The notes under the pieces are model-generated. The model was not told the origin of the DNA. It saw nothing but the letters and a program-made list of their open reading frames with translations, and ran no database searches. This document shows positions 1 through 49,630 of a stretch of DNA of 49,630 nucleotides, piece after piece. A program made the position numbers and the translations under genes. The stretch lies in contig WPIF01000021.1 of the NCBI GenBank assembly GCA_009773185.1, positions 1 through 49,630 of the forward strand, in the 5' to 3' direction. Each line of letters starts with the position of its first letter. The stretch's first letter is position 1. Origin of the DNA: Nitrospirota bacterium (GTDB lineage: Bacteria > Nitrospirota > Thermodesulfovibrionia > Thermodesulfovibrionales > UBA1546).

Positions 1-2
1 AG

Positions 3-77
3 GGCATGGAAGAGAAGCTGAAAAAAATCTTCTCTCTGTATTATAAAAAACACCTTGAGTCAACGAGCCTTCGGTAA
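3..77 (+). CDS. possible 3' end of an upstream gene (partial)
   Basis: One plus-strand frame is open from the window edge to a TAA at 75-77 and encodes about 24 residues, rich in Lys and Glu, ending in KKHLESTSLR. It could be the C-terminus of a gene lying mainly outside the window. No motif is visible and the stretch is short enough to be chance, so no function is proposed. The other two plus frames close earlier (by position 21 and by about position 47). Confidence 0.3.
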   Translation, partial: GMEEKLKKIFSLYYKKHLESTSLR

Positions 78-155
78 CATTTTATTATGAGGCAACTGGA
101 AACGAAAACTTTTTACCTTGACAAACAGGGACTGTTAGGTTAAGAATTAAACAAG

Positions 156-1439
156 ATGGGAAAGTTATGCCTATTTGCTGTTTTATTCATTATGCTGGCT
201 TTCTGCGCGCCCGGTTATGCCGCTGATACAGGGCAGGCAGACATCCAGCCTGCGGCCCCGGGAAAAACAAACCCTGATATAGCAGCAGAGACTCTTATAA
301 TAAAGGCAGAGCCTGATGTAAAAGCCCCTGCATCAGGGCCGGCTATTGCCCCATACAAATCGAACCCGATAGCAGTAAAGGCAGTAGACCATAGCATATA
401 TCTCTTTTCAGACAGGATAAAAGAAAGATTCTCTCTCTACCTGAGCCGCTCAGGAAAATATCTTGAATTAATGAAAGAGATACTGAAAAGCAAAAATATC
501 CCTGAAGACATAGTATTCCTTTCCCTTGTCGAGAGCGGTTTTAATCCATATGCATATTCTGTTGCAAGGGCAGTCGGGCCCTGGCAGTTTATTTCCTCAA
601 CGGCCAGGAGGTATGGGCTTGTAATAGACTGGTGGAGGGACGAAAGAAGAGACCCTGTAAAATCCACAGAGGCTGCTGCAAATTATCTGAATGACCTTTA
701 TGAAATGTTCGGCTCATGGAACCTTGCAATGGCTGCATACAATGCAGGAGAAGGCAAGATATTGAGGGCGCTGCACCGCTCAAAGTCCGACGATTACTGG
801 TCTTTGTTAAAGACCCGGCATATAAGGCCCGAAACCAAAAACTATGTTCCCCACTTTATAGCTGCAAGCATGATTGCAGTAAATCCTGAAGAGTTCGGCT
901 TTAAAAATATAGAATACCATCAGCCGCTTGATTATGATGAAGTTACAATAACCGGCCCCCTTGACCTTGAGGTGGCGGCAGGCTGCGCGGATACAACCGT
1001 AGAGGTTATAAGAGAGCTTAACCCTGAACTCAGGAGATGGTGCACGCCTCCTGATATGCCTGTTTATATACTGAAGATACCCGCTGGCAGCAAAGAAATC
1101 TTTTTAAAAAATCTTGCTGACACCCCTGAAGAAGAAAGGTTCACTATTGAGACCTACTCTGTTAAAAAAGGCGACACCATTGACAAAATTGCAAAAAAAA
1201 CAGGGGTTACTGCAAGGGCAATCCTTGTGCTTAACTCTATGGATAAGGTGAAACCGCTGAAGCCCGGCACCCAGATATCTCTTCCCCCAAAAGAAAAATT
1301 TGAACTCGACAGAGACGACAGGTTTGAAATCAGAAAGGCGTCTTACAAAAAATCCCAAAAAAGCAAGGCTGTTAAGGCCAGGAACAAAAAAGTGCTTGTT
1401 ACATCCTTAAATATAAAAAAGAATACTGTTAGCGATTAA
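156..1439 (+). CDS. mltD: membrane-bound lytic murein transglycosylase D-like protein (SLT + LysM)
   Basis: Cleaves the MurNAc-GlcNAc bond of peptidoglycan with formation of 1,6-anhydro ends, in the periplasm. Residues 1-22 are a signal peptide (hydrophobic core, then APGYAA). A low-complexity Pro/Ala linker follows. The SLT domain spans about 95-240; SLVESGFNP carries the predicted catalytic Glu126, followed by GPWQFISSTARRYG and AMAAYNAGEGK, both standard for goose-type SLT folds. A LysM peptidoglycan-binding repeat lies at about 333-377 (YSVKKGDTIDKIAKKTG to GTQISLP). The C-terminal tail is basic. At 427 residues it is close to MltD length, but only one LysM is seen where E. coli MltD has two. 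The gene stands alone on + and converges with the TPR gene. No strong Shine-Dalgarno sequence is visible. The family is certain; the exact paralogue name is less so. Confidence 0.88.
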   Translation: MGKLCLFAVLFIMLAFCAPGYAADTGQADIQPAAPGKTNPDIAAETLIIKAEPDVKAPASGPAIAPYKSNPIAVKAVDHSIYLFSDRIKERFSLYLSRSGKYLELMKEILKSKNIPEDIVFLSLVESGFNPYAYSVARAVGPWQFISSTARRYGLVIDWWRDERRDPVKSTEAAANYLNDLYEMFGSWNLAMAAYNAGEGKILRALHRSKSDDYWSLLKTRHIRPETKNYVPHFIAASMIAVNPEEFGFKNIEYHQPLDYDEVTITGPLDLEVAAGCADTTVEVIRELNPELRRWCTPPDMPVYILKIPAGSKEIFLKNLADTPEEERFTIETYSVKKGDTIDKIAKKTGVTARAILVLNSMDKVKPLKPGTQISLPPKEKFELDRDDRFEIRKASYKKSQKSKAVKARNKKVLVTSLNIKKNTVSD

Positions 1440-1454
1440 TCCGCCTCCGGCAGA

Positions 1455-2147
1455 TTAACTCTTTTTCTCTCCGGCCTTTATTTGCGCCTCTTCTGCAAAA
1501 GGAGACTGCGGAAAGTTTTTTGTGAGCTCTTCGTATTTCTTCTTTGCATCATCAGCCTTGCCCATCGCCTCGAGTATCTTGCCTGATTCTATGAGAGAAA
1601 GGTCTTTATATGTGCCTGTCTTATACCTGTAAAGGATATCAAGGTATTTAAGCGCCTCCTCGTTGCTCCCCTTTTTAAGGCTGGCCATTGCCATCTTATA
1701 GTACGATAACGGGACAAACCTCTCATCATCAGGAAATTTCTGGTTTAATTCCCTGAGCGTATTTAATGCTTCGTCATATCTGCCCAGCTCGTAATAGCAG
1801 TTTGCAATATAGAACAGGGATACAGGTGATTTTTTTGTATCGTATGCCTTTTTAAACATTTCCAGTGATTTTTTGTATTGTTCTTCCCCTGCAACAGGCT
1901 GTGCCTGGTATAGGCCGTAATACATCTTATATGCCTCATATTCGAGTTTTTCAGCCTTATTTTTCGTCGTGCTGCTGTAAATAAAAAATCCTGCTATTGC
2001 GCCGGCAACAATAAGGATAGCTCCTGCCGCAGCCATCACTGAACTCTTTTTCTTTACCGCAGATTCTCTCAGCCTTGATATGGCTCCCTTTACCTCCATC
2101 TCAGAGGCTGTTTTTTTAACAACCTTTCTTTTTATTGGTTTTGGCAT
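1455..2147 (-). CDS. membrane-anchored TPR protein (YfgM/YbgF-like)
   Basis: A 230-residue protein with a basic cytoplasmic N-terminus, one hydrophobic segment at about 37-57 (AAAGAILIVAGAIAGFFIYS) and a periplasmic region of helical repeats. Recognisable TPR signatures include SLFYIANCYYELGRYDEAL and KALEAMGKADDAKKKYEEL-type helices near the C-terminus, with Pro at the helix ends. Such proteins act as scaffolds for envelope or Sec-associated complexes; the partner cannot be deduced here. The ATG shares one base with the stop of the upstream PHP gene (TAATG), implying translational coupling. It converges with the transglycosylase gene, leaving 15 bases between the stops and no clear terminator. 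Confidence 0.75.
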   Translation of the reverse strand: MPKPIKRKVVKKTASEMEVKGAISRLRESAVKKKSSVMAAAGAILIVAGAIAGFFIYSSTTKNKAEKLEYEAYKMYYGLYQAQPVAGEEQYKKSLEMFKKAYDTKKSPVSLFYIANCYYELGRYDEALNTLRELNQKFPDDERFVPLSYYKMAMASLKKGSNEEALKYLDILYRYKTGTYKDLSLIESGKILEAMGKADDAKKKYEELTKNFPQSPFAEEAQIKAGEKKS

Positions 2148-2803
2148 TAATCCCTCCTCAGAGCCTTTTCTACAATGGCCTTTGAATTTTCAAAAACAGA
2201 TTCTATGCGGTTTTCATCTATGCCCGAAGCAAGCAATATCTTTTTGGCTGCCTCCCTTGTTATCAGATCCGTTGGGCTGTGGGTGTCTGTATTTATTACT
2301 AAAGGCACCCCGAATTTTATGGCTTCTTTTGCAACATGCCCGTTAGCCAATGAATGCCCTTTCCTTGATGTAATCTCAAGGGCCACGCCTTTTTCTTTTG
2401 CAAAGAGCAGGTCTTCTGTAGAGATAAGTCCCGGATGTGAGAGTATGTCAGCGCCGGCCCCTATCGCAGCCTTATTTGTCCCCTGTTCTACCGGCTCGGC
2501 TATTGTCTCTCCATGCACAATAACTATTTTTGCGCCTAGCTGCCGTGCCTCTTTGACCATAGAAGGGATTAATGCAGGCGGGACATGCGTAATTTCTGCG
2601 CCGGGCAAGGCAGTAATCGGAATATGCCCTTTAAGCAGCTTCAATGCCTTTACAATCCGCGGTATCACCATGTCAATATTCGACTGGTCCACATGGTCTG
2701 TAATGGCAATTGCCCTGTAGCCGGTTACAGATGCCCTTCTTATCAGTTCAGCCGGCAATAACTCGCCATCGCTGAATAAACTATGTGTATGCAGGTCTAT
2801 CAT
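2147..2803 (-). CDS. PHP-domain phosphoesterase (histidinol-phosphatase-like)
   Basis: A 218-residue single-domain PHP protein. The metal ligands of the fold are visible in order: DLHTHSLFSDG (His5, His7), AITDH (Asp36, His37), the IVHGE segment, LSHPG, and NTDTHSP near residue 190. PHP enzymes use a trinuclear metal site to hydrolyse phosphomonoesters such as histidinol phosphate, or phosphodiesters. The substrate here is unknown, and no his genes are nearby. It is the first gene of a two-gene minus-strand unit with the TPR gene. Length matches the short stand-alone PHP phosphatases of anaerobic bacteria. Confidence 0.8.
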   Translation of the reverse strand: MIDLHTHSLFSDGELLPAELIRRASVTGYRAIAITDHVDQSNIDMVIPRIVKALKLLKGHIPITALPGAEITHVPPALIPSMVKEARQLGAKIVIVHGETIAEPVEQGTNKAAIGAGADILSHPGLISTEDLLFAKEKGVALEITSRKGHSLANGHVAKEAIKFGVPLVINTDTHSPTDLITREAAKKILLASGIDENRIESVFENSKAIVEKALRRD

Positions 2804-2859
2804 GACTGAGACATCATTTTATCAGAAATTAATTTTAAAATCATATCGGCGTATAAAAA

Positions 2860-3090
2860 TTACGATGCTTTCAGCACCTGAGTTTTTACAGGCAGAACCC
2901 CTGAAGGTTTACGCTCTCCTTTTGAAAGATAATTCAGTATCTCAAACCCTATTACACTCCCGTCTTCAGCTACGGAATAAACAACCTCTTTGCCTATATC
3001 GCTTTCCTTGCAGAATGCTTCTTTTTTTTCGTTGAACCTGACGAAAAGTGTATTGCCTTTCTCATCGTAAACTATCTTAATCGGTTTCAT
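2860..3090 (-). CDS. DUF2283 family small protein
   Basis: A 76-residue protein with the pattern typical of DUF2283: an N-terminal beta hairpin KIVYDEKGNTLFVRF, then a Glu-rich stretch and EDGSVIGFEILNYL. Proteins of this family are usually encoded next to a DUF4258 protein, as here, and are suspected antitoxin-like partners, though I know of no firm biochemical function. Its start overlaps the end of the DUF4258 gene by 14 bases, so the pair is co-translated. The unit is flanked by gaps of 56 and 88 bases. Confidence 0.7.
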   Translation of the reverse strand: MKPIKIVYDEKGNTLFVRFNEKKEAFCKESDIGKEVVYSVAEDGSVIGFEILNYLSKGERKPSGVLPVKTQVLKAS

Positions 3091-3385
3091 ACACTGTTAC
3101 CCCCTTTTTAATCTTATCTGTTAAATATGCTGTAATGATAAAACCATCTCCATTAAGATGGCGGCAAACAACACATAAGAAATAACCGCCATAAGGCGCA
3201 TAATAAAGATACACCGCCTTATCCTCTTTGCTGAGCCTGACATAAGCAGGATTCCTCAGTGTTTCCTTGACCTGCTCTTCCAATCCTGTTACCGATTCAT
3301 GCTTGCCGACTATAGCGTCCCAATGCCGCTTTGTTGTCCTGATTTGCTGCCCAAGTTTAGAAAGAACCTCAATATAAACTAACAT
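3077..3385 (-). CDS. DUF4258-like small protein, putative toxin-like partner
   Basis: A 102-residue protein. It contains RHWDAIVGKHESVTGLEEQV, LRNPAYVRLSKEDKAVYLYY and a C-terminal RHLNGDGFIITAYLTDKIKKG, which match the layout of DUF4258/PBECR-type small domains (alpha helix, then a three-stranded sheet ending in ITAYxTDxIK). These resemble compact RNase or toxin folds. Together with the overlapping DUF2283 gene it forms a toxin-antitoxin-like bicistron, with this gene first. The toxin role is inferred from gene pairing, not from a known activity. Confidence 0.62.
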   Translation of the reverse strand: MLVYIEVLSKLGQQIRTTKRHWDAIVGKHESVTGLEEQVKETLRNPAYVRLSKEDKAVYLYYAPYGGYFLCVVCRHLNGDGFIITAYLTDKIKKGVTVYETD

Positions 3386-3473
3386 CTTTAATTATCCTGT
3401 CCTTATTTTACCTGAATCTCTCTCTAAAATCATCTTTAGAATAAACATTATTTGCAGATTCTAAAAATTCTGC

Positions 3474-3842
3474 TTACTGCGGTCTCTTTGCTTTAAAGTT
3501 TTTATTAAAAGGGCTTTTTCTTTCAGGCACAAGGATAACAGTCTCATGGGCAGAACATCTTTTGTCTTTGACATCTTTGATAAACCTCAGGGAAGCAAAG
3601 CTGTCTGCTGTGATGGTGATTATTTCCTTCCCAAGGCTATAAGTGAAAGTATCTCCGTTAACAGACACAACCCTTTCGGCCTCAAGGATAATTGTGGATT
3701 CTTTATCGTGAGGAATAGATTGAAAATGAACAGCCTTATTTTGGCAGGGGTTCTCCCATGCAAAAGCATAAGCCAAGACAAAAACAGGGGCAAGGCAAAT
3801 GGTTATAAGCCCAACAATTTTATATCTCACCAAGCTTTTCAT
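3474..3842 (-). CDS. small exported hypothetical protein
   Basis: A 122-residue protein whose first 28 residues form a signal peptide (KSLVRYK then a hydrophobic core ending AYAFAW). The mature part is a beta-rich segment with two Cys, including HAETVILVP, and a basic tail. I do not recognise the family. Its ATG sits inside a piece of sequence resembling the tail of the restriction-methyltransferase gene (see 3836-3860), and it starts 15 bases after the stop of the HEPN-like gene, so it may be cotranscribed with that block. No function is proposed. Confidence 0.55.
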   Translation of the reverse strand: MKSLVRYKIVGLITICLAPVFVLAYAFAWENPCQNKAVHFQSIPHDKESTIILEAERVVSVNGDTFTYSLGKEIITITADSFASLRFIKDVKDKRCSAHETVILVPERKSPFNKNFKAKRPQ

Positions 3843-3860
3843 CCGTCACCACGATCTCAA
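3836..3860 (-). pseudogene. fragment resembling the C-terminus of a type IIG methyltransferase
   Basis: On the minus strand one frame reads EIVVTDEKLGEI then stop. This closely matches EIVITDEKIDGI near the end of the restriction-methyltransferase encoded at 5878-8835. At DNA level the 11-mer ttttcatccgt (3836-3846, + strand) recurs at 5945-5955 in the intact gene. The fragment is closed upstream by a TAA after fewer than 20 codons, so it is not a gene. It may be a relic of a duplicated or exchanged 3' end. The match is short and could be coincidence. Confidence 0.35.
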
Positions 3861-4768
3861 AACGAAAAAGTTCCCATTATCCACCACGGCGTTCTAACGT
3901 AAGGGGTATCGTACCCAAATATCGCTGGAATCAGCCGCTGATTAAAGCGGCGCAGGTGAAAAGATGCGGCAAGTCCTGGGCCGTCACTTGCTGTGCATGG
4001 TTGACCGCCACTCCATAGTGTCTCGTGTAACAAATCGGTTCGCAATTGAACGATCTCAGCAATAAGCGTTTTATCATACGGAATACCAAACTTCTCACAG
4101 AGAACAGTGAACCGTTTAGGATGTTTTGGGCATGGAAGCTTATGTATTATCTCAGTCAATTTCCAGCACCCATCAAAGACCATATATTCAATTATAAACT
4201 GTTCCCAATCCCATTCGTACGAGGGAGTCCGAGAGTGCATGTAAAGAATGTTACTAATCAGTTTTTGTTCTGTCGCAGGCCAGCTTTTCCAAAGCTGATA
4301 GCAATGAGATAAGAATTTTTCGGAAGTTTTCTTGGTTGGACGAATATTATGCGTGCTTTTGACAGGAATTCGACCATCATGCCACCATCCCTTAAATTGA
4401 AGTCTGACGCCAAAAAGATATGCAAGCAAGTAGATTAGAAAAGCACCTGCCCCTTTTCGAATATCCGCCTCAGTGTCACGTAGACATAAGACATGAGATG
4501 TGTAAACATACTGAAAAAACGAAGACGAAGGTTCAAAACTGAATATATCTGGCACTAAACTTGACAGGTCTGACCTTATCTGTTGAGCATCTTCCGGATA
4601 GATGAAACCTTTTGCGTCTTTATATTTGTCTATTACTGTAGAAACCTGATCTAACTCTTGAATTGGAGAAATGCTTCCGCCTTCAAATTTGATGTCCCAT
4701 TTGCAGGGCAAATAGCCGAAAAAATCGTGATTCACTTGTTTTTTACCTTCAAGCTTCAATCCTTTCAA
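3857..4768 (-). CDS. hypothetical protein with HEPN-like R-x4-H motif
   Basis: A 303-residue protein starting with TTG at 4768. An in-frame TAA lies directly upstream of that codon and AGAGGAAG provides a Shine-Dalgarno sequence, so this start is well supported. The N-terminal half contains a hydrophobic helix (FLIYLLAYLFGVRL, about 110-123). The C-terminal third is helical and holds RTDLLH (Arg243 to His248), which fits the R-x4-6-H motif of HEPN ribonuclease or sensor domains, though a Thr follows the Arg where a polar Asn/Asp is more usual. It lies downstream of a type IIG-like restriction enzyme and a PIN-like gene on the same strand, a setting typical of defence islands. I do not recognise the full-length family; the HEPN call is motif-based only. 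Confidence 0.5.
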   Translation of the reverse strand: MKGLKLEGKKQVNHDFFGYLPCKWDIKFEGGSISPIQELDQVSTVIDKYKDAKGFIYPEDAQQIRSDLSSLVPDIFSFEPSSSFFQYVYTSHVLCLRDTEADIRKGAGAFLIYLLAYLFGVRLQFKGWWHDGRIPVKSTHNIRPTKKTSEKFLSHCYQLWKSWPATEQKLISNILYMHSRTPSYEWDWEQFIIEYMVFDGCWKLTEIIHKLPCPKHPKRFTVLCEKFGIPYDKTLIAEIVQLRTDLLHETLWSGGQPCTASDGPGLAASFHLRRFNQRLIPAIFGYDTPYVRTPWWIMGTFSF

Positions 4769-4820
4769 TTATCTTCCTCTCGTCATCGGTCGTCTCAATA
4801 ACCGTAGCAATCAATTTGCG
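4749..4820 (-). pseudogene. second fragment resembling the methyltransferase C-terminus
   Basis: One minus-strand frame reads ETTDDERKIIERIEA then TGA. This resembles VTEEERKIIEG at the very end of the intact restriction-methyltransferase. The 14-mer attatcttcctctc (+ strand) occurs both here (4768-4781) and at 5888-5901. The stretch spans the junction between the PIN-like gene and the HEPN-like gene and supplies the latter's ribosome-binding site. It is probably a leftover of the same gene family, as at 3836-3860. Confidence 0.35.
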
Positions 4821-5878
4821 TTATCCTGAGTTAGCGCATTTAGCACGTTCTCTTCATTCCAAAGCACTCTTGAACCGTATATTTCATTAAGCTTTAATGG
4901 TTTATTGCATATCCAATCATGCAAGGGCTTTTCAGTAAAGAATGCATTGCAGTAGGGCAAAGCCCATGCTACATGAGAAAAATCAATAAGGTCATTTTTG
5001 TCGTATCGCTGCATTTTGTTATATCTGATGAAAGCATAAAGACTTGCGCTTATATGAAAAAATGGTAGTTCCTTATTAATTTTGTTTTGGGCAAAGGCAT
5101 TATAAATTCGATGTGATAACTCTACACTTTTTGATTCTGTCAAAGCTTCGCAGCTAACTGAACCTCCGGCATCATTTTGATAAAGATAAACCAAAAGTTT
5201 TTCAATTTCTGGCTTTGTTACATCAAGCACCCCAGCTATTTCATGCATAAACACTTCATGAAAGGAATTCCAATCTTTATTGTCATCTTTCCCTTGATTA
5301 AGTTTAGCGATAAGATTTTTTCTATCCCACAAAGGAAAATCATCTTTCATAGTTTTCAACATTTCGACCAACGTAATCTTTGAAAGGTGATCAAAAAATT
5401 TAATTCTTATATCGTTCATCTGATGATTAGAAAGTTCCTGTATTGATGGATACATTTCTCCCATTACAAACGGCACTTTTGTAAAAACATATTTTGCAGG
5501 ATTAAAAATAGATTTGTTTTCTGTTTTTGCCTGACAAAGACGCACAAAACTAAGAAGTTCTTGCCCCACAATATTAAAAGGTGATATAAAGCAAATTTGC
5601 TGGCTAAGTTCATCCATAACCTGTGCCATTTTCAATCTTTTCTCTTTATCTCCTATATTCATAAGTTCATAAAAAATATGGGGGCTTAGAGGACAAATAG
5701 CAACTTCTTTTTGTACAAGGTTCTTTAGTCTTCTATAGATTTCTGTTTGTGTAATAGTTGCTTTTTCGGTTGATGCATCACGCATATAAACCCAGTATTT
5801 CGTATCAAGATAAATGCGATACTTCTTCATTACCACATTACCAATCTCAATCCTAAACTTTTGAGAATGAGCTTCCAT
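4811..5878 (-). CDS. PIN-like domain protein
   Basis: A 355-residue protein. The N-terminus KKYRIYLDTKYWVYMRD has the beta strand plus acidic residue of PIN-like nucleases, and the C-terminal part contains DFSHVAWALPYCNAFFTEK, which matches the D-x2-H ... F-x-T segment that closes the PIN active site. PIN domains are Mg-dependent RNases. The chosen start is the ATG at 5878, whose A is also the last base of the methyltransferase stop (TGATG). A TTG one codon earlier and an ATG at 5830, directly before the PIN fold, are alternatives. The gene is visibly AT-rich compared with purA or serA, suggesting horizontal acquisition. A defence role alongside the restriction enzyme is inferred from context. 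Confidence 0.6.
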   Translation of the reverse strand: MEAHSQKFRIEIGNVVMKKYRIYLDTKYWVYMRDASTEKATITQTEIYRRLKNLVQKEVAICPLSPHIFYELMNIGDKEKRLKMAQVMDELSQQICFISPFNIVGQELLSFVRLCQAKTENKSIFNPAKYVFTKVPFVMGEMYPSIQELSNHQMNDIRIKFFDHLSKITLVEMLKTMKDDFPLWDRKNLIAKLNQGKDDNKDWNSFHEVFMHEIAGVLDVTKPEIEKLLVYLYQNDAGGSVSCEALTESKSVELSHRIYNAFAQNKINKELPFFHISASLYAFIRYNKMQRYDKNDLIDFSHVAWALPYCNAFFTEKPLHDWICNKPLKLNEIYGSRVLWNEENVLNALTQDNAN

Positions 5879-8835
5879 CAACCCTCTATTATCTTCCTCT
5901 CCTCTTCCGTCACCCCATACAACCCATAAACAATCCCGTCTATTTTTTCATCCGTTATCACAATTTCTCTTTCTATTTTCTCTCTTTCTGCCGACAGCGG
6001 GAGAGAGTTTTTCTTTTTGTGGAGGTCAAGCATACGGTCAACGAGAGAGACGAGTTTGTCGTGGATGGCTTTTTCGGAAGAGTTGTTGAAGTCAATGGTG
6101 CGGATTGGGAGATGATTAATGACAGTTGGTTTGACTTGAGCCAATACTCGCCCTTCTTCGAGCGATATTAATCTGTACAAAAAGACAAAAAGCTTTGAAT
6201 TTAATAAAGCAAGGATATAATTAATATCCTTACTTTTTGAAACAGCAAAGAGGTAACACCCATCAGTTGGAAAAAGCTTGTTATCATCAAGAGCAACGAT
6301 TATTTCATCTTCTGTTATCACGCCAATCAGTTTTTGAGGTTTTATAAAAATATTCTCTTCTCTTGAACGATGGAGTGCATAAAGTGGATGTTTTTTCTCT
6401 TTAACCTCTTTGCATGTTATCTCGCCTTTAAATTGATCAATATAATTCCGGATATTCGGTATCGCCTTGAAATCGTCATCTCTTCTGTTGTAAATGAGAA
6501 ATTGATCTTGATAGCCAATAAAATACCTTTTAATCTGCTTTCCACCTGTTACAGTTGGTTTTAACTTAGCAGTTTCGAGTTTAAATTTTTTGATGGTTGC
6601 ACTGTCAACAACAAATGCTTCTTTTAAATCTGGGCTGACACCTCTTTGAATACCATCAGAGTCAATGAACTCCTGAAGTGGTTTAAAAGGTATTGTCTCA
6701 AGGATTTTGTCCAATAACTCATAATGTTCTACAGCCTTAGTAATAAACATTTCTAAAGGAATTTTTGTAAAGCTTTTCTGGGTTAAGTCAATATAGCTTG
6801 TCGATGCATTCAAGGCAATGTCCTTTTTCTTTATCGAAGTTAAATCAGCAACTGAAGTTTTGTTACTCTTGGTTCTCTGTCCATCAAATATCACAACACA
6901 CGACGGCCTATTAACATTTTCAAAAACATCATTCCCTAGATTAATAACATTCCTTAAATTGAAGGTTCTTAGTATATAATCTCTAAGTTTGAAATTATCC
7001 TTCTGATATAAAATGACATCGGGCAGAATCATACCAAATGATCCTTTATTTGATAATTTTTGAGCAACCTGATAAACAAAATACATGAAGGAATCTATCA
7101 TTCTTACAATAATCACGCTATTTTTATTCCGTAAATAATCAAGTTCCGTTTCTGAGAAATCTGCACCCCAAGGGGGATTACCAATCACAACATCAAATCC
7201 GCCATTCTCCATTATCTCCCCAAATCCCACACTCTTTGAATTCCAGTCAAATGGATTGATTCTGCTCTTTGTCTCATCATCAAACAACGTTCCTTGTTCA
7301 AGAATGTCATATCCAATCAAACTATTCCCGCACTTGATGTTATTACTCAGCGGAGGAAGAAGGTGCTGCTTTTTCGGAAGCATCCCACGCTCGCCTTCGA
7401 GGGCTTTCAGATAAAGGCTCATCATTGTTATTTCTACTGCCTGTGGGTCAATGTCAACTCCGAAGATGTTGTTTCTTAATATCATTGCCTTTGTGCGTAA
7501 GGGCAGAGCCAGGTCTTCCGGCCCTGCTTTATGGTAAAAGTCAAAGAATTGTGTCTGCGCCTCTTTCGTATGCTTGCGATAATATTCAAGATGATAATCC
7601 AACAGGTATTGATACGCTCCAAGAAGGAATGAGCCTGAACCACATGCGGGGTCAAGAATTTTTATCTTTTCAATCTGTTTAGGTGATTTCCCTTCAATCA
7701 ATTTGCCGACTGTATTTTTGACTATGTAATCAACAATATATTTCGGCGTGTAATAAACCCCTCCTGCCTTTCTTACTTCAGGCTTCTCTTCAACCTTTGC
7801 AAGTTTTGGAGTTACCCTTATGGTGCTTCCCAAATAACGCTCATAGATGCTTCCAAGAAGTTCAACGCCTATTGCATCAAACCTGTATCTTGATTTCGGG
7901 AAGTAAAGATTTTCAATTATCTCTGCAATGAGGTTTGAATCAATACCTGCCCTCTCGCATGCATGAGGCTTGAAGATGTCGCCATTCAGGTCGTCATTCA
8001 CCTCATGGAAAAGATCGAGGAGATGTGTCATTATGGGTTTTCTCTTCCCCTCTTCTTTCCAGAGGGCAACGATCTCAAGCAATTCTTTATCAGGCCTTAT
8101 TCTTCTGTCTTCAGCAATTCTGATAAAGATAATCCTGTCGAGAAGTTTCTGGACAACGTCATTTAAAAGCTTTACATCGAATTCAGTATTTCTTTTGTGG
8201 ATGTCCTTTGCGAGTTCTGTCCTCCATCCTGTAAGGTCTTCGAGAAAAGATTTATCCGGCGGAATCCTGAGCCTCTTGCTTTTTGTGTCTTTGGGAAGCA
8301 ATGCTTCAAGCGAGCCCTGCTCAACCCGCTCTTTCGAAAGCTCGTAGAGTTTATCGATGTTATTCAGGTAATCGGCATATTTGAGGTCGAGGATTAATCC
8401 CTCATCCGGGAATTTAGGATTGGGTTTTAAGGAGGCGTCAAAGAGCTTGAACTCTTCAAAGTCTGTGAGGATTACAAAATAGACCTCTTTAGTTGACCAC
8501 GCGTAGGTTTTTGCCTGAAGAATATGGGTTATGTCATCGAGCGCAACTGAAGGAGCTTTTGCCTCAACAAAGAATTTTGTCGCGCCGTTTATCCTGAAGT
8601 TATAGTCAGGCCGTCCTGTTGTCTCAGGCGAAAGCTCAACTATAACATCCCTTTCATGCGGAGGTTTCTGCGCCTTGTTTTCGATGTCCCAGCCGAGAGC
8701 TTTGAAAAAGGGATTGAGGAAGTCTATTCTTACCTGTGCCTCTGGATAGCCTTTTGAAAGATAGTGTGCCTTGTCCTTTTCGAACTTTGAGATTAAGTTC
8801 TGAAGTTTTTCCCTGAAAATATCCTTATCAGACAT
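5878..8835 (-). CDS. type IIG-like restriction endonuclease/DNA adenine methyltransferase fusion
   Basis: A 985-residue protein that combines cleavage, methylation and recognition. The N-terminal nuclease has a PD-(D/E)xK core: RPDYNF (Asp77) and VEAKAP (Glu91, Lys93). A helical linker follows. The methylase has SAM motif I DPACGSGSF at about 395-403, NNIFGVDIDPQAVEI, and the catalytic motif IV NPPW at 553-556 (gamma/D-type N6-adenine methyltransferase). Residues from about 560 to 900 form the target-recognition region, and a helical coiled segment ends the protein. Length fits Eco57I-like or PglX-like enzymes. The recognition part (about 6140-7160) is clearly more AT-rich than the methylase part, as expected for exchange of specificity. 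No separate specificity or restriction subunit is nearby, so self-contained action is likely. Confidence 0.85.
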   Translation of the reverse strand: MSDKDIFREKLQNLISKFEKDKAHYLSKGYPEAQVRIDFLNPFFKALGWDIENKAQKPPHERDVIVELSPETTGRPDYNFRINGATKFFVEAKAPSVALDDITHILQAKTYAWSTKEVYFVILTDFEEFKLFDASLKPNPKFPDEGLILDLKYADYLNNIDKLYELSKERVEQGSLEALLPKDTKSKRLRIPPDKSFLEDLTGWRTELAKDIHKRNTEFDVKLLNDVVQKLLDRIIFIRIAEDRRIRPDKELLEIVALWKEEGKRKPIMTHLLDLFHEVNDDLNGDIFKPHACERAGIDSNLIAEIIENLYFPKSRYRFDAIGVELLGSIYERYLGSTIRVTPKLAKVEEKPEVRKAGGVYYTPKYIVDYIVKNTVGKLIEGKSPKQIEKIKILDPACGSGSFLLGAYQYLLDYHLEYYRKHTKEAQTQFFDFYHKAGPEDLALPLRTKAMILRNNIFGVDIDPQAVEITMMSLYLKALEGERGMLPKKQHLLPPLSNNIKCGNSLIGYDILEQGTLFDDETKSRINPFDWNSKSVGFGEIMENGGFDVVIGNPPWGADFSETELDYLRNKNSVIIVRMIDSFMYFVYQVAQKLSNKGSFGMILPDVILYQKDNFKLRDYILRTFNLRNVINLGNDVFENVNRPSCVVIFDGQRTKSNKTSVADLTSIKKKDIALNASTSYIDLTQKSFTKIPLEMFITKAVEHYELLDKILETIPFKPLQEFIDSDGIQRGVSPDLKEAFVVDSATIKKFKLETAKLKPTVTGGKQIKRYFIGYQDQFLIYNRRDDDFKAIPNIRNYIDQFKGEITCKEVKEKKHPLYALHRSREENIFIKPQKLIGVITEDEIIVALDDNKLFPTDGCYLFAVSKSKDINYILALLNSKLFVFLYRLISLEEGRVLAQVKPTVINHLPIRTIDFNNSSEKAIHDKLVSLVDRMLDLHKKKNSLPLSAEREKIEREIVITDEKIDGIVYGLYGVTEEERKIIEG

Positions 8836-8842
8836 TTCGCAG

Positions 8843-8848
8843 ATTATA
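8843..8848 (-). promoter_or_regulatory. candidate -10 element for the restriction-methyltransferase gene
   Basis: TATAAT on the minus strand lies 7 bases before the ATG at 8835. No convincing -35 hexamer is seen at the right distance. If used, transcription would begin at or next to the start codon, giving a leaderless mRNA. The gene also lacks a Shine-Dalgarno sequence. Confidence 0.35.
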
Positions 8849-8936
8849 GCATAACGGCAGATAATAGGATAAGCCTTGAGCGGCTTATTTTACCGACTGA
8901 TACTCAGACAGCCGGAACCAGTATTTCTACCTATGG

Positions 8937-8956
8937 ATTCCCGTTTTCACGGGAAT
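8937..8956. repeat. REP-like palindrome between comF and the restriction gene
   Basis: A perfect 8-base inverted repeat with a 4-base loop, ATTCCCGT-TTTC-ACGGGAAT, followed by gacag. It resembles the GGATTCCCG...CGGGAATGACA palindromes scattered through many bacterial genomes. It has no following T-run in either direction, so it is a poor intrinsic terminator. It lies between the end of comF and the start of the restriction gene, both on the minus strand. Only one copy was noticed in the window. Confidence 0.6.
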
Positions 8957-8971
8957 GACAGCATACGAGTT

Positions 8972-9706
8972 TTACACCATGCTCGACCGCGCAAGTGTAA
9001 TCACAAACACCTCTTTTGCGCCGGCCTTGATTAATGTCTTTGCACACTCCCTTACTGTCGCGCCTGTTGTCATCACATCATCAAACAGGAGAAGCCTCAG
9101 ATTATCTATCCTGCCGCTGGCCTCAAATGCGCCCTTAATATTTTTCATGCGCTCTTTTGCATTGAGCCCGATCTGCGGGGGCGTGTCTTTTCTCTTGAAG
9201 AGCATATCCATATGCAATGGGATTTTTAATCCTTTTGAAAGCACCTTTGACACAAGAAGCGTCTGATTAAATCCCCTTTCTCTCAACCCCTTCCTGCTTA
9301 GAGGAACAGGAACTATACCATCGCATTCAGGTATTTCAAGACTTAAAAGCAGTTTACCCAAGGGCGCTGCAAGTCTTTTTATGCCATAGAACTTCATCTG
9401 ATGGATTGCCTCTGCCAGGGCGCCGGAGTAAATCCCGTAATTCAACACCAGAGAAAACGGAGGTTCATCCTTCATGCACTCCTTGCATACAGCCGCATAT
9501 TCCGACACAAGAGGGGTTGCGCATACTCTGCATGAAGGCCCTGAATACCGCCCAATCCCTTCCCAGCAGCTCTTGCATATCGGAGAATGAGAATAACTGT
9601 CAGAATGGTTCCTGCACAAGGGGCATGTTGAAGGAAATATTAAATTTAAGACCCCTGAGGCTAAGTTATATCCTCTGCTCTTAATGATGTCCCGCACTTG
9701 CCGCAC
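8972..9706 (-). CDS. comF: ComF-family phosphoribosyltransferase-like protein
   Basis: A 244-residue protein. The N-terminus has paired Cys motifs of the ComF double zinc finger (CPLCRN, CKSCW, CRVCATP, CKECMKD). The C-terminal half carries the PRPP-binding loop LLLFDDVMTTGATVREC. ComF proteins assist DNA uptake or single-strand DNA handling in transformable bacteria, but the family is widespread without proven competence. The first 15 codons overlap the PilZ gene upstream; no clearly better downstream start is visible, so this start is kept with caution. It belongs to the minus-strand run serA-purA-PilZ-comF. Confidence 0.85.
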   Translation of the reverse strand: MRQVRDIIKSRGYNLASGVLNLIFPSTCPLCRNHSDSYSHSPICKSCWEGIGRYSGPSCRVCATPLVSEYAAVCKECMKDEPPFSLVLNYGIYSGALAEAIHQMKFYGIKRLAAPLGKLLLSLEIPECDGIVPVPLSRKGLRERGFNQTLLVSKVLSKGLKIPLHMDMLFKRKDTPPQIGLNAKERMKNIKGAFEASGRIDNLRLLLFDDVMTTGATVRECAKTLIKAGAKEVFVITLARSSMV

Positions 9707-10268
9707 CTTGGGTTGAGTGAAAGTTTTTCCCTTGCAACTTTATTTTTTGCCCTGCAATTAGAACAGACCAGCATAAGATATTCCGGTTGATGAGATGTCT
9801 TTTCCTGCAGTATTAAAGGCTGTCCGCATTTCCCGCATTTGGGGACGAGTTGTGCTGACTCTTCCTTTACCCTGTTTTTTGTCCCGCAATTCCGGCATGG
9901 CAGAATGGAGAATTTAGTGCCAGAGGTTTGATGTGTTGCTGATGTGCTGCTTCCATTTTCTCCTGATATTGTCTTGATAAAGCTTATATAATTTGAATCT
10001 TTTTCTATCAACTCGATGCCCATGCCATTTTTAAGGGCGCTGATTGGGGTTTTTATGGCATTCTTCACTCTTCCTTTCAGCTTTGAAGTTTTACCGTCAG
10101 GCAAATAAATCTCTATGTCAAGTATGCTTCCGGGAGCAAAAGGATTCCTGGTTCTTATAAATAACCCGTTATCGGAAACGTCACTCGTTATTCCACTGTA
10201 TCTCTCTGTGCCTGTCACGAATACAGTTTCAAGTCTTTTTGTGTGGCGGTTGAACTGCCTTTTTGACA

Positions 10269-10269
<1 letters not shown>
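9661..10269 (-). CDS. PilZ-domain protein with two C-terminal zinc ribbons
   Basis: A 202-residue protein. Residues about 3-100 form a PilZ-type domain: RQFNRHTKR, GITSDVSDNGLFIRTRNPF (matching the D/NxSxxG c-di-GMP motif) and KNGMGIELIE. Two tandem zinc ribbons follow, CRNCGTKNRV...CGKCGQPL and CSNCRAKNKV...CGKCGTSL, similar to each other and probably arisen by duplication. PilZ domains bind cyclic di-GMP; the ribbons may bind protein or nucleic acid. The ATG shares one base with the purA stop (TGATG), and the 3' end overlaps comF by 46 bases. A diguanylate cyclase is encoded 3.2 kb away at 13481. Confidence 0.75.
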
Positions 10270-11567
<1,298 letters not shown>

Positions 11568-11579
11568 TCACTTATTTAA

Positions 11580-13160
11580 TTAAAGATTCAGCAGTTTTGC
11601 AGAAAGGACATTCGGCATCTTTTTTATCTCTTCCAGATTGCCTGGTGTAATGGGGCTGTCAATACTCATAACAGAAATTGCCATGCCTCCGGCGCTCTCT
11701 CTTCCAAAATACATACGCGCTATATTTATATTATTTTTGCCAAAGAATGAGCCGAGATTTCCTATCACGCCAGGCTTATCATTGTTGTATATCATGAGCA
11801 TTATCCCTTCAGGCACTATCTCCACTGCAAAGTTGTCAATCCGCACAATCCTCGGGTCTTTTTTGCTGAACAGGGTCCCTGCAAAGTATCCCTCTTTGTC
11901 TTTTGTTTTTATCCTTAATGCAAGAATGCTCTGATAATCGCCGGCATCATCGCTTTTTGTCTCCTTAACTTCTATCCCGCGCTCCTTGGCAATAAAAGGG
12001 GCATTCACAAAATTAACTGTCTCTTCAAGGATAGGGGTCAGCAGTCCTTTAAGGGCTGCAATAGTAACAGGGGCTGTGTTCAATCCTGCTGCTTCACCCA
12101 GGTATTCTATTGTTACGCCTGTGATACCGCCCTCACAGGTCTGGGCGGCAAAACTTCCAAGCTTCTCAGCAAGGCTAAGATATGGCTGCAGCCTTGCCAC
12201 CTGGTCTGCTGGTATTGACGGAAAGTTTACGGCATTTCTGATTGTCCCCCGGACAAGGTAGTCTGCTATCTGTTCTGCTACTGCAATCGCAACATTCTCC
12301 TGCGCCTCTTCTGTTGCTGCGCCCAGATGAGGCGTGCATATTACATTATCAAGGCCGAGCAATGGATTTTCCGGCCCTGCGGGTTCTTTTTCAAAGACAT
12401 CGAGAGCTGCTCCGGCAACCTTGCCGCTTTTCAGCGCCTCATATAAATCTTTTTCATTAACTATCCCGCCCCTTGCACAATTGATAATCCTGACGCCGTC
12501 CTTCATCTTCCTGATAGTCTCTGCATTAATCAGATTTTTTGTCTCCGGAGTCATCGGGGTATGTATTGTGATAAAATCCGCCCTGCTGAAAACCTCGGGA
12601 AGTTCAACCTTCTCAATTCCAAGCGCCTTTGCCCTTTCACCGCTTAAAAACGGGTCATAGGCTATAACCATCATCTCAAGGCCCTGCGCCTTCTTTGCAA
12701 CCTGATTGCCTATATTACCAAGGCCTACAATACCGAGGGTCTTGTTAAAAAGCTCCACTCCCATAAACTTCTTCTTTTCCCATTGTCCTGCCTTCATGGA
12801 GGCAGTTGCCTGCGGTATCATCCTTGCAAGCGCAAATAACATGGCAATAGTATGCTCTGCTGTTGTTATAGTATTCCCGCCGGGAGTATTCATCACAACA
12901 ATGCCTTTTTTGGATGCAGCCGCCTTATCCACATTATCAAGGCCTGAACCAGCCCTGCCTATTACCTTCAGGTTTTTTGCGGCCTCCATAATATCTGCCG
13001 TAACCTTTGTCGCGCTCCTGATGACAAGACCCTGGTATTCGCCAATGCATGCCTTAAGCTCATCCGGCTTCATCCCTGTCTTCACATCAACTGTTAATCC
13101 TGCTTTTTTAAGTATCTCGACACCTTTGTCCGAGATCTTGTCACTGACCAGAACCTTCAT
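11580..13160 (-). CDS. serA: D-3-phosphoglycerate dehydrogenase
   Basis: Oxidises 3-phosphoglycerate to 3-phosphohydroxypyruvate with NAD, opening serine synthesis. The 526-residue protein is the long form: a substrate/nucleotide-binding core with GIVGLGNIGNQVA, NCARGGIVNE and the catalytic TPHLGAATEEAQ segment, an allosteric substrate-binding domain at about 320-440, and a C-terminal ACT domain (MIYNNDKPGVIGNLGSFF) that in this family often senses serine. A strong Shine-Dalgarno sequence GGAGGGAAG lies directly before the ATG. It is the first gene of the serA-purA-PilZ-comF run. Confidence 0.97.
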   Translation of the reverse strand: MKVLVSDKISDKGVEILKKAGLTVDVKTGMKPDELKACIGEYQGLVIRSATKVTADIMEAAKNLKVIGRAGSGLDNVDKAAASKKGIVVMNTPGGNTITTAEHTIAMLFALARMIPQATASMKAGQWEKKKFMGVELFNKTLGIVGLGNIGNQVAKKAQGLEMMVIAYDPFLSGERAKALGIEKVELPEVFSRADFITIHTPMTPETKNLINAETIRKMKDGVRIINCARGGIVNEKDLYEALKSGKVAGAALDVFEKEPAGPENPLLGLDNVICTPHLGAATEEAQENVAIAVAEQIADYLVRGTIRNAVNFPSIPADQVARLQPYLSLAEKLGSFAAQTCEGGITGVTIEYLGEAAGLNTAPVTIAALKGLLTPILEETVNFVNAPFIAKERGIEVKETKSDDAGDYQSILALRIKTKDKEGYFAGTLFSKKDPRIVRIDNFAVEIVPEGIMLMIYNNDKPGVIGNLGSFFGKNNINIARMYFGRESAGGMAISVMSIDSPITPGNLEEIKKMPNVLSAKLLNL

Positions 13161-13197
13161 CTTCCCTCCAGAATTCTATTGCCTTTCAAACTCTTAA

Positions 13198-13227
13198 AGA
13201 ATAACACAGCCCTGAAAAACTTGACAA
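13198..13227 (-). promoter_or_regulatory. sigma70-type promoter for serA with overlapping inverted repeat
   Basis: On the minus strand TTGTCA (13227-13222) and TATTCT (13203-13198) are separated by 18 bases, 37 bases before the serA ATG. The spacer is flanked by an inverted repeat AGCCCT (13208-13213) and AGGGCT (13227-13232), which overlaps the -35 region and could be an operator. No regulator can be named. Confidence 0.5.
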
Positions 13228-13437
13228 GGGCTTTGTGCTGCATTGGCAGACAGAGGAAATATTAAAAAGGGCTTACTCGATATAGTAAAAGGGGGGAAAG
13301 GAGCAAATCAATAAGCTTCTTTTACGAAATATCGCCAGGCTGCCACATTGTTTTTATTAATTATTTTTCTTTCTTCACATCCCGTTGTATGCTATATTGC
13401 TTACATCATGGCAGCAAACAGGAAGTCCGTATAATCG

Positions 13438-13466
13438 TTGTTATGCATAAAATTAAATACTATAAA
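13438..13466 (+). promoter_or_regulatory. promoter candidate for the diguanylate cyclase
   Basis: TTGTTA (13438-13443) and TATAAA (13461-13466) are 17 bases apart, ending 14 bases before the ATG at 13481. The resulting leader would be very short, and no Shine-Dalgarno sequence is present, so an upstream promoter remains possible. Confidence 0.4.
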
Positions 13467-13480
13467 GATTAATATTCAAC

Positions 13481-14341
13481 ATGAAAGTATTATTCAAATA
13501 TCTGGACAAGCTGCCCAAGGCAGTCATCACCGTGATTAGTGTCGCGCTGGTTTTGATAATTGGTGTTATTGACGTTCTAACCGGTTATGAAATATCGTTT
13601 TCGATATTTTATTTGCTGCCGGTTGCGTTCGTTTCATGGTTCAATAAAAAAAGCCACTCTGTAATTATATCTATCCTCAGTGCAGCAACATGGCTGTGGG
13701 CAGATACTGTCTCCGGTCATGCTTATTCTCATCTTGCTATCCCTGTCTGGAATTCAATTATGAGACTTGGATTTTTTTTAATAGCTGCATTTTCATTATT
13801 GGAGATAAAAAAACTGCTGATAAAAGAACAAACATTTGCAAGAATTGACTTTTTGACAGGAGTCTCCAATAGCAGGGCATTCTATGAAGTTGCAAAAATA
13901 GAGATGGACAGAGCTGCCAGGTTCAGTCGTCCAATCACCCTTGCGTATATAGATATCGACAACTTTAAACAGATGAATGACACGTCTGGACATAGTCAGG
14001 GTGATAATCTTTTACAATCCGTTGCTAAAACAATAAAAGATAACATACGGTCAATTGATATAGTCTCAAGGCTCGGCGGAGATGAATTTGCTGTTTTATT
14101 CCAGGAAACGAATGAGGAGAATGCCAAAAAAGCAATTAACAAGGTGCAATCAGAACTTCTTGGCCTTGTCAAAAATAACAATTGGCCTGTAACCTTTAGC
14201 ATTGGAGCGGTTACATGTTATAAATCATGCACAGTAGATGAATTGATAAAAGAGGCAGATAATTTAATGTACGCAGTAAAAGAAAGCGGAAAGAATGGGA
14301 TTGAATATAAAATTCATGAAATACCAACAGGCAATGCATAA
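13481..14341 (+). CDS. membrane-bound diguanylate cyclase (GGDEF)
   Basis: Makes cyclic di-GMP from two GTP. The 286 residues hold four hydrophobic segments between about 15 and 107 that form a small membrane sensor module, then a GGDEF domain from about 118. The active-site GGDEF is intact (199-203, in SRLGGDEFAVLF), as is the metal-binding DIDNFK. The inhibitory I-site RxxD is present as RSID (190-193), five residues before GGDEF, so product feedback is expected. It stands alone on +, divergent from serA. A PilZ protein, a possible receptor, is encoded in the neighbouring operon. Confidence 0.9.
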   Translation: MKVLFKYLDKLPKAVITVISVALVLIIGVIDVLTGYEISFSIFYLLPVAFVSWFNKKSHSVIISILSAATWLWADTVSGHAYSHLAIPVWNSIMRLGFFLIAAFSLLEIKKLLIKEQTFARIDFLTGVSNSRAFYEVAKIEMDRAARFSRPITLAYIDIDNFKQMNDTSGHSQGDNLLQSVAKTIKDNIRSIDIVSRLGGDEFAVLFQETNEENAKKAINKVQSELLGLVKNNNWPVTFSIGAVTCYKSCTVDELIKEADNLMYAVKESGKNGIEYKIHEIPTGNA

Positions 14342-14449
14342 CGAATCACTCCGTTTGCCCCTGCGCTGCTCTCCTGATTTCAAAACACCTCCGGCTTATT
14401 TCGCGCCTGGAATGTTATACAATAGCTATAACTAAAGGAGGTAAAAACC

Positions 14450-15268
14450 ATGAAAAAGTCAAAACTCACAAAAGATGCACTGGCACAGATTGACCAATTC
14501 TCACGGGACCGCGTTGGCATCAGCACCCTGGAGCGTTATACCGGAAGCTCGGCATGTGAATTCCAGCCTTATATCCTTCTGACAAATTTCAAGATGTATG
14601 TGGATATCTTCAGCAGGCAGTTCAAGAAGCCGCTGCGGCAGGGCTCTGTGATGAGGGCCTGCCATGCAGAAAAGGAAAAAATATCAATTGTTGATTACAG
14701 CGTTGGCTCGCCAACCGCAGCGCTGATTGTGGAACTGCTGTCATTTATAAAGCCGCAGGCTGTACTGATGCTGGGGATGTGCGGGGGGCTAAGGGAAGAA
14801 TACAAGGTAGGAGATTTTTTTAACCCTGTGGCGGCAATAAGGGAAGAGGGGACTTCCAATGCATATATGCCTGTACAAAGCCCTTCTTTGAGCTCTTTTG
14901 TCATCCAGCGGTTTGTCTGCGAGGAACTGGAACGCAGGAACTTGAAGTATCATACAGGTGTTATTCATACAACAAATGTCCGTTTCTGGGAATTTAATGA
15001 GGCATTTAAAAAAAACCTGGCAGAGGAAAGGGCCCAGGCCATTGATATGGAATGCGCAACGCTTTTTACCGTGGGGTTTGCCAGGTATGTACCGATAGGC
15101 GCTCTCATGCTGATATCAGACCTGCCTCTCAAAAGGGGCGGAATAAAAACAGCAAGCAGCGCAAAAACCATATTTGAGAAGCATACCAGCTCTCACATCG
15201 GCATAGGCATTTCGGTTGTGAAAAATATGCAGTCCAGGGAAAAGGAAGGGTTGGGTTACAGGTTCTAA
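14450..15268 (+). CDS. amn: AMP nucleosidase / purine nucleosidase-phosphorylase family
   Basis: A 272-residue member of the PNP/UDP phosphorylase superfamily, most like the short AMP nucleosidases that split AMP to adenine and ribose 5-phosphate. Seen are YSVGSPTAALIVELL, LMLGMCGGLREEYKVGDF and the nucleoside-binding DMECATLFTVG, followed by LISDLPLKRGG. It lacks the extra N-terminal domain of E. coli Amn (about 480 residues). The substrate assignment is family-based. An excellent Shine-Dalgarno sequence, AAAGGAGGT (14434-14442), precedes the ATG. The gene is separated from the biosynthetic cluster by 148 bases with a new promoter, so it is probably not part of it. Confidence 0.78.
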   Translation: MKKSKLTKDALAQIDQFSRDRVGISTLERYTGSSACEFQPYILLTNFKMYVDIFSRQFKKPLRQGSVMRACHAEKEKISIVDYSVGSPTAALIVELLSFIKPQAVLMLGMCGGLREEYKVGDFFNPVAAIREEGTSNAYMPVQSPSLSSFVIQRFVCEELERRNLKYHTGVIHTTNVRFWEFNEAFKKNLAEERAQAIDMECATLFTVGFARYVPIGALMLISDLPLKRGGIKTASSAKTIFEKHTSSHIGIGISVVKNMQSREKEGLGYRF

Positions 15269-15360
15269 AGGTTAATACCCTTTCTGAAAAAACAGATAAT
15301 ACCGGATAAAAGTTTACTGCCGGAATACTGCCGCGCTTCCTTTAGCACAGACATGATGTC

Positions 15361-15390
15361 TTGAAAAAAACAGGCAAAGTTATCTATAAT
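15361..15390 (+). promoter_or_regulatory. strong sigma70-type promoter at the head of the biosynthetic cluster
   Basis: TTGAAA (15361-15366), an 18-base spacer and a perfect TATAAT (15385-15390) lie 26 bases before the ATG of the ketoreductase gene. This is the best promoter match noticed in the window, and most downstream genes to 46261 are overlapping or closely spaced, so it may drive most of the cluster. Confidence 0.7.
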
Positions 15391-15416
15391 AAAAAACCAA
15401 TCTCTTAAAAGATTTC

Positions 15417-16151
15417 ATGAAAAATAAGACAAAAAAGGTTGCATTAGTAATCGGGGGGAGCCGTGGGATAGGACGCGCAATAGCCTTGCGCCTTGCCCGT
15501 TCCGGCTTTGATATATGGTTAACTTATAAAAGCAATCACGAGGCTGCCCGGAATGTAAAAGCAGAAATAGAAAAATCAGGAAGCGCCTGTGAGCTGATCG
15601 CCTTCGATGTTTCCAGCCATGAAGAGACAGAAGCTGCATTAGGAAAAAGGGTAGAGGACTTCTCACCTGATGTCATGGTCTACAATTCAGGCATTTCCAG
15701 GGATAATCTCCTTATGTGGATGACAAAAAACGAATGGGACACTGTGCTTTCTACAAACCTTGGCGGATTCTTCAATGTGACCCGCACAATATTATTCTCC
15801 ATGTTAAAGGCAAAAAAAGGGCGCATCGTTGTCATCTCTTCTGCGTCAGGCCAGATAGGGCAGGCAGGCCAGGTCAACTACTCTGCTTCCAAGGCAGGCT
15901 TGATCGGCGCTGCCAGGGCCTTGGCCCGTGAAGTCGGCAAGAAAAACATACTGGTAAATGTGGTTGCTCCAGGGTTTATCGAAACAGACATGACAGAAGG
16001 GCTCCGCAAGGAGCAGGTCTTGAACCTGATACCCCTTAACCGGGTAGGAAAGCCTGAAGACGTAGCATCGGTTGTTGATTTTTTATGTACTGAAGAAGAC
16101 ATGTATATACATGGACAGGTTATCGGTATTAATGGGGGACTGGCAATTTAG
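15417..16151 (+). CDS. 3-oxoacyl-ACP reductase (FabG/ApeQ-like)
   Basis: An NADPH-dependent SDR that reduces 3-oxoacyl-ACP to 3-hydroxyacyl-ACP during chain extension. The 244 residues match FabG length. Visible are the Rossmann motif GGSRGIGRAIA, a VYNSGIS segment in place of the usual NNAG, Asn114, Ser141/Ser142, and the catalytic pair Tyr155 and Lys159 (YSASKAG). The C-terminus EDMYIHGQVIGINGG is also FabG-like. It is the first gene of the cluster and fills the ketoreductase role of ApeQ in aryl-polyene systems. A housekeeping FabG role is unlikely because no other fab genes of the normal set (fabD, fabH, acc) are here. Confidence 0.9.
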   Translation: MKNKTKKVALVIGGSRGIGRAIALRLARSGFDIWLTYKSNHEAARNVKAEIEKSGSACELIAFDVSSHEETEAALGKRVEDFSPDVMVYNSGISRDNLLMWMTKNEWDTVLSTNLGGFFNVTRTILFSMLKAKKGRIVVISSASGQIGQAGQVNYSASKAGLIGAARALAREVGKKNILVNVVAPGFIETDMTEGLRKEQVLNLIPLNRVGKPEDVASVVDFLCTEEDMYIHGQVIGINGGLAI

Positions 16152-16192
16152 AGTTTTGGTCTCTATGGTCTTATCTCCTGAATTTAATTATT

Positions 16193-17695
16193 ATGAAAAA
16201 ATATGACGATATAGTTGTCGGAAGCGGTATCAGCGGCATGACAATGTCCCTTATCCTCGGGATGAACAGGCGCAAGGTGCTGTTGCTGGAGAAAAACCCG
16301 CATATCGGCGGGTCCATGGCCAGGTTCTATAAGGACGGCATTCCATTTGATACAGGGTTCCATTTTACCGGCGGGCTCCATAAAGGCGGGATTCTGTATA
16401 ATATGCTGTCAATCCTGGGAATCAATGACTTGGTAGAGCCGATTTTCCTGTCTGAAGACAATGCCAACGTCTTTATCTTTGAAGCGGAGAACAAACACTA
16501 TAACGTCCCTTATGGGATAACAAAGATAAAAGAAAGACTTAAAGGCTATTTTCCTGAAGAATCAGCTGCCATAGACAGTTATTTTGATAAGGTCAAATAT
16601 GTCTGCGAACAAACGCCTTCGATGAACCTGCACAACCTTATGTCTCTGCATAACCACATAAATGAAGACAGCGTTACTTTAGATGAGGTATTGAATGAAC
16701 TGACCCGCAACCCTGTGCTGAAGGCTTTATTGTCCTGCTTTGCCATGTGCTATGGGGTCAGGCCGGATGAGATTTCTTTTGCCAATCACAGCAGAATGTG
16801 CATCGGGCTTTACGAATCGGTTGCGCGGGTTAAGGGCGGCGGGGCGGCATTTGTGAATACCTTCAGAACGAAATTTAAAGACTATGCCGTTGAAGTCAGC
16901 AGCGGCAAATATATTGCTGAGCTGGCAGACGTTCGTGACGACAGGGTAGGCCGTTTTATATTGAATACCGGCGAAGAAGTTTCATGTGACAATTGCATAT
17001 TCACTATACATCCCAAGGAAATTTTAAAAGTATTGCCGCAAAAATATTTGAGCCGTGCCTTTATAGACAGGGTTTCATCGTTTGAGTCTTCCACGGGATT
17101 CTTTTCTGTGTTTGCAGCGCTGGAGCAGGGATATGAAGAGCCTGATTTTGATGCAAATATAGTTACCATCCTTCCGGATTATGACATAAATCAATTACTG
17201 GACCCGGCACATAAGGGGCCGTCTGCTTTAGTCCTTATCAAATCCATTGAACATGCAGGGGGCAAAACTTACAAGGTAATAAGTACCTTTGAACCTTCTT
17301 ATTTAGAAGATGTTGAGGCCTGGAAGAATACAAAGACAGGCAGCAGGCCCAAGGAATATCAGGATTATAAAAACAGGAAGGTTGAAATTACCACGGAGCG
17401 GATATTTAAGGCCTTCCCTCAATACAGAGGCCGCCTTAAGATTATTGATTCAGCGTCTGTACTTACATTCAGGGACTATCTGAATAACCATGACGGCTCA
17501 GCCTATGGAATAAAACAGAAGATAGGCCAGTATAATCTCGTGGGAAAGCTGCCGTTGCGTAACCTGTATGCTGCCGGCCAGAGTTCTCTTCTGCCCGGAA
17601 TAATAGGCGCCATGATGTCATCATTTATTGTCGGACGCTCTATCATTAAAGAGGAGCAGTATAATAAATTCCTGAGTCAAAACCTATGCAATTAA
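16193..17695 (+). CDS. CrtI/retinol saturase-like FAD-dependent oxidoreductase
   Basis: A 500-residue flavoprotein of the phytoene desaturase/carotene isomerase superfamily. It has an N-terminal dinucleotide-binding motif VVGSGISGM, then LLLEKNPHIGGSMARF and DTGFHFTGG, and the C-terminal FAD-binding segment NLYAAGQSSLLPGIIGAMMSS. No carotenoid synthesis genes (crtB, crtE) are present, so a polyene or acyl substrate is more likely than phytoene. Homologues of this type accompany ketosynthases and radical-SAM genes in the ladderane-type clusters proposed for anammox bacteria. Its likely reaction is desaturation, saturation or isomerisation of conjugated double bonds. The end overlaps the next ketosynthase gene by 10 bases. 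Confidence 0.85.
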   Translation: MKKYDDIVVGSGISGMTMSLILGMNRRKVLLLEKNPHIGGSMARFYKDGIPFDTGFHFTGGLHKGGILYNMLSILGINDLVEPIFLSEDNANVFIFEAENKHYNVPYGITKIKERLKGYFPEESAAIDSYFDKVKYVCEQTPSMNLHNLMSLHNHINEDSVTLDEVLNELTRNPVLKALLSCFAMCYGVRPDEISFANHSRMCIGLYESVARVKGGGAAFVNTFRTKFKDYAVEVSSGKYIAELADVRDDRVGRFILNTGEEVSCDNCIFTIHPKEILKVLPQKYLSRAFIDRVSSFESSTGFFSVFAALEQGYEEPDFDANIVTILPDYDINQLLDPAHKGPSALVLIKSIEHAGGKTYKVISTFEPSYLEDVEAWKNTKTGSRPKEYQDYKNRKVEITTERIFKAFPQYRGRLKIIDSASVLTFRDYLNNHDGSAYGIKQKIGQYNLVGKLPLRNLYAAGQSSLLPGIIGAMMSSFIVGRSIIKEEQYNKFLSQNLCN

Positions 17696-18912
17696 ACAGG
17701 GTGGTCATAACAGGGGTGGGGGTTGTTTCCCCTTTTGGGAACGGGGTAGCCGCACTTATGGATGGAATTGAAAAAGGCCGCAGTGCAGTAAAACATATGG
17801 AGGGCTGGGACCAATATACCGGGCTGCGCAGCCATGTCGGGGCGCCGGCTGAATTAATAGATGAAAAAAAGATTCCCCGCCAGAAGAGGCGCTCCATGGG
17901 CCGCATGAGTATTTTTTCTGCCCAGGCAGCAGAAGAGGCGCTTGCTGATGCAGGCCTGGCGCTGTCTGAACTGCCACCATGGCAGACAGGCTGTATTATA
18001 GGTTCAACGATGGGAAGTGCCAAAAGCATTAATGATGCCTTTGAAATAATGCTGCCTGAAAAAGATATCAGCCGGCTTAATTCAGCGATGTTTTTTCAGT
18101 GCATGTCGCACACTGCAGCGGCAAATGTAGCCCAGTACCTTGGATTAAACGGATACATAATGGCCACTGCTGCTGCCTGCGCCTCTTCTCTTCAGGCAAT
18201 CGGCACCGGCTATGACCTTATCAGGCTGGGCAGGCAGGATATATTATTATGCGGAGGAGCAGAGGAACTGCATCCGACAGTCACGGGATCTTTTGACGTG
18301 CTTTTTGCGACTTCAACCGGATATAATCATTCTCCTGAAAAAACACCGAGGCCCTTTGATAAGGACAGGGACGGATTGGTATGCGGAGAAGGAAGCGGTA
18401 TCCTGGTCCTTGAAGAATATAAACGGGCAGTCAGCAGAAAAGCCAGGATTTATGCTGAGATTACGGGCTACAGCACCAGCGGAAACGGTTCCCATGTCAG
18501 CCAGTCAAACAAGGAATCAATGCTCTATTGCATGAAAAAGGCCCTTAGTGAGGCAAATGCAGCGCCGGAAGATATAAGTTATATAAATGCTCATGCTACG
18601 GCAACGCGGCAGGGAGATCAGGAAGAAGCAGAGGCAATCAGGGAACTATTTGGAGATTCTGTCCCTGTCAGCAGCCTTAAGGGATATATTGGCCATACAC
18701 TGGGCGCTTCAGGAGCGACTGAATTGATAGCTTCACTTTTGATGATGGAAAGAGGGGTCATCTACCCGACCCTGAACCTGGACACTGTAAGCCCTGAATG
18801 CGAGGGCATTGGCCATGTTACAAGACAGACAAAAAAAGAGATAAGTTTTATTTTAAAAAACTGTTTTGCCTTTGGCGGTGTTAACGCTGCACTGGCCTGC
18901 AAAAAAATATAA
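17686..18912 (+). CDS. beta-ketoacyl-ACP synthase (FabF/ApeO-like), intact active site
   Basis: Elongates acyl chains by decarboxylative Claisen condensation. The 408 residues cover both thiolase-fold halves. The catalytic triad is complete: Cys165 (TAAACASSLQ), His303 (NAHATATRQGD) and His337 (KGYIGHTLGASG), and the C-terminal gate CFAFGGVNAAL is present. In APE clusters an ApeO-like KS performs the main elongation with a chain-length factor. It overlaps the preceding flavoprotein by 10 bases and is followed 12 bases later by an ACP. Confidence 0.93.
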   Translation: MQLNRVVITGVGVVSPFGNGVAALMDGIEKGRSAVKHMEGWDQYTGLRSHVGAPAELIDEKKIPRQKRRSMGRMSIFSAQAAEEALADAGLALSELPPWQTGCIIGSTMGSAKSINDAFEIMLPEKDISRLNSAMFFQCMSHTAAANVAQYLGLNGYIMATAAACASSLQAIGTGYDLIRLGRQDILLCGGAEELHPTVTGSFDVLFATSTGYNHSPEKTPRPFDKDRDGLVCGEGSGILVLEEYKRAVSRKARIYAEITGYSTSGNGSHVSQSNKESMLYCMKKALSEANAAPEDISYINAHATATRQGDQEEAEAIRELFGDSVPVSSLKGYIGHTLGASGATELIASLLMMERGVIYPTLNLDTVSPECEGIGHVTRQTKKEISFILKNCFAFGGVNAALACKKI

Positions 18913-18924
18913 TTGGAGGCATGA

Positions 18925-19188
18925 ATGACTGAGCAGGAAATTATTGATACCATAAACAGGGTATTTGAAGAGTCTTTTGAAATAGAAAAAGAAAAATTGC
19001 AGCCGCAGGCCCATATCTTTACCGACCTCGGGCTGGACAGCCTGGATATTGTTGACCTGATAGTCGCGCTCCAGAAAAGTTTCGGGGTCAATATCCGGAA
19101 TGAGGAAAGCGTCAGAAACATAAGGACCCTGGGGGATGTTTATCAGTTTATTTTAGATATAAAAAACAAGGAACCCAGGAAGAGCTGA
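18925..19188 (+). CDS. acyl carrier protein 1
   Basis: An 87-residue ACP with the phosphopantetheine attachment Ser39 in DLGLDSLDIVDLI. The recognition helix is acidic, while the C-terminal tail is basic (KNKEPRKS). It carries the growing chain for the adjacent ketosynthase and is followed 9 bases later by a PlsC-like acyltransferase, suggesting direct transfer of the finished chain. It is one of three divergent ACPs in the cluster. The ribosome-binding site TTGGAGG precedes its ATG. Confidence 0.95.
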   Translation: MTEQEIIDTINRVFEESFEIEKEKLQPQAHIFTDLGLDSLDIVDLIVALQKSFGVNIRNEESVRNIRTLGDVYQFILDIKNKEPRKS

Positions 19189-19197
19189 TGACCGGGA

Positions 19198-19947
19198 ATG
19201 AAAAGGGTTAAATTATATTTTATGAATTTATATTTTTATAGTTTTTTTATACTGTTTTCCATGATGGTTATCCCTGCCTTAACGCTTTTTGTTGCCTTTT
19301 TGGCAATATTTATACCGCACCGCTATGCCATGAAACGCTTCCGGCGCGCCATAAGCTGGTACGGAAGGGTTATGACACTTATCCCTTTCCCGTTAATCAA
19401 AATCCATTATGAGGACCATTCAAAAAATAACTCCCCTGAACCTTATATATTTGTTTCCAACCACAGGTCATCATCAGACCCTTTTTTGATGTGTGTGCTT
19501 CCTCATGAGGCTATCCAGATTGTGAATGTATGGCCCTTCAATATCCCTGTCCTGGGCATCTATGCCAGGCTTGCAGGCTATCTGAACATCAACAGGATGC
19601 CTTCAGGCTTATTTTTTGACAGGGCCTTAACATTACTGAAAGAGAAGGTCTCTATCATATTTTTCCCTGAAGGAACACGTTCAGGAGGCAAAGAGATTGG
19701 CAATTTCCACGGGTCTGCTTTCAGGCTTGCATTGCAGGCACAGGCGCCGATAGTCCCCATTTGCATATCAGGGAATGAAAACATCCCTCCGAAGGGGTCC
19801 CTGCTCCTGAGGCCGGGGACCATAAGGGTCCGCAGGCTGCCGGCTATTGTCTGGGATGACTATAAAGACATGAATGTGTTTTCATTAAAGAACAGGGTGC
19901 GCGAAATTATAAACAGGGAATTATCCCTGATGGAGAACGGGATATGA
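19198..19947 (+). CDS. PlsC-like 1-acylglycerol-phosphate acyltransferase
   Basis: A 249-residue membrane acyltransferase. A hydrophobic N-terminal region (about 8-40) anchors it to the inner membrane. Motif I is NHRSSSDPF (His89, Asp94, the H-x4-D catalytic pair), motif III is FFPEGTRSGG (Glu158), and motif IV is APIVPICISG. The family transfers acyl groups from ACP or CoA to glycerol-phosphate backbones. Next to ACP1 it could put the cluster's specialised chain onto lysophosphatidate. Whether it accepts another alcohol cannot be seen. Confidence 0.88.
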   Translation: MKRVKLYFMNLYFYSFFILFSMMVIPALTLFVAFLAIFIPHRYAMKRFRRAISWYGRVMTLIPFPLIKIHYEDHSKNNSPEPYIFVSNHRSSSDPFLMCVLPHEAIQIVNVWPFNIPVLGIYARLAGYLNINRMPSGLFFDRALTLLKEKVSIIFFPEGTRSGGKEIGNFHGSAFRLALQAQAPIVPICISGNENIPPKGSLLLRPGTIRVRRLPAIVWDDYKDMNVFSLKNRVREIINRELSLMENGI

Positions 19948-19983
19948 CAGAATTTCATAGTTTAATTCTCACAAGGGAAACAA

Positions 19984-21456
19984 ATGAATAGTTGCCAGAA
20001 CCGCATTTATGGAGCGGAATTCTCCAAAGAGGAAATAGAAGAGGCCGTAAGAAACAACAGGCTTCTCTCTATGGAGATAGAATTTAACCGCAGTTGTAAT
20101 TTCCATTGTGTCTATTGTTATGCGACAAATAATTCGAAGCACGAAAATGAGCTGCGCCGTGAAGAGATCTGCGATGTCATTGTTCAGGCCAAAGAACTTG
20201 GCGCAAAGAAGATCATAATCCTGGGCGGGGAGCCCATGCTGTATTCCCCTATCATGGAGATGATACAGTTCATAAAAAAAGAGGAATTGGATATAGAACT
20301 TTTTACAAACGGCACACATATAACTCTGCCTGTTGCACAGGAACTGCTTAAATACAATGTGACAGTTGTCCTTAAGATGAATACCTTTGATGAAAAGCTC
20401 CAGGATATGCTCTCAGGCAAAAAAGGGGCTTATCAGCAGATACAGACCGCTTTCAGAAACCTGAAAGAGGCAGGCTACCCTTCCGGCTGTCCCATGGGAA
20501 TCAGCACGGTTATCTGCAGGCAGAATATAGATGAACTTGCAAAGATGTGGGAATGGCTGAGGGAGCAAAACATTAATCCCTATTTCGAGATGATAACTCC
20601 TCAGGGAAAAGCCAGGGGAAGCAATTTTTTGGATATTGAAGTCAACCGCATACAGGAGCTTTTTCACGAGATAGCAGAGCTTGACAGGGAGAAATATGGA
20701 TATCAGTGGAACCCTCAGCCGCCTTTGGTAGGCGGGGAGTGCATGAGGCACCGATTCTCCTGTGCTGTAAATTCAGAGGGGTATGTCCAGCCATGCGTTG
20801 GAGTCACAATACCGGTCGGCAATATAAGGGAAAGGAAACTGAAAGATATTATCAGAGACAGCGAGGTTATTCAGGACCTGAAAAATTATAAAGAGACTAT
20901 TAAAGGGCCCTGCGGTGAATGTGTGCAGGTGAATGACTGTTACGGCTGCCGCGGAGCTGCATACCAGATGACAGGAGATTATCTGGCTTCAGATCCCCTA
21001 TGCTGGAAGAATTCAGGCAGACAGAAAGATATTGTCCATCTGCCGGCAGATGCTGCCGGGCTTGTTCCTCACAAGCCGCCCATGCGTTTAGTCAGCAGAT
21101 TAATAGAGGTAAAGGAAAGGTCATCTGTTTCAGAAGTGGAGATCACGGAAGATACAATATTTACCGGAGAAAACGGGAAGCTCGATGATGCCTCCTACAT
21201 AGAGATTATTGCCCAGGCCATAGCAGCTCAAAATGGATTTAAAAATATGGGCAACCGGAAGTCTAAACAGGAAGGCTTTCTGATAGGCGTAAAAAATTTA
21301 GAGATAACAGGCCATGCCGGCATTGGAGACAAGCTGCGCGTGTCTGTTTATAAGGCCGCTAAATACGGCGAGTTCGGCGTCATAAAGGGAGAGGTGTTTA
21401 AAGGAAAGGAGTTAATTGCCAGAGGTGAAATAAAGGTCTGGCATAATGGGAAATGA
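19984..21456 (+). CDS. radical SAM/SPASM protein fused to an ApeP-like hotdog dehydratase
   Basis: A 490-residue two-domain fusion. Residues about 30-230 form a radical-SAM core with the CX3CX2C cluster ligands Cys38, Cys42, Cys45 and the SAM-binding GGEP (81-84). A SPASM-like auxiliary Fe-S region follows with Cys253, 260, 271, 310, 313, 319, 322 and 340. From about 345 the protein becomes a hotdog domain like the ApeP/AasP 3-hydroxyacyl-ACP dehydratases: LVPHKPPMRLVSRLIEV with the conserved His363, ending in ARGEIKVWH. One frame without interruption joins them, so the fusion is real at DNA level. It presumably couples radical modification with dehydration of an ACP-bound 3-hydroxyacyl chain; the radical step is unknown. 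A peptide-maturation role, common for SPASM proteins, is unlikely because no precursor peptide gene is seen. Confidence 0.88.
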   Translation: MNSCQNRIYGAEFSKEEIEEAVRNNRLLSMEIEFNRSCNFHCVYCYATNNSKHENELRREEICDVIVQAKELGAKKIIILGGEPMLYSPIMEMIQFIKKEELDIELFTNGTHITLPVAQELLKYNVTVVLKMNTFDEKLQDMLSGKKGAYQQIQTAFRNLKEAGYPSGCPMGISTVICRQNIDELAKMWEWLREQNINPYFEMITPQGKARGSNFLDIEVNRIQELFHEIAELDREKYGYQWNPQPPLVGGECMRHRFSCAVNSEGYVQPCVGVTIPVGNIRERKLKDIIRDSEVIQDLKNYKETIKGPCGECVQVNDCYGCRGAAYQMTGDYLASDPLCWKNSGRQKDIVHLPADAAGLVPHKPPMRLVSRLIEVKERSSVSEVEITEDTIFTGENGKLDDASYIEIIAQAIAAQNGFKNMGNRKSKQEGFLIGVKNLEITGHAGIGDKLRVSVYKAAKYGEFGVIKGEVFKGKELIARGEIKVWHNGK

Positions 21457-22187
21457 AGATAAAGGCCAAAAAAGTTACGCTGATTTTATTGCTGTTTTTT
21501 TTGTTTTTGTACCCGGGCACGCCGCTATTTCAGCCGTTACAGGGGGAAGGATTCCTGGCAAGGGCCGGGATAAAGGAAGGGATAGAGGTAAGAGGAGAGA
21601 AGAAAAGCGAGGTCTCTGACATATCAGGCCTGTTGCGCAGGCTGGGGGAAAAAATTTCCGCTTTCAAAAGCCTGAAGACAGATTTTATCCAGGAAAAAGA
21701 ATTAGCGATATTCAAAAATAAAATTATCCTGAAAGGCCGGATATATCTTCAAAAGCCTGACAGGCTTGCCTGGCATGTTGATAAGCCCGTTAAATATTCT
21801 GTGGTAATTACAGACAAGTCAATCCGCCAGTGGGATGAGGATACTAACCAGGTGCAGGAAATAGTCCTGGCTAAAAATCCCGTCCTTAAAAATATGCTGA
21901 ATCAGCTGACAGTCTGGTTCTCGGGAAATTACAGCCCGCTTCTGGAAGATAATAATGTGCAGGTATTGCAAAAGTCCCCCTTAATCATTGAGTTTACTCC
22001 CAAGGAAACGAACATTGCCAAAAAGGTTATTAAAAACATTACGATCACATTCAGGGAAGATGAAAAATACCTGAAGCAGATAAGGATTAGGGAGAACAGC
22101 ATGGACGTCACAACGATTATTTTTTTGAACACTGAATTAAACGCACCTGTTAACAGCAGCAGCTTTGAGGTAAAAGGCGGTGTTTGA
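21453..22187 (+). CDS. LolA-like outer-membrane lipoprotein carrier/lipid carrier
   Basis: A 244-residue protein with an N-terminal signal or anchor (about 8-28) and a LolA fold: LKTDFIQEKELAIFKNKI, GRIYLQKPDRLAWHVDKP, SIRQWDEDTNQ, then a C-terminal region with TIIFLNTELNAPV. LolA carries acylated proteins across the periplasm. APE-type clusters encode a dedicated homologue thought to help deliver the lipid product to the outer membrane. It overlaps the preceding gene (ATGA) and the MMPL gene by 8 bases, supporting coupled synthesis of the export set. Confidence 0.85.
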   Translation: MKIKAKKVTLILLLFFLFLYPGTPLFQPLQGEGFLARAGIKEGIEVRGEKKSEVSDISGLLRRLGEKISAFKSLKTDFIQEKELAIFKNKIILKGRIYLQKPDRLAWHVDKPVKYSVVITDKSIRQWDEDTNQVQEIVLAKNPVLKNMLNQLTVWFSGNYSPLLEDNNVQVLQKSPLIIEFTPKETNIAKKVIKNITITFREDEKYLKQIRIRENSMDVTTIIFLNTELNAPVNSSSFEVKGGV

Positions 22188-24567
22188 TAAGCGCTTTGGC
22201 CTGATTCATGACTTTCTGAGGAATAAAAAAAAGCCTGTTCTCTGGATTGTTGTGCTTTTGACCGCAGCTGCAGGCATCGGGCTTCCTTTTTATCAATTTG
22301 AAGGTAATATTGATTTAATGCTCCCGAATGACAGGGACATCCATCGCAGCATAAATTTTTTAAGGGATTCCAAACTCTCTGACAAGGTCATCATCTCGCT
22401 GGTCTTAACCTCTCCTGATAAAACCAGGAAAGACCTTTTTAATGCAGCCGACCAACTGGCAGCGTCACTTCCGCCTTCCTTGTTCAGTAAAGTTATTACA
22501 GGCATCTCTGCCCTGAATGTTATGGATGCCCTCTCTGTTATAAATTATGCGCCCCAGATGCTGGGCGAAAAAGACCTGTCCTTTATAGACAGCCGGATAA
22601 ATGCCGCAGGCATCTCTGAAAAACTGCAGGGGATTTACAGGCAATCGCTGAAACCAGAAAGCATCTTCATGACTTCCATGTCCCGCACCGACCCCCTCGG
22701 GATAAGGCTTCTTCTGCTTGATAAATTAAGGGCGCTTCCTGCCTCCATGGGTTATGACGTCAGTATAGAGGATGGACATTTTGTAAGCCGCGACGGACGC
22801 CACGCATTGCTCATAATCCAGACGCCTGTAGCAATGACGGACTCGCCCGGCTGTAAAAAAATTGTAACTGCCTTGCAGGAGCAGACAGGACGCCTGCCGG
22901 AATATATTTCTGCCGACGTCATTGGCGGCCATCTCCACACCTTCAGCAATGAAAAGGTTATTAAGCGTGATATCCTGGTGGCCTCCACACTCGTATCGGT
23001 TGCATTTCTGCTTTTATTTATTGCCGTTTTCCGTGATATGAGGGTCATACTTGTATTTATAGCTCCGCTGGCTGCAGTTATTCTGTCAATCGGGCTGTCT
23101 TACATTATCCTCGGCAAGATATCTTACCTGGTCATAGGTTTTGGAACAGCAATTGCCGGTATCTCTACTGACTATGGACTCCATGTATACATAGCGGCAA
23201 GGAAAGGCGCCGGAGCCTCGCAAAGAGTCAGCCTTGCAAAACTCTTATTTGTTGATGCAGCAACAACTATATTTGGTTTTAGCGCCCTTTATTTTTCTCA
23301 TATACAGGGGTATCATCAGCTCGCTTCTTTCTCCATATTATGCACCATCTTCTCCCTTGCCCTTGCGCTCTTTATTCTGCCTCTTTTATTATCCATAAAA
23401 AAAGACAAGGTCCTCAACCCGCCTGAGGAAAAGAAACTCGAAAGTCTTTATCTGCACAAAAGACTAATTGTCGGCAGCTGGGCCTTATTAACCCTGGCAG
23501 CCTTATTTTTTTCCTTCAATATCAAATTCGACAGTGAGGTTACCCGGCTTGACGGCAGCGAACCAGAGGTCCTCCGGGCAGAAAAAAACTTCCACGATAC
23601 ATGGGGCGGGAAGAGCAGCCAGGCAATATTTGTAGTAACTGACAAGAACCATGAAGCTGCGCTTGAGACTAATGACAGGATATTTCAGGAGGCAACACAG
23701 GCCATTGGCGCTGAAAACTTTTCGAGCATTGCGGCGTTCTGGTCTTCGGAAAAAACAAGGAAAAAAAATATAGAGAACTGGAACCGGTTCTGGAAAGGCG
23801 AAAGGGAGACAAAATTAAAGAGGCTGATAAGGGAGGAGTCCTTTAAATACCAGTTTTCGGAACAGGCATTTTCCCCTTTCTTCGATAATTTATATAATGG
23901 GACAACCGGCAATAATAACTCCGATGAGTTTTTATCGAGACTAAAAGAACGCTTTGTGCAGGAGAAACAGGATGGGTATCAGATATTATCTTTCTTCCCG
24001 GATAAAAAAGAGCATGTGGATGCCATGGCAGCGCTGAGCGCGCATTATCCCGGGACATTCCTGGTATCCGGCAAGGCCATGTCCAGGGCTATATCCGACT
24101 TTACCGCTAAAGAATTTAAATTTCTGGTGCCGGTTGCACTGGCATTCAACATTGGGATAACATTCTGGTTTTTCAAGAATCTCAAAGAGACCACAATAGC
24201 ATTGGTTCCTCTCATAACAGGCATGACATGGCTTATGGGCTTAATGTCATTGCTCAACCTTCCGCTGAATGTAGTAAGCATACTGGCAGCCATTGTCACC
24301 AGCGGGGTTATCGTGGATTACGGCATCGGCATGACCTATGAGTGCCAGTATGACCTGAAAATAGGGACTGTCATTGCAGTGTCGTTATCCGCTGTTACAA
24401 CCATTATCGGCGCAGGGGTCCTGCTTTTCGCCAAGCACCCTGCCTTATTTTCCACCGCAGCAGCAATGGTTATCTGTCTATTGGCAGGATACCTTTCTTC
24501 TATTACTGTGGTCCCTGCTCTTTGCAGTATTTTTTTAAAACCAAGGATTCAGGAGCAGGCAGCATGA
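22180..24567 (+). CDS. MMPL/RND-family exporter
   Basis: A 795-residue integral membrane protein starting at GTG. It shows the two-fold RND layout: one TM helix (about 20-40), a large periplasmic loop, five clustered TMs (about 265-410), a second lone TM near 430-450, a second loop, and five TMs at the C-terminus (about 645-785). The GTAIAGISTDYGLHVY segment and the later VTSGVIVDYGIGMTYE carry the acidic residues of the proton relay. Members such as HpnN, MmpL and the APE exporter move lipids from the inner membrane. With LolA and the following lipoprotein it forms a plausible export route for the cluster's lipid. Confidence 0.92.
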   Translation: MFDKRFGLIHDFLRNKKKPVLWIVVLLTAAAGIGLPFYQFEGNIDLMLPNDRDIHRSINFLRDSKLSDKVIISLVLTSPDKTRKDLFNAADQLAASLPPSLFSKVITGISALNVMDALSVINYAPQMLGEKDLSFIDSRINAAGISEKLQGIYRQSLKPESIFMTSMSRTDPLGIRLLLLDKLRALPASMGYDVSIEDGHFVSRDGRHALLIIQTPVAMTDSPGCKKIVTALQEQTGRLPEYISADVIGGHLHTFSNEKVIKRDILVASTLVSVAFLLLFIAVFRDMRVILVFIAPLAAVILSIGLSYIILGKISYLVIGFGTAIAGISTDYGLHVYIAARKGAGASQRVSLAKLLFVDAATTIFGFSALYFSHIQGYHQLASFSILCTIFSLALALFILPLLLSIKKDKVLNPPEEKKLESLYLHKRLIVGSWALLTLAALFFSFNIKFDSEVTRLDGSEPEVLRAEKNFHDTWGGKSSQAIFVVTDKNHEAALETNDRIFQEATQAIGAENFSSIAAFWSSEKTRKKNIENWNRFWKGERETKLKRLIREESFKYQFSEQAFSPFFDNLYNGTTGNNNSDEFLSRLKERFVQEKQDGYQILSFFPDKKEHVDAMAALSAHYPGTFLVSGKAMSRAISDFTAKEFKFLVPVALAFNIGITFWFFKNLKETTIALVPLITGMTWLMGLMSLLNLPLNVVSILAAIVTSGVIVDYGIGMTYECQYDLKIGTVIAVSLSAVTTIIGAGVLLFAKHPALFSTAAAMVICLLAGYLSSITVVPALCSIFLKPRIQEQAA

Positions 24568-25226
24568 AACAGTTTGTATCCGGATTCTTTATAGTATTTA
24601 TTGCCGGGTGCAGCAGCATCCCTTTTCAGGAGACTGCCCGTGTTTCTTTGGAATCAGCGGACCCGCAGATAATACTGGAACGTTTCAGGAATAACAGCCC
24701 CGAAAATTTCAGGCTTCTGACTACTGTTGTCTTTGAGTATAACCTGGACAAGCTTTCCGGCATAGGATATGTGGATATCAATACAAGGGAAAAGGCCTTT
24801 ACTGTTGTCTGCATCAACGCAATGGGGGTTAAGCTTTTTGAGGTGTCAGGCGGCAAGGATGGAACGGTCTCTCATTTTACTCTTGAGGAATTAAACAAAA
24901 AAGGTGATTTTGCCGCTGTAATCGGGGAAGACATCAAAAGGATTTACTTTGACTCAGTGCCCTCTTCCGGGGCAACGATAAACAGAAAAAAATTTAAAAT
25001 TATCTTTAACCAGCCGTACGGCCCGGGAATTATGGAGTATGTTTTTGCCGGAACTGACGGAAATATGGCCGAAAAAAAATATTATGAAGACAATATATTA
25101 ATATGGCAGGTTTCCTTTTATGAGTACCGGCAAAAAGACGGGAAGATATATCCCGGCGGAATCATCTTAAACAACTATAAATACGGATACAGCCTTACGG
25201 TAAGGCTGAAGGAGATTCAGGCTTGA
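24564..25226 (+). CDS. lipoprotein, DUF3261-like, of APE-type clusters
   Basis: A 220-residue lipoprotein. The start chosen is the ATG at 24564, which overlaps the MMPL stop (ATGA) and gives a clean signal MKQFVSGFFIVFIAGC with the lipobox Cys at residue 16; a longer in-frame form from 24522 would bury this signal. The mature part is beta-rich with MEYVFAGTDGN and ending KYGYSLTVRLKEIQ. Placement between an MMPL exporter and an ApeI-like dehydratase matches the DUF3261 lipoprotein of aryl-polyene clusters, which likely helps outer-membrane insertion. The DUF number is assigned from context and weak pattern. Confidence 0.65.
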   Translation: MKQFVSGFFIVFIAGCSSIPFQETARVSLESADPQIILERFRNNSPENFRLLTTVVFEYNLDKLSGIGYVDINTREKAFTVVCINAMGVKLFEVSGGKDGTVSHFTLEELNKKGDFAAVIGEDIKRIYFDSVPSSGATINRKKFKIIFNQPYGPGIMEYVFAGTDGNMAEKKYYEDNILIWQVSFYEYRQKDGKIYPGGIILNNYKYGYSLTVRLKEIQA

Positions 25227-25612
25227 GAACCCTTAAAAAAGAGATTGCACAATACATGGCTGACCTGGATGCATCAGGCCAGAAACTGACTGCCAGTTTT
25301 TTATTCCCTGAAGATTTTGTGGGTTTTCAGGGGCACTTCCCCGGCAATAAGATATTGCCGGGTGTCTGCCAGATACAATGCGTCATTTCAATGCTTGAAA
25401 AGTGGAAAAAGAAAAAAATTATCCTGAAAGAGATTGTCCTTGCAAAATTCTTCTCGCCTGTTTCACCCCTGGAGAAATTAACCTGTGAATGCAGGGATAT
25501 TAAAGATACGGAAAAAGAATTTACATTAAAGGCATCTGTCAGCAAAGACGGCAAAAAAATATCGGAATTAAAATTGAGGGTCTCCTTTACAGGAGAGGAA
25601 ATCAAGGCATAG
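25223..25612 (+). CDS. ApeI-like 3-hydroxyacyl-ACP dehydratase (hotdog)
   Basis: A 129-residue FabZ-like hotdog protein. It contains FPEDFVGFQGHFPGNKILPG with the catalytic His38 in GHFPG and the ILPGVCQ helix start. It dehydrates 3-hydroxyacyl-ACP to the trans-2-enoyl form. As there is no enoyl reductase gene in the cluster, repeated use would leave conjugated double bonds, as in aryl polyenes. The start is TTG at 25223, overlapping the lipoprotein stop by 4 bases (TTGA). This is the second dehydratase, besides the ApeP-like fusion. Confidence 0.88.
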   Translation: MRTLKKEIAQYMADLDASGQKLTASFLFPEDFVGFQGHFPGNKILPGVCQIQCVISMLEKWKKKKIILKEIVLAKFFSPVSPLEKLTCECRDIKDTEKEFTLKASVSKDGKKISELKLRVSFTGEEIKA

Positions 25613-26098
25613 ATGAAACTACGAAAGAAAAAATATTACTTCGAACGGGTTGCTGGGGCGCCTGAGCCTGTTACAGTTGAACTCAAGCGGCGCGCCCGTT
25701 TCAGTGAGGTTGATGTTATGGGAGTTGTCTGGCATGGAAGATATCCGGCATATTTCGAAGAGGCGTCAGCGGAAATAGGCAGGCGCTGCGGCCTGTCATA
25801 CAAAGACTTCTATGAGGCAGAATTACGGGCCCCGATTATTGAATTTCATACTGATTATTACAAACCTCTTTTCCTTGATGAGGAGTTTACTATCCGGGCT
25901 GCATTAATCTGGCATGAAGGTTCCCGCATGAATACTGAATACTACCTCTTAAAACAGGACGGGAGCCTTGCCGCAAGCGGGTATACAGTGCAGTTGTTTA
26001 TAGATCCCGACTCATGGGAGGTTTGCATAGTTTCTCCAGGCATGCTGGAGAGGTGCCGCAAAAGGTGGAAGGCAGGTGAGTTCAATTGTCCGGGCTAA
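25613..26098 (+). CDS. 4-hydroxybenzoyl-CoA thioesterase-like (YbgC/ApeK type) hotdog protein
   Basis: A 161-residue single hotdog domain. RARFSEVDVMGVVWHGRYPA is the classical 4HBT motif with Asp34 as likely catalytic residue and His41 nearby; YFEEASAEIGRRCGL follows. It would hydrolyse or transfer acyl-ACP or acyl-CoA, for proofreading or release of the chain. The ATG begins immediately after the preceding TAG with no gap. The 3' end overlaps the next ketosynthase by 13 bases. Confidence 0.85.
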   Translation: MKLRKKKYYFERVAGAPEPVTVELKRRARFSEVDVMGVVWHGRYPAYFEEASAEIGRRCGLSYKDFYEAELRAPIIEFHTDYYKPLFLDEEFTIRAALIWHEGSRMNTEYYLLKQDGSLAASGYTVQLFIDPDSWEVCIVSPGMLERCRKRWKAGEFNCPG

Positions 26099-27219
26099 GA
26101 GCAGTCGTTGTCTCAGCTGATATGGTGACAGCGTATGGCAACGGTATGGATTCCTGCTGGAATAATATACTTTCAGGCAGGACCGCCATCTCCGGATTGA
26201 ACCGGTTTAACACAAAGGCATTTCAGTCTGATTATGCAGCCACTATTGACAGCCTGCAATATCATCAGAAGGATTCTTTAGTGATGCAGATGCTTAAGCC
26301 TCTTTTTGACAGGGCCTCTGTATCTATCCCTGAAGATGCGAAACTTATACTGGCAACAACAAAGGGCGAGATTGACCTTTTAGAAAAAAATATTCTTAAA
26401 GGTACAGGGGAGACGCCGGACTGCAGCCTGACATCTCTGTTAAAAAAGGTCTCTGCCCTCACCAGAGTCAAAGACGCCGGAGTTGTTGTCTCGGCTGCCT
26501 GTGCTTCCTCATCAGCAGCTGTTGCAAGGGCGGCAGCCATGATACGCAGCAAGCGCAGTGACTGCGTGCTGGTAGTTGCATGCGACAGCGTCACTGAATT
26601 TGTTTTTTCAGGGTTTTCTTCTTTGATGGCTCTCGATAAATTCTCTGCCAGGCCTTTTGACAAAAACAGAAAAGGATTGAGCCTGGGAGAGGCAGCAGCC
26701 TTTGTGCTGGTCATGAGCAAGACAAGGGCAAGACAGGAAAAAAGAGAGATACTCGGTGAAATAGCCGGCTGGGGGTTGAGTGATGACGCCAACCACATGA
26801 CAGGGCCCTCCCGTGAAAGTGAAGGCCTGATACTGGCTATAAAAAAGGCACTGAAGACAGCTGCTGCTGATAAAAGCGCTATTGGTTTTATATCAGCGCA
26901 CGGCACAGGAACCGTTTATAATGACGCCATGGAAATGAAGGCGTTTCACTCTGTATTCAAAGATAAAAAAATACCCGTCTATTCCATAAAAGGCGGGATA
27001 GGCCATACCATGGGAGCAGCAGGCATCATCGAAACAATAATAGCGATGAAATCCTTAAGAGAGAAAAGGATACCTCCCACTGTCAACCTGAGGGATACTG
27101 ATGCAGACGCGCGCGGATGGGTTTCTCCTGAGCCATGTCCGGCTGATAAAAGGAAAATGGCTCTATTAACTAATGCGGGCTTCAGCGGTATAAATGCAGC
27201 GCTGGTTCTGGCTGAATAA
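26086..27219 (+). CDS. beta-ketoacyl synthase 2, intact active site
   Basis: A 377-residue ketosynthase beginning with TTG at 26086, overlapping the thioesterase gene by 13 bases. The triad is complete: Cys139 (VVSAACASSSAA), His272 (SAHGTGTVYND) and His307 (KGGIGHTMGAAG). It is shorter and more divergent than the first KS, with shortened N-terminal loops. In APE clusters a second KS (ApeR-like) contributes to initiation or early steps. It is followed after 5 bases by a cysteine-less ketosynthase homologue, suggesting a heterodimer. Confidence 0.9.
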   Translation: MSGLRAVVVSADMVTAYGNGMDSCWNNILSGRTAISGLNRFNTKAFQSDYAATIDSLQYHQKDSLVMQMLKPLFDRASVSIPEDAKLILATTKGEIDLLEKNILKGTGETPDCSLTSLLKKVSALTRVKDAGVVVSAACASSSAAVARAAAMIRSKRSDCVLVVACDSVTEFVFSGFSSLMALDKFSARPFDKNRKGLSLGEAAAFVLVMSKTRARQEKREILGEIAGWGLSDDANHMTGPSRESEGLILAIKKALKTAAADKSAIGFISAHGTGTVYNDAMEMKAFHSVFKDKKIPVYSIKGGIGHTMGAAGIIETIIAMKSLREKRIPPTVNLRDTDADARGWVSPEPCPADKRKMALLTNAGFSGINAALVLAE

Positions 27220-27224
27220 ATTTT

Positions 27225-27905
27225 ATGGCGATTTCTATTTGCGGCATGGGATGGATTAACAATGAGGAGTACGGATGTGTAATGAATGGGATGCGGATTA
27301 ATTACAGGGACAGTTTAAAAGGCAAGGCGCTATCAGGAAAAGAAATATTTTCTTATCCTGTTAAAAATTTCGGCAGGCTTGATAATATTTCCAAACTGAC
27401 CTGCTATGCTGTTGCGCTTGCATTGAAAGACGCAGGGGTCAAGTATTCCATGGGTCATAAACACGATATCGGGATTATCTCAACAAACAAGTCCGGCTCT
27501 CTGCAATCAGACATTCTTTATTTTAAGGATTATCTGGATAGCGGCAGGACATTATCAAGGGGGAATCTCTTTATCTATACCCTGCCGTCAAGTCCACTGG
27601 GTGAAGCAGCCATACATTTTGGCCTTCAGGGCCCTCTGCTTTATGTCACGGCTCCGGATAAACCCCTGCAGGCCGCGCTGGACACGGCATCCGGGATGAT
27701 CCTCCTGGATGAATCCCCTGCAATGCTTGCAGGAATGGCAGAAGAGGATGAAGCTGTTTACTTTGTCCTTGCAAGGAGTTCTGATTCCATGCAGCATGTT
27801 CTGTGCGACGTTACCAGGGCAAGGGCGATACTGGGCAAAGATATGATTTTCTCAAAGATGATAAAAGAATTCTCATCCTTAAAAGAACAGAGAGGTCAAG
27901 AGTGA
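27225..27905 (+). CDS. chain-length-factor-like short ketosynthase homologue (ApeC/PF13723 type), no active Cys
   Basis: A 226-residue protein resembling only the N-terminal half of a ketosynthase. Matches include the SICGMGWI start, LTCYAVALALKDAGV, the THE-like IGIISTNKSGSLQSDI, and PSSPLGEAAIHFGLQGPLLY. Where active enzymes have A-C-[AS]-S, this one reads TAPDKPLQ (Pro144/Asp145), so the nucleophile is gone, and no His motifs exist. This is the pattern of the short ApeC-type chain-length factors that pair with an active KS in aryl-polyene systems. It ends with a 4-base overlap with the next radical-SAM gene. Confidence 0.78.
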   Translation: MAISICGMGWINNEEYGCVMNGMRINYRDSLKGKALSGKEIFSYPVKNFGRLDNISKLTCYAVALALKDAGVKYSMGHKHDIGIISTNKSGSLQSDILYFKDYLDSGRTLSRGNLFIYTLPSSPLGEAAIHFGLQGPLLYVTAPDKPLQAALDTASGMILLDESPAMLAGMAEEDEAVYFVLARSSDSMQHVLCDVTRARAILGKDMIFSKMIKEFSSLKEQRGQE

Positions 27906-29173
27906 AGATAAAACTTATTTATCCCAGGTGGCCGAAATTAAACAGGCAAACAGAGTTTCACCTGCCGCCGCATGGCCCGATTTGCTTTGCTGCTGCTATT
28001 CCCGGCGGCATAGAGATTTCCTTCTGTGACGAAAACGTTCAGCAGATAGATTTTAATGAAAAGGCAGACCTGGTTGCTATTTCTGCCATGCTCACCTGCC
28101 AGATTCCCCGGGGATGGGAGATTGCCGACCAGTACAGGGCAAATGGCATCCCTGTAATATTTGGTGGTATAGGGACAATGCTGCATCATGAAGAGACCAT
28201 GCTGCATGCAGATTCTGTTTTCCTTGGCGAGGCAGAGGGGCGTTTTGAAGAAGTTATAGATGACCTCAGTAAAAATAAACTGAAAAAAACATACAACTAC
28301 CTCAGGGATTTTCCTGACATGCAGTTAGTGGGGCCCGCCAGGCGAAGCATCCTGGAGCGCGACTTATATAACTACCGCGGTGTGCAGATGGTGGACCTCA
28401 TTCACGCTTCCCGCGGCTGCAGGTTTAATTGTTTTCCGTGCTGCACCCCATTTTTAGGGGGGCGCAAATTCAGGCCCAGAGATATTGACGCAGTAATTAA
28501 GGAGCTTGAATCCATAGACAATAACCGCCTGTTCTTCGTGGACAATTCCATGGCGCAGGATGACAAATGGGAAAAGGAACTGTTCAGGGCCCTGATACCC
28601 CTCAAGAAAAAATGGATATCCCATCCCATCAAGGATGATGACGAGATACTGGACCTTGCAGCTGAGGCAGGTTGCTGGTACGTATATCAGGCAATCTTTG
28701 ATACCTCGGACCACATAAGAAAACGCGTTAAACGGCTGCAGGAGCGCGGCATCGGTGTTGAGGGCACGATTATCCTGGGGATGGATGACCATGATGAAGA
28801 TTATATAAAGCGGCTTGTTGATTTCCTTCTTGAGATAAAACTGGACCTGGCTGAGTTTACAATATTGACGCCTTTCCCGCATACCCCTATCAGGGCCACG
28901 CTTGAAGAGGAAAAAAGGATTTTACACAATGACTGGGTCCGGTATACCGGAGGAGAGGTTGTCTTTAAACCGGCAAAGATGAGCATTGATAAATTGCAGG
29001 AGATGTATTATTACTCATGGGATACCTTTTACAGCGATTGCAGCCAGAGCCTCAAAATGGCAAAGCTGTTTCTCAAGGTCATTGAAAAGGAAAAGGCCGA
29101 AGGCATTTATCACGGGAACCGTCTTAGAAAAGGCAGGTGGAGCGCAAACAAAAACATGGGAAAACCTGAATGA
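27902..29173 (+). CDS. cobalamin-type (BchE-like) radical SAM protein 1
   Basis: A 423-residue protein starting at GTG 27902 (GTGA overlap with the preceding gene); a longer in-frame ORF extends upstream but would lie within that gene. The N-terminal 130 residues have the layout of a B12-binding Rossmann domain (VKIKLIYPRWPKLN, DLVAISAML, GIPVIFGGIGT), but the DxHxxG cobalt-ligand motif is not evident. The radical-SAM cluster is Cys173, Cys177, Cys180 (ASRGCRFNCFPCC). Such class enzymes do methylations, ring formations and rearrangements on unreactive carbons. Substrate unknown; an ACP-bound or lipid-bound chain is likely. Confidence 0.85.
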   Translation: MKIKLIYPRWPKLNRQTEFHLPPHGPICFAAAIPGGIEISFCDENVQQIDFNEKADLVAISAMLTCQIPRGWEIADQYRANGIPVIFGGIGTMLHHEETMLHADSVFLGEAEGRFEEVIDDLSKNKLKKTYNYLRDFPDMQLVGPARRSILERDLYNYRGVQMVDLIHASRGCRFNCFPCCTPFLGGRKFRPRDIDAVIKELESIDNNRLFFVDNSMAQDDKWEKELFRALIPLKKKWISHPIKDDDEILDLAAEAGCWYVYQAIFDTSDHIRKRVKRLQERGIGVEGTIILGMDDHDEDYIKRLVDFLLEIKLDLAEFTILTPFPHTPIRATLEEEKRILHNDWVRYTGGEVVFKPAKMSIDKLQEMYYYSWDTFYSDCSQSLKMAKLFLKVIEKEKAEGIYHGNRLRKGRWSANKNMGKPE

Positions 29174-30540
29174 GAATCCTGCTGATCTCATCCAATATAG
29201 CCATGTCGCCATACCCTGTCTATCCGCTCGGCGTCAGCATGATTGCCAGAGCCTTAACAACTGCAGGCCATGAGGTGCGGCAGTTCGATTTCCTTCAGCA
29301 AGACAAATCCATAGATGCCATTGCACAGGAAATCAGGCAGTTCAACCCGGAACTAACCGGAATCTCGGTGCGCAATATTGATAATGTCAATCTCATGAAC
29401 GAACAATACTATATAGAAGTTGTCAAAAATATAGTGAGCAAAATCAGGGAAGTTTCTAAAAGCAAAGTAATAATGGGAGGCGCCGGTTTTTCCCTTATGC
29501 CGGAGCTGATACTTGAAGAGACAGGGGCTGATTACGGCATTGTTGGAGAAGGCGAATCATTAGTGGTCAGTTTTGCAAACAACGCAGCCAGGGGAATTTA
29601 TCCTGCAGAACGCCTCATCGGGCCAGAAACCAGGCTCTCCGGAGCCGAGATCCCCAGTGCAAGGTATGATGAACAACTGATGGAATATTATCTGCACAGC
29701 GGGAATATAATCTCAGTGCAGACAAAACGCGGATGCACCTATAAGTGCGTTTACTGCTCTTACCCGCTGCTGGAAGGCTCTAAAATCCGGCAAAGGGACC
29801 CGAGGGCGGTTGTAGACGATATTGAACTGCTTTTTAACGAGCATAAGGCTAAATATATTTTCTTCATTGATTCTGTATTTAATGATGATGGAGGCGCTTA
29901 CCTTGGCGTGATAAAAGAAATGCTAAGGCGCAAAATAAATGTTCCCTGGACAGGTTTTTTCAAGCCACGGGGGTTGACTGACGAAATCGTAGAGATGATG
30001 AAGCAGACAGGGCTCATCGCCGTTGAGATAGGTTCAGACGCTCCCACTGATATTACATTAAAAAGATTGGGCAAGGCATTTTCTTTTCAGGATATCGTTG
30101 AATGCAACGATCTGTTCGCAAGGCACGGGGTCGCCACATCACACTACTTCATGTTCGGCGGGCCGGGCGAGACAAGGGAAACCGTATATGCCGGGATAGA
30201 AAACATCAAACGCCTGGGAAAATCCGTTATCTTTATCTTCATGGGCATAAGGATTCTGCCTGATACTGCACTTGCAAAAATAGCGATAAACGAAAAAGTT
30301 ATATCTCCTGAAGATGGCATGCTTAAACCAACTTACTATATCTCACCGTCAATTGATAAAAAATGGCTTGAGGAAACCCTTACTGAGGCATTTTCAAAGA
30401 TGAGGCACTGCATATTCCCTCCTGATGCAATAGACGACAGCCTGAGAGTTCTGCATAAAATGGGATATACCGGCACATTATGGGATATGCTGCTTTCCCG
30501 TGATTCCACCAGGCGAAGGAAACGGAATGCCCCAAAATAA
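29170..30540 (+). CDS. cobalamin-type radical SAM protein 2
   Basis: A 456-residue protein overlapping the previous gene by ATGA. Residues 1-145 form a B12-binding-like domain (MRILLISSNIAMSPYPVYPL, VIMGGAGFSLMPE, DYGIVGEGE). The radical-SAM ligands are Cys189, Cys193, Cys196 in TKRGCTYKCVYCSYPL, followed by QRDPRAVVDDIELL and the C-terminal GPGETRETV typical of the BchE-like class. It differs enough from radical-SAM protein 1 to indicate a separate reaction rather than simple duplication. The 3' end overlaps the glycosyltransferase gene by 14 bases. Confidence 0.87.
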   Translation: MRILLISSNIAMSPYPVYPLGVSMIARALTTAGHEVRQFDFLQQDKSIDAIAQEIRQFNPELTGISVRNIDNVNLMNEQYYIEVVKNIVSKIREVSKSKVIMGGAGFSLMPELILEETGADYGIVGEGESLVVSFANNAARGIYPAERLIGPETRLSGAEIPSARYDEQLMEYYLHSGNIISVQTKRGCTYKCVYCSYPLLEGSKIRQRDPRAVVDDIELLFNEHKAKYIFFIDSVFNDDGGAYLGVIKEMLRRKINVPWTGFFKPRGLTDEIVEMMKQTGLIAVEIGSDAPTDITLKRLGKAFSFQDIVECNDLFARHGVATSHYFMFGGPGETRETVYAGIENIKRLGKSVIFIFMGIRILPDTALAKIAINEKVISPEDGMLKPTYYISPSIDKKWLEETLTEAFSKMRHCIFPPDAIDDSLRVLHKMGYTGTLWDMLLSRDSTRRRKRNAPK

Positions 30541-31705
30541 TTCCATTGCACCGGAGCAAATCTGGTGTGCCATACCTGTTTTTAACAATAAGGTGGCCTT
30601 AAGAGCTGTTGCAGCCGGATGCCGTTCCATATTAAAAAACGTTGTTGTTGTTGACGATGGCAGCACAGATACAGATGTTGCATCTTTACTTCTTGATTTA
30701 GATGTTGTTGTCCTGAAGCATGAAAGGAATCTCGGCAAAGGGCAAGCCATCCTGACTGCCTCACGGTATATAGAAGCACGGGACGGCTATTATATGATAA
30801 CCATTGATGCAGACGGGCAACACTATCCTGATGACATTAAAAAATTTATTCCTCTTATATATGAAGGCGGTTCAAATATAATTATCGGCTGCAGGAATTT
30901 CAATACAGATAATATCCCAGGGAAAAGCCGCTTCGGAAGGAAATTTGCCAATTTCTGGCTGCGTGTGGAAACCGGGCTGGAGATAGATGACTGCCAAAGC
31001 GGTTTCCGCGCATATCCTGTCCGGTATCTGAACCAATTGAATTTCAAGGGCTTCCGCTACGATTTTGAAGCAGAGGTCCTGGCAAAGGCTGCATGGGCAG
31101 GGCTGCAGTTAAAGACCATTATGATTGATGTCCACTATCCCAAACCCGAAGAACGCGTCTCCAGCTTTAAGCCTTTTATGGACAACCTGCGCCTTTCACT
31201 CATTCACTCCATGCTGGTTGGAAGACGTTTACTGCCCCTGAGGCATAAGCCGCTCGTAAATACCCCCCAAAAAACAGACCTCTCAATACTCCGGCATCCC
31301 GGCAAATTCCTGAAGATGCTTCTTCAGGAAAACACAACCCCGGAAGGATTGGCAATGGCTGCAGCCGTGGGAACTTTTCTTGCCATACTGCCTCTGCTGT
31401 TTATCCATACATTTGTAATTATATATGTAGCTGCCCGCCTGAACTTAAATAAAATCGTTGCCGTTAATGTCCAGCATTTCTTTATGCCGCCTTTTGTGCC
31501 GGCCCTGTGCATCGAAGCAGGTTATTTCATAAGGCACGGCCGCTGGCTGACAGATATTTCCTTTGCAACTGTCTTCTCACAGTTTTCAGACCGCCTGATT
31601 GAATGGTTCCTGGGTTCTTTAATCATCGCGCCGGCCGGAGCTGTCCTTATGGGCGCTGTAGTTTTTATTTCAGCATCCCTGATAAAAAAAAGAAGGCAGC
31701 GCTGA
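30527..31705 (+). CDS. family 2 glycosyltransferase with C-terminal DUF2062 membrane domain
   Basis: A 392-residue protein. The start at ATG 30527 is preferred over an in-frame ATG 27 bases upstream because AAGGAAA lies in the right place. The GT-A domain (about 10-235) has PVFNN, VVVVDDGSTDTDV and the metal-binding DADGQHYPDD, as in dolichol-phosphate mannose synthase-like enzymes. The C-terminal part (about 255-390) is a DUF2062 domain with three or four hydrophobic segments (LAILPLLFIHTFVIIYVAA). APE-type clusters encode a glycosyltransferase and an acyltransferase, sometimes fused; here they are consecutive and overlap by one base. It probably glycosylates the lipid head group. Confidence 0.87.
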   Translation: MPQNNSIAPEQIWCAIPVFNNKVALRAVAAGCRSILKNVVVVDDGSTDTDVASLLLDLDVVVLKHERNLGKGQAILTASRYIEARDGYYMITIDADGQHYPDDIKKFIPLIYEGGSNIIIGCRNFNTDNIPGKSRFGRKFANFWLRVETGLEIDDCQSGFRAYPVRYLNQLNFKGFRYDFEAEVLAKAAWAGLQLKTIMIDVHYPKPEERVSSFKPFMDNLRLSLIHSMLVGRRLLPLRHKPLVNTPQKTDLSILRHPGKFLKMLLQENTTPEGLAMAAAVGTFLAILPLLFIHTFVIIYVAARLNLNKIVAVNVQHFFMPPFVPALCIEAGYFIRHGRWLTDISFATVFSQFSDRLIEWFLGSLIIAPAGAVLMGAVVFISASLIKKRRQR

Positions 31706-32607
31706 TGGCTCAGGGCAAGGATGCTACAAAAAAGAGGGGCAATAAATTAGGTTTCTGGTTCTTCCAGTCCTCACTGAGAATCTTTGGACTGGCAGGGACC
31801 TACGGGCTGCTATACCCTGTCTGCCTTTATTATCTGCTATGCGACCGCACCGCTGTATCTGTGAGCATGGCTTATATAAAAAGGCGGTTTAAAAATCACA
31901 ATGCCTTTCAGAGAATCTGCGATGTCTACAGATTATTTATCCAGCAGGGCAAAAATCTCATTGACCGTTACTATGTTGTTTCGGGGCAGGGGCAGTTTGA
32001 CACAGAGCTTTACGGATATGATAAAATAAAAACTCTTTTAAATACTTCTCAAAAAGGGGTCATATTGCTGACAGCCCATGTTGGTAATTGGCAGCTTGCG
32101 ATGACCGCCTTGAAAAAATTAGGGAAAACTGTTTATTTGCTGATGCGGCCTGAAGATAATATTGCAGTCAAGGAAACGCTGGATATTGACAGTGAAAAAG
32201 AGAATGTTAAGATTATTTCCACAGAAAATTTTCTCAGCGGTGCAATTGAGGCAATGGATGCCGTCAACAAGGGCAATATTGTTTCGATAATGGGAGACCG
32301 CCCCTATGAATACAGCTCTGTCGAGGCCTCTTTCCTGGGCGAAAAAGTCAGTTTCCCTTACGGGGCTTTCAGCATTGCCGCTGCTGCCCAATGCCCTGTA
32401 GTTGTACTCCTGTCGGCCAAGGTTTCTACAAAAAAATATATCATAGATATCTCTCATGTTATAGAACCCCGATACAGTTCCAGAGCCAAAAAGCAGGAAG
32501 AGATTAAAGATTGCGTCCGGGAGTTCGCCGCTATACTGGAAGATTATGTCGCAAAGTATCCTTCCCAGTGGTTTGTATTTCATGACATATGGAAAAGGAA
32601 TAATTAA
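31705..32607 (+). CDS. LpxL/HtrB-like lysophospholipid acyltransferase
   Basis: A 300-residue protein starting at ATG 31705, which shares a base with the preceding stop (TGATG); a longer frame from 31603 would lie within the glycosyltransferase gene. It belongs to the LABLAT (lipid A late acyltransferase) family: an N-terminal membrane segment at about 25-48, then LLTAHVGNWQLAM, MGDRPYEYSS and FPYGAFSIAAAAQCPVV. The usual H-x4-(D/E) dyad reads His125 with Gln130, so the acidic partner is replaced. The family uses acyl-ACP donors and would fit transfer of the cluster's chain to a sugar or glycerol hydroxyl. Confidence 0.87.
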   Translation: MAQGKDATKKRGNKLGFWFFQSSLRIFGLAGTYGLLYPVCLYYLLCDRTAVSVSMAYIKRRFKNHNAFQRICDVYRLFIQQGKNLIDRYYVVSGQGQFDTELYGYDKIKTLLNTSQKGVILLTAHVGNWQLAMTALKKLGKTVYLLMRPEDNIAVKETLDIDSEKENVKIISTENFLSGAIEAMDAVNKGNIVSIMGDRPYEYSSVEASFLGEKVSFPYGAFSIAAAAQCPVVVLLSAKVSTKKYIIDISHVIEPRYSSRAKKQEEIKDCVREFAAILEDYVAKYPSQWFVFHDIWKRNN

Positions 32608-32630
32608 TAATTCGGATTAAGGAGCGTAAA

Positions 32631-32918
32631 ATGCCAAACAGCAAAGAAGAAGAATTAACGCGGATAAGAAAAAACCTGAAAGAAATGCTTGTGAAGGATT
32701 TGTCCCTCGAAGACATCAGGCCTGAAGATATCAAAGACAATGAAATCTTATTCGGAGAAGGGCTTGGGCTGGATTCTCTTGACGCTGTTGAGATTGTCGT
32801 TCTTCTGCAGCGCAATTTCGGGCTCGAGGTCAAGAATATGGACCAGGGGAAAGAGATTTTTTATTCCATAGATACCCTTGCAAATTATGTATATGAGAAC
32901 AAAAAAGGAGACTCGTAA
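32631..32918 (+). CDS. acyl carrier protein 2
   Basis: A 95-residue ACP with attachment Ser49 in EGLGLDSLDAVEIVVLLQ. It is longer at the N-terminus than ACP1 and lies 23 bases downstream of the LpxL-like acyltransferase. A ribosome-binding site, GGAG, precedes it. The tail is charged (YENKKGDS). It is immediately followed by a HemW-like radical-SAM gene, so that enzyme may act on a chain held by this ACP. Confidence 0.95.
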   Translation: MPNSKEEELTRIRKNLKEMLVKDLSLEDIRPEDIKDNEILFGEGLGLDSLDAVEIVVLLQRNFGLEVKNMDQGKEIFYSIDTLANYVYENKKGDS

Positions 32919-32938
32919 TTTGCTTATGTAAACAATTT

Positions 32939-34351
32939 TTGCATCCTGGCATAAAGGCTGATATTATTACAGAACCAAATCTTACAGAAACAAACAAAAT
33001 CCTAAGCGTCATAAGAAATGAACTCTTCTATGGTTCTGCGGATTACACAAAGAGCCAGCCGGACCTGTTTATTCCTCACAGATTTAAAATACTTGCACCA
33101 TCGCAGGCAGACAGCTTTCTTGAAAAAGTAAAGGAAAGTTTGATAGAAGAAGAGGACATATTGTTGTATGTCCACCTCCCTTTCTGCTTTTCCGAGTGTT
33201 TATTCTGTAATTCTTTCCCTCATAAGACAGACCGGGGAGCTCAGAATGATTATTTAAGTAATTTACTGAAAGAGATTGAACTTTTTTCAAACCATGGACT
33301 TTTTAAGGGCAAGAAGGCAAGATACATATATTTTGGCGGTGGGACCCCTACGTCATTCTCTAACCATGACATTAAGCTTATACTGGATAAGCTCTCATCA
33401 TGCATAGACTTATCTGAAAACTGCAGTATTACTTCCGAAGCGCATCCATCCACTTTGTCTGACAAAAATAGAATAAGGGGATTAGGTGATATCGGGATAA
33501 CCAGATTAAGTATCGGTTGCCAGACCTTTGACCAAAAAGTGCTCCTTTTGTGTAACAGAAAAAATACAGGGGGCCAGGTTGAAAGGATTGTCAGGGATGT
33601 TCAGGACGCCGGCATATCAATAAACATTGATATGATGACAGGACTTCCCGGACAGACTATTGAAGGTATAAAAAAAGACCTTGAGATATTGGCAGGGATA
33701 CGTCCGGATTCGGTTGAATATATCAGGCATGAAATAGTGAACCCTCTTGTTGTCAAGCTGTATAAGGACAATCCGGCCCTTGTTGTGAGCAATGACACGC
33801 TTTTTGAAATGGTGTGTATCACTCAGGAATGGATGAGCGCAAACGGATATGAGCAAAACGGACGATTCACTGACGATAAACAATGGGGATACAGATATCA
33901 CTGGTTAAGAGAAATGCCCATTATCGCATTTGGCTCACGGGCAAGGTCGTATACCAAAACAATTTGTTTTGATAAGCATGAAGAGCTTTCTGCTTATTCA
34001 GATATTATCCGTAACAACGGGCTGCCTATCGGGAGATATATTTCCCTTACCGAAAGAGAACAAATGTACCGGTCGCTTTTGCTCAATATTCAAGTAAAAA
34101 GAGGCCTTGATATAAAGCAGTTCCATGACAGATTTTCTGCGGACCCTCTCGATATATTTTCTTCTCTGTTTTCAAAGCTCAGCGAGTATGGGTGCCTGAA
34201 ACAGGAGGACGGCGCGATAAACCTAACGAAATACGGTGCTTATTTCGTTGAAGATATCTGTGATTATATTATTGATGCGGTATTAAAAGAGGAATCAAAT
34301 TGCCTGGTAAGGGCTCCTCATTCAGAGGGGGGCACCTCTTCAAGGCTATGA
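32939..34351 (+). CDS. HemN/HemW-like radical SAM protein
   Basis: A 470-residue protein. The start is uncertain: the TTG at 32939 lacks a Shine-Dalgarno sequence, while the frame is open further upstream to the ACP2 stop region, where AAAGGAGAC is present. The radical-SAM cluster is CX3CX2C in HLPFCFSECLFCNSFP, followed by YIYFGGGTPTSF, SIGCQTFDQKVL and DMMTGLPGQT, all HemN/HemW family hallmarks. The C-terminus holds a HemW-type winged helix. The fourth Cys of HemN (CxC) is absent. Family members include coproporphyrinogen dehydrogenase, heme chaperones and cyclopropanating enzymes of polyketide pathways. No heme genes are nearby, so action on the polyene chain is inferred. Confidence 0.83.
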   Translation: MHPGIKADIITEPNLTETNKILSVIRNELFYGSADYTKSQPDLFIPHRFKILAPSQADSFLEKVKESLIEEEDILLYVHLPFCFSECLFCNSFPHKTDRGAQNDYLSNLLKEIELFSNHGLFKGKKARYIYFGGGTPTSFSNHDIKLILDKLSSCIDLSENCSITSEAHPSTLSDKNRIRGLGDIGITRLSIGCQTFDQKVLLLCNRKNTGGQVERIVRDVQDAGISINIDMMTGLPGQTIEGIKKDLEILAGIRPDSVEYIRHEIVNPLVVKLYKDNPALVVSNDTLFEMVCITQEWMSANGYEQNGRFTDDKQWGYRYHWLREMPIIAFGSRARSYTKTICFDKHEELSAYSDIIRNNGLPIGRYISLTEREQMYRSLLLNIQVKRGLDIKQFHDRFSADPLDIFSSLFSKLSEYGCLKQEDGAINLTKYGAYFVEDICDYIIDAVLKEESNCLVRAPHSEGGTSSRL

Positions 34352-34378
34352 TGACTTGCACAAATTATTGTCAAAGAA

Positions 34379-34552
34379 ATGCCTGCACGGCAAAGCAGGA
34401 AGCGACCCGAATTGACTCGCAATAAAAGTTACTTAAAGGTTAAAGAGCGAAAGCATAAAGCAAGCGCAGAAGTGAGAGAAAAGGAGATTGCGATTGTGCA
34501 CGGGCGGCTTAAAAAGAATAGTGAAATGAATACAGGATATAAGGTAAAATAG
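34379..34552 (+). CDS. possible 57-residue very basic protein
   Basis: An ATG-initiated frame of 57 codons between the HemW-like and deacetylase genes. The product is strongly basic (MPARQSRKRPELTRNKSYLK and later KVKERKHKAS, HGRLKKN). No ribosome-binding site is evident and I recognise no family. The 225-base gap is unusual for this tightly packed cluster, so either this is a small real gene or the region is a relic of a rearrangement. Confidence 0.25.
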   Translation: MPARQSRKRPELTRNKSYLKVKERKHKASAEVREKEIAIVHGRLKKNSEMNTGYKVK

Positions 34553-34576
34553 TTTACTTTAAGGAAGCAGGGGACT

Positions 34577-35518
34577 ATGGGGAATAAGAAACGCTTAATC
34601 TTTGCAGTATTTACACTGTTTATAATTTTATTGTCCGGCAGCGGAAGCAGCTATAACTACTACTTAAAGGATAAATCCGTCCCTCTTGTCACTTTCATCT
34701 TCGATGATGGAAATGATACAGACTATACTGTTGCAAAAGACATTTTTGACGCGCATGGCGACGTTGCCTGTTCGGCAATTACAACCAACTGGATTAATAC
34801 CAAAAACCATCTGAATGTTTCCCAACTGACAGAGCTTCAAAATGACGGCTGGGAAATATTAAGCCATACAGTATCACATCCGAACCTGAAGGCCCTGCCT
34901 GAAAGCCGGGTCGAAACTGAATTGGCCCAATCAAGGGCAACTCTTGAAGGCCTGGGGCTTACTGTTAAAAATCTTGCTTACCCTTACAACAAAAACAATT
35001 ACACCATCAGGGAGGTTGCAAAAAAATATTACAGGGCAGGCAGGGGCGGGCGTAATATGCTGAACCCTCCGACTGTCCTGGACCAGTATGACCTGAAGGC
35101 CTACTCAAGCAATCACCCTCTCAGCAAACTGGAAGGCCACGTTGACAAGGCATATTCTGAAAAGAAATGGTTAATCCTCTACCACCACAGAATTGAAGTA
35201 AAAATCAAAATATCCGGCAAAACCGGTGATTTTATACCCGGAGAAAACCTGACCTTTGAACCTTCAGGAGCAGCAGGGAAATATATCTCTGATAAAAATA
35301 TTATTGCCTATGGTTCTGTGATGCATTTAGTCCCCATATCCGGAACTCCGCAGGCAAATGACATTGTCAGGGGCCAGTCCAGCGGCGCTGCCTGCAATTT
35401 AGACAGGGTAGATTATAATCAGAAAAAAGCCCTTATTGAACTAATTGAATATATCCATACAAAATATCCTGACATGCGGATAGTAACAATTGACAAGGGA
35501 CTGGATATTTATTTATAG
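34577..35518 (+). CDS. NodB-type polysaccharide deacetylase, membrane-anchored
   Basis: A 313-residue protein with an N-terminal signal-anchor (about 6-24) and a NodB homology domain: FIFDDGNDTD (catalytic/metal Asp), LSHTVSHPNL (the H-x3-H metal ligands) and AYPYNKNNYTI. The active site faces the periplasm. It likely removes an N-acetyl or O-acyl group from the sugar added by the cluster's glycosyltransferase, or from a cell-wall glycan. AAGGAAGC precedes the ATG. It sits 14 bases before the third active ketosynthase. Confidence 0.82.
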   Translation: MGNKKRLIFAVFTLFIILLSGSGSSYNYYLKDKSVPLVTFIFDDGNDTDYTVAKDIFDAHGDVACSAITTNWINTKNHLNVSQLTELQNDGWEILSHTVSHPNLKALPESRVETELAQSRATLEGLGLTVKNLAYPYNKNNYTIREVAKKYYRAGRGGRNMLNPPTVLDQYDLKAYSSNHPLSKLEGHVDKAYSEKKWLILYHHRIEVKIKISGKTGDFIPGENLTFEPSGAAGKYISDKNIIAYGSVMHLVPISGTPQANDIVRGQSSGAACNLDRVDYNQKKALIELIEYIHTKYPDMRIVTIDKGLDIYL

Positions 35519-35532
35519 CAGCGCCCTCTTAT

Positions 35533-36726
35533 ATGACAGACAATAAAGTGCTGATAACAGGGCTGGGCGCAATCTCCGCAGCAGGCGCTAATCTTACCGG
35601 GACTCTTGATTCATTCAGGAATGGCAAAAGAAATGCAGGACGCGTATCTCTCTTTGATACATCTCTGGAATATCCTGTTTTTGAGGCCGGGGAAATTCCT
35701 GAAAAATTCTATCTGGAAGGCCAAAGGACAATAAGCCTTGCCCTTTGTGCTGTTGACGAAGCCCTTAAGAGCGCTCAGCTTGTCATAGACTCGACTCTGC
35801 GAGGAGATGACCTTTCAAAATTTCGTGTTGGAGTCTGTATGGGCACAACTGTGGCAAGCCAGCTCAATGACATGGAATTCTACAAATCATACCGCAATAG
35901 CGGAGCAGCGCCCATGGAGCCGGCAGACCGGTACCTGAAGGGCAACCTTGCCGAATTCATCTCCCGTAGAATCAATGCCTCAGGCCCTTCGCTTACAATA
36001 GTTAATGCGTGTTCTTCAGGGACCGATGCAATCGGAGTGGCGCTGTCCTGGCTGAATAACGGCCTGTGTGATATAGCTGTTGCCGGAGGCGCGGATGAAT
36101 TAAACCGTATTCCTTTATGCGGTTTTGGTTCTCTGGGAATTGTAAGCCGGGATTTATGCGCTCCGTTTGACCGGGACCGCAAAGGGCTGAACCTGGGTGA
36201 GGGAGCAGGGGTGCTGATATTGGAAACAAAATCTTCAGCTCAAAAAAGGGGAAAGGCATCTGACCTGTATCTCCTGGGATACGGCTCGTCCAGCGATGCT
36301 TATCATCTTACATCACCTCATCCTGAAGGTGTGGGACTTGTGGCATCAATCAATAAGGCACTAAAGGAAGCAGGCATAAAACCGGAGGATGTTATTTTTG
36401 TCAATGCACATGGCACAGCTACGATTGAAAACGACAAAGTCGAAGGAAAGGTTTTAGCAAATATTTTCGGGCCCGCTCTTAAGATGCTCTCTACCAAGGG
36501 GTTCACAGGCCATACCCTCGGCGCAGCAGGAGGCCTGGAGGCAGTATTCACTGCCGCAGCTCTTAAGGAAGAATGGATACCGGCCAGTATCGGCTTTAGC
36601 AATAAGGATGATGCTATTCCGGTAATGCCTGTGATGGAAGTGACAAAGATTAATGGAAGGTTCGCGCTGTCAACCTCCCTTGCCTTTGGCGGAAATAACG
36701 CAGCACTTTTATTAGGGAGATTGTAA
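35533..36726 (+). CDS. beta-ketoacyl-ACP synthase 3, intact active site
   Basis: A 397-residue FabF-like ketosynthase. Cys160 (TIVNACSSGTDA), His293 (VNAHGTATIENDK) and His327 (KGFTGHTLGAAG) form the full triad, and FDRDRKGLNLGEGAG and LAFGGNNAALLLG are standard. It is the third active KS of the cluster. The next cluster gene in order, after an inserted ATPase gene, is a cysteine-less ketosynthase homologue (38052), so the two probably formed a KS/chain-length-factor pair before the insertion. Confidence 0.93.
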   Translation: MTDNKVLITGLGAISAAGANLTGTLDSFRNGKRNAGRVSLFDTSLEYPVFEAGEIPEKFYLEGQRTISLALCAVDEALKSAQLVIDSTLRGDDLSKFRVGVCMGTTVASQLNDMEFYKSYRNSGAAPMEPADRYLKGNLAEFISRRINASGPSLTIVNACSSGTDAIGVALSWLNNGLCDIAVAGGADELNRIPLCGFGSLGIVSRDLCAPFDRDRKGLNLGEGAGVLILETKSSAQKRGKASDLYLLGYGSSSDAYHLTSPHPEGVGLVASINKALKEAGIKPEDVIFVNAHGTATIENDKVEGKVLANIFGPALKMLSTKGFTGHTLGAAGGLEAVFTAAALKEEWIPASIGFSNKDDAIPVMPVMEVTKINGRFALSTSLAFGGNNAALLLGRL

Positions 36727-36745
36727 GGAATGAACAATACAATGG

Positions 36746-36774
36746 TTGAGTAATTTTACTCAATCATTGAGTAA
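36746..36774. promoter_or_regulatory. operator-like palindrome with a third half-site
   Basis: TTGAGTAA (36746-36753) and TTACTCAA (36756-36763) form a perfect 8-base inverted repeat with a 2-base centre. A direct repeat of TTGAGTAA follows at 36767-36774, ending three bases before the -35 of the next promoter. Such spacing suits binding of a dimeric regulator. No T-run follows, so it is not a terminator. Confidence 0.55.
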
Positions 36775-36777
36775 TTA

Positions 36778-36807
36778 TTGACTTGCCTTTGTAATTAATG
36801 GTAATAT
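36778..36807 (+). promoter_or_regulatory. promoter of the inserted ATPase gene
   Basis: TTGACT (36778-36783), an 18-base spacer and TAATAT (36802-36807) lie just 6 bases before the ATG at 36814, implying a leaderless or nearly leaderless transcript. No Shine-Dalgarno sequence is seen. The promoter is independent of the cluster promoter. Confidence 0.6.
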
Positions 36808-36813
36808 TTTCAC

Positions 36814-38007
36814 ATGGAATTCGAGCGGCCATTAGTCAAAGTTCTCGCATCCTCTCTGAAGAAACGGCTTCCTGTTTTTCAGGTTCTTATTGGCCCAAGG
36901 CAGGTCGGAAAGACAACCATATCCAGGCAGGTGCTCAAAAAACTGTCCTATCCGTCTGTGTATGCATCTGCGGATAGCCCTCTGCCGCCAGGGCCTGAAT
37001 GGATCGAATCTCAGTGGCGTTTGGCAGAGGTTGAGTTACAGAAAAGCAGAAAGACTGTTGTGCTTGTACTTGATGAAATTCAGAAGGTCAGAGGGTGGAG
37101 CGAGAGCCTGAAACTGCATTGGGAGCGTGCGCAGGATCAGGGAAAAGATATTCGCATGCTGGTGCTTGGTTCTTCGGCGCTATTGCTTCGGGAAGGACTG
37201 ACTGAAAGTCTGGCCGGACGATTCTTCCTGACACGGTGTCCTCACTGGTCATATAAAGAATGCTCGTCAGCCTTTGGCTGGGATTTAAAAAAATGGCTCT
37301 ACTTCGGCGGATATCCCGGAGCCGCAATCTTTACCAATGATGAAGAACAGTGGAAGCGGTATATCACAGATTCGCTTATAGAAACAGTCCTTGCCCGTGA
37401 TGTGCTGCAGATGCAGAAGATTACCAAGCCTGCGCTTCTGCGCCATCTTTTTGCTCTCTCAGCCACTTACCCTGCCCAGATTTTTTCCTATAACAAGATG
37501 CTGGGACAATTGCAGGATGCCGGCAATACCACAACGCTCGCCCATTATCTCAGGCTCCTTGAATCAGCCTTTCTTGTGAGCGGACTGGAGCTTTTTTCCA
37601 AAGGGCAGGCAAGAAAACGCGGGAGCAGCCCAAAGTTGATTCTCTGGAATAATGCTCTGATAAATGCACTCTCATTAAAAACATTCAGGGAGGCGGTCAG
37701 CGATGCCTCATTGTGGGGCCGTCTTACAGAGAATGCTGTTGGGGCGCACTTCTCTAATGGCCTCTCCGGGACGAGCTGCGCACTTACCTATTGGCGGGAT
37801 GGTGACAATGAGGTAGATTTTGTTGTGTCAAGGGGTACGTCAACATGGGCCATAGAGGTTAAGAGCGGAAGAAGTGGAAAAATGTCCGGCATGGAAAGAT
37901 TTCGTGCAAAATATCCCACGGCAAAAACGCTCATCGTGGGCAGCACCGGCATTCCCCTTGAAAAATTCTTTTCAGAACAGCCAGAGGTGTGGCTGCAACA
38001 AAAATGA
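36814..38007 (+). CDS. AAA ATPase with DUF4143 / PD-(D/E)xK-like C-terminus (inserted gene)
   Basis: A 397-residue protein of the mobile ATP-binding DUF4143 family. Walker A is GPRQVGKTT (27-35), Walker B VLDEIQKV, and a sensor VLGSSALLL follows. The C-terminal DUF4143 part has a nuclease-like core DNEVDFVV...AIEVKSG (D, ExK). These ATPases are common and scattered, with no clear biochemical role; some are linked to toxin-antitoxin or defence functions. It has no relation to lipid synthesis, has its own promoter and operator-like repeat, and sits between two ketosynthase genes, so it is likely a later insertion that kept the direction of transcription. Confidence 0.88.
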   Translation: MEFERPLVKVLASSLKKRLPVFQVLIGPRQVGKTTISRQVLKKLSYPSVYASADSPLPPGPEWIESQWRLAEVELQKSRKTVVLVLDEIQKVRGWSESLKLHWERAQDQGKDIRMLVLGSSALLLREGLTESLAGRFFLTRCPHWSYKECSSAFGWDLKKWLYFGGYPGAAIFTNDEEQWKRYITDSLIETVLARDVLQMQKITKPALLRHLFALSATYPAQIFSYNKMLGQLQDAGNTTTLAHYLRLLESAFLVSGLELFSKGQARKRGSSPKLILWNNALINALSLKTFREAVSDASLWGRLTENAVGAHFSNGLSGTSCALTYWRDGDNEVDFVVSRGTSTWAIEVKSGRSGKMSGMERFRAKYPTAKTLIVGSTGIPLEKFFSEQPEVWLQQK

Positions 38008-38051
38008 ACATAAATTATGAAACATAAACCGGAATACATAGCGAGTGAAAC

Positions 38052-39143
38052 GTGAACATCCTTGGCATCGGCATTATATTCGCCGGGGGCATTGGCATTG
38101 ATTCTTTTGAAAATGCTCTGAAGAGGGGATGGCAAAGTCCTTCTGAAGCAGGCGCCCCTCATTTAAAAGATAAGAAATTGCCTGCCTTCACTGTTAATCT
38201 TGAAACCTTGGCAGACAGGTCATTATTGAAAAAAACAAGGCGTTCGGACAAATTCAGCAAAATGGCTGTTCTGGCTGCTTCGGACGCACTGCAAAACAGC
38301 AGGATAGAAAACATAAACAAAAAAAATATCGGCGTAATTCTAGCCACGGCCTTCGGAGCACATGTTACCACTTTTGATTTCCTGGACAGCATACTCGACT
38401 ATGGCGAGGCAGCTGTTTCTCCTACAATATTTTCGAATTCAGTGCATAATGCAGCCGCATCTTATATAACCTCTGCCCTTGATATCCACGGCCCGGCATT
38501 AACAGTGACCAATTTTTACTTCTGTTTCCAGTATGCACTGCAGCTGGCTCAGGCATGGCTTAATGAGGGCCGGCATGACTATGTGCTTGTCGGCGCAGCT
38601 GAACAATACGGCGATGTCATGAGGTATGTCTACGACCAGAAGCTGGCGCCGTCACACGACGGTAAAATAAGGCCCTTTAATTTCAAGCCTGCATGCCAGG
38701 TCCCGGGAGAAGGCGCTGTTTTCTTTTTGATGAGCAGGGAGAACTCAGGCAATGTCTATTGCAGGGTCGGGGATATCAGGTTCAGCAATGACACAGGGTA
38801 CGGACTGCCGGTTGATCTGAATATAATTGATACCGACGGCATGCTGGCTGATGAGTCTGCTTACAGGGATTCTGTCTCTCCTGATATTCCAACAGCAGCT
38901 TATTCCCCGCTCTTCGGCAGCATGATGATAGGCAGCGCCTTTAATTGCGCGGCAGGGGCCCTGATGCTTAAAAATCAGGCCTGCTATGCAAATCCGGTAC
39001 AGGACAATCCTCACGGCATTAACATCCTCAATGCTGCGCAACATTCCAATATTGAATTAATCCGGTGTGTAAGGTATAATTGTCATAGGGAAAAAGCTGT
39101 TTTCCATCTCAAAAAAACAGGCCCAAAACCTCTGCATTACTAA
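38052..39143 (+). CDS. degenerate ketosynthase homologue (chain-length-factor-like), Cys replaced by Tyr
   Basis: A 363-residue protein starting at GTG. It aligns with the ketosynthase at 35533 around the active site: GPALTVTNFYFCFQYALQ against GPSLTIVNACSSGTDAIG, which places Tyr156 at the Cys position (a Cys lies two residues on). The histidine loop GHTLGA is replaced by FGSMMIGSAF, and the first His motif is not found. The N-terminal half keeps LAASDAL and SNSVHNAAASYIT, the latter as in chain-length factors. It is therefore unlikely to condense chains alone and probably sets length or structure as a partner subunit. Confidence 0.8.
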   Translation: MNILGIGIIFAGGIGIDSFENALKRGWQSPSEAGAPHLKDKKLPAFTVNLETLADRSLLKKTRRSDKFSKMAVLAASDALQNSRIENINKKNIGVILATAFGAHVTTFDFLDSILDYGEAAVSPTIFSNSVHNAAASYITSALDIHGPALTVTNFYFCFQYALQLAQAWLNEGRHDYVLVGAAEQYGDVMRYVYDQKLAPSHDGKIRPFNFKPACQVPGEGAVFFLMSRENSGNVYCRVGDIRFSNDTGYGLPVDLNIIDTDGMLADESAYRDSVSPDIPTAAYSPLFGSMMIGSAFNCAAGALMLKNQACYANPVQDNPHGINILNAAQHSNIELIRCVRYNCHREKAVFHLKKTGPKPLHY

Positions 39144-39152
39144 AAAATAAAA

Positions 39153-39395
39153 ATGACATTGAATGACATTGAGGATAAATTAATACAGGGCATTGCCTCT
39201 ATAACATCCCGGGACAAAGCATCTGTTGAAGCAGACATGCCTTTTCATAAATTGGGGATTGATTCTATGGGTTTTGTCGAGGTCCTTGTGTTTATAGAAA
39301 AAACCTTCAACCTGAAGCTGATAGAACTGGATTTGACTAAAAAGGATTTTGAGACAATTCATTCCCTGGCATCTTTTATCAGCAGAAAACTTTAG
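39153..39395 (+). CDS. acyl carrier protein 3
   Basis: An 80-residue ACP with attachment Ser38 in KLGIDSMGFVEVLVFIE. The motif is DSM rather than DSL, which separates it from ACP1 and ACP2. It begins 9 bases after the degenerate ketosynthase and is followed 13 bases later by a condensation-like acyltransferase, suggesting it presents the chain to that enzyme. Confidence 0.93.
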   Translation: MTLNDIEDKLIQGIASITSRDKASVEADMPFHKLGIDSMGFVEVLVFIEKTFNLKLIELDLTKKDFETIHSLASFISRKL

Positions 39396-39408
39396 TTTGG
39401 GATTTGTT

Positions 39409-40731
39409 ATGTTGTCATCTAAAAGCAAACGTTATCTTTCCGGTTCCGACTGGGTAATAAACACCCTGGATTACATGATGAAGGCAATAACCAGTGCCGG
39501 AAACATGTCACAGATTGTCCTCGCGCTGGACTCTGCAATTGATGAGGCAGCGCTCAGGATGCGGTTAAACAACTTCATAAAAGAATTCCCTGTGCTGCAG
39601 GGAAATGTAACCCGCGATTACAAGCTTACTCCATACTGGAAAATACCGGAAAAGGCAGAGGCTGACGTAAATCTCAATGTTTATCATGCAGAAGGGCCTG
39701 CTTCATGCAGGGACGTCTTATCTCTGCTCGGGCAAAACGCCAACACATTATTTAAAAACAACACCGAGCACCTGGCATTTTATCTCATCAGGGACAAACA
39801 GGAAAGTTTCTTTGCCATGAACTTTGACCATCGCCTGTTCGATGCCCGCGGCGCTGAGGCATTCCTTGATTTATTCCAGCGCTGTCTGGCTGATGATGAT
39901 TTCAGTGTTTCCGGAGATATCTGTTTTACGTCATCTTCAGCGCTTACCGGATGGATGAAAAAATTTTATGCCGGAAGAAACGTCAACCGCAAAATAATCG
40001 CTCTGTCAAAATCCACTCCCGAAGCCCTGCCACTGCCTTCGGGGAAAAAGAAAAGTTTCAGGTACAGGCTTGTTTCCTTTGATGCAGATGAAACCAAAAG
40101 GATTTATGATAACGCTTATAACGAGGCAGGCTATCTGATGGAAATGCCATACCTGCTGTCGGTAGTCATACAAACAGTGCACGAACTTTTCAGGGGCAGG
40201 GCCCGGACAGCTTCCAGCTATCTGGTCCCTGTTTCAATTGACATGAGGCCCGGCAAAGATGCCGTGCAGGAATTATTTTTTAATCACGTATCTTACCTGT
40301 TCTTCCAGGCGCAGGCTGATGGCACAGACAACCTGAAAGGGCTTATAACCTCGGTCAAGCAGCAGATGTATGAACAGGTAAAGGCAGGCTTTCCTTCAGA
40401 CCTTGCAGAGGCAAGTTTGCTGACCCGTATTGCACCCCTGCCGGTCCTTGGAAAATTATTGCACCTCCCCTTAAAAGGGAAAATGGCAACTTTTGTTTTT
40501 TCCTATCTCGGGAAAAACTCTCAACAGCTCCCTGAGTTTATGGGAGCGGGAATTAAAAATATCTTTCACATGCCGCGTGTGCCGGTGCCCCCGGGCCTTG
40601 GATTCTTCTGCAATTACTTTAACGGACAGCTTAACCTTGTTATCTCATATCTTGAAGGACTGTTACAGAACAAGGAAATCAATATGCTTGAGGCAGGGCT
40701 GAGAAAGAGATTCGGAGCAGGCCAAGTCTGA
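39409..40731 (+). CDS. condensation-domain-like acyltransferase (CoA-dependent acyltransferase fold)
   Basis: A 440-residue protein. The start is ATG 39409; an in-frame ATG at 39349 would lie inside ACP3. The FDHRLFDARG motif (His141, Asp145) fits the HxxxD catalytic motif of NRPS condensation domains, PapA5 and wax-ester-type acyltransferases. The second half is helical with the solvent-channel region LVPVSIDMRPG. It would form an ester or amide between an ACP-bound acyl chain (ACP3 is next to it) and an acceptor alcohol or amine. It shares one base with the following flavoprotein gene (TGATG). Confidence 0.8.
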   Translation: MLSSKSKRYLSGSDWVINTLDYMMKAITSAGNMSQIVLALDSAIDEAALRMRLNNFIKEFPVLQGNVTRDYKLTPYWKIPEKAEADVNLNVYHAEGPASCRDVLSLLGQNANTLFKNNTEHLAFYLIRDKQESFFAMNFDHRLFDARGAEAFLDLFQRCLADDDFSVSGDICFTSSSALTGWMKKFYAGRNVNRKIIALSKSTPEALPLPSGKKKSFRYRLVSFDADETKRIYDNAYNEAGYLMEMPYLLSVVIQTVHELFRGRARTASSYLVPVSIDMRPGKDAVQELFFNHVSYLFFQAQADGTDNLKGLITSVKQQMYEQVKAGFPSDLAEASLLTRIAPLPVLGKLLHLPLKGKMATFVFSYLGKNSQQLPEFMGAGIKNIFHMPRVPVPPGLGFFCNYFNGQLNLVISYLEGLLQNKEINMLEAGLRKRFGAGQV

Positions 40732-41957
40732 TGAATACTCCATGTGATATCCTTGTTGCCGGCGGCGGCGTTTCAGGGACAGCAGCTGCCTTGGCATCTG
40801 CGCGCAGCGGCGCCCGCACGGTACTGGCAGAGAAAGAAAGTTTTCTCGGGGGAACAGGTTATGCAGGCCTTTTGCAATACATTTGCGGTTTATATCTGAA
40901 TGGCGGCAGCTTCCCGGCTGAGACATTAAACAAGGGGATTGTCCGGGAGATCACCGGACTCCTGAATAAATTAGCGCCTCAAAAAAAAATAAAGAAAATC
41001 GGGCAGGTTTATGCGCTTCCTTATTCCAGAGAGGACATGCGTTCCATCTTCACTTCACTTTGCAGGCAGGAACCAAATTTAACTGTCCTATACAATACAA
41101 CAGTTGTTTCCGTTAAAAAGAAGAACAGAAAAATAGATAAGGTCATTGTCAGCAGTTCCGGCGTTCGCCGCACTATTATTCCAAAGTTCGTGATTGACTG
41201 TTCAGGAAACGGGGATGTCTCTGCAATGGCCGGAGCATCTTTCAGTCTGTCCCCGGCCAAGAAGCTTCAGCTGGCCGGCTACACCATCCATATAAAGGGC
41301 ATAAAAGGCCGGGATGAAGCACTTGCACTGAAGGTCCCGTATTATCTTGCTGATGCAGTAAGACAAAAGATATTATCTCCGTATCTGCGATTTTCAACCT
41401 TCAGCCCTGCCGACACTCCGGGCGAAGGATATTGTAAACTAAGCATTGATGGCGTTGACAGCGCTGAACGCGAACAAAGGGCAAAAAAGGAGGCTGTTAC
41501 AGTGCATCGTTATCTGGCAGACAGGATGCCTTCATTTAAAGATTCTTATATCGCTGAAACTTCCAAAGGTGTTTCAGACAGAGAAGGCAGAAGGATTTGC
41601 GGAGAATTCACACTTACTGAAAAAGATGTCCTTACTGCCAGAAAATTTTATGACGCTATCGTGAAGAATTCCTGGCCCATAGAGCTATGGGATAAAAATA
41701 AAGGGGTGATTTATAAATACGTTAAGACAGGAGATTATTATGAAATCCCTTTCCGCTGCATAAAGGTCAAGGGCATTCCCAATCTTCTGTGCGCCGGCCG
41801 CTGCATCTCTGTTTCAGCCGGGACCCTTGGCTCCACGCGGGTGATGGGTACGTGCATAACATTGGGGGAACAGGCCGGCCTGGCAGCAGCATACCATATC
41901 AAAAACAACAGTTATCCGGATAAGATGAAAAAGATTTCGCATTTGGCAAAGAAATAG
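40731..41957 (+). CDS. FAD-dependent oxidoreductase (PF12831-like)
   Basis: A 408-residue flavoprotein with the N-terminal ILVAGGGVSGTAAALASARS dinucleotide fold, followed by EKESFLGGTGYAGL. The middle holds VIDCSGNGDVSAMAG and the C-terminus LCAGRCISVSAGTLGSTRVMG, which is typical of the FAD_oxidored/FixC-like class. It may reduce or oxidise double bonds of the chain, or supply electrons. It is distinct from the CrtI-like protein of the cluster start. Confidence 0.82.
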   Translation: MNTPCDILVAGGGVSGTAAALASARSGARTVLAEKESFLGGTGYAGLLQYICGLYLNGGSFPAETLNKGIVREITGLLNKLAPQKKIKKIGQVYALPYSREDMRSIFTSLCRQEPNLTVLYNTTVVSVKKKNRKIDKVIVSSSGVRRTIIPKFVIDCSGNGDVSAMAGASFSLSPAKKLQLAGYTIHIKGIKGRDEALALKVPYYLADAVRQKILSPYLRFSTFSPADTPGEGYCKLSIDGVDSAEREQRAKKEAVTVHRYLADRMPSFKDSYIAETSKGVSDREGRRICGEFTLTEKDVLTARKFYDAIVKNSWPIELWDKNKGVIYKYVKTGDYYEIPFRCIKVKGIPNLLCAGRCISVSAGTLGSTRVMGTCITLGEQAGLAAAYHIKNNSYPDKMKKISHLAKK

Positions 41958-41973
41958 TCTAAGGAGGGCTTGA

Positions 41974-43407
41974 TTGAAAATTCTGCTTGTTAAACCATCT
42001 CCGCAGCTTCTTGTGGCTAAGCGCCTTCAGGAAGGATTTCTGCACCTTGAACCATTGGAACTCGAAATGGTTGCCGCCGGTGTCCCGCCTGAAAACGAGG
42101 TCATCATCCAGGACCTGAGCTTCGAAAAAGACCCGGTGCTCGGCTTCGAAAATAAAGTACGGCAATTCGGCCCGCAAATAGTCGGCTTCACCGGCTACAG
42201 CAGCCAGTCCGGCCTGGTTAAGAGGCTTGCTTCGCTTACGAAGAAGATTAACCCGGACATTGTTACTGTGGTCGGCGGTACGCACGCTACGATTATACCG
42301 GCAGATTATGCCCTGAATGGCGAAGGCATTGATATTATCGTGCGCGGCGAAGGAGGCACTGCTTTTGCTGAAATCGTCAGGCGCTATAAGGACAATAAGC
42401 CGCTTTCATCCGGCGATAACATCCTTTCACCCAAGTCCGCAGATTTCGCTGAAAAGGCGGCAGGCCCGCCTCCGGAATTTCCGCCTGTAGGCCGAATACC
42501 ACGGGCGCGCCGTGACCTCGTTGACCGTTCCCGTTACTTCTGTGTATGGACCTCAAGCACAGAGAAGAAGCTCGACACGATTTTCCCGCGTACTGCGAGC
42601 ATGCGCACCTCGACAGGCTGCGCCTATTCATGCTCGTTCTGCGTGGTGCACCACCTGATGCGGGGAAAATATCTCCAGCGTCAGCCCGAAGACGTGGTGG
42701 ACGAGATTGCACAGATCCCGGAGAACCATATCTATTTTGTTGACGACGAAACGTTTCTGAACAAGGACCGCCTGACAAAGATCGCAAACCTGCTGCTTGA
42801 GAAGGGAATCAGGAAAAAATATATCAGCTGGGCGCGGGCCGATACTATCGTCAAATATCCTGACCTCTTCAGGCTGTGGAAGCAGGCCGGGCTGAGCGTG
42901 GTGTACGTTGGCCTCGAGGCCATGGTCGGGTCCCGTCTTGACAAATATAAAAAACGTACAAATGTGGAGACCAACCGCAAGGCCGTCGAACTCCTGAAAG
43001 AGATAGGCATTACACTTCACGCGAGTTTTATGGTGGACCCTGACTTCTCGGTACAGGATTTCAAGGACCTTGAAAAGGAGATAATAAGGGTCTGTCCGGC
43101 AGAAGTGACCTTTACTGTGTTCTCGCCGTCGCCGGGGACCGAACTCTGGGAACAGCATAAAGACGATTACATCGTTGACCCTTACCTCTATTACGACTGC
43201 ATGCACACCATTCTGCCGACGAAGCTCGGAATGAACCTGTTCTATGCACATTTTGCAAAGCTGTCAAGGATTGCACTTCAGGCAAACCCGCTGCGGGTGA
43301 ACAAGGTAAAGGTGCCATTCAGGGAAATGGTAAAGATCATTTACCTCGGTACGCGGTATATTTTTGCCATGCGGAATATTTATAAGGATTATCTGCCGGG
43401 GAAGTGA
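41974..43407 (+). CDS. cobalamin-type radical SAM protein 3 (HpnR-like layout)
   Basis: A 477-residue protein starting at TTG 41974 with a strong AAGGAGGG ribosome-binding site. It has a B12-binding-like N-terminal domain (KILLVKPSPQLLVAKRL, VTVVGGTHATIIPADYALNG) and a radical-SAM cluster Cys216, Cys220, Cys223 (STGCAYSCSFCVV). The HLEPLELEMVAAGV segment resembles the start of the HpnR-type C-3 hopanoid methylase group, but no hopanoid genes are present. A methyl transfer to the polyene or lipid is one inference. The DNA looks richer in G and C at third codon positions than its neighbours, suggesting separate acquisition. It overlaps the next gene by 4 bases (GTGA). Confidence 0.85.
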   Translation: MKILLVKPSPQLLVAKRLQEGFLHLEPLELEMVAAGVPPENEVIIQDLSFEKDPVLGFENKVRQFGPQIVGFTGYSSQSGLVKRLASLTKKINPDIVTVVGGTHATIIPADYALNGEGIDIIVRGEGGTAFAEIVRRYKDNKPLSSGDNILSPKSADFAEKAAGPPPEFPPVGRIPRARRDLVDRSRYFCVWTSSTEKKLDTIFPRTASMRTSTGCAYSCSFCVVHHLMRGKYLQRQPEDVVDEIAQIPENHIYFVDDETFLNKDRLTKIANLLLEKGIRKKYISWARADTIVKYPDLFRLWKQAGLSVVYVGLEAMVGSRLDKYKKRTNVETNRKAVELLKEIGITLHASFMVDPDFSVQDFKDLEKEIIRVCPAEVTFTVFSPSPGTELWEQHKDDYIVDPYLYYDCMHTILPTKLGMNLFYAHFAKLSRIALQANPLRVNKVKVPFREMVKIIYLGTRYIFAMRNIYKDYLPGK

Positions 43408-44840
43408 GCGTGAATATTTTTCAGGAGATAAAACAGGAAACAAAAAATTTCAGCGGCAAAACAGCGGTAATCGAAGGTAATAACAAAATTTCCTACGGCA
43501 AACTGCTCTCTTCCGCAGAGGAGATTGCGTCTGCGCTGAAAGAAAAAGGAGTAATGCCGTTTCACCGCGCAGGGCTTCTCTGCAACGACAGCATAGACTA
43601 CATTGCCGCAAGCCTTGCTGTCCTATCGTTATCAGCAGTGGTCGTCCCCATCGCCCCGGAACAAACAGAGACAGAGATTGCCTCCATCCTTGACAGGATT
43701 GCCGTAAACTTTCTGGTCTTTGAAAAAGGGGCATACAAAAATGAGGGCGCTCAGGCCCTTCAATCAAAAGGCTTTCAGCAAAAAGAATTTTTTATCAGGG
43801 AAAGAGAGATTACGGAAGGGCCCTGCGAAGAATACTATAAAATCAACCCTGCATTTATCAGGTTCAGTTCAGGCACCACAGGCGTAAGCAAAGGGGTTGT
43901 CCTGTCGCATGAATCAATTATGGAAAGGACCGATGCAGCAGATAAGGGGCTTAAAATAACATCAGCTGACAACATACTGTGGGTGCTTTCCATGAGCTTC
44001 CACTTTGTTGTGACTATCCTTCTTTTTCTGCGGCGGGCAGCAACCATTATCATCTGCAAGAATGTCTTCCCCCAATCCCTGATAGAAGGCGTAAACAGGC
44101 ACAAGGGGACGTTTATCTATGCCTCGCCTTTCCATTATAGCTTGCTGGCAAGGACAGACCTGCTGTCTCCGGAATCCCTAAAGAGTGTACGGCTGGCTGT
44201 TTCTACAGCCATAAAACTTCCGGATGCTGTTGCCGATGAGTTTAGTTCAAAGTTTAATCTTGAATTGACAGAGGCTTATGGAATCATAGAGGTTGGGTTG
44301 CCTTTCATAAAACTTTCTTCGGATAAAAACAAGAGCGGTTCTGTAGGGAAGGCACTGCCCGGCTATGAGGTCGCAATATTTAATAAAGATGCAGATGGAG
44401 CAGGAGAGATTTTTCTGAGAGGGAAAGGAATGCTGGATGCATATTTTTCGCCGTGGCAAAACCGCAGGGACATCCTGAAAGACGGATGGTTTAAAACAGG
44501 CGACCTGGGTATAATTGATGAGGATGGCTTTTTGACTATATCCGGACGGGACAAAGATGTTATCAACTTTACGGGGATGAAGGTCTTTGCTCAGGAAGTA
44601 GAGGCGGTGGTGAACCAATATCCGCTGGTCAAAGAATCATTGGTTTACGGCGTCGAGCATCCTCAGTATGGCCAGCTGCCGATAGCCAAAATCGTCCTGA
44701 AAGATAAAACCGCAAACAACATTGATGTAAACGACCTGCGGAAATTCTGTTATGAGAGGCTTGCGGGCTACAAGGTTCCCAAGGATTTTGAATATGTTGA
44801 CCATCTGCCTAAAACAGCAAGCGGGAAGATAAAAAGATGA
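43404..44840 (+). CDS. AMP-forming acyl/aryl-CoA or acyl-ACP ligase (ApeH-like)
   Basis: A 478-residue ANL-superfamily enzyme starting at GTG. It carries the P-loop-like RFSSGTTGVSKG (residues 153-164), LTEAYGIIEVGLPF, DGWFKTGDLGIIDEDGF, the hinge SGRDKDVIN and the C-terminal KTASGKIKR, whose Lys at about 475 is the adenylation catalytic residue. The C-terminus stops directly after this motif. It would activate a carboxylic acid starter, aromatic or aliphatic, and load it onto an ACP or CoA, as ApeH does in aryl-polyene synthesis. It may also recycle free chains. Confidence 0.88.
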   Translation: MSVNIFQEIKQETKNFSGKTAVIEGNNKISYGKLLSSAEEIASALKEKGVMPFHRAGLLCNDSIDYIAASLAVLSLSAVVVPIAPEQTETEIASILDRIAVNFLVFEKGAYKNEGAQALQSKGFQQKEFFIREREITEGPCEEYYKINPAFIRFSSGTTGVSKGVVLSHESIMERTDAADKGLKITSADNILWVLSMSFHFVVTILLFLRRAATIIICKNVFPQSLIEGVNRHKGTFIYASPFHYSLLARTDLLSPESLKSVRLAVSTAIKLPDAVADEFSSKFNLELTEAYGIIEVGLPFIKLSSDKNKSGSVGKALPGYEVAIFNKDADGAGEIFLRGKGMLDAYFSPWQNRRDILKDGWFKTGDLGIIDEDGFLTISGRDKDVINFTGMKVFAQEVEAVVNQYPLVKESLVYGVEHPQYGQLPIAKIVLKDKTANNIDVNDLRKFCYERLAGYKVPKDFEYVDHLPKTASGKIKR

Positions 44841-46261
44841 GGATATTGCTCGTCAATCCCTTCGGGTCCAACTGGATAGAGGGCCTCAAGGGCAGCGCTG
44901 AAACTTCTGTCCGTATGGCGCCAATAGGCATTCTCTCTATCGCAGCCTATCTTGCAGAAAAAGGGTTTGAGGTAAAGGTTGCAGACTGCCGGGTGCCTGC
45001 AGCGCGCGCAAACGAAGCCATTAAAAAGATGCTCTTGTTCAAGCCTGACATGGCAGGATTTACGGCAACAACATCCGGCTTTATAGACGCATACCGCATA
45101 GCAGAGGCGCTTAAGAATGCTGACCCCGGCATCAGGATTATTTTCGGAGGTGTGCATGTCTCTGCGTTAAGGGGAAGCATCCTTGAGAACTTCCCCTGTA
45201 TAGATTATGTAATTAACGGCGAAGGCGAAAAGGCAATGGCTGAGCTTGCGGCCGGGGCCTCCCTTGACAGCATTCAGGGGCTGGTTTATCGCAACGGTTC
45301 CGGGATAAAAGACAACGGGGTGCGCACTGACCTGTGCGAACTCGACAGCCTCCCTTTCCCTGCTTACAATATGCTCGATGGTTTCCCGAAGACCTTCCAG
45401 CCGCCGCTCTTCAATTACCCGAAGTTTCCGAGCGCTACGATGATTTCAAGCCGGGGCTGTCCATATCAATGCTCATACTGCGACCGCTCGGTCTTCAGAA
45501 AAAGTTTCAGGTACAATTCAGCTGATTACCTTTACGGGCAGATGGCCTTTCTCAGGAAGGAATTTAATATACGGCATATTTTTTTCTATGACGACCTCTT
45601 CACCTTCCACCGGAAGCGGATTGAGGAGTTCTGCGGCCTTATGAGGAAGAAGCCTCTGCACATGACTTTCAACTGTGCAGTAAGAGTAGGCCATATTGAT
45701 GACGACCTTCTTAAGATGCTCAAGGCAGCCGGCTGCTGGATGGTGAGTATTGGAATGGAGTCAGGCGACCCCGGCCTGCTGGCCCGCCATAAATCAAATA
45801 TGAAACTGGAAGAGGTAAAAAGCGCTGTAAAGAGCATACAGCGGTGCGGCATCAGGGTAAAGGGGCTCTTTATGATGGGACTTCCCGGCGAGACTGAACA
45901 AAGCATACGGAAGACCGCGGATTTTATCGAGACGCTGGAGCTTGACGATGTCAATATGACAAAGTTCACCCCATTTCCGGGTTCCCCCATATACAAGGCT
46001 GTAAGGGAAGAAGGCGAGTTCAAAGAAGACTGGGAATTGATGAACTGCATGAATTTTGTCTTTGTTCCTCACGGGATTGCGTCTGCGGAAAGGCTCGATG
46101 AGTTATACAGACAGTCTCTCAAAAAATTTTATACAAACAAAAATTGGCTAAGGAAGTTTGGCCCCCTCATGTTCAAGTCACCCCACAGCACCTTCAGGAT
46201 GCTGCGGAACCTGCCGACATTTCTCAGGGTGAAAAATGAATTTGCACCGCGTAACAAGTAA
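44837..46261 (+). CDS. cobalamin-type radical SAM protein 4
   Basis: A 474-residue protein overlapping the ligase gene by ATGA; last gene of the cluster. It has a B12-binding-like domain (MRILLVNPFG, PIGILSIAAYLAEKGF, IIFGGVHVSALRG) and a radical-SAM cluster Cys208, Cys212, Cys215 (SSRGCPYQCSYCDRSV). VHIFF-type strands, MESGDPGLLARHKSNM and MMGLPGETEQSI are typical of BchE-like proteins. It is different from the other three of this type. Only five bases separate its stop from the convergent activase gene, with no room for a normal terminator. Confidence 0.87.
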   Translation: MRILLVNPFGSNWIEGLKGSAETSVRMAPIGILSIAAYLAEKGFEVKVADCRVPAARANEAIKKMLLFKPDMAGFTATTSGFIDAYRIAEALKNADPGIRIIFGGVHVSALRGSILENFPCIDYVINGEGEKAMAELAAGASLDSIQGLVYRNGSGIKDNGVRTDLCELDSLPFPAYNMLDGFPKTFQPPLFNYPKFPSATMISSRGCPYQCSYCDRSVFRKSFRYNSADYLYGQMAFLRKEFNIRHIFFYDDLFTFHRKRIEEFCGLMRKKPLHMTFNCAVRVGHIDDDLLKMLKAAGCWMVSIGMESGDPGLLARHKSNMKLEEVKSAVKSIQRCGIRVKGLFMMGLPGETEQSIRKTADFIETLELDDVNMTKFTPFPGSPIYKAVREEGEFKEDWELMNCMNFVFVPHGIASAERLDELYRQSLKKFYTNKNWLRKFGPLMFKSPHSTFRMLRNLPTFLRVKNEFAPRNK

Positions 46262-46266
46262 GCGGC

Positions 46267-47373
46267 CTATTTTTTTGGAACGCCTATTTGAATAAGGTCA
46301 GGCACATCGTCCACCTGCCTGCACATTTCATGTCCTGTTTCCCTGCCTGTTGAAGGCCCTGAAACATGGCACCTCGGGCCTGTCCCTCTGAGGGATTCTC
46401 TTGGCCCTGTCTTGCCCTCCCATTTCCCACACCGTCCGCCGGTCCTGCCGATTATTTCAGCAGCATCGAGGACCTCGATTATTTCACAGCAATTCGGACA
46501 ATCACCGCATTCAAAACCCTGTGTAATAATAGGCTTGGTTGATGCTTCTTTCCCGCGGAATCTTGTCTTTTCTATAGAGGATTTTGAAGCGATAATTGCG
46601 GCCCCATAGGCCCCCATAACCATATTGTAAGGCGGAATAATGATATCGCACTTAAGCGCTTCTTTAAAAGCGCGGTGTATCCCTTTGTTTGCGCTCACCC
46701 CGCCCTGAAAGACAATGGGAGGTTTAATCTCCTTCCCGTTGCAGACATTTGAAAGATAGTTCCTGACAAGCGCATGGCACAGCCCCATCGTGATGTCTTT
46801 TTGTTCATGCCCAACCTGTTGTTTGTGAATCATGTCGGACTCTGCAAATACAGTGCAGCGCCCGGCTATGTTCGTGGGGTTTTCAGACATTATCGCCCTG
46901 GCGCTCAGTTCTTCAATAGTGATATTCAGCCGCCTTGCCTGTGAATCAAGGAAACTTCCTGTGCCTGCGGCACAAACCAGGTTCATTGAGAAATCCACAA
47001 CCGCTCCATCCCTGACAATTGTTACCTTGCTGTCCTGTCCGCCGATTTCTAATATAGTCTGCACCTCAGGATAAAGATGTAACGTTGCACGGGCATGTGC
47101 GGAAATTTCGTTTTTGATCACATCCGCGCCGACAACTGCGCCGGCCAGTATCCTGCCGCTCCCTGTCGTGCATACACCCTGGATGCAAAATCTGTCAGGC
47201 AACTGTGCCGTAAGCTGCGCAAGGCACTGCTGCACTGACTCAATCGGATGGCCGTCCCCCCGCTTGTATATTTCACAAAGGACTTCACCTTCCGGCGTAA
47301 TAACCACACAATTTGTACTGATTGAACCAACATCAATACCCAGATAACAGGAGTTGTTCATTTGTTTACCCAT
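46267..47373 (-). CDS. acyl-CoA dehydratase/reductase activase (HgdC/BadF/BcrA family, COG1924)
   Basis: A 368-residue ASKHA ATPase. I take ATG 47373, which overlaps the previous stop by 8 bases; the longer frame from 47463 lies in that gene. Seen are GIDVGSISTNCVVI, VCTTGSGR, EIGGQDSKV, LVCAAGTGSFLDSQARRL and GRCTVFAESDM, whose two Cys match those that hold the bridging 4Fe-4S cluster in archerases, and FQGGVSANKGIH. A C-terminal extension of about 90 residues carries extra Cys (CGDCPNCCE, GGRCGKWEG, RCHV, EMCRQ). Archerases use ATP to drive low-potential electrons into dehydratase or benzoyl-CoA reductase-type partners. The proteins of the next two genes upstream are its likely partners. 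Confidence 0.85.
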   Translation of the reverse strand: MGKQMNNSCYLGIDVGSISTNCVVITPEGEVLCEIYKRGDGHPIESVQQCLAQLTAQLPDRFCIQGVCTTGSGRILAGAVVGADVIKNEISAHARATLHLYPEVQTILEIGGQDSKVTIVRDGAVVDFSMNLVCAAGTGSFLDSQARRLNITIEELSARAIMSENPTNIAGRCTVFAESDMIHKQQVGHEQKDITMGLCHALVRNYLSNVCNGKEIKPPIVFQGGVSANKGIHRAFKEALKCDIIIPPYNMVMGAYGAAIIASKSSIEKTRFRGKEASTKPIITQGFECGDCPNCCEIIEVLDAAEIIGRTGGRCGKWEGKTGPRESLRGTGPRCHVSGPSTGRETGHEMCRQVDDVPDLIQIGVPKK

Positions 47374-48472
47374 GGCCTGCCCTCTTCCCGCGCTGAGCAG
47401 GGGAGTTATTTTTTTTTCTTCTTTCCATAAGGACATCGGCAAAGGCTTCCAGTCGGGTAGCAATACCTACGCCGCATGTATGCTCGTCATAAGATATTTC
47501 CAGTATGGGGATATCCTTGTCTTTGCTGACACGTTTGAGTATCGGCCGTATACTGACTTCAGGCATGCACCCGGAGGGGCACAGATGAATCATGCCGTCA
47601 TAGCCCTCATCCGCACAACGTATCGAGTAAGCAACGGAATCCAGGGCATGTCCGCCAACTGAATTTTGTAAATACCGGTCTGCGAGTTTGGACAGAGACT
47701 TTCTTCTGCTTTGGTTCAAAAACACTATCCGCGTTATGTTCTGCAACTCTTCCCCGAGCAAAAAGAAGTTCCTGAGTTCAATGCCCTGGCTTCCAAGTAT
47801 ATATTCAATATTTTTATTTAAACACTTGTCCCGCAGAAAAGATATTTCTCCGACAAGCCCGACCTTGAGCGGCTTTTTCTCTTTGTCCACCGGAATGGCA
47901 GCGAAGCAAGCAGCAGCCTTTTTGCGGATAGCCCTGGTCTGTGCCATAGTCCTGGACTCACTGAGTTCCACGAGCAATTTATTCATTGCCTGCGTTGTGT
48001 CCCCGTGTGTAATTTCAATGGCCCTTGTCCGCCAGGCCGCAACCTCCAGTTCATCAATAGCTTTTATCTTTTGTACCGTATGGAACAACGGTTTGATAAA
48101 AGTTATCGGCCCGGGATCAAAATGCCGTACGATAGGCGGTTTAAATCCATCGAAGCCAAGGCCGAATATCTTTATTTTCAACCCCAGGTCTTTGAGTATC
48201 TGGCCTATCATGTGGCGATAGTATCTGAGCCTGCAGGTGCCGACACTATTGACCATAAAGGCATACTCAACACCTGCCCTGTCTGCTTCAATGAAATGGC
48301 CAAGGTGGGCCTTGAGAGGCAAACAGACCGATTCCGGCGCCGCGTCTATACCTAACTTCAGGGCTGCAGGCGTGGTTGCGGTCGAAGCCCATGCCTTAAT
48401 GCCGAGAGATTCAACAGCTGTGGCAAGAGCTATTGTGTAGTTGCCTATGTTGGGGATGGCCATATAAGTCAT
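47366..48472 (-). CDS. COG3581-like HgdB-fold protein (activase-associated)
   Basis: A 368-residue protein. The start is ATG 48472, with an ATGA overlap with the upstream gene; the GTG at 48481 is an alternative. Conserved Cys motifs include SVCLPLKAHLG, NSVGTCRLRYYRHM, HLCPSGCMPEV and EHTCGVGIATRLEAF. These match the C-terminal module of large acyl-CoA dehydratase activase-related proteins, where an HgdB-like fold holds a Fe-S cluster. Its substrate is unknown. The ending runs into the activase gene. Confidence 0.75.
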   Translation of the reverse strand: MTYMAIPNIGNYTIALATAVESLGIKAWASTATTPAALKLGIDAAPESVCLPLKAHLGHFIEADRAGVEYAFMVNSVGTCRLRYYRHMIGQILKDLGLKIKIFGLGFDGFKPPIVRHFDPGPITFIKPLFHTVQKIKAIDELEVAAWRTRAIEITHGDTTQAMNKLLVELSESRTMAQTRAIRKKAAACFAAIPVDKEKKPLKVGLVGEISFLRDKCLNKNIEYILGSQGIELRNFFLLGEELQNITRIVFLNQSRRKSLSKLADRYLQNSVGGHALDSVAYSIRCADEGYDGMIHLCPSGCMPEVSIRPILKRVSKDKDIPILEISYDEHTCGVGIATRLEAFADVLMERRKKNNSPAQRGKRAGHG

Positions 48473-49467
48473 TGCCGCCACCTGAGCGAGTCTATAAATG
48501 CCTCTACCCTTGTATCTATCCCGGACTGCGCCAGATGTTCATCTACCATCAGATACATGTAAGGGATGCTTTTATCTTTCATCAGCTGCCGGTACGTATC
48601 AATCATCATTGAATCACAACCGCAATTAAATACCGTAAGCTGAATCACTCCGTCATAATCTTCCCCTGAGAGGGTATTGAGCTCATGGTAAATTTTATTG
48701 GCTGTGCTCCACAGGATATAACTCTTTGCCGGAGTGTTATCCGCAAAAGATATCAGTTTGGCTTCTACGCCCATGCTTTCCAGCTTGTTCAGAATCGGGC
48801 CCGCAATAAAATTGTCATGAATTACATAGGGGTGCCCTATAAGCAAAAAACGCGGCGACCCTTTTATCCTATTTGGCCGGGCCATTTTTTTATGCGCCGA
48901 TTCCATGGCGCTGAATGAGCTGTTTATGGCAGAAAGGGTTTTGCCCTTTTGTATATTTAATTTTTTACCGAGGAGCAACAGGGTATTGGATAAAGGAATC
49001 CTGCTCACGTCAATATCAATTGACAAAACTTCAGTCCCCCTGGCGATATCAGCCCTTGCCGCATCAGGGAGCGGCCCGAATTTCGGGCAGGAGAGATGGT
49101 TTTTGATGGTTGACAGGACACGGGGCACAAAGACCATATCTACTTTGCCAACAAGTTCGGCAAGGTGCGCATCAAACAATTTGTTTGGCAGACAGTGTTC
49201 TGTCTCTGATATCTGAGAGGCTTTCTCAACTGTTTTTGTAGTTGAAGGCCTGGAAACTATTGGTTTCATTCCCAACTCGCCGAAGAAGGCCTCCCACAGG
49301 CCGGGGTATATATAGTAGAAGAACATCCGGGGAATCCCTATCCTGAGTGAACTGCAGCTGGAAGTACCCGATTTCCACATCCATCCCGGTGAAATATTCC
49401 TGAGGAACCTATTGCCTGCGCCGGTATACGCACCGGCACTTTCATCTGGACGTTTAATCATAATCAT
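48469..49467 (-). CDS. DUF2229/COG3580-like HgdB-fold protein (activase-associated)
   Basis: A 332-residue protein. It contains RIGIPRMFFYYIYPGLWEAF, ETEHCLPNKLFDAHLAEL, NHLSCPKFG, FNCGCDSMMIDTYRQLM and DEHLAQSGIDTRVEAFID, the pattern of DUF2229, a relative of 2-hydroxyacyl-CoA dehydratase subunits. In many anaerobes COG1924, COG3580 and COG3581 modules are parts of one protein of about 1,400 residues; here they are three coupled genes in a row. First gene of this minus-strand operon. The N-terminus has two further Met within five residues, so the start is uncertain by a few codons. Confidence 0.75.
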   Translation of the reverse strand: MIMIKRPDESAGAYTGAGNRFLRNISPGWMWKSGTSSCSSLRIGIPRMFFYYIYPGLWEAFFGELGMKPIVSRPSTTKTVEKASQISETEHCLPNKLFDAHLAELVGKVDMVFVPRVLSTIKNHLSCPKFGPLPDAARADIARGTEVLSIDIDVSRIPLSNTLLLLGKKLNIQKGKTLSAINSSFSAMESAHKKMARPNRIKGSPRFLLIGHPYVIHDNFIAGPILNKLESMGVEAKLISFADNTPAKSYILWSTANKIYHELNTLSGEDYDGVIQLTVFNCGCDSMMIDTYRQLMKDKSIPYMYLMVDEHLAQSGIDTRVEAFIDSLRWRQ

Positions 49468-49630
49468 CTATAAATTCATCAATTTTAATATTATACACTG
49501 CATGAATAAAAATAAGGAACACGTTTCTTCGCTCCTTGATTCCCTGATAAGCGAGGGAGGACGCATTTTTTGAGTTTGCAATCAGGAAGTGAAAGCATAT
49601 TTTTCGGATAGACGGAATGAGGAGGTTATT
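49468..49630. other. window-end region without a confident gene
   Basis: 163 bases upstream of the DUF2229 gene. On the plus strand an ATG at 49502 opens a 23-codon frame ending TGA at 49571-49573, after which the same frame stays open to the window end. This might be the beginning of a gene with a stop or frameshift, or chance; nothing else is seen. Confidence 0.3.
49490..49495 (-). promoter_or_regulatory. candidate -10 element for the DUF2229 operon
   Basis: TATAAT on the minus strand, 22 bases before the ATG at 49467. No good -35 hexamer at the expected distance was seen, so this rests on one element only. Confidence 0.3.

Follow-up and report, generated by a model that had tools for sequence, protein, structure and literature searches.

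A ladderane-type radical SAM/SPASM enzyme fused to the ApeP-type half of a putative split dehydratase in a Nitrospirota gene cluster

The window, i.e., the whole stretch of 49,630 nucleotides of Nitrospirota DNA that was analysed, carries a biosynthetic gene cluster on its plus strand. The cluster begins with genes for a FabG-type ketoreductase (15417-16151; Pfam match, conserved in the cluster), a CrtI/CrtD-like FAD oxidoreductase, known as the 'phytoene desaturase' of ladderane-type clusters (16193-17695; family matches and cluster conservation), the ketosynthase KS1 with its active-site Cys present (17686-18912; family matches), an acyl carrier protein (ACP, 18925-19188; PF00550) and a PlsC-type acyltransferase (19198-19947; PF01553). 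These are followed by the fusion gene that is the subject of this work (19984-21456), a LolA-type carrier (21453-22187; PF03548), an MMPL/HpnN-like exporter (22180-24567; weak TIGR03480 match and synteny), a lipoprotein-like protein, an ApeI-type hotdog protein (25223-25612), a 4HBT-type thioesterase (25613-26098; domain match), the ketosynthases KS2 and KS3 (26086-27905; domain match), two B12-binding radical SAM proteins (27803-30540), and a GT2-DUF2062 glycosyltransferase with a lipid-A-type acyltransferase (30500-32607; domain matches). The second B12-binding protein (29170-30540) matched TIGR04072 (rSAM_ladder_B12) with 636 bits against a cut-off of 360. KS3 (27225-27905) follows KS2, is of half length, has no evident active-site Cys, resembles a chain-length factor and is conserved in relatives. 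The window's cluster showed no enoyl reductase.

Several further features were observed in and around the cluster. A phenylacetate-CoA-ligase-like (PCL) gene is absent between the PlsC gene and the fusion gene (19947-19984) here and in the related loci L001-L003; it is present at this position in many relatives (L004, L019, L022) and also lies upstream of the anammox radical SAM gene. Downstream of the cluster, a HemN-like radical SAM gene (32939-34351) had TIGR04107 (HutW) as its best NCBIfam match, below the cut-off, and such a gene also lies beside the cluster in L022 (6211-7575). HemN-like enzymes include polyketide cyclopropanases. Two more B12-binding radical SAM genes (41974-43407 and 44837-46261) flank an AMP ligase gene (43404-44840), so that radical SAM genes total six within about 30 kb of the window. 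An ammonia lyase, i.e., an aryl starter gene, was not seen among the genes scanned in the window. On the minus strand, 46267-49467 holds BcrAD/HgdD-type genes (2-hydroxyglutaryl-CoA dehydratase/benzoyl-CoA reductase), and a similar trio flanks the cluster of L022 (550-3588). An AAA/DUF4143 gene (36814-38007) between two cluster ketosynthase genes is probably a later insert.

The fusion gene encodes a protein of 490 amino acids in one uninterrupted plus-strand frame, from the ATG at 19984 to the TGA at 21456. A Shine-Dalgarno-like GGGA stretch lies 5' of the gene, its stop codon overlaps the start of the LolA gene, and it is present in a single copy in the window's own genome. In the protein, residues 1-345 form an intact radical SAM/SPASM enzyme, which a short linker connects to an ApeP-type hotdog domain (residues 346-490; 21019-21453). 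Pfam detected Radical_SAM (PF04055) at residues 32-191 (9e-25, 88 bits), SPASM (PF13186) at residues 253-313 (2e-8, above cut-off) and ApeP-like (PF22817) at residues 357-442, the last barely over its cut-off (27.9 versus 27.0 bits). Thus, the one-frame fusion claimed in the earlier note was confirmed, as were the motifs given there (the CX3CX2C core, located at residues 38-45, the eight additional Cys of the SPASM region and LVPHKPPM, located at residues 361-368) and the placement of the C-terminal part in the ApeP/hotdog superfamily, to which the fold match with 6qsr_B described below also points. In the AlphaFold model, confidence was low at the domain junction (residues 303-366), which counts against the joint function of the two halves that is preferred below.

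The radical half carries the core motif C38-x3-C42-x2-C45 (20095-20118), invariant in 52/52 relatives, and a SAM-binding GGEP motif that is likewise invariant among relatives. The eight Cys of the SPASM region (20740-21003) are at positions 253, 260, 271, 310, 313, 319, 322 and 340. Of these eleven Cys, ten (the three of the core and seven of the SPASM region) were invariant in the 52 relatives, and C260 was retained in 49 of them. The eight SPASM Cys are therefore enough for full ligation of two auxiliary [4Fe-4S] clusters. In fold comparison, the radical half resembled SuiB, SkfB and anSME (Z 21-24). Its best NCBIfam match was the heme synthase AhbD (TIGR04545), with 141.9 bits far under the equivalog cut-off of 500; identity with heme b synthase AhbD was thus rejected. 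No cut-off of a known SPASM equivalog was reached in the best 25 of the 82 matching families. The reading as a maturase of RiPP peptides was examined via family models only, and the cluster itself is lipid/polyketide-like. AhbD is an oxidative enzyme, and the auxiliary clusters of anSME take an electron away from the substrate. Given the full Cys set for two auxiliary clusters, the SuiB/SkfB/anSME fold and AhbD as the best, if sub-cut-off, score, dehydrogenation is the likeliest reaction, and the radical half is predicted from these sequence features to probably dehydrogenate (desaturate) the acyl chain. The substrates of related SPASM enzymes are mostly peptides or porphyrins, which counts against this reading.

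FabZ-type active sites are each built from the His of one chain and the Glu of the other. In the fused hotdog domain, the FabZ-type Glu, E407 (21202-21204), and Q411 were invariant in all 27 aligned fused proteins, and the GHFP stretch with the catalytic His was absent from all fused hotdogs aligned. The His of LVPHKPPM is unconserved, as many relatives have PQ there, and it is a different residue from the catalytic His. A complete dehydratase, with His and Glu in one chain, was therefore rejected. Residues 364-490 matched the folds of Kuenenia amxFabZ (8ayd, Z 17.5) and ApeP (6qsr_B, VIA Z 16.8), and 6qsr_B was also the top hotdog match of the fused domain in Foldseek; an H48N mutant of Scalindua amxFabZ is likewise contained in the PDB. 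Since the catalytic His is lacking, the fused hotdog should need an ApeI-like partner and would be no dehydratase alone, so that its earlier description as an acyl-ACP dehydratase holds for half of an active site at most. The candidate partner is encoded by the fourth gene downstream of the fusion gene (25223-25612, plus strand; FabA/ApeI Pfam matches). Its H38 (25334-25336), in the stretch GHFPGNKILPG, was invariant in 21/21 and 20/20 sequences. The position of the Glu is occupied by Gln; in the aligned set it was mostly Gln, also Leu, Thr, Lys or Ala, and Glu itself was found only in L024 and L027. The AlphaFold model of the ApeI-like protein (pLDDT 93) matched Kuenenia amxFabZ (Z 15.5) and ApeI (6qsr_A, Z 15.1), which were tied. 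By these residues, the fused hotdog is the predicted Glu half and the product of 25223-25612 the predicted His half of a split dehydratase. A heterodimer of ApeI and ApeP with a single active site is already known (PMC8041823; PDB 6qsr), and by analogy the fused ApeP and the ApeI-like protein would form a heterodimer with one active site.

A scan of a species-level genome collection yielded 27 full-length fused relatives with 44-97% identity from six or more phyla, belonging to Nitrospirota, Thermodesulfobacteriota, Deferribacterota, Omnitrophota, Lentisphaerota, Kiritimatiellota/Verrucomicrobiota and Planctomycetota. These relatives retain the gene order of the window. When a profile of the 27 was run over 1,658 genomes sampled from five phyla, the full-length fusion was found in 47 genomes. 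In the own phylum, Nitrospirota, 15 of 346 genomes were positive (11 fused, 4 free). The phylum of an Omnitrophota genome gave 10/237 positive genomes (9 fused and 2 free copies), that of Victivallis 30/338 (25 full fused, 4 cut by contig ends, 1 free-looking), Planctomycetota 9/392 (2 fused, 7 free) and that of a Desulfobulbaceae genome 19/345 (18 free and one fused fragment). One fused ORF with its radical domain matched in part only (L088 in G058) was set aside. In G1566, the radical SAM match lies inside an open frame of 803 residues, which may represent a further fusion of this enzyme. A restriction of the fusion to one lineage was ruled out by the fused copies across phyla. That two genes were joined by an assembly or frameshift artefact has next to no probability: nothing was seen in its favour, and independent assemblies repeat the full-length fused frame in 27 independent loci and in 47 of the sampled genomes, by which chance and sequencing error are excluded as well. 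Pfam misses the hotdog in the fused relatives L011, L019 and L026 and scores it below cut-off in L024; for this reason, the fusion may have escaped notice.

Free-standing radical enzymes were found in anammox bacteria, Desulfobulbales and Chromatiaceae. Since these do without the fusion, a covalent link is not required, which counts against the preferred explanation. The separate proteins cluster together nonetheless: an ApeP homologue was located about 6-17 kb away on the same contig and strand in seven of the checked genomes with a free enzyme, and an ApeI with GHFP was present in the same cluster in 5/5 free-enzyme regions then fetched. One cluster (L025) holds both a free ApeP and a free radical SAM enzyme. 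The free ApePs of the unfused relatives keep the Glu, and the catalytic GHFP His is missing in all of them. Two free-enzyme loci (L105 and L107) share the order PCL, radical SAM and, further on, FabG, ApeP, LolA, MMPL and, further on again, ApeI, thioesterase, KS2; the fusion point in the window is where two blocks of these loci meet, namely PCL-radical SAM and the block that runs from ApeP-LolA-MMPL to ApeI-thioesterase-KS2. The earlier note had taken the fusion to tie radical chemistry strongly to chain building. This is supported by the clustering of the unfused genes and by the conservation of the fusion across phyla, with the reservation that the fusion is not obligatory. The ACP-bound 3-hydroxy or enoyl chain that the note proposed as the substrate is a candidate.

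The maximum likelihood (ML) tree of the radical domain required three changes between the fused and the free state. A single fused clade was not rejected by the AU test (p-AU 0.126), and long branches meet in the tree; a single origin of the fusion is thus neither established nor rejected. Purple sulfur bacteria of the genera Thiorhodococcus and Allochromatium (L039, L044) carry the Desulfobulbus-type cluster, and horizontal transfer is suggested since their copies nest within the Desulfobulbus-type clade. With respect to function, the fusion might merely couple the expression levels of two cluster proteins with active sites that share no substrate. Such a role would be compatible with the existence of long-lived unfused forms and with the fusion of ApeI and the ligase ApeH that Acinetobacter carries (PMC8041823). 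However, Nitrospirota, Omnitrophota, Verrucomicrobiota/Lentisphaerota and some Planctomycetota all retain a fusion to the same half with a short linker, and one fused clade was not rejected, so that mere coupling of expression is considered quite improbable.

The strongest clue to the pathway, which the earlier note overlooked, is that the radical half corresponds to the SPASM radical SAM enzyme encoded in ladderane clusters. Two anammox proteins were compared, and the anammox radical SAM enzyme was 47% identical to the window's radical domain; the best other match of this domain within the window's own genome reached just 66 bits. A free relative was found in five Planctomycetota genomes that carry hydrazine synthase alpha and are therefore taken as anammox genomes. 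Hydrazine synthase was not found in the window's genome, which is thus not an anammox genome. In the anammox locus L085, the order is PCL, radical SAM, B12-radical SAM, FabG, ACP, FabZ, one gene without assignment, MMPL, CrtI-like and GT2, in agreement with the published order from kuste3343 to kuste3335 in K. stuttgartiensis (PMC2649909, PMC4790861). By synteny, the anammox counterpart of the window's radical half is Kuste3343. The dehydratase of the anammox cluster is a complete FabZ carrying both His and Glu. Orthologues of the radical SAM, CrtI-like, FabG and ACP genes of the anammox cluster are present in the window's cluster, which by its gene content is of the ladderane type. Ladderane-type clusters with a function that is not known have already been reported outside anammox bacteria, in many phyla (PMC9902471), and the window's cluster belongs among these.

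Taken together, our preferred explanation is that a ladderane-type SPASM radical SAM enzyme, fused to the ApeP half and paired with ApeI, dehydrogenates an ACP-bound chain at the dehydration step, a reading that we regard as about an even bet. The ApeP half and the ApeI-like protein would build one dehydratase site, with the His from ApeI and the Glu from ApeP. In an iterative type II synthase, the radical enzyme would thereby be docked where the ACP-bound chain is dehydrated, a placement that is suggested by the link to ApeP; the chain builder would be free of enoyl reductase, none having been seen in the cluster. The core cluster would generate a 5'-deoxyadenosyl radical, which would abstract hydrogen from the acyl chain, and the second electron would be handed to the two auxiliary clusters in an oxygen-free dehydrogenation. 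Unsaturation would in this way be added to a polyene-type acyl-ACP, the CrtI-like and B12-radical SAM enzymes would process it further, and a membrane-linked polyunsaturated product may result. It is doubtful that the fusion marks a step which is at once an in-line radical desaturation (or cyclisation) of the ACP-bound chain between rounds of dehydration and the anaerobic polyene-forming step of anammox ladderane synthesis.

At the same place on the ACP-bound chain, the radical domain could instead form C-C bonds in a ladderane-like ring closure. The orthologue sits in the anammox ladderane cluster, and for ladderanes it has been suggested that a polyunsaturated chain is cyclised by radical chemistry (PMC2649909). 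However, many non-anammox phyla in which ladderanes are not known have the same enzyme, the window's host is no anammox bacterium, and acyclic products were found in Desulfotalea, which is said to carry homologues of Kuste3343/3342 (PMC2649909). Ring closure is thus rather unlikely. The radical enzyme might also act on a starter unit or an unbound small molecule, with ApeP as a mere tether to the synthase complex. In many relatives and in anammox bacteria, the radical SAM gene is immediately preceded by a PCL-like gene, which would fit a special starter. Yet the fusion persists where this gene is missing, as in the window and L001-L003, and the invariant Glu argues for a catalytic hotdog rather than a dock alone; action on a starter is considered unlikely. 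Dehydrogenation of the ACP-bound chain remains the preferred explanation.

The cluster type and both domains were already known. A paper describing a radical SAM/SPASM-ApeP fusion was not found in the literature searched, which does not prove that none exists. The construction of ladderanes by anammox bacteria is an unsolved problem, and attempts to express the candidate genes in a heterologous host did not succeed (PMC4790861). The natural fusion links one radical enzyme of this problem to the dehydratase/ACP step and names ApeI as its partner, and it suggests that the growing chain is what the radical step acts on in these lipid pathways. Versions of the system are available in culturable non-anammox bacteria, e.g., Victivallis vadensis. 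Of the cultured carriers, Victivallis vadensis DSM 14823 (L026) has the fused form, and Desulfobulbus rhabdoformis (L038) and Thiorhodococcus mannitoliphagus (L039) have the unfused one.

Four known systems were compared with the fusion. The SPASM dehydrogenases, decarboxylases and maturases anSME, AhbD, SkfB and SuiB share the radical core, the Cys for two auxiliary clusters and the fold, but act on peptide or porphyrin substrates and have no hotdog domain. Cooperation of a radical SAM enzyme with an iterative KS/DH/KR/ACP chain builder has a precedent in the HemN-like cyclopropanase of jawsamycin and fuelimycin biosynthesis; this cyclopropanase, however, belongs to another radical SAM class, stands alone and yields cyclopropanes (PMC13389473). 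The aryl polyene system resembles the window in its split hotdog dehydratase ApeI:ApeP with one active site (PDB 6qsr; PMC8041823), its KS/KS-like pair, FabG, LolA, MMPL-type exporter, lipoprotein and thioesterase, whereas its ApeP has no radical enzyme attached and the ladderane-type radical SAM set is missing. The anammox ladderane FASII cluster (PMC2649909, PMC4790861) shares the 47% identical radical SAM/SPASM enzyme with the same Cys set and PCL upstream, an adjoining TIGR04072-like B12-radical SAM protein, FabG, ACP, the CrtI-like enzyme, MMPL and a glycosyltransferase. It differs in that its radical SAM enzyme is free-standing, a complete FabZ takes the place of the split ApeI/ApeP, and its host makes ladderanes.
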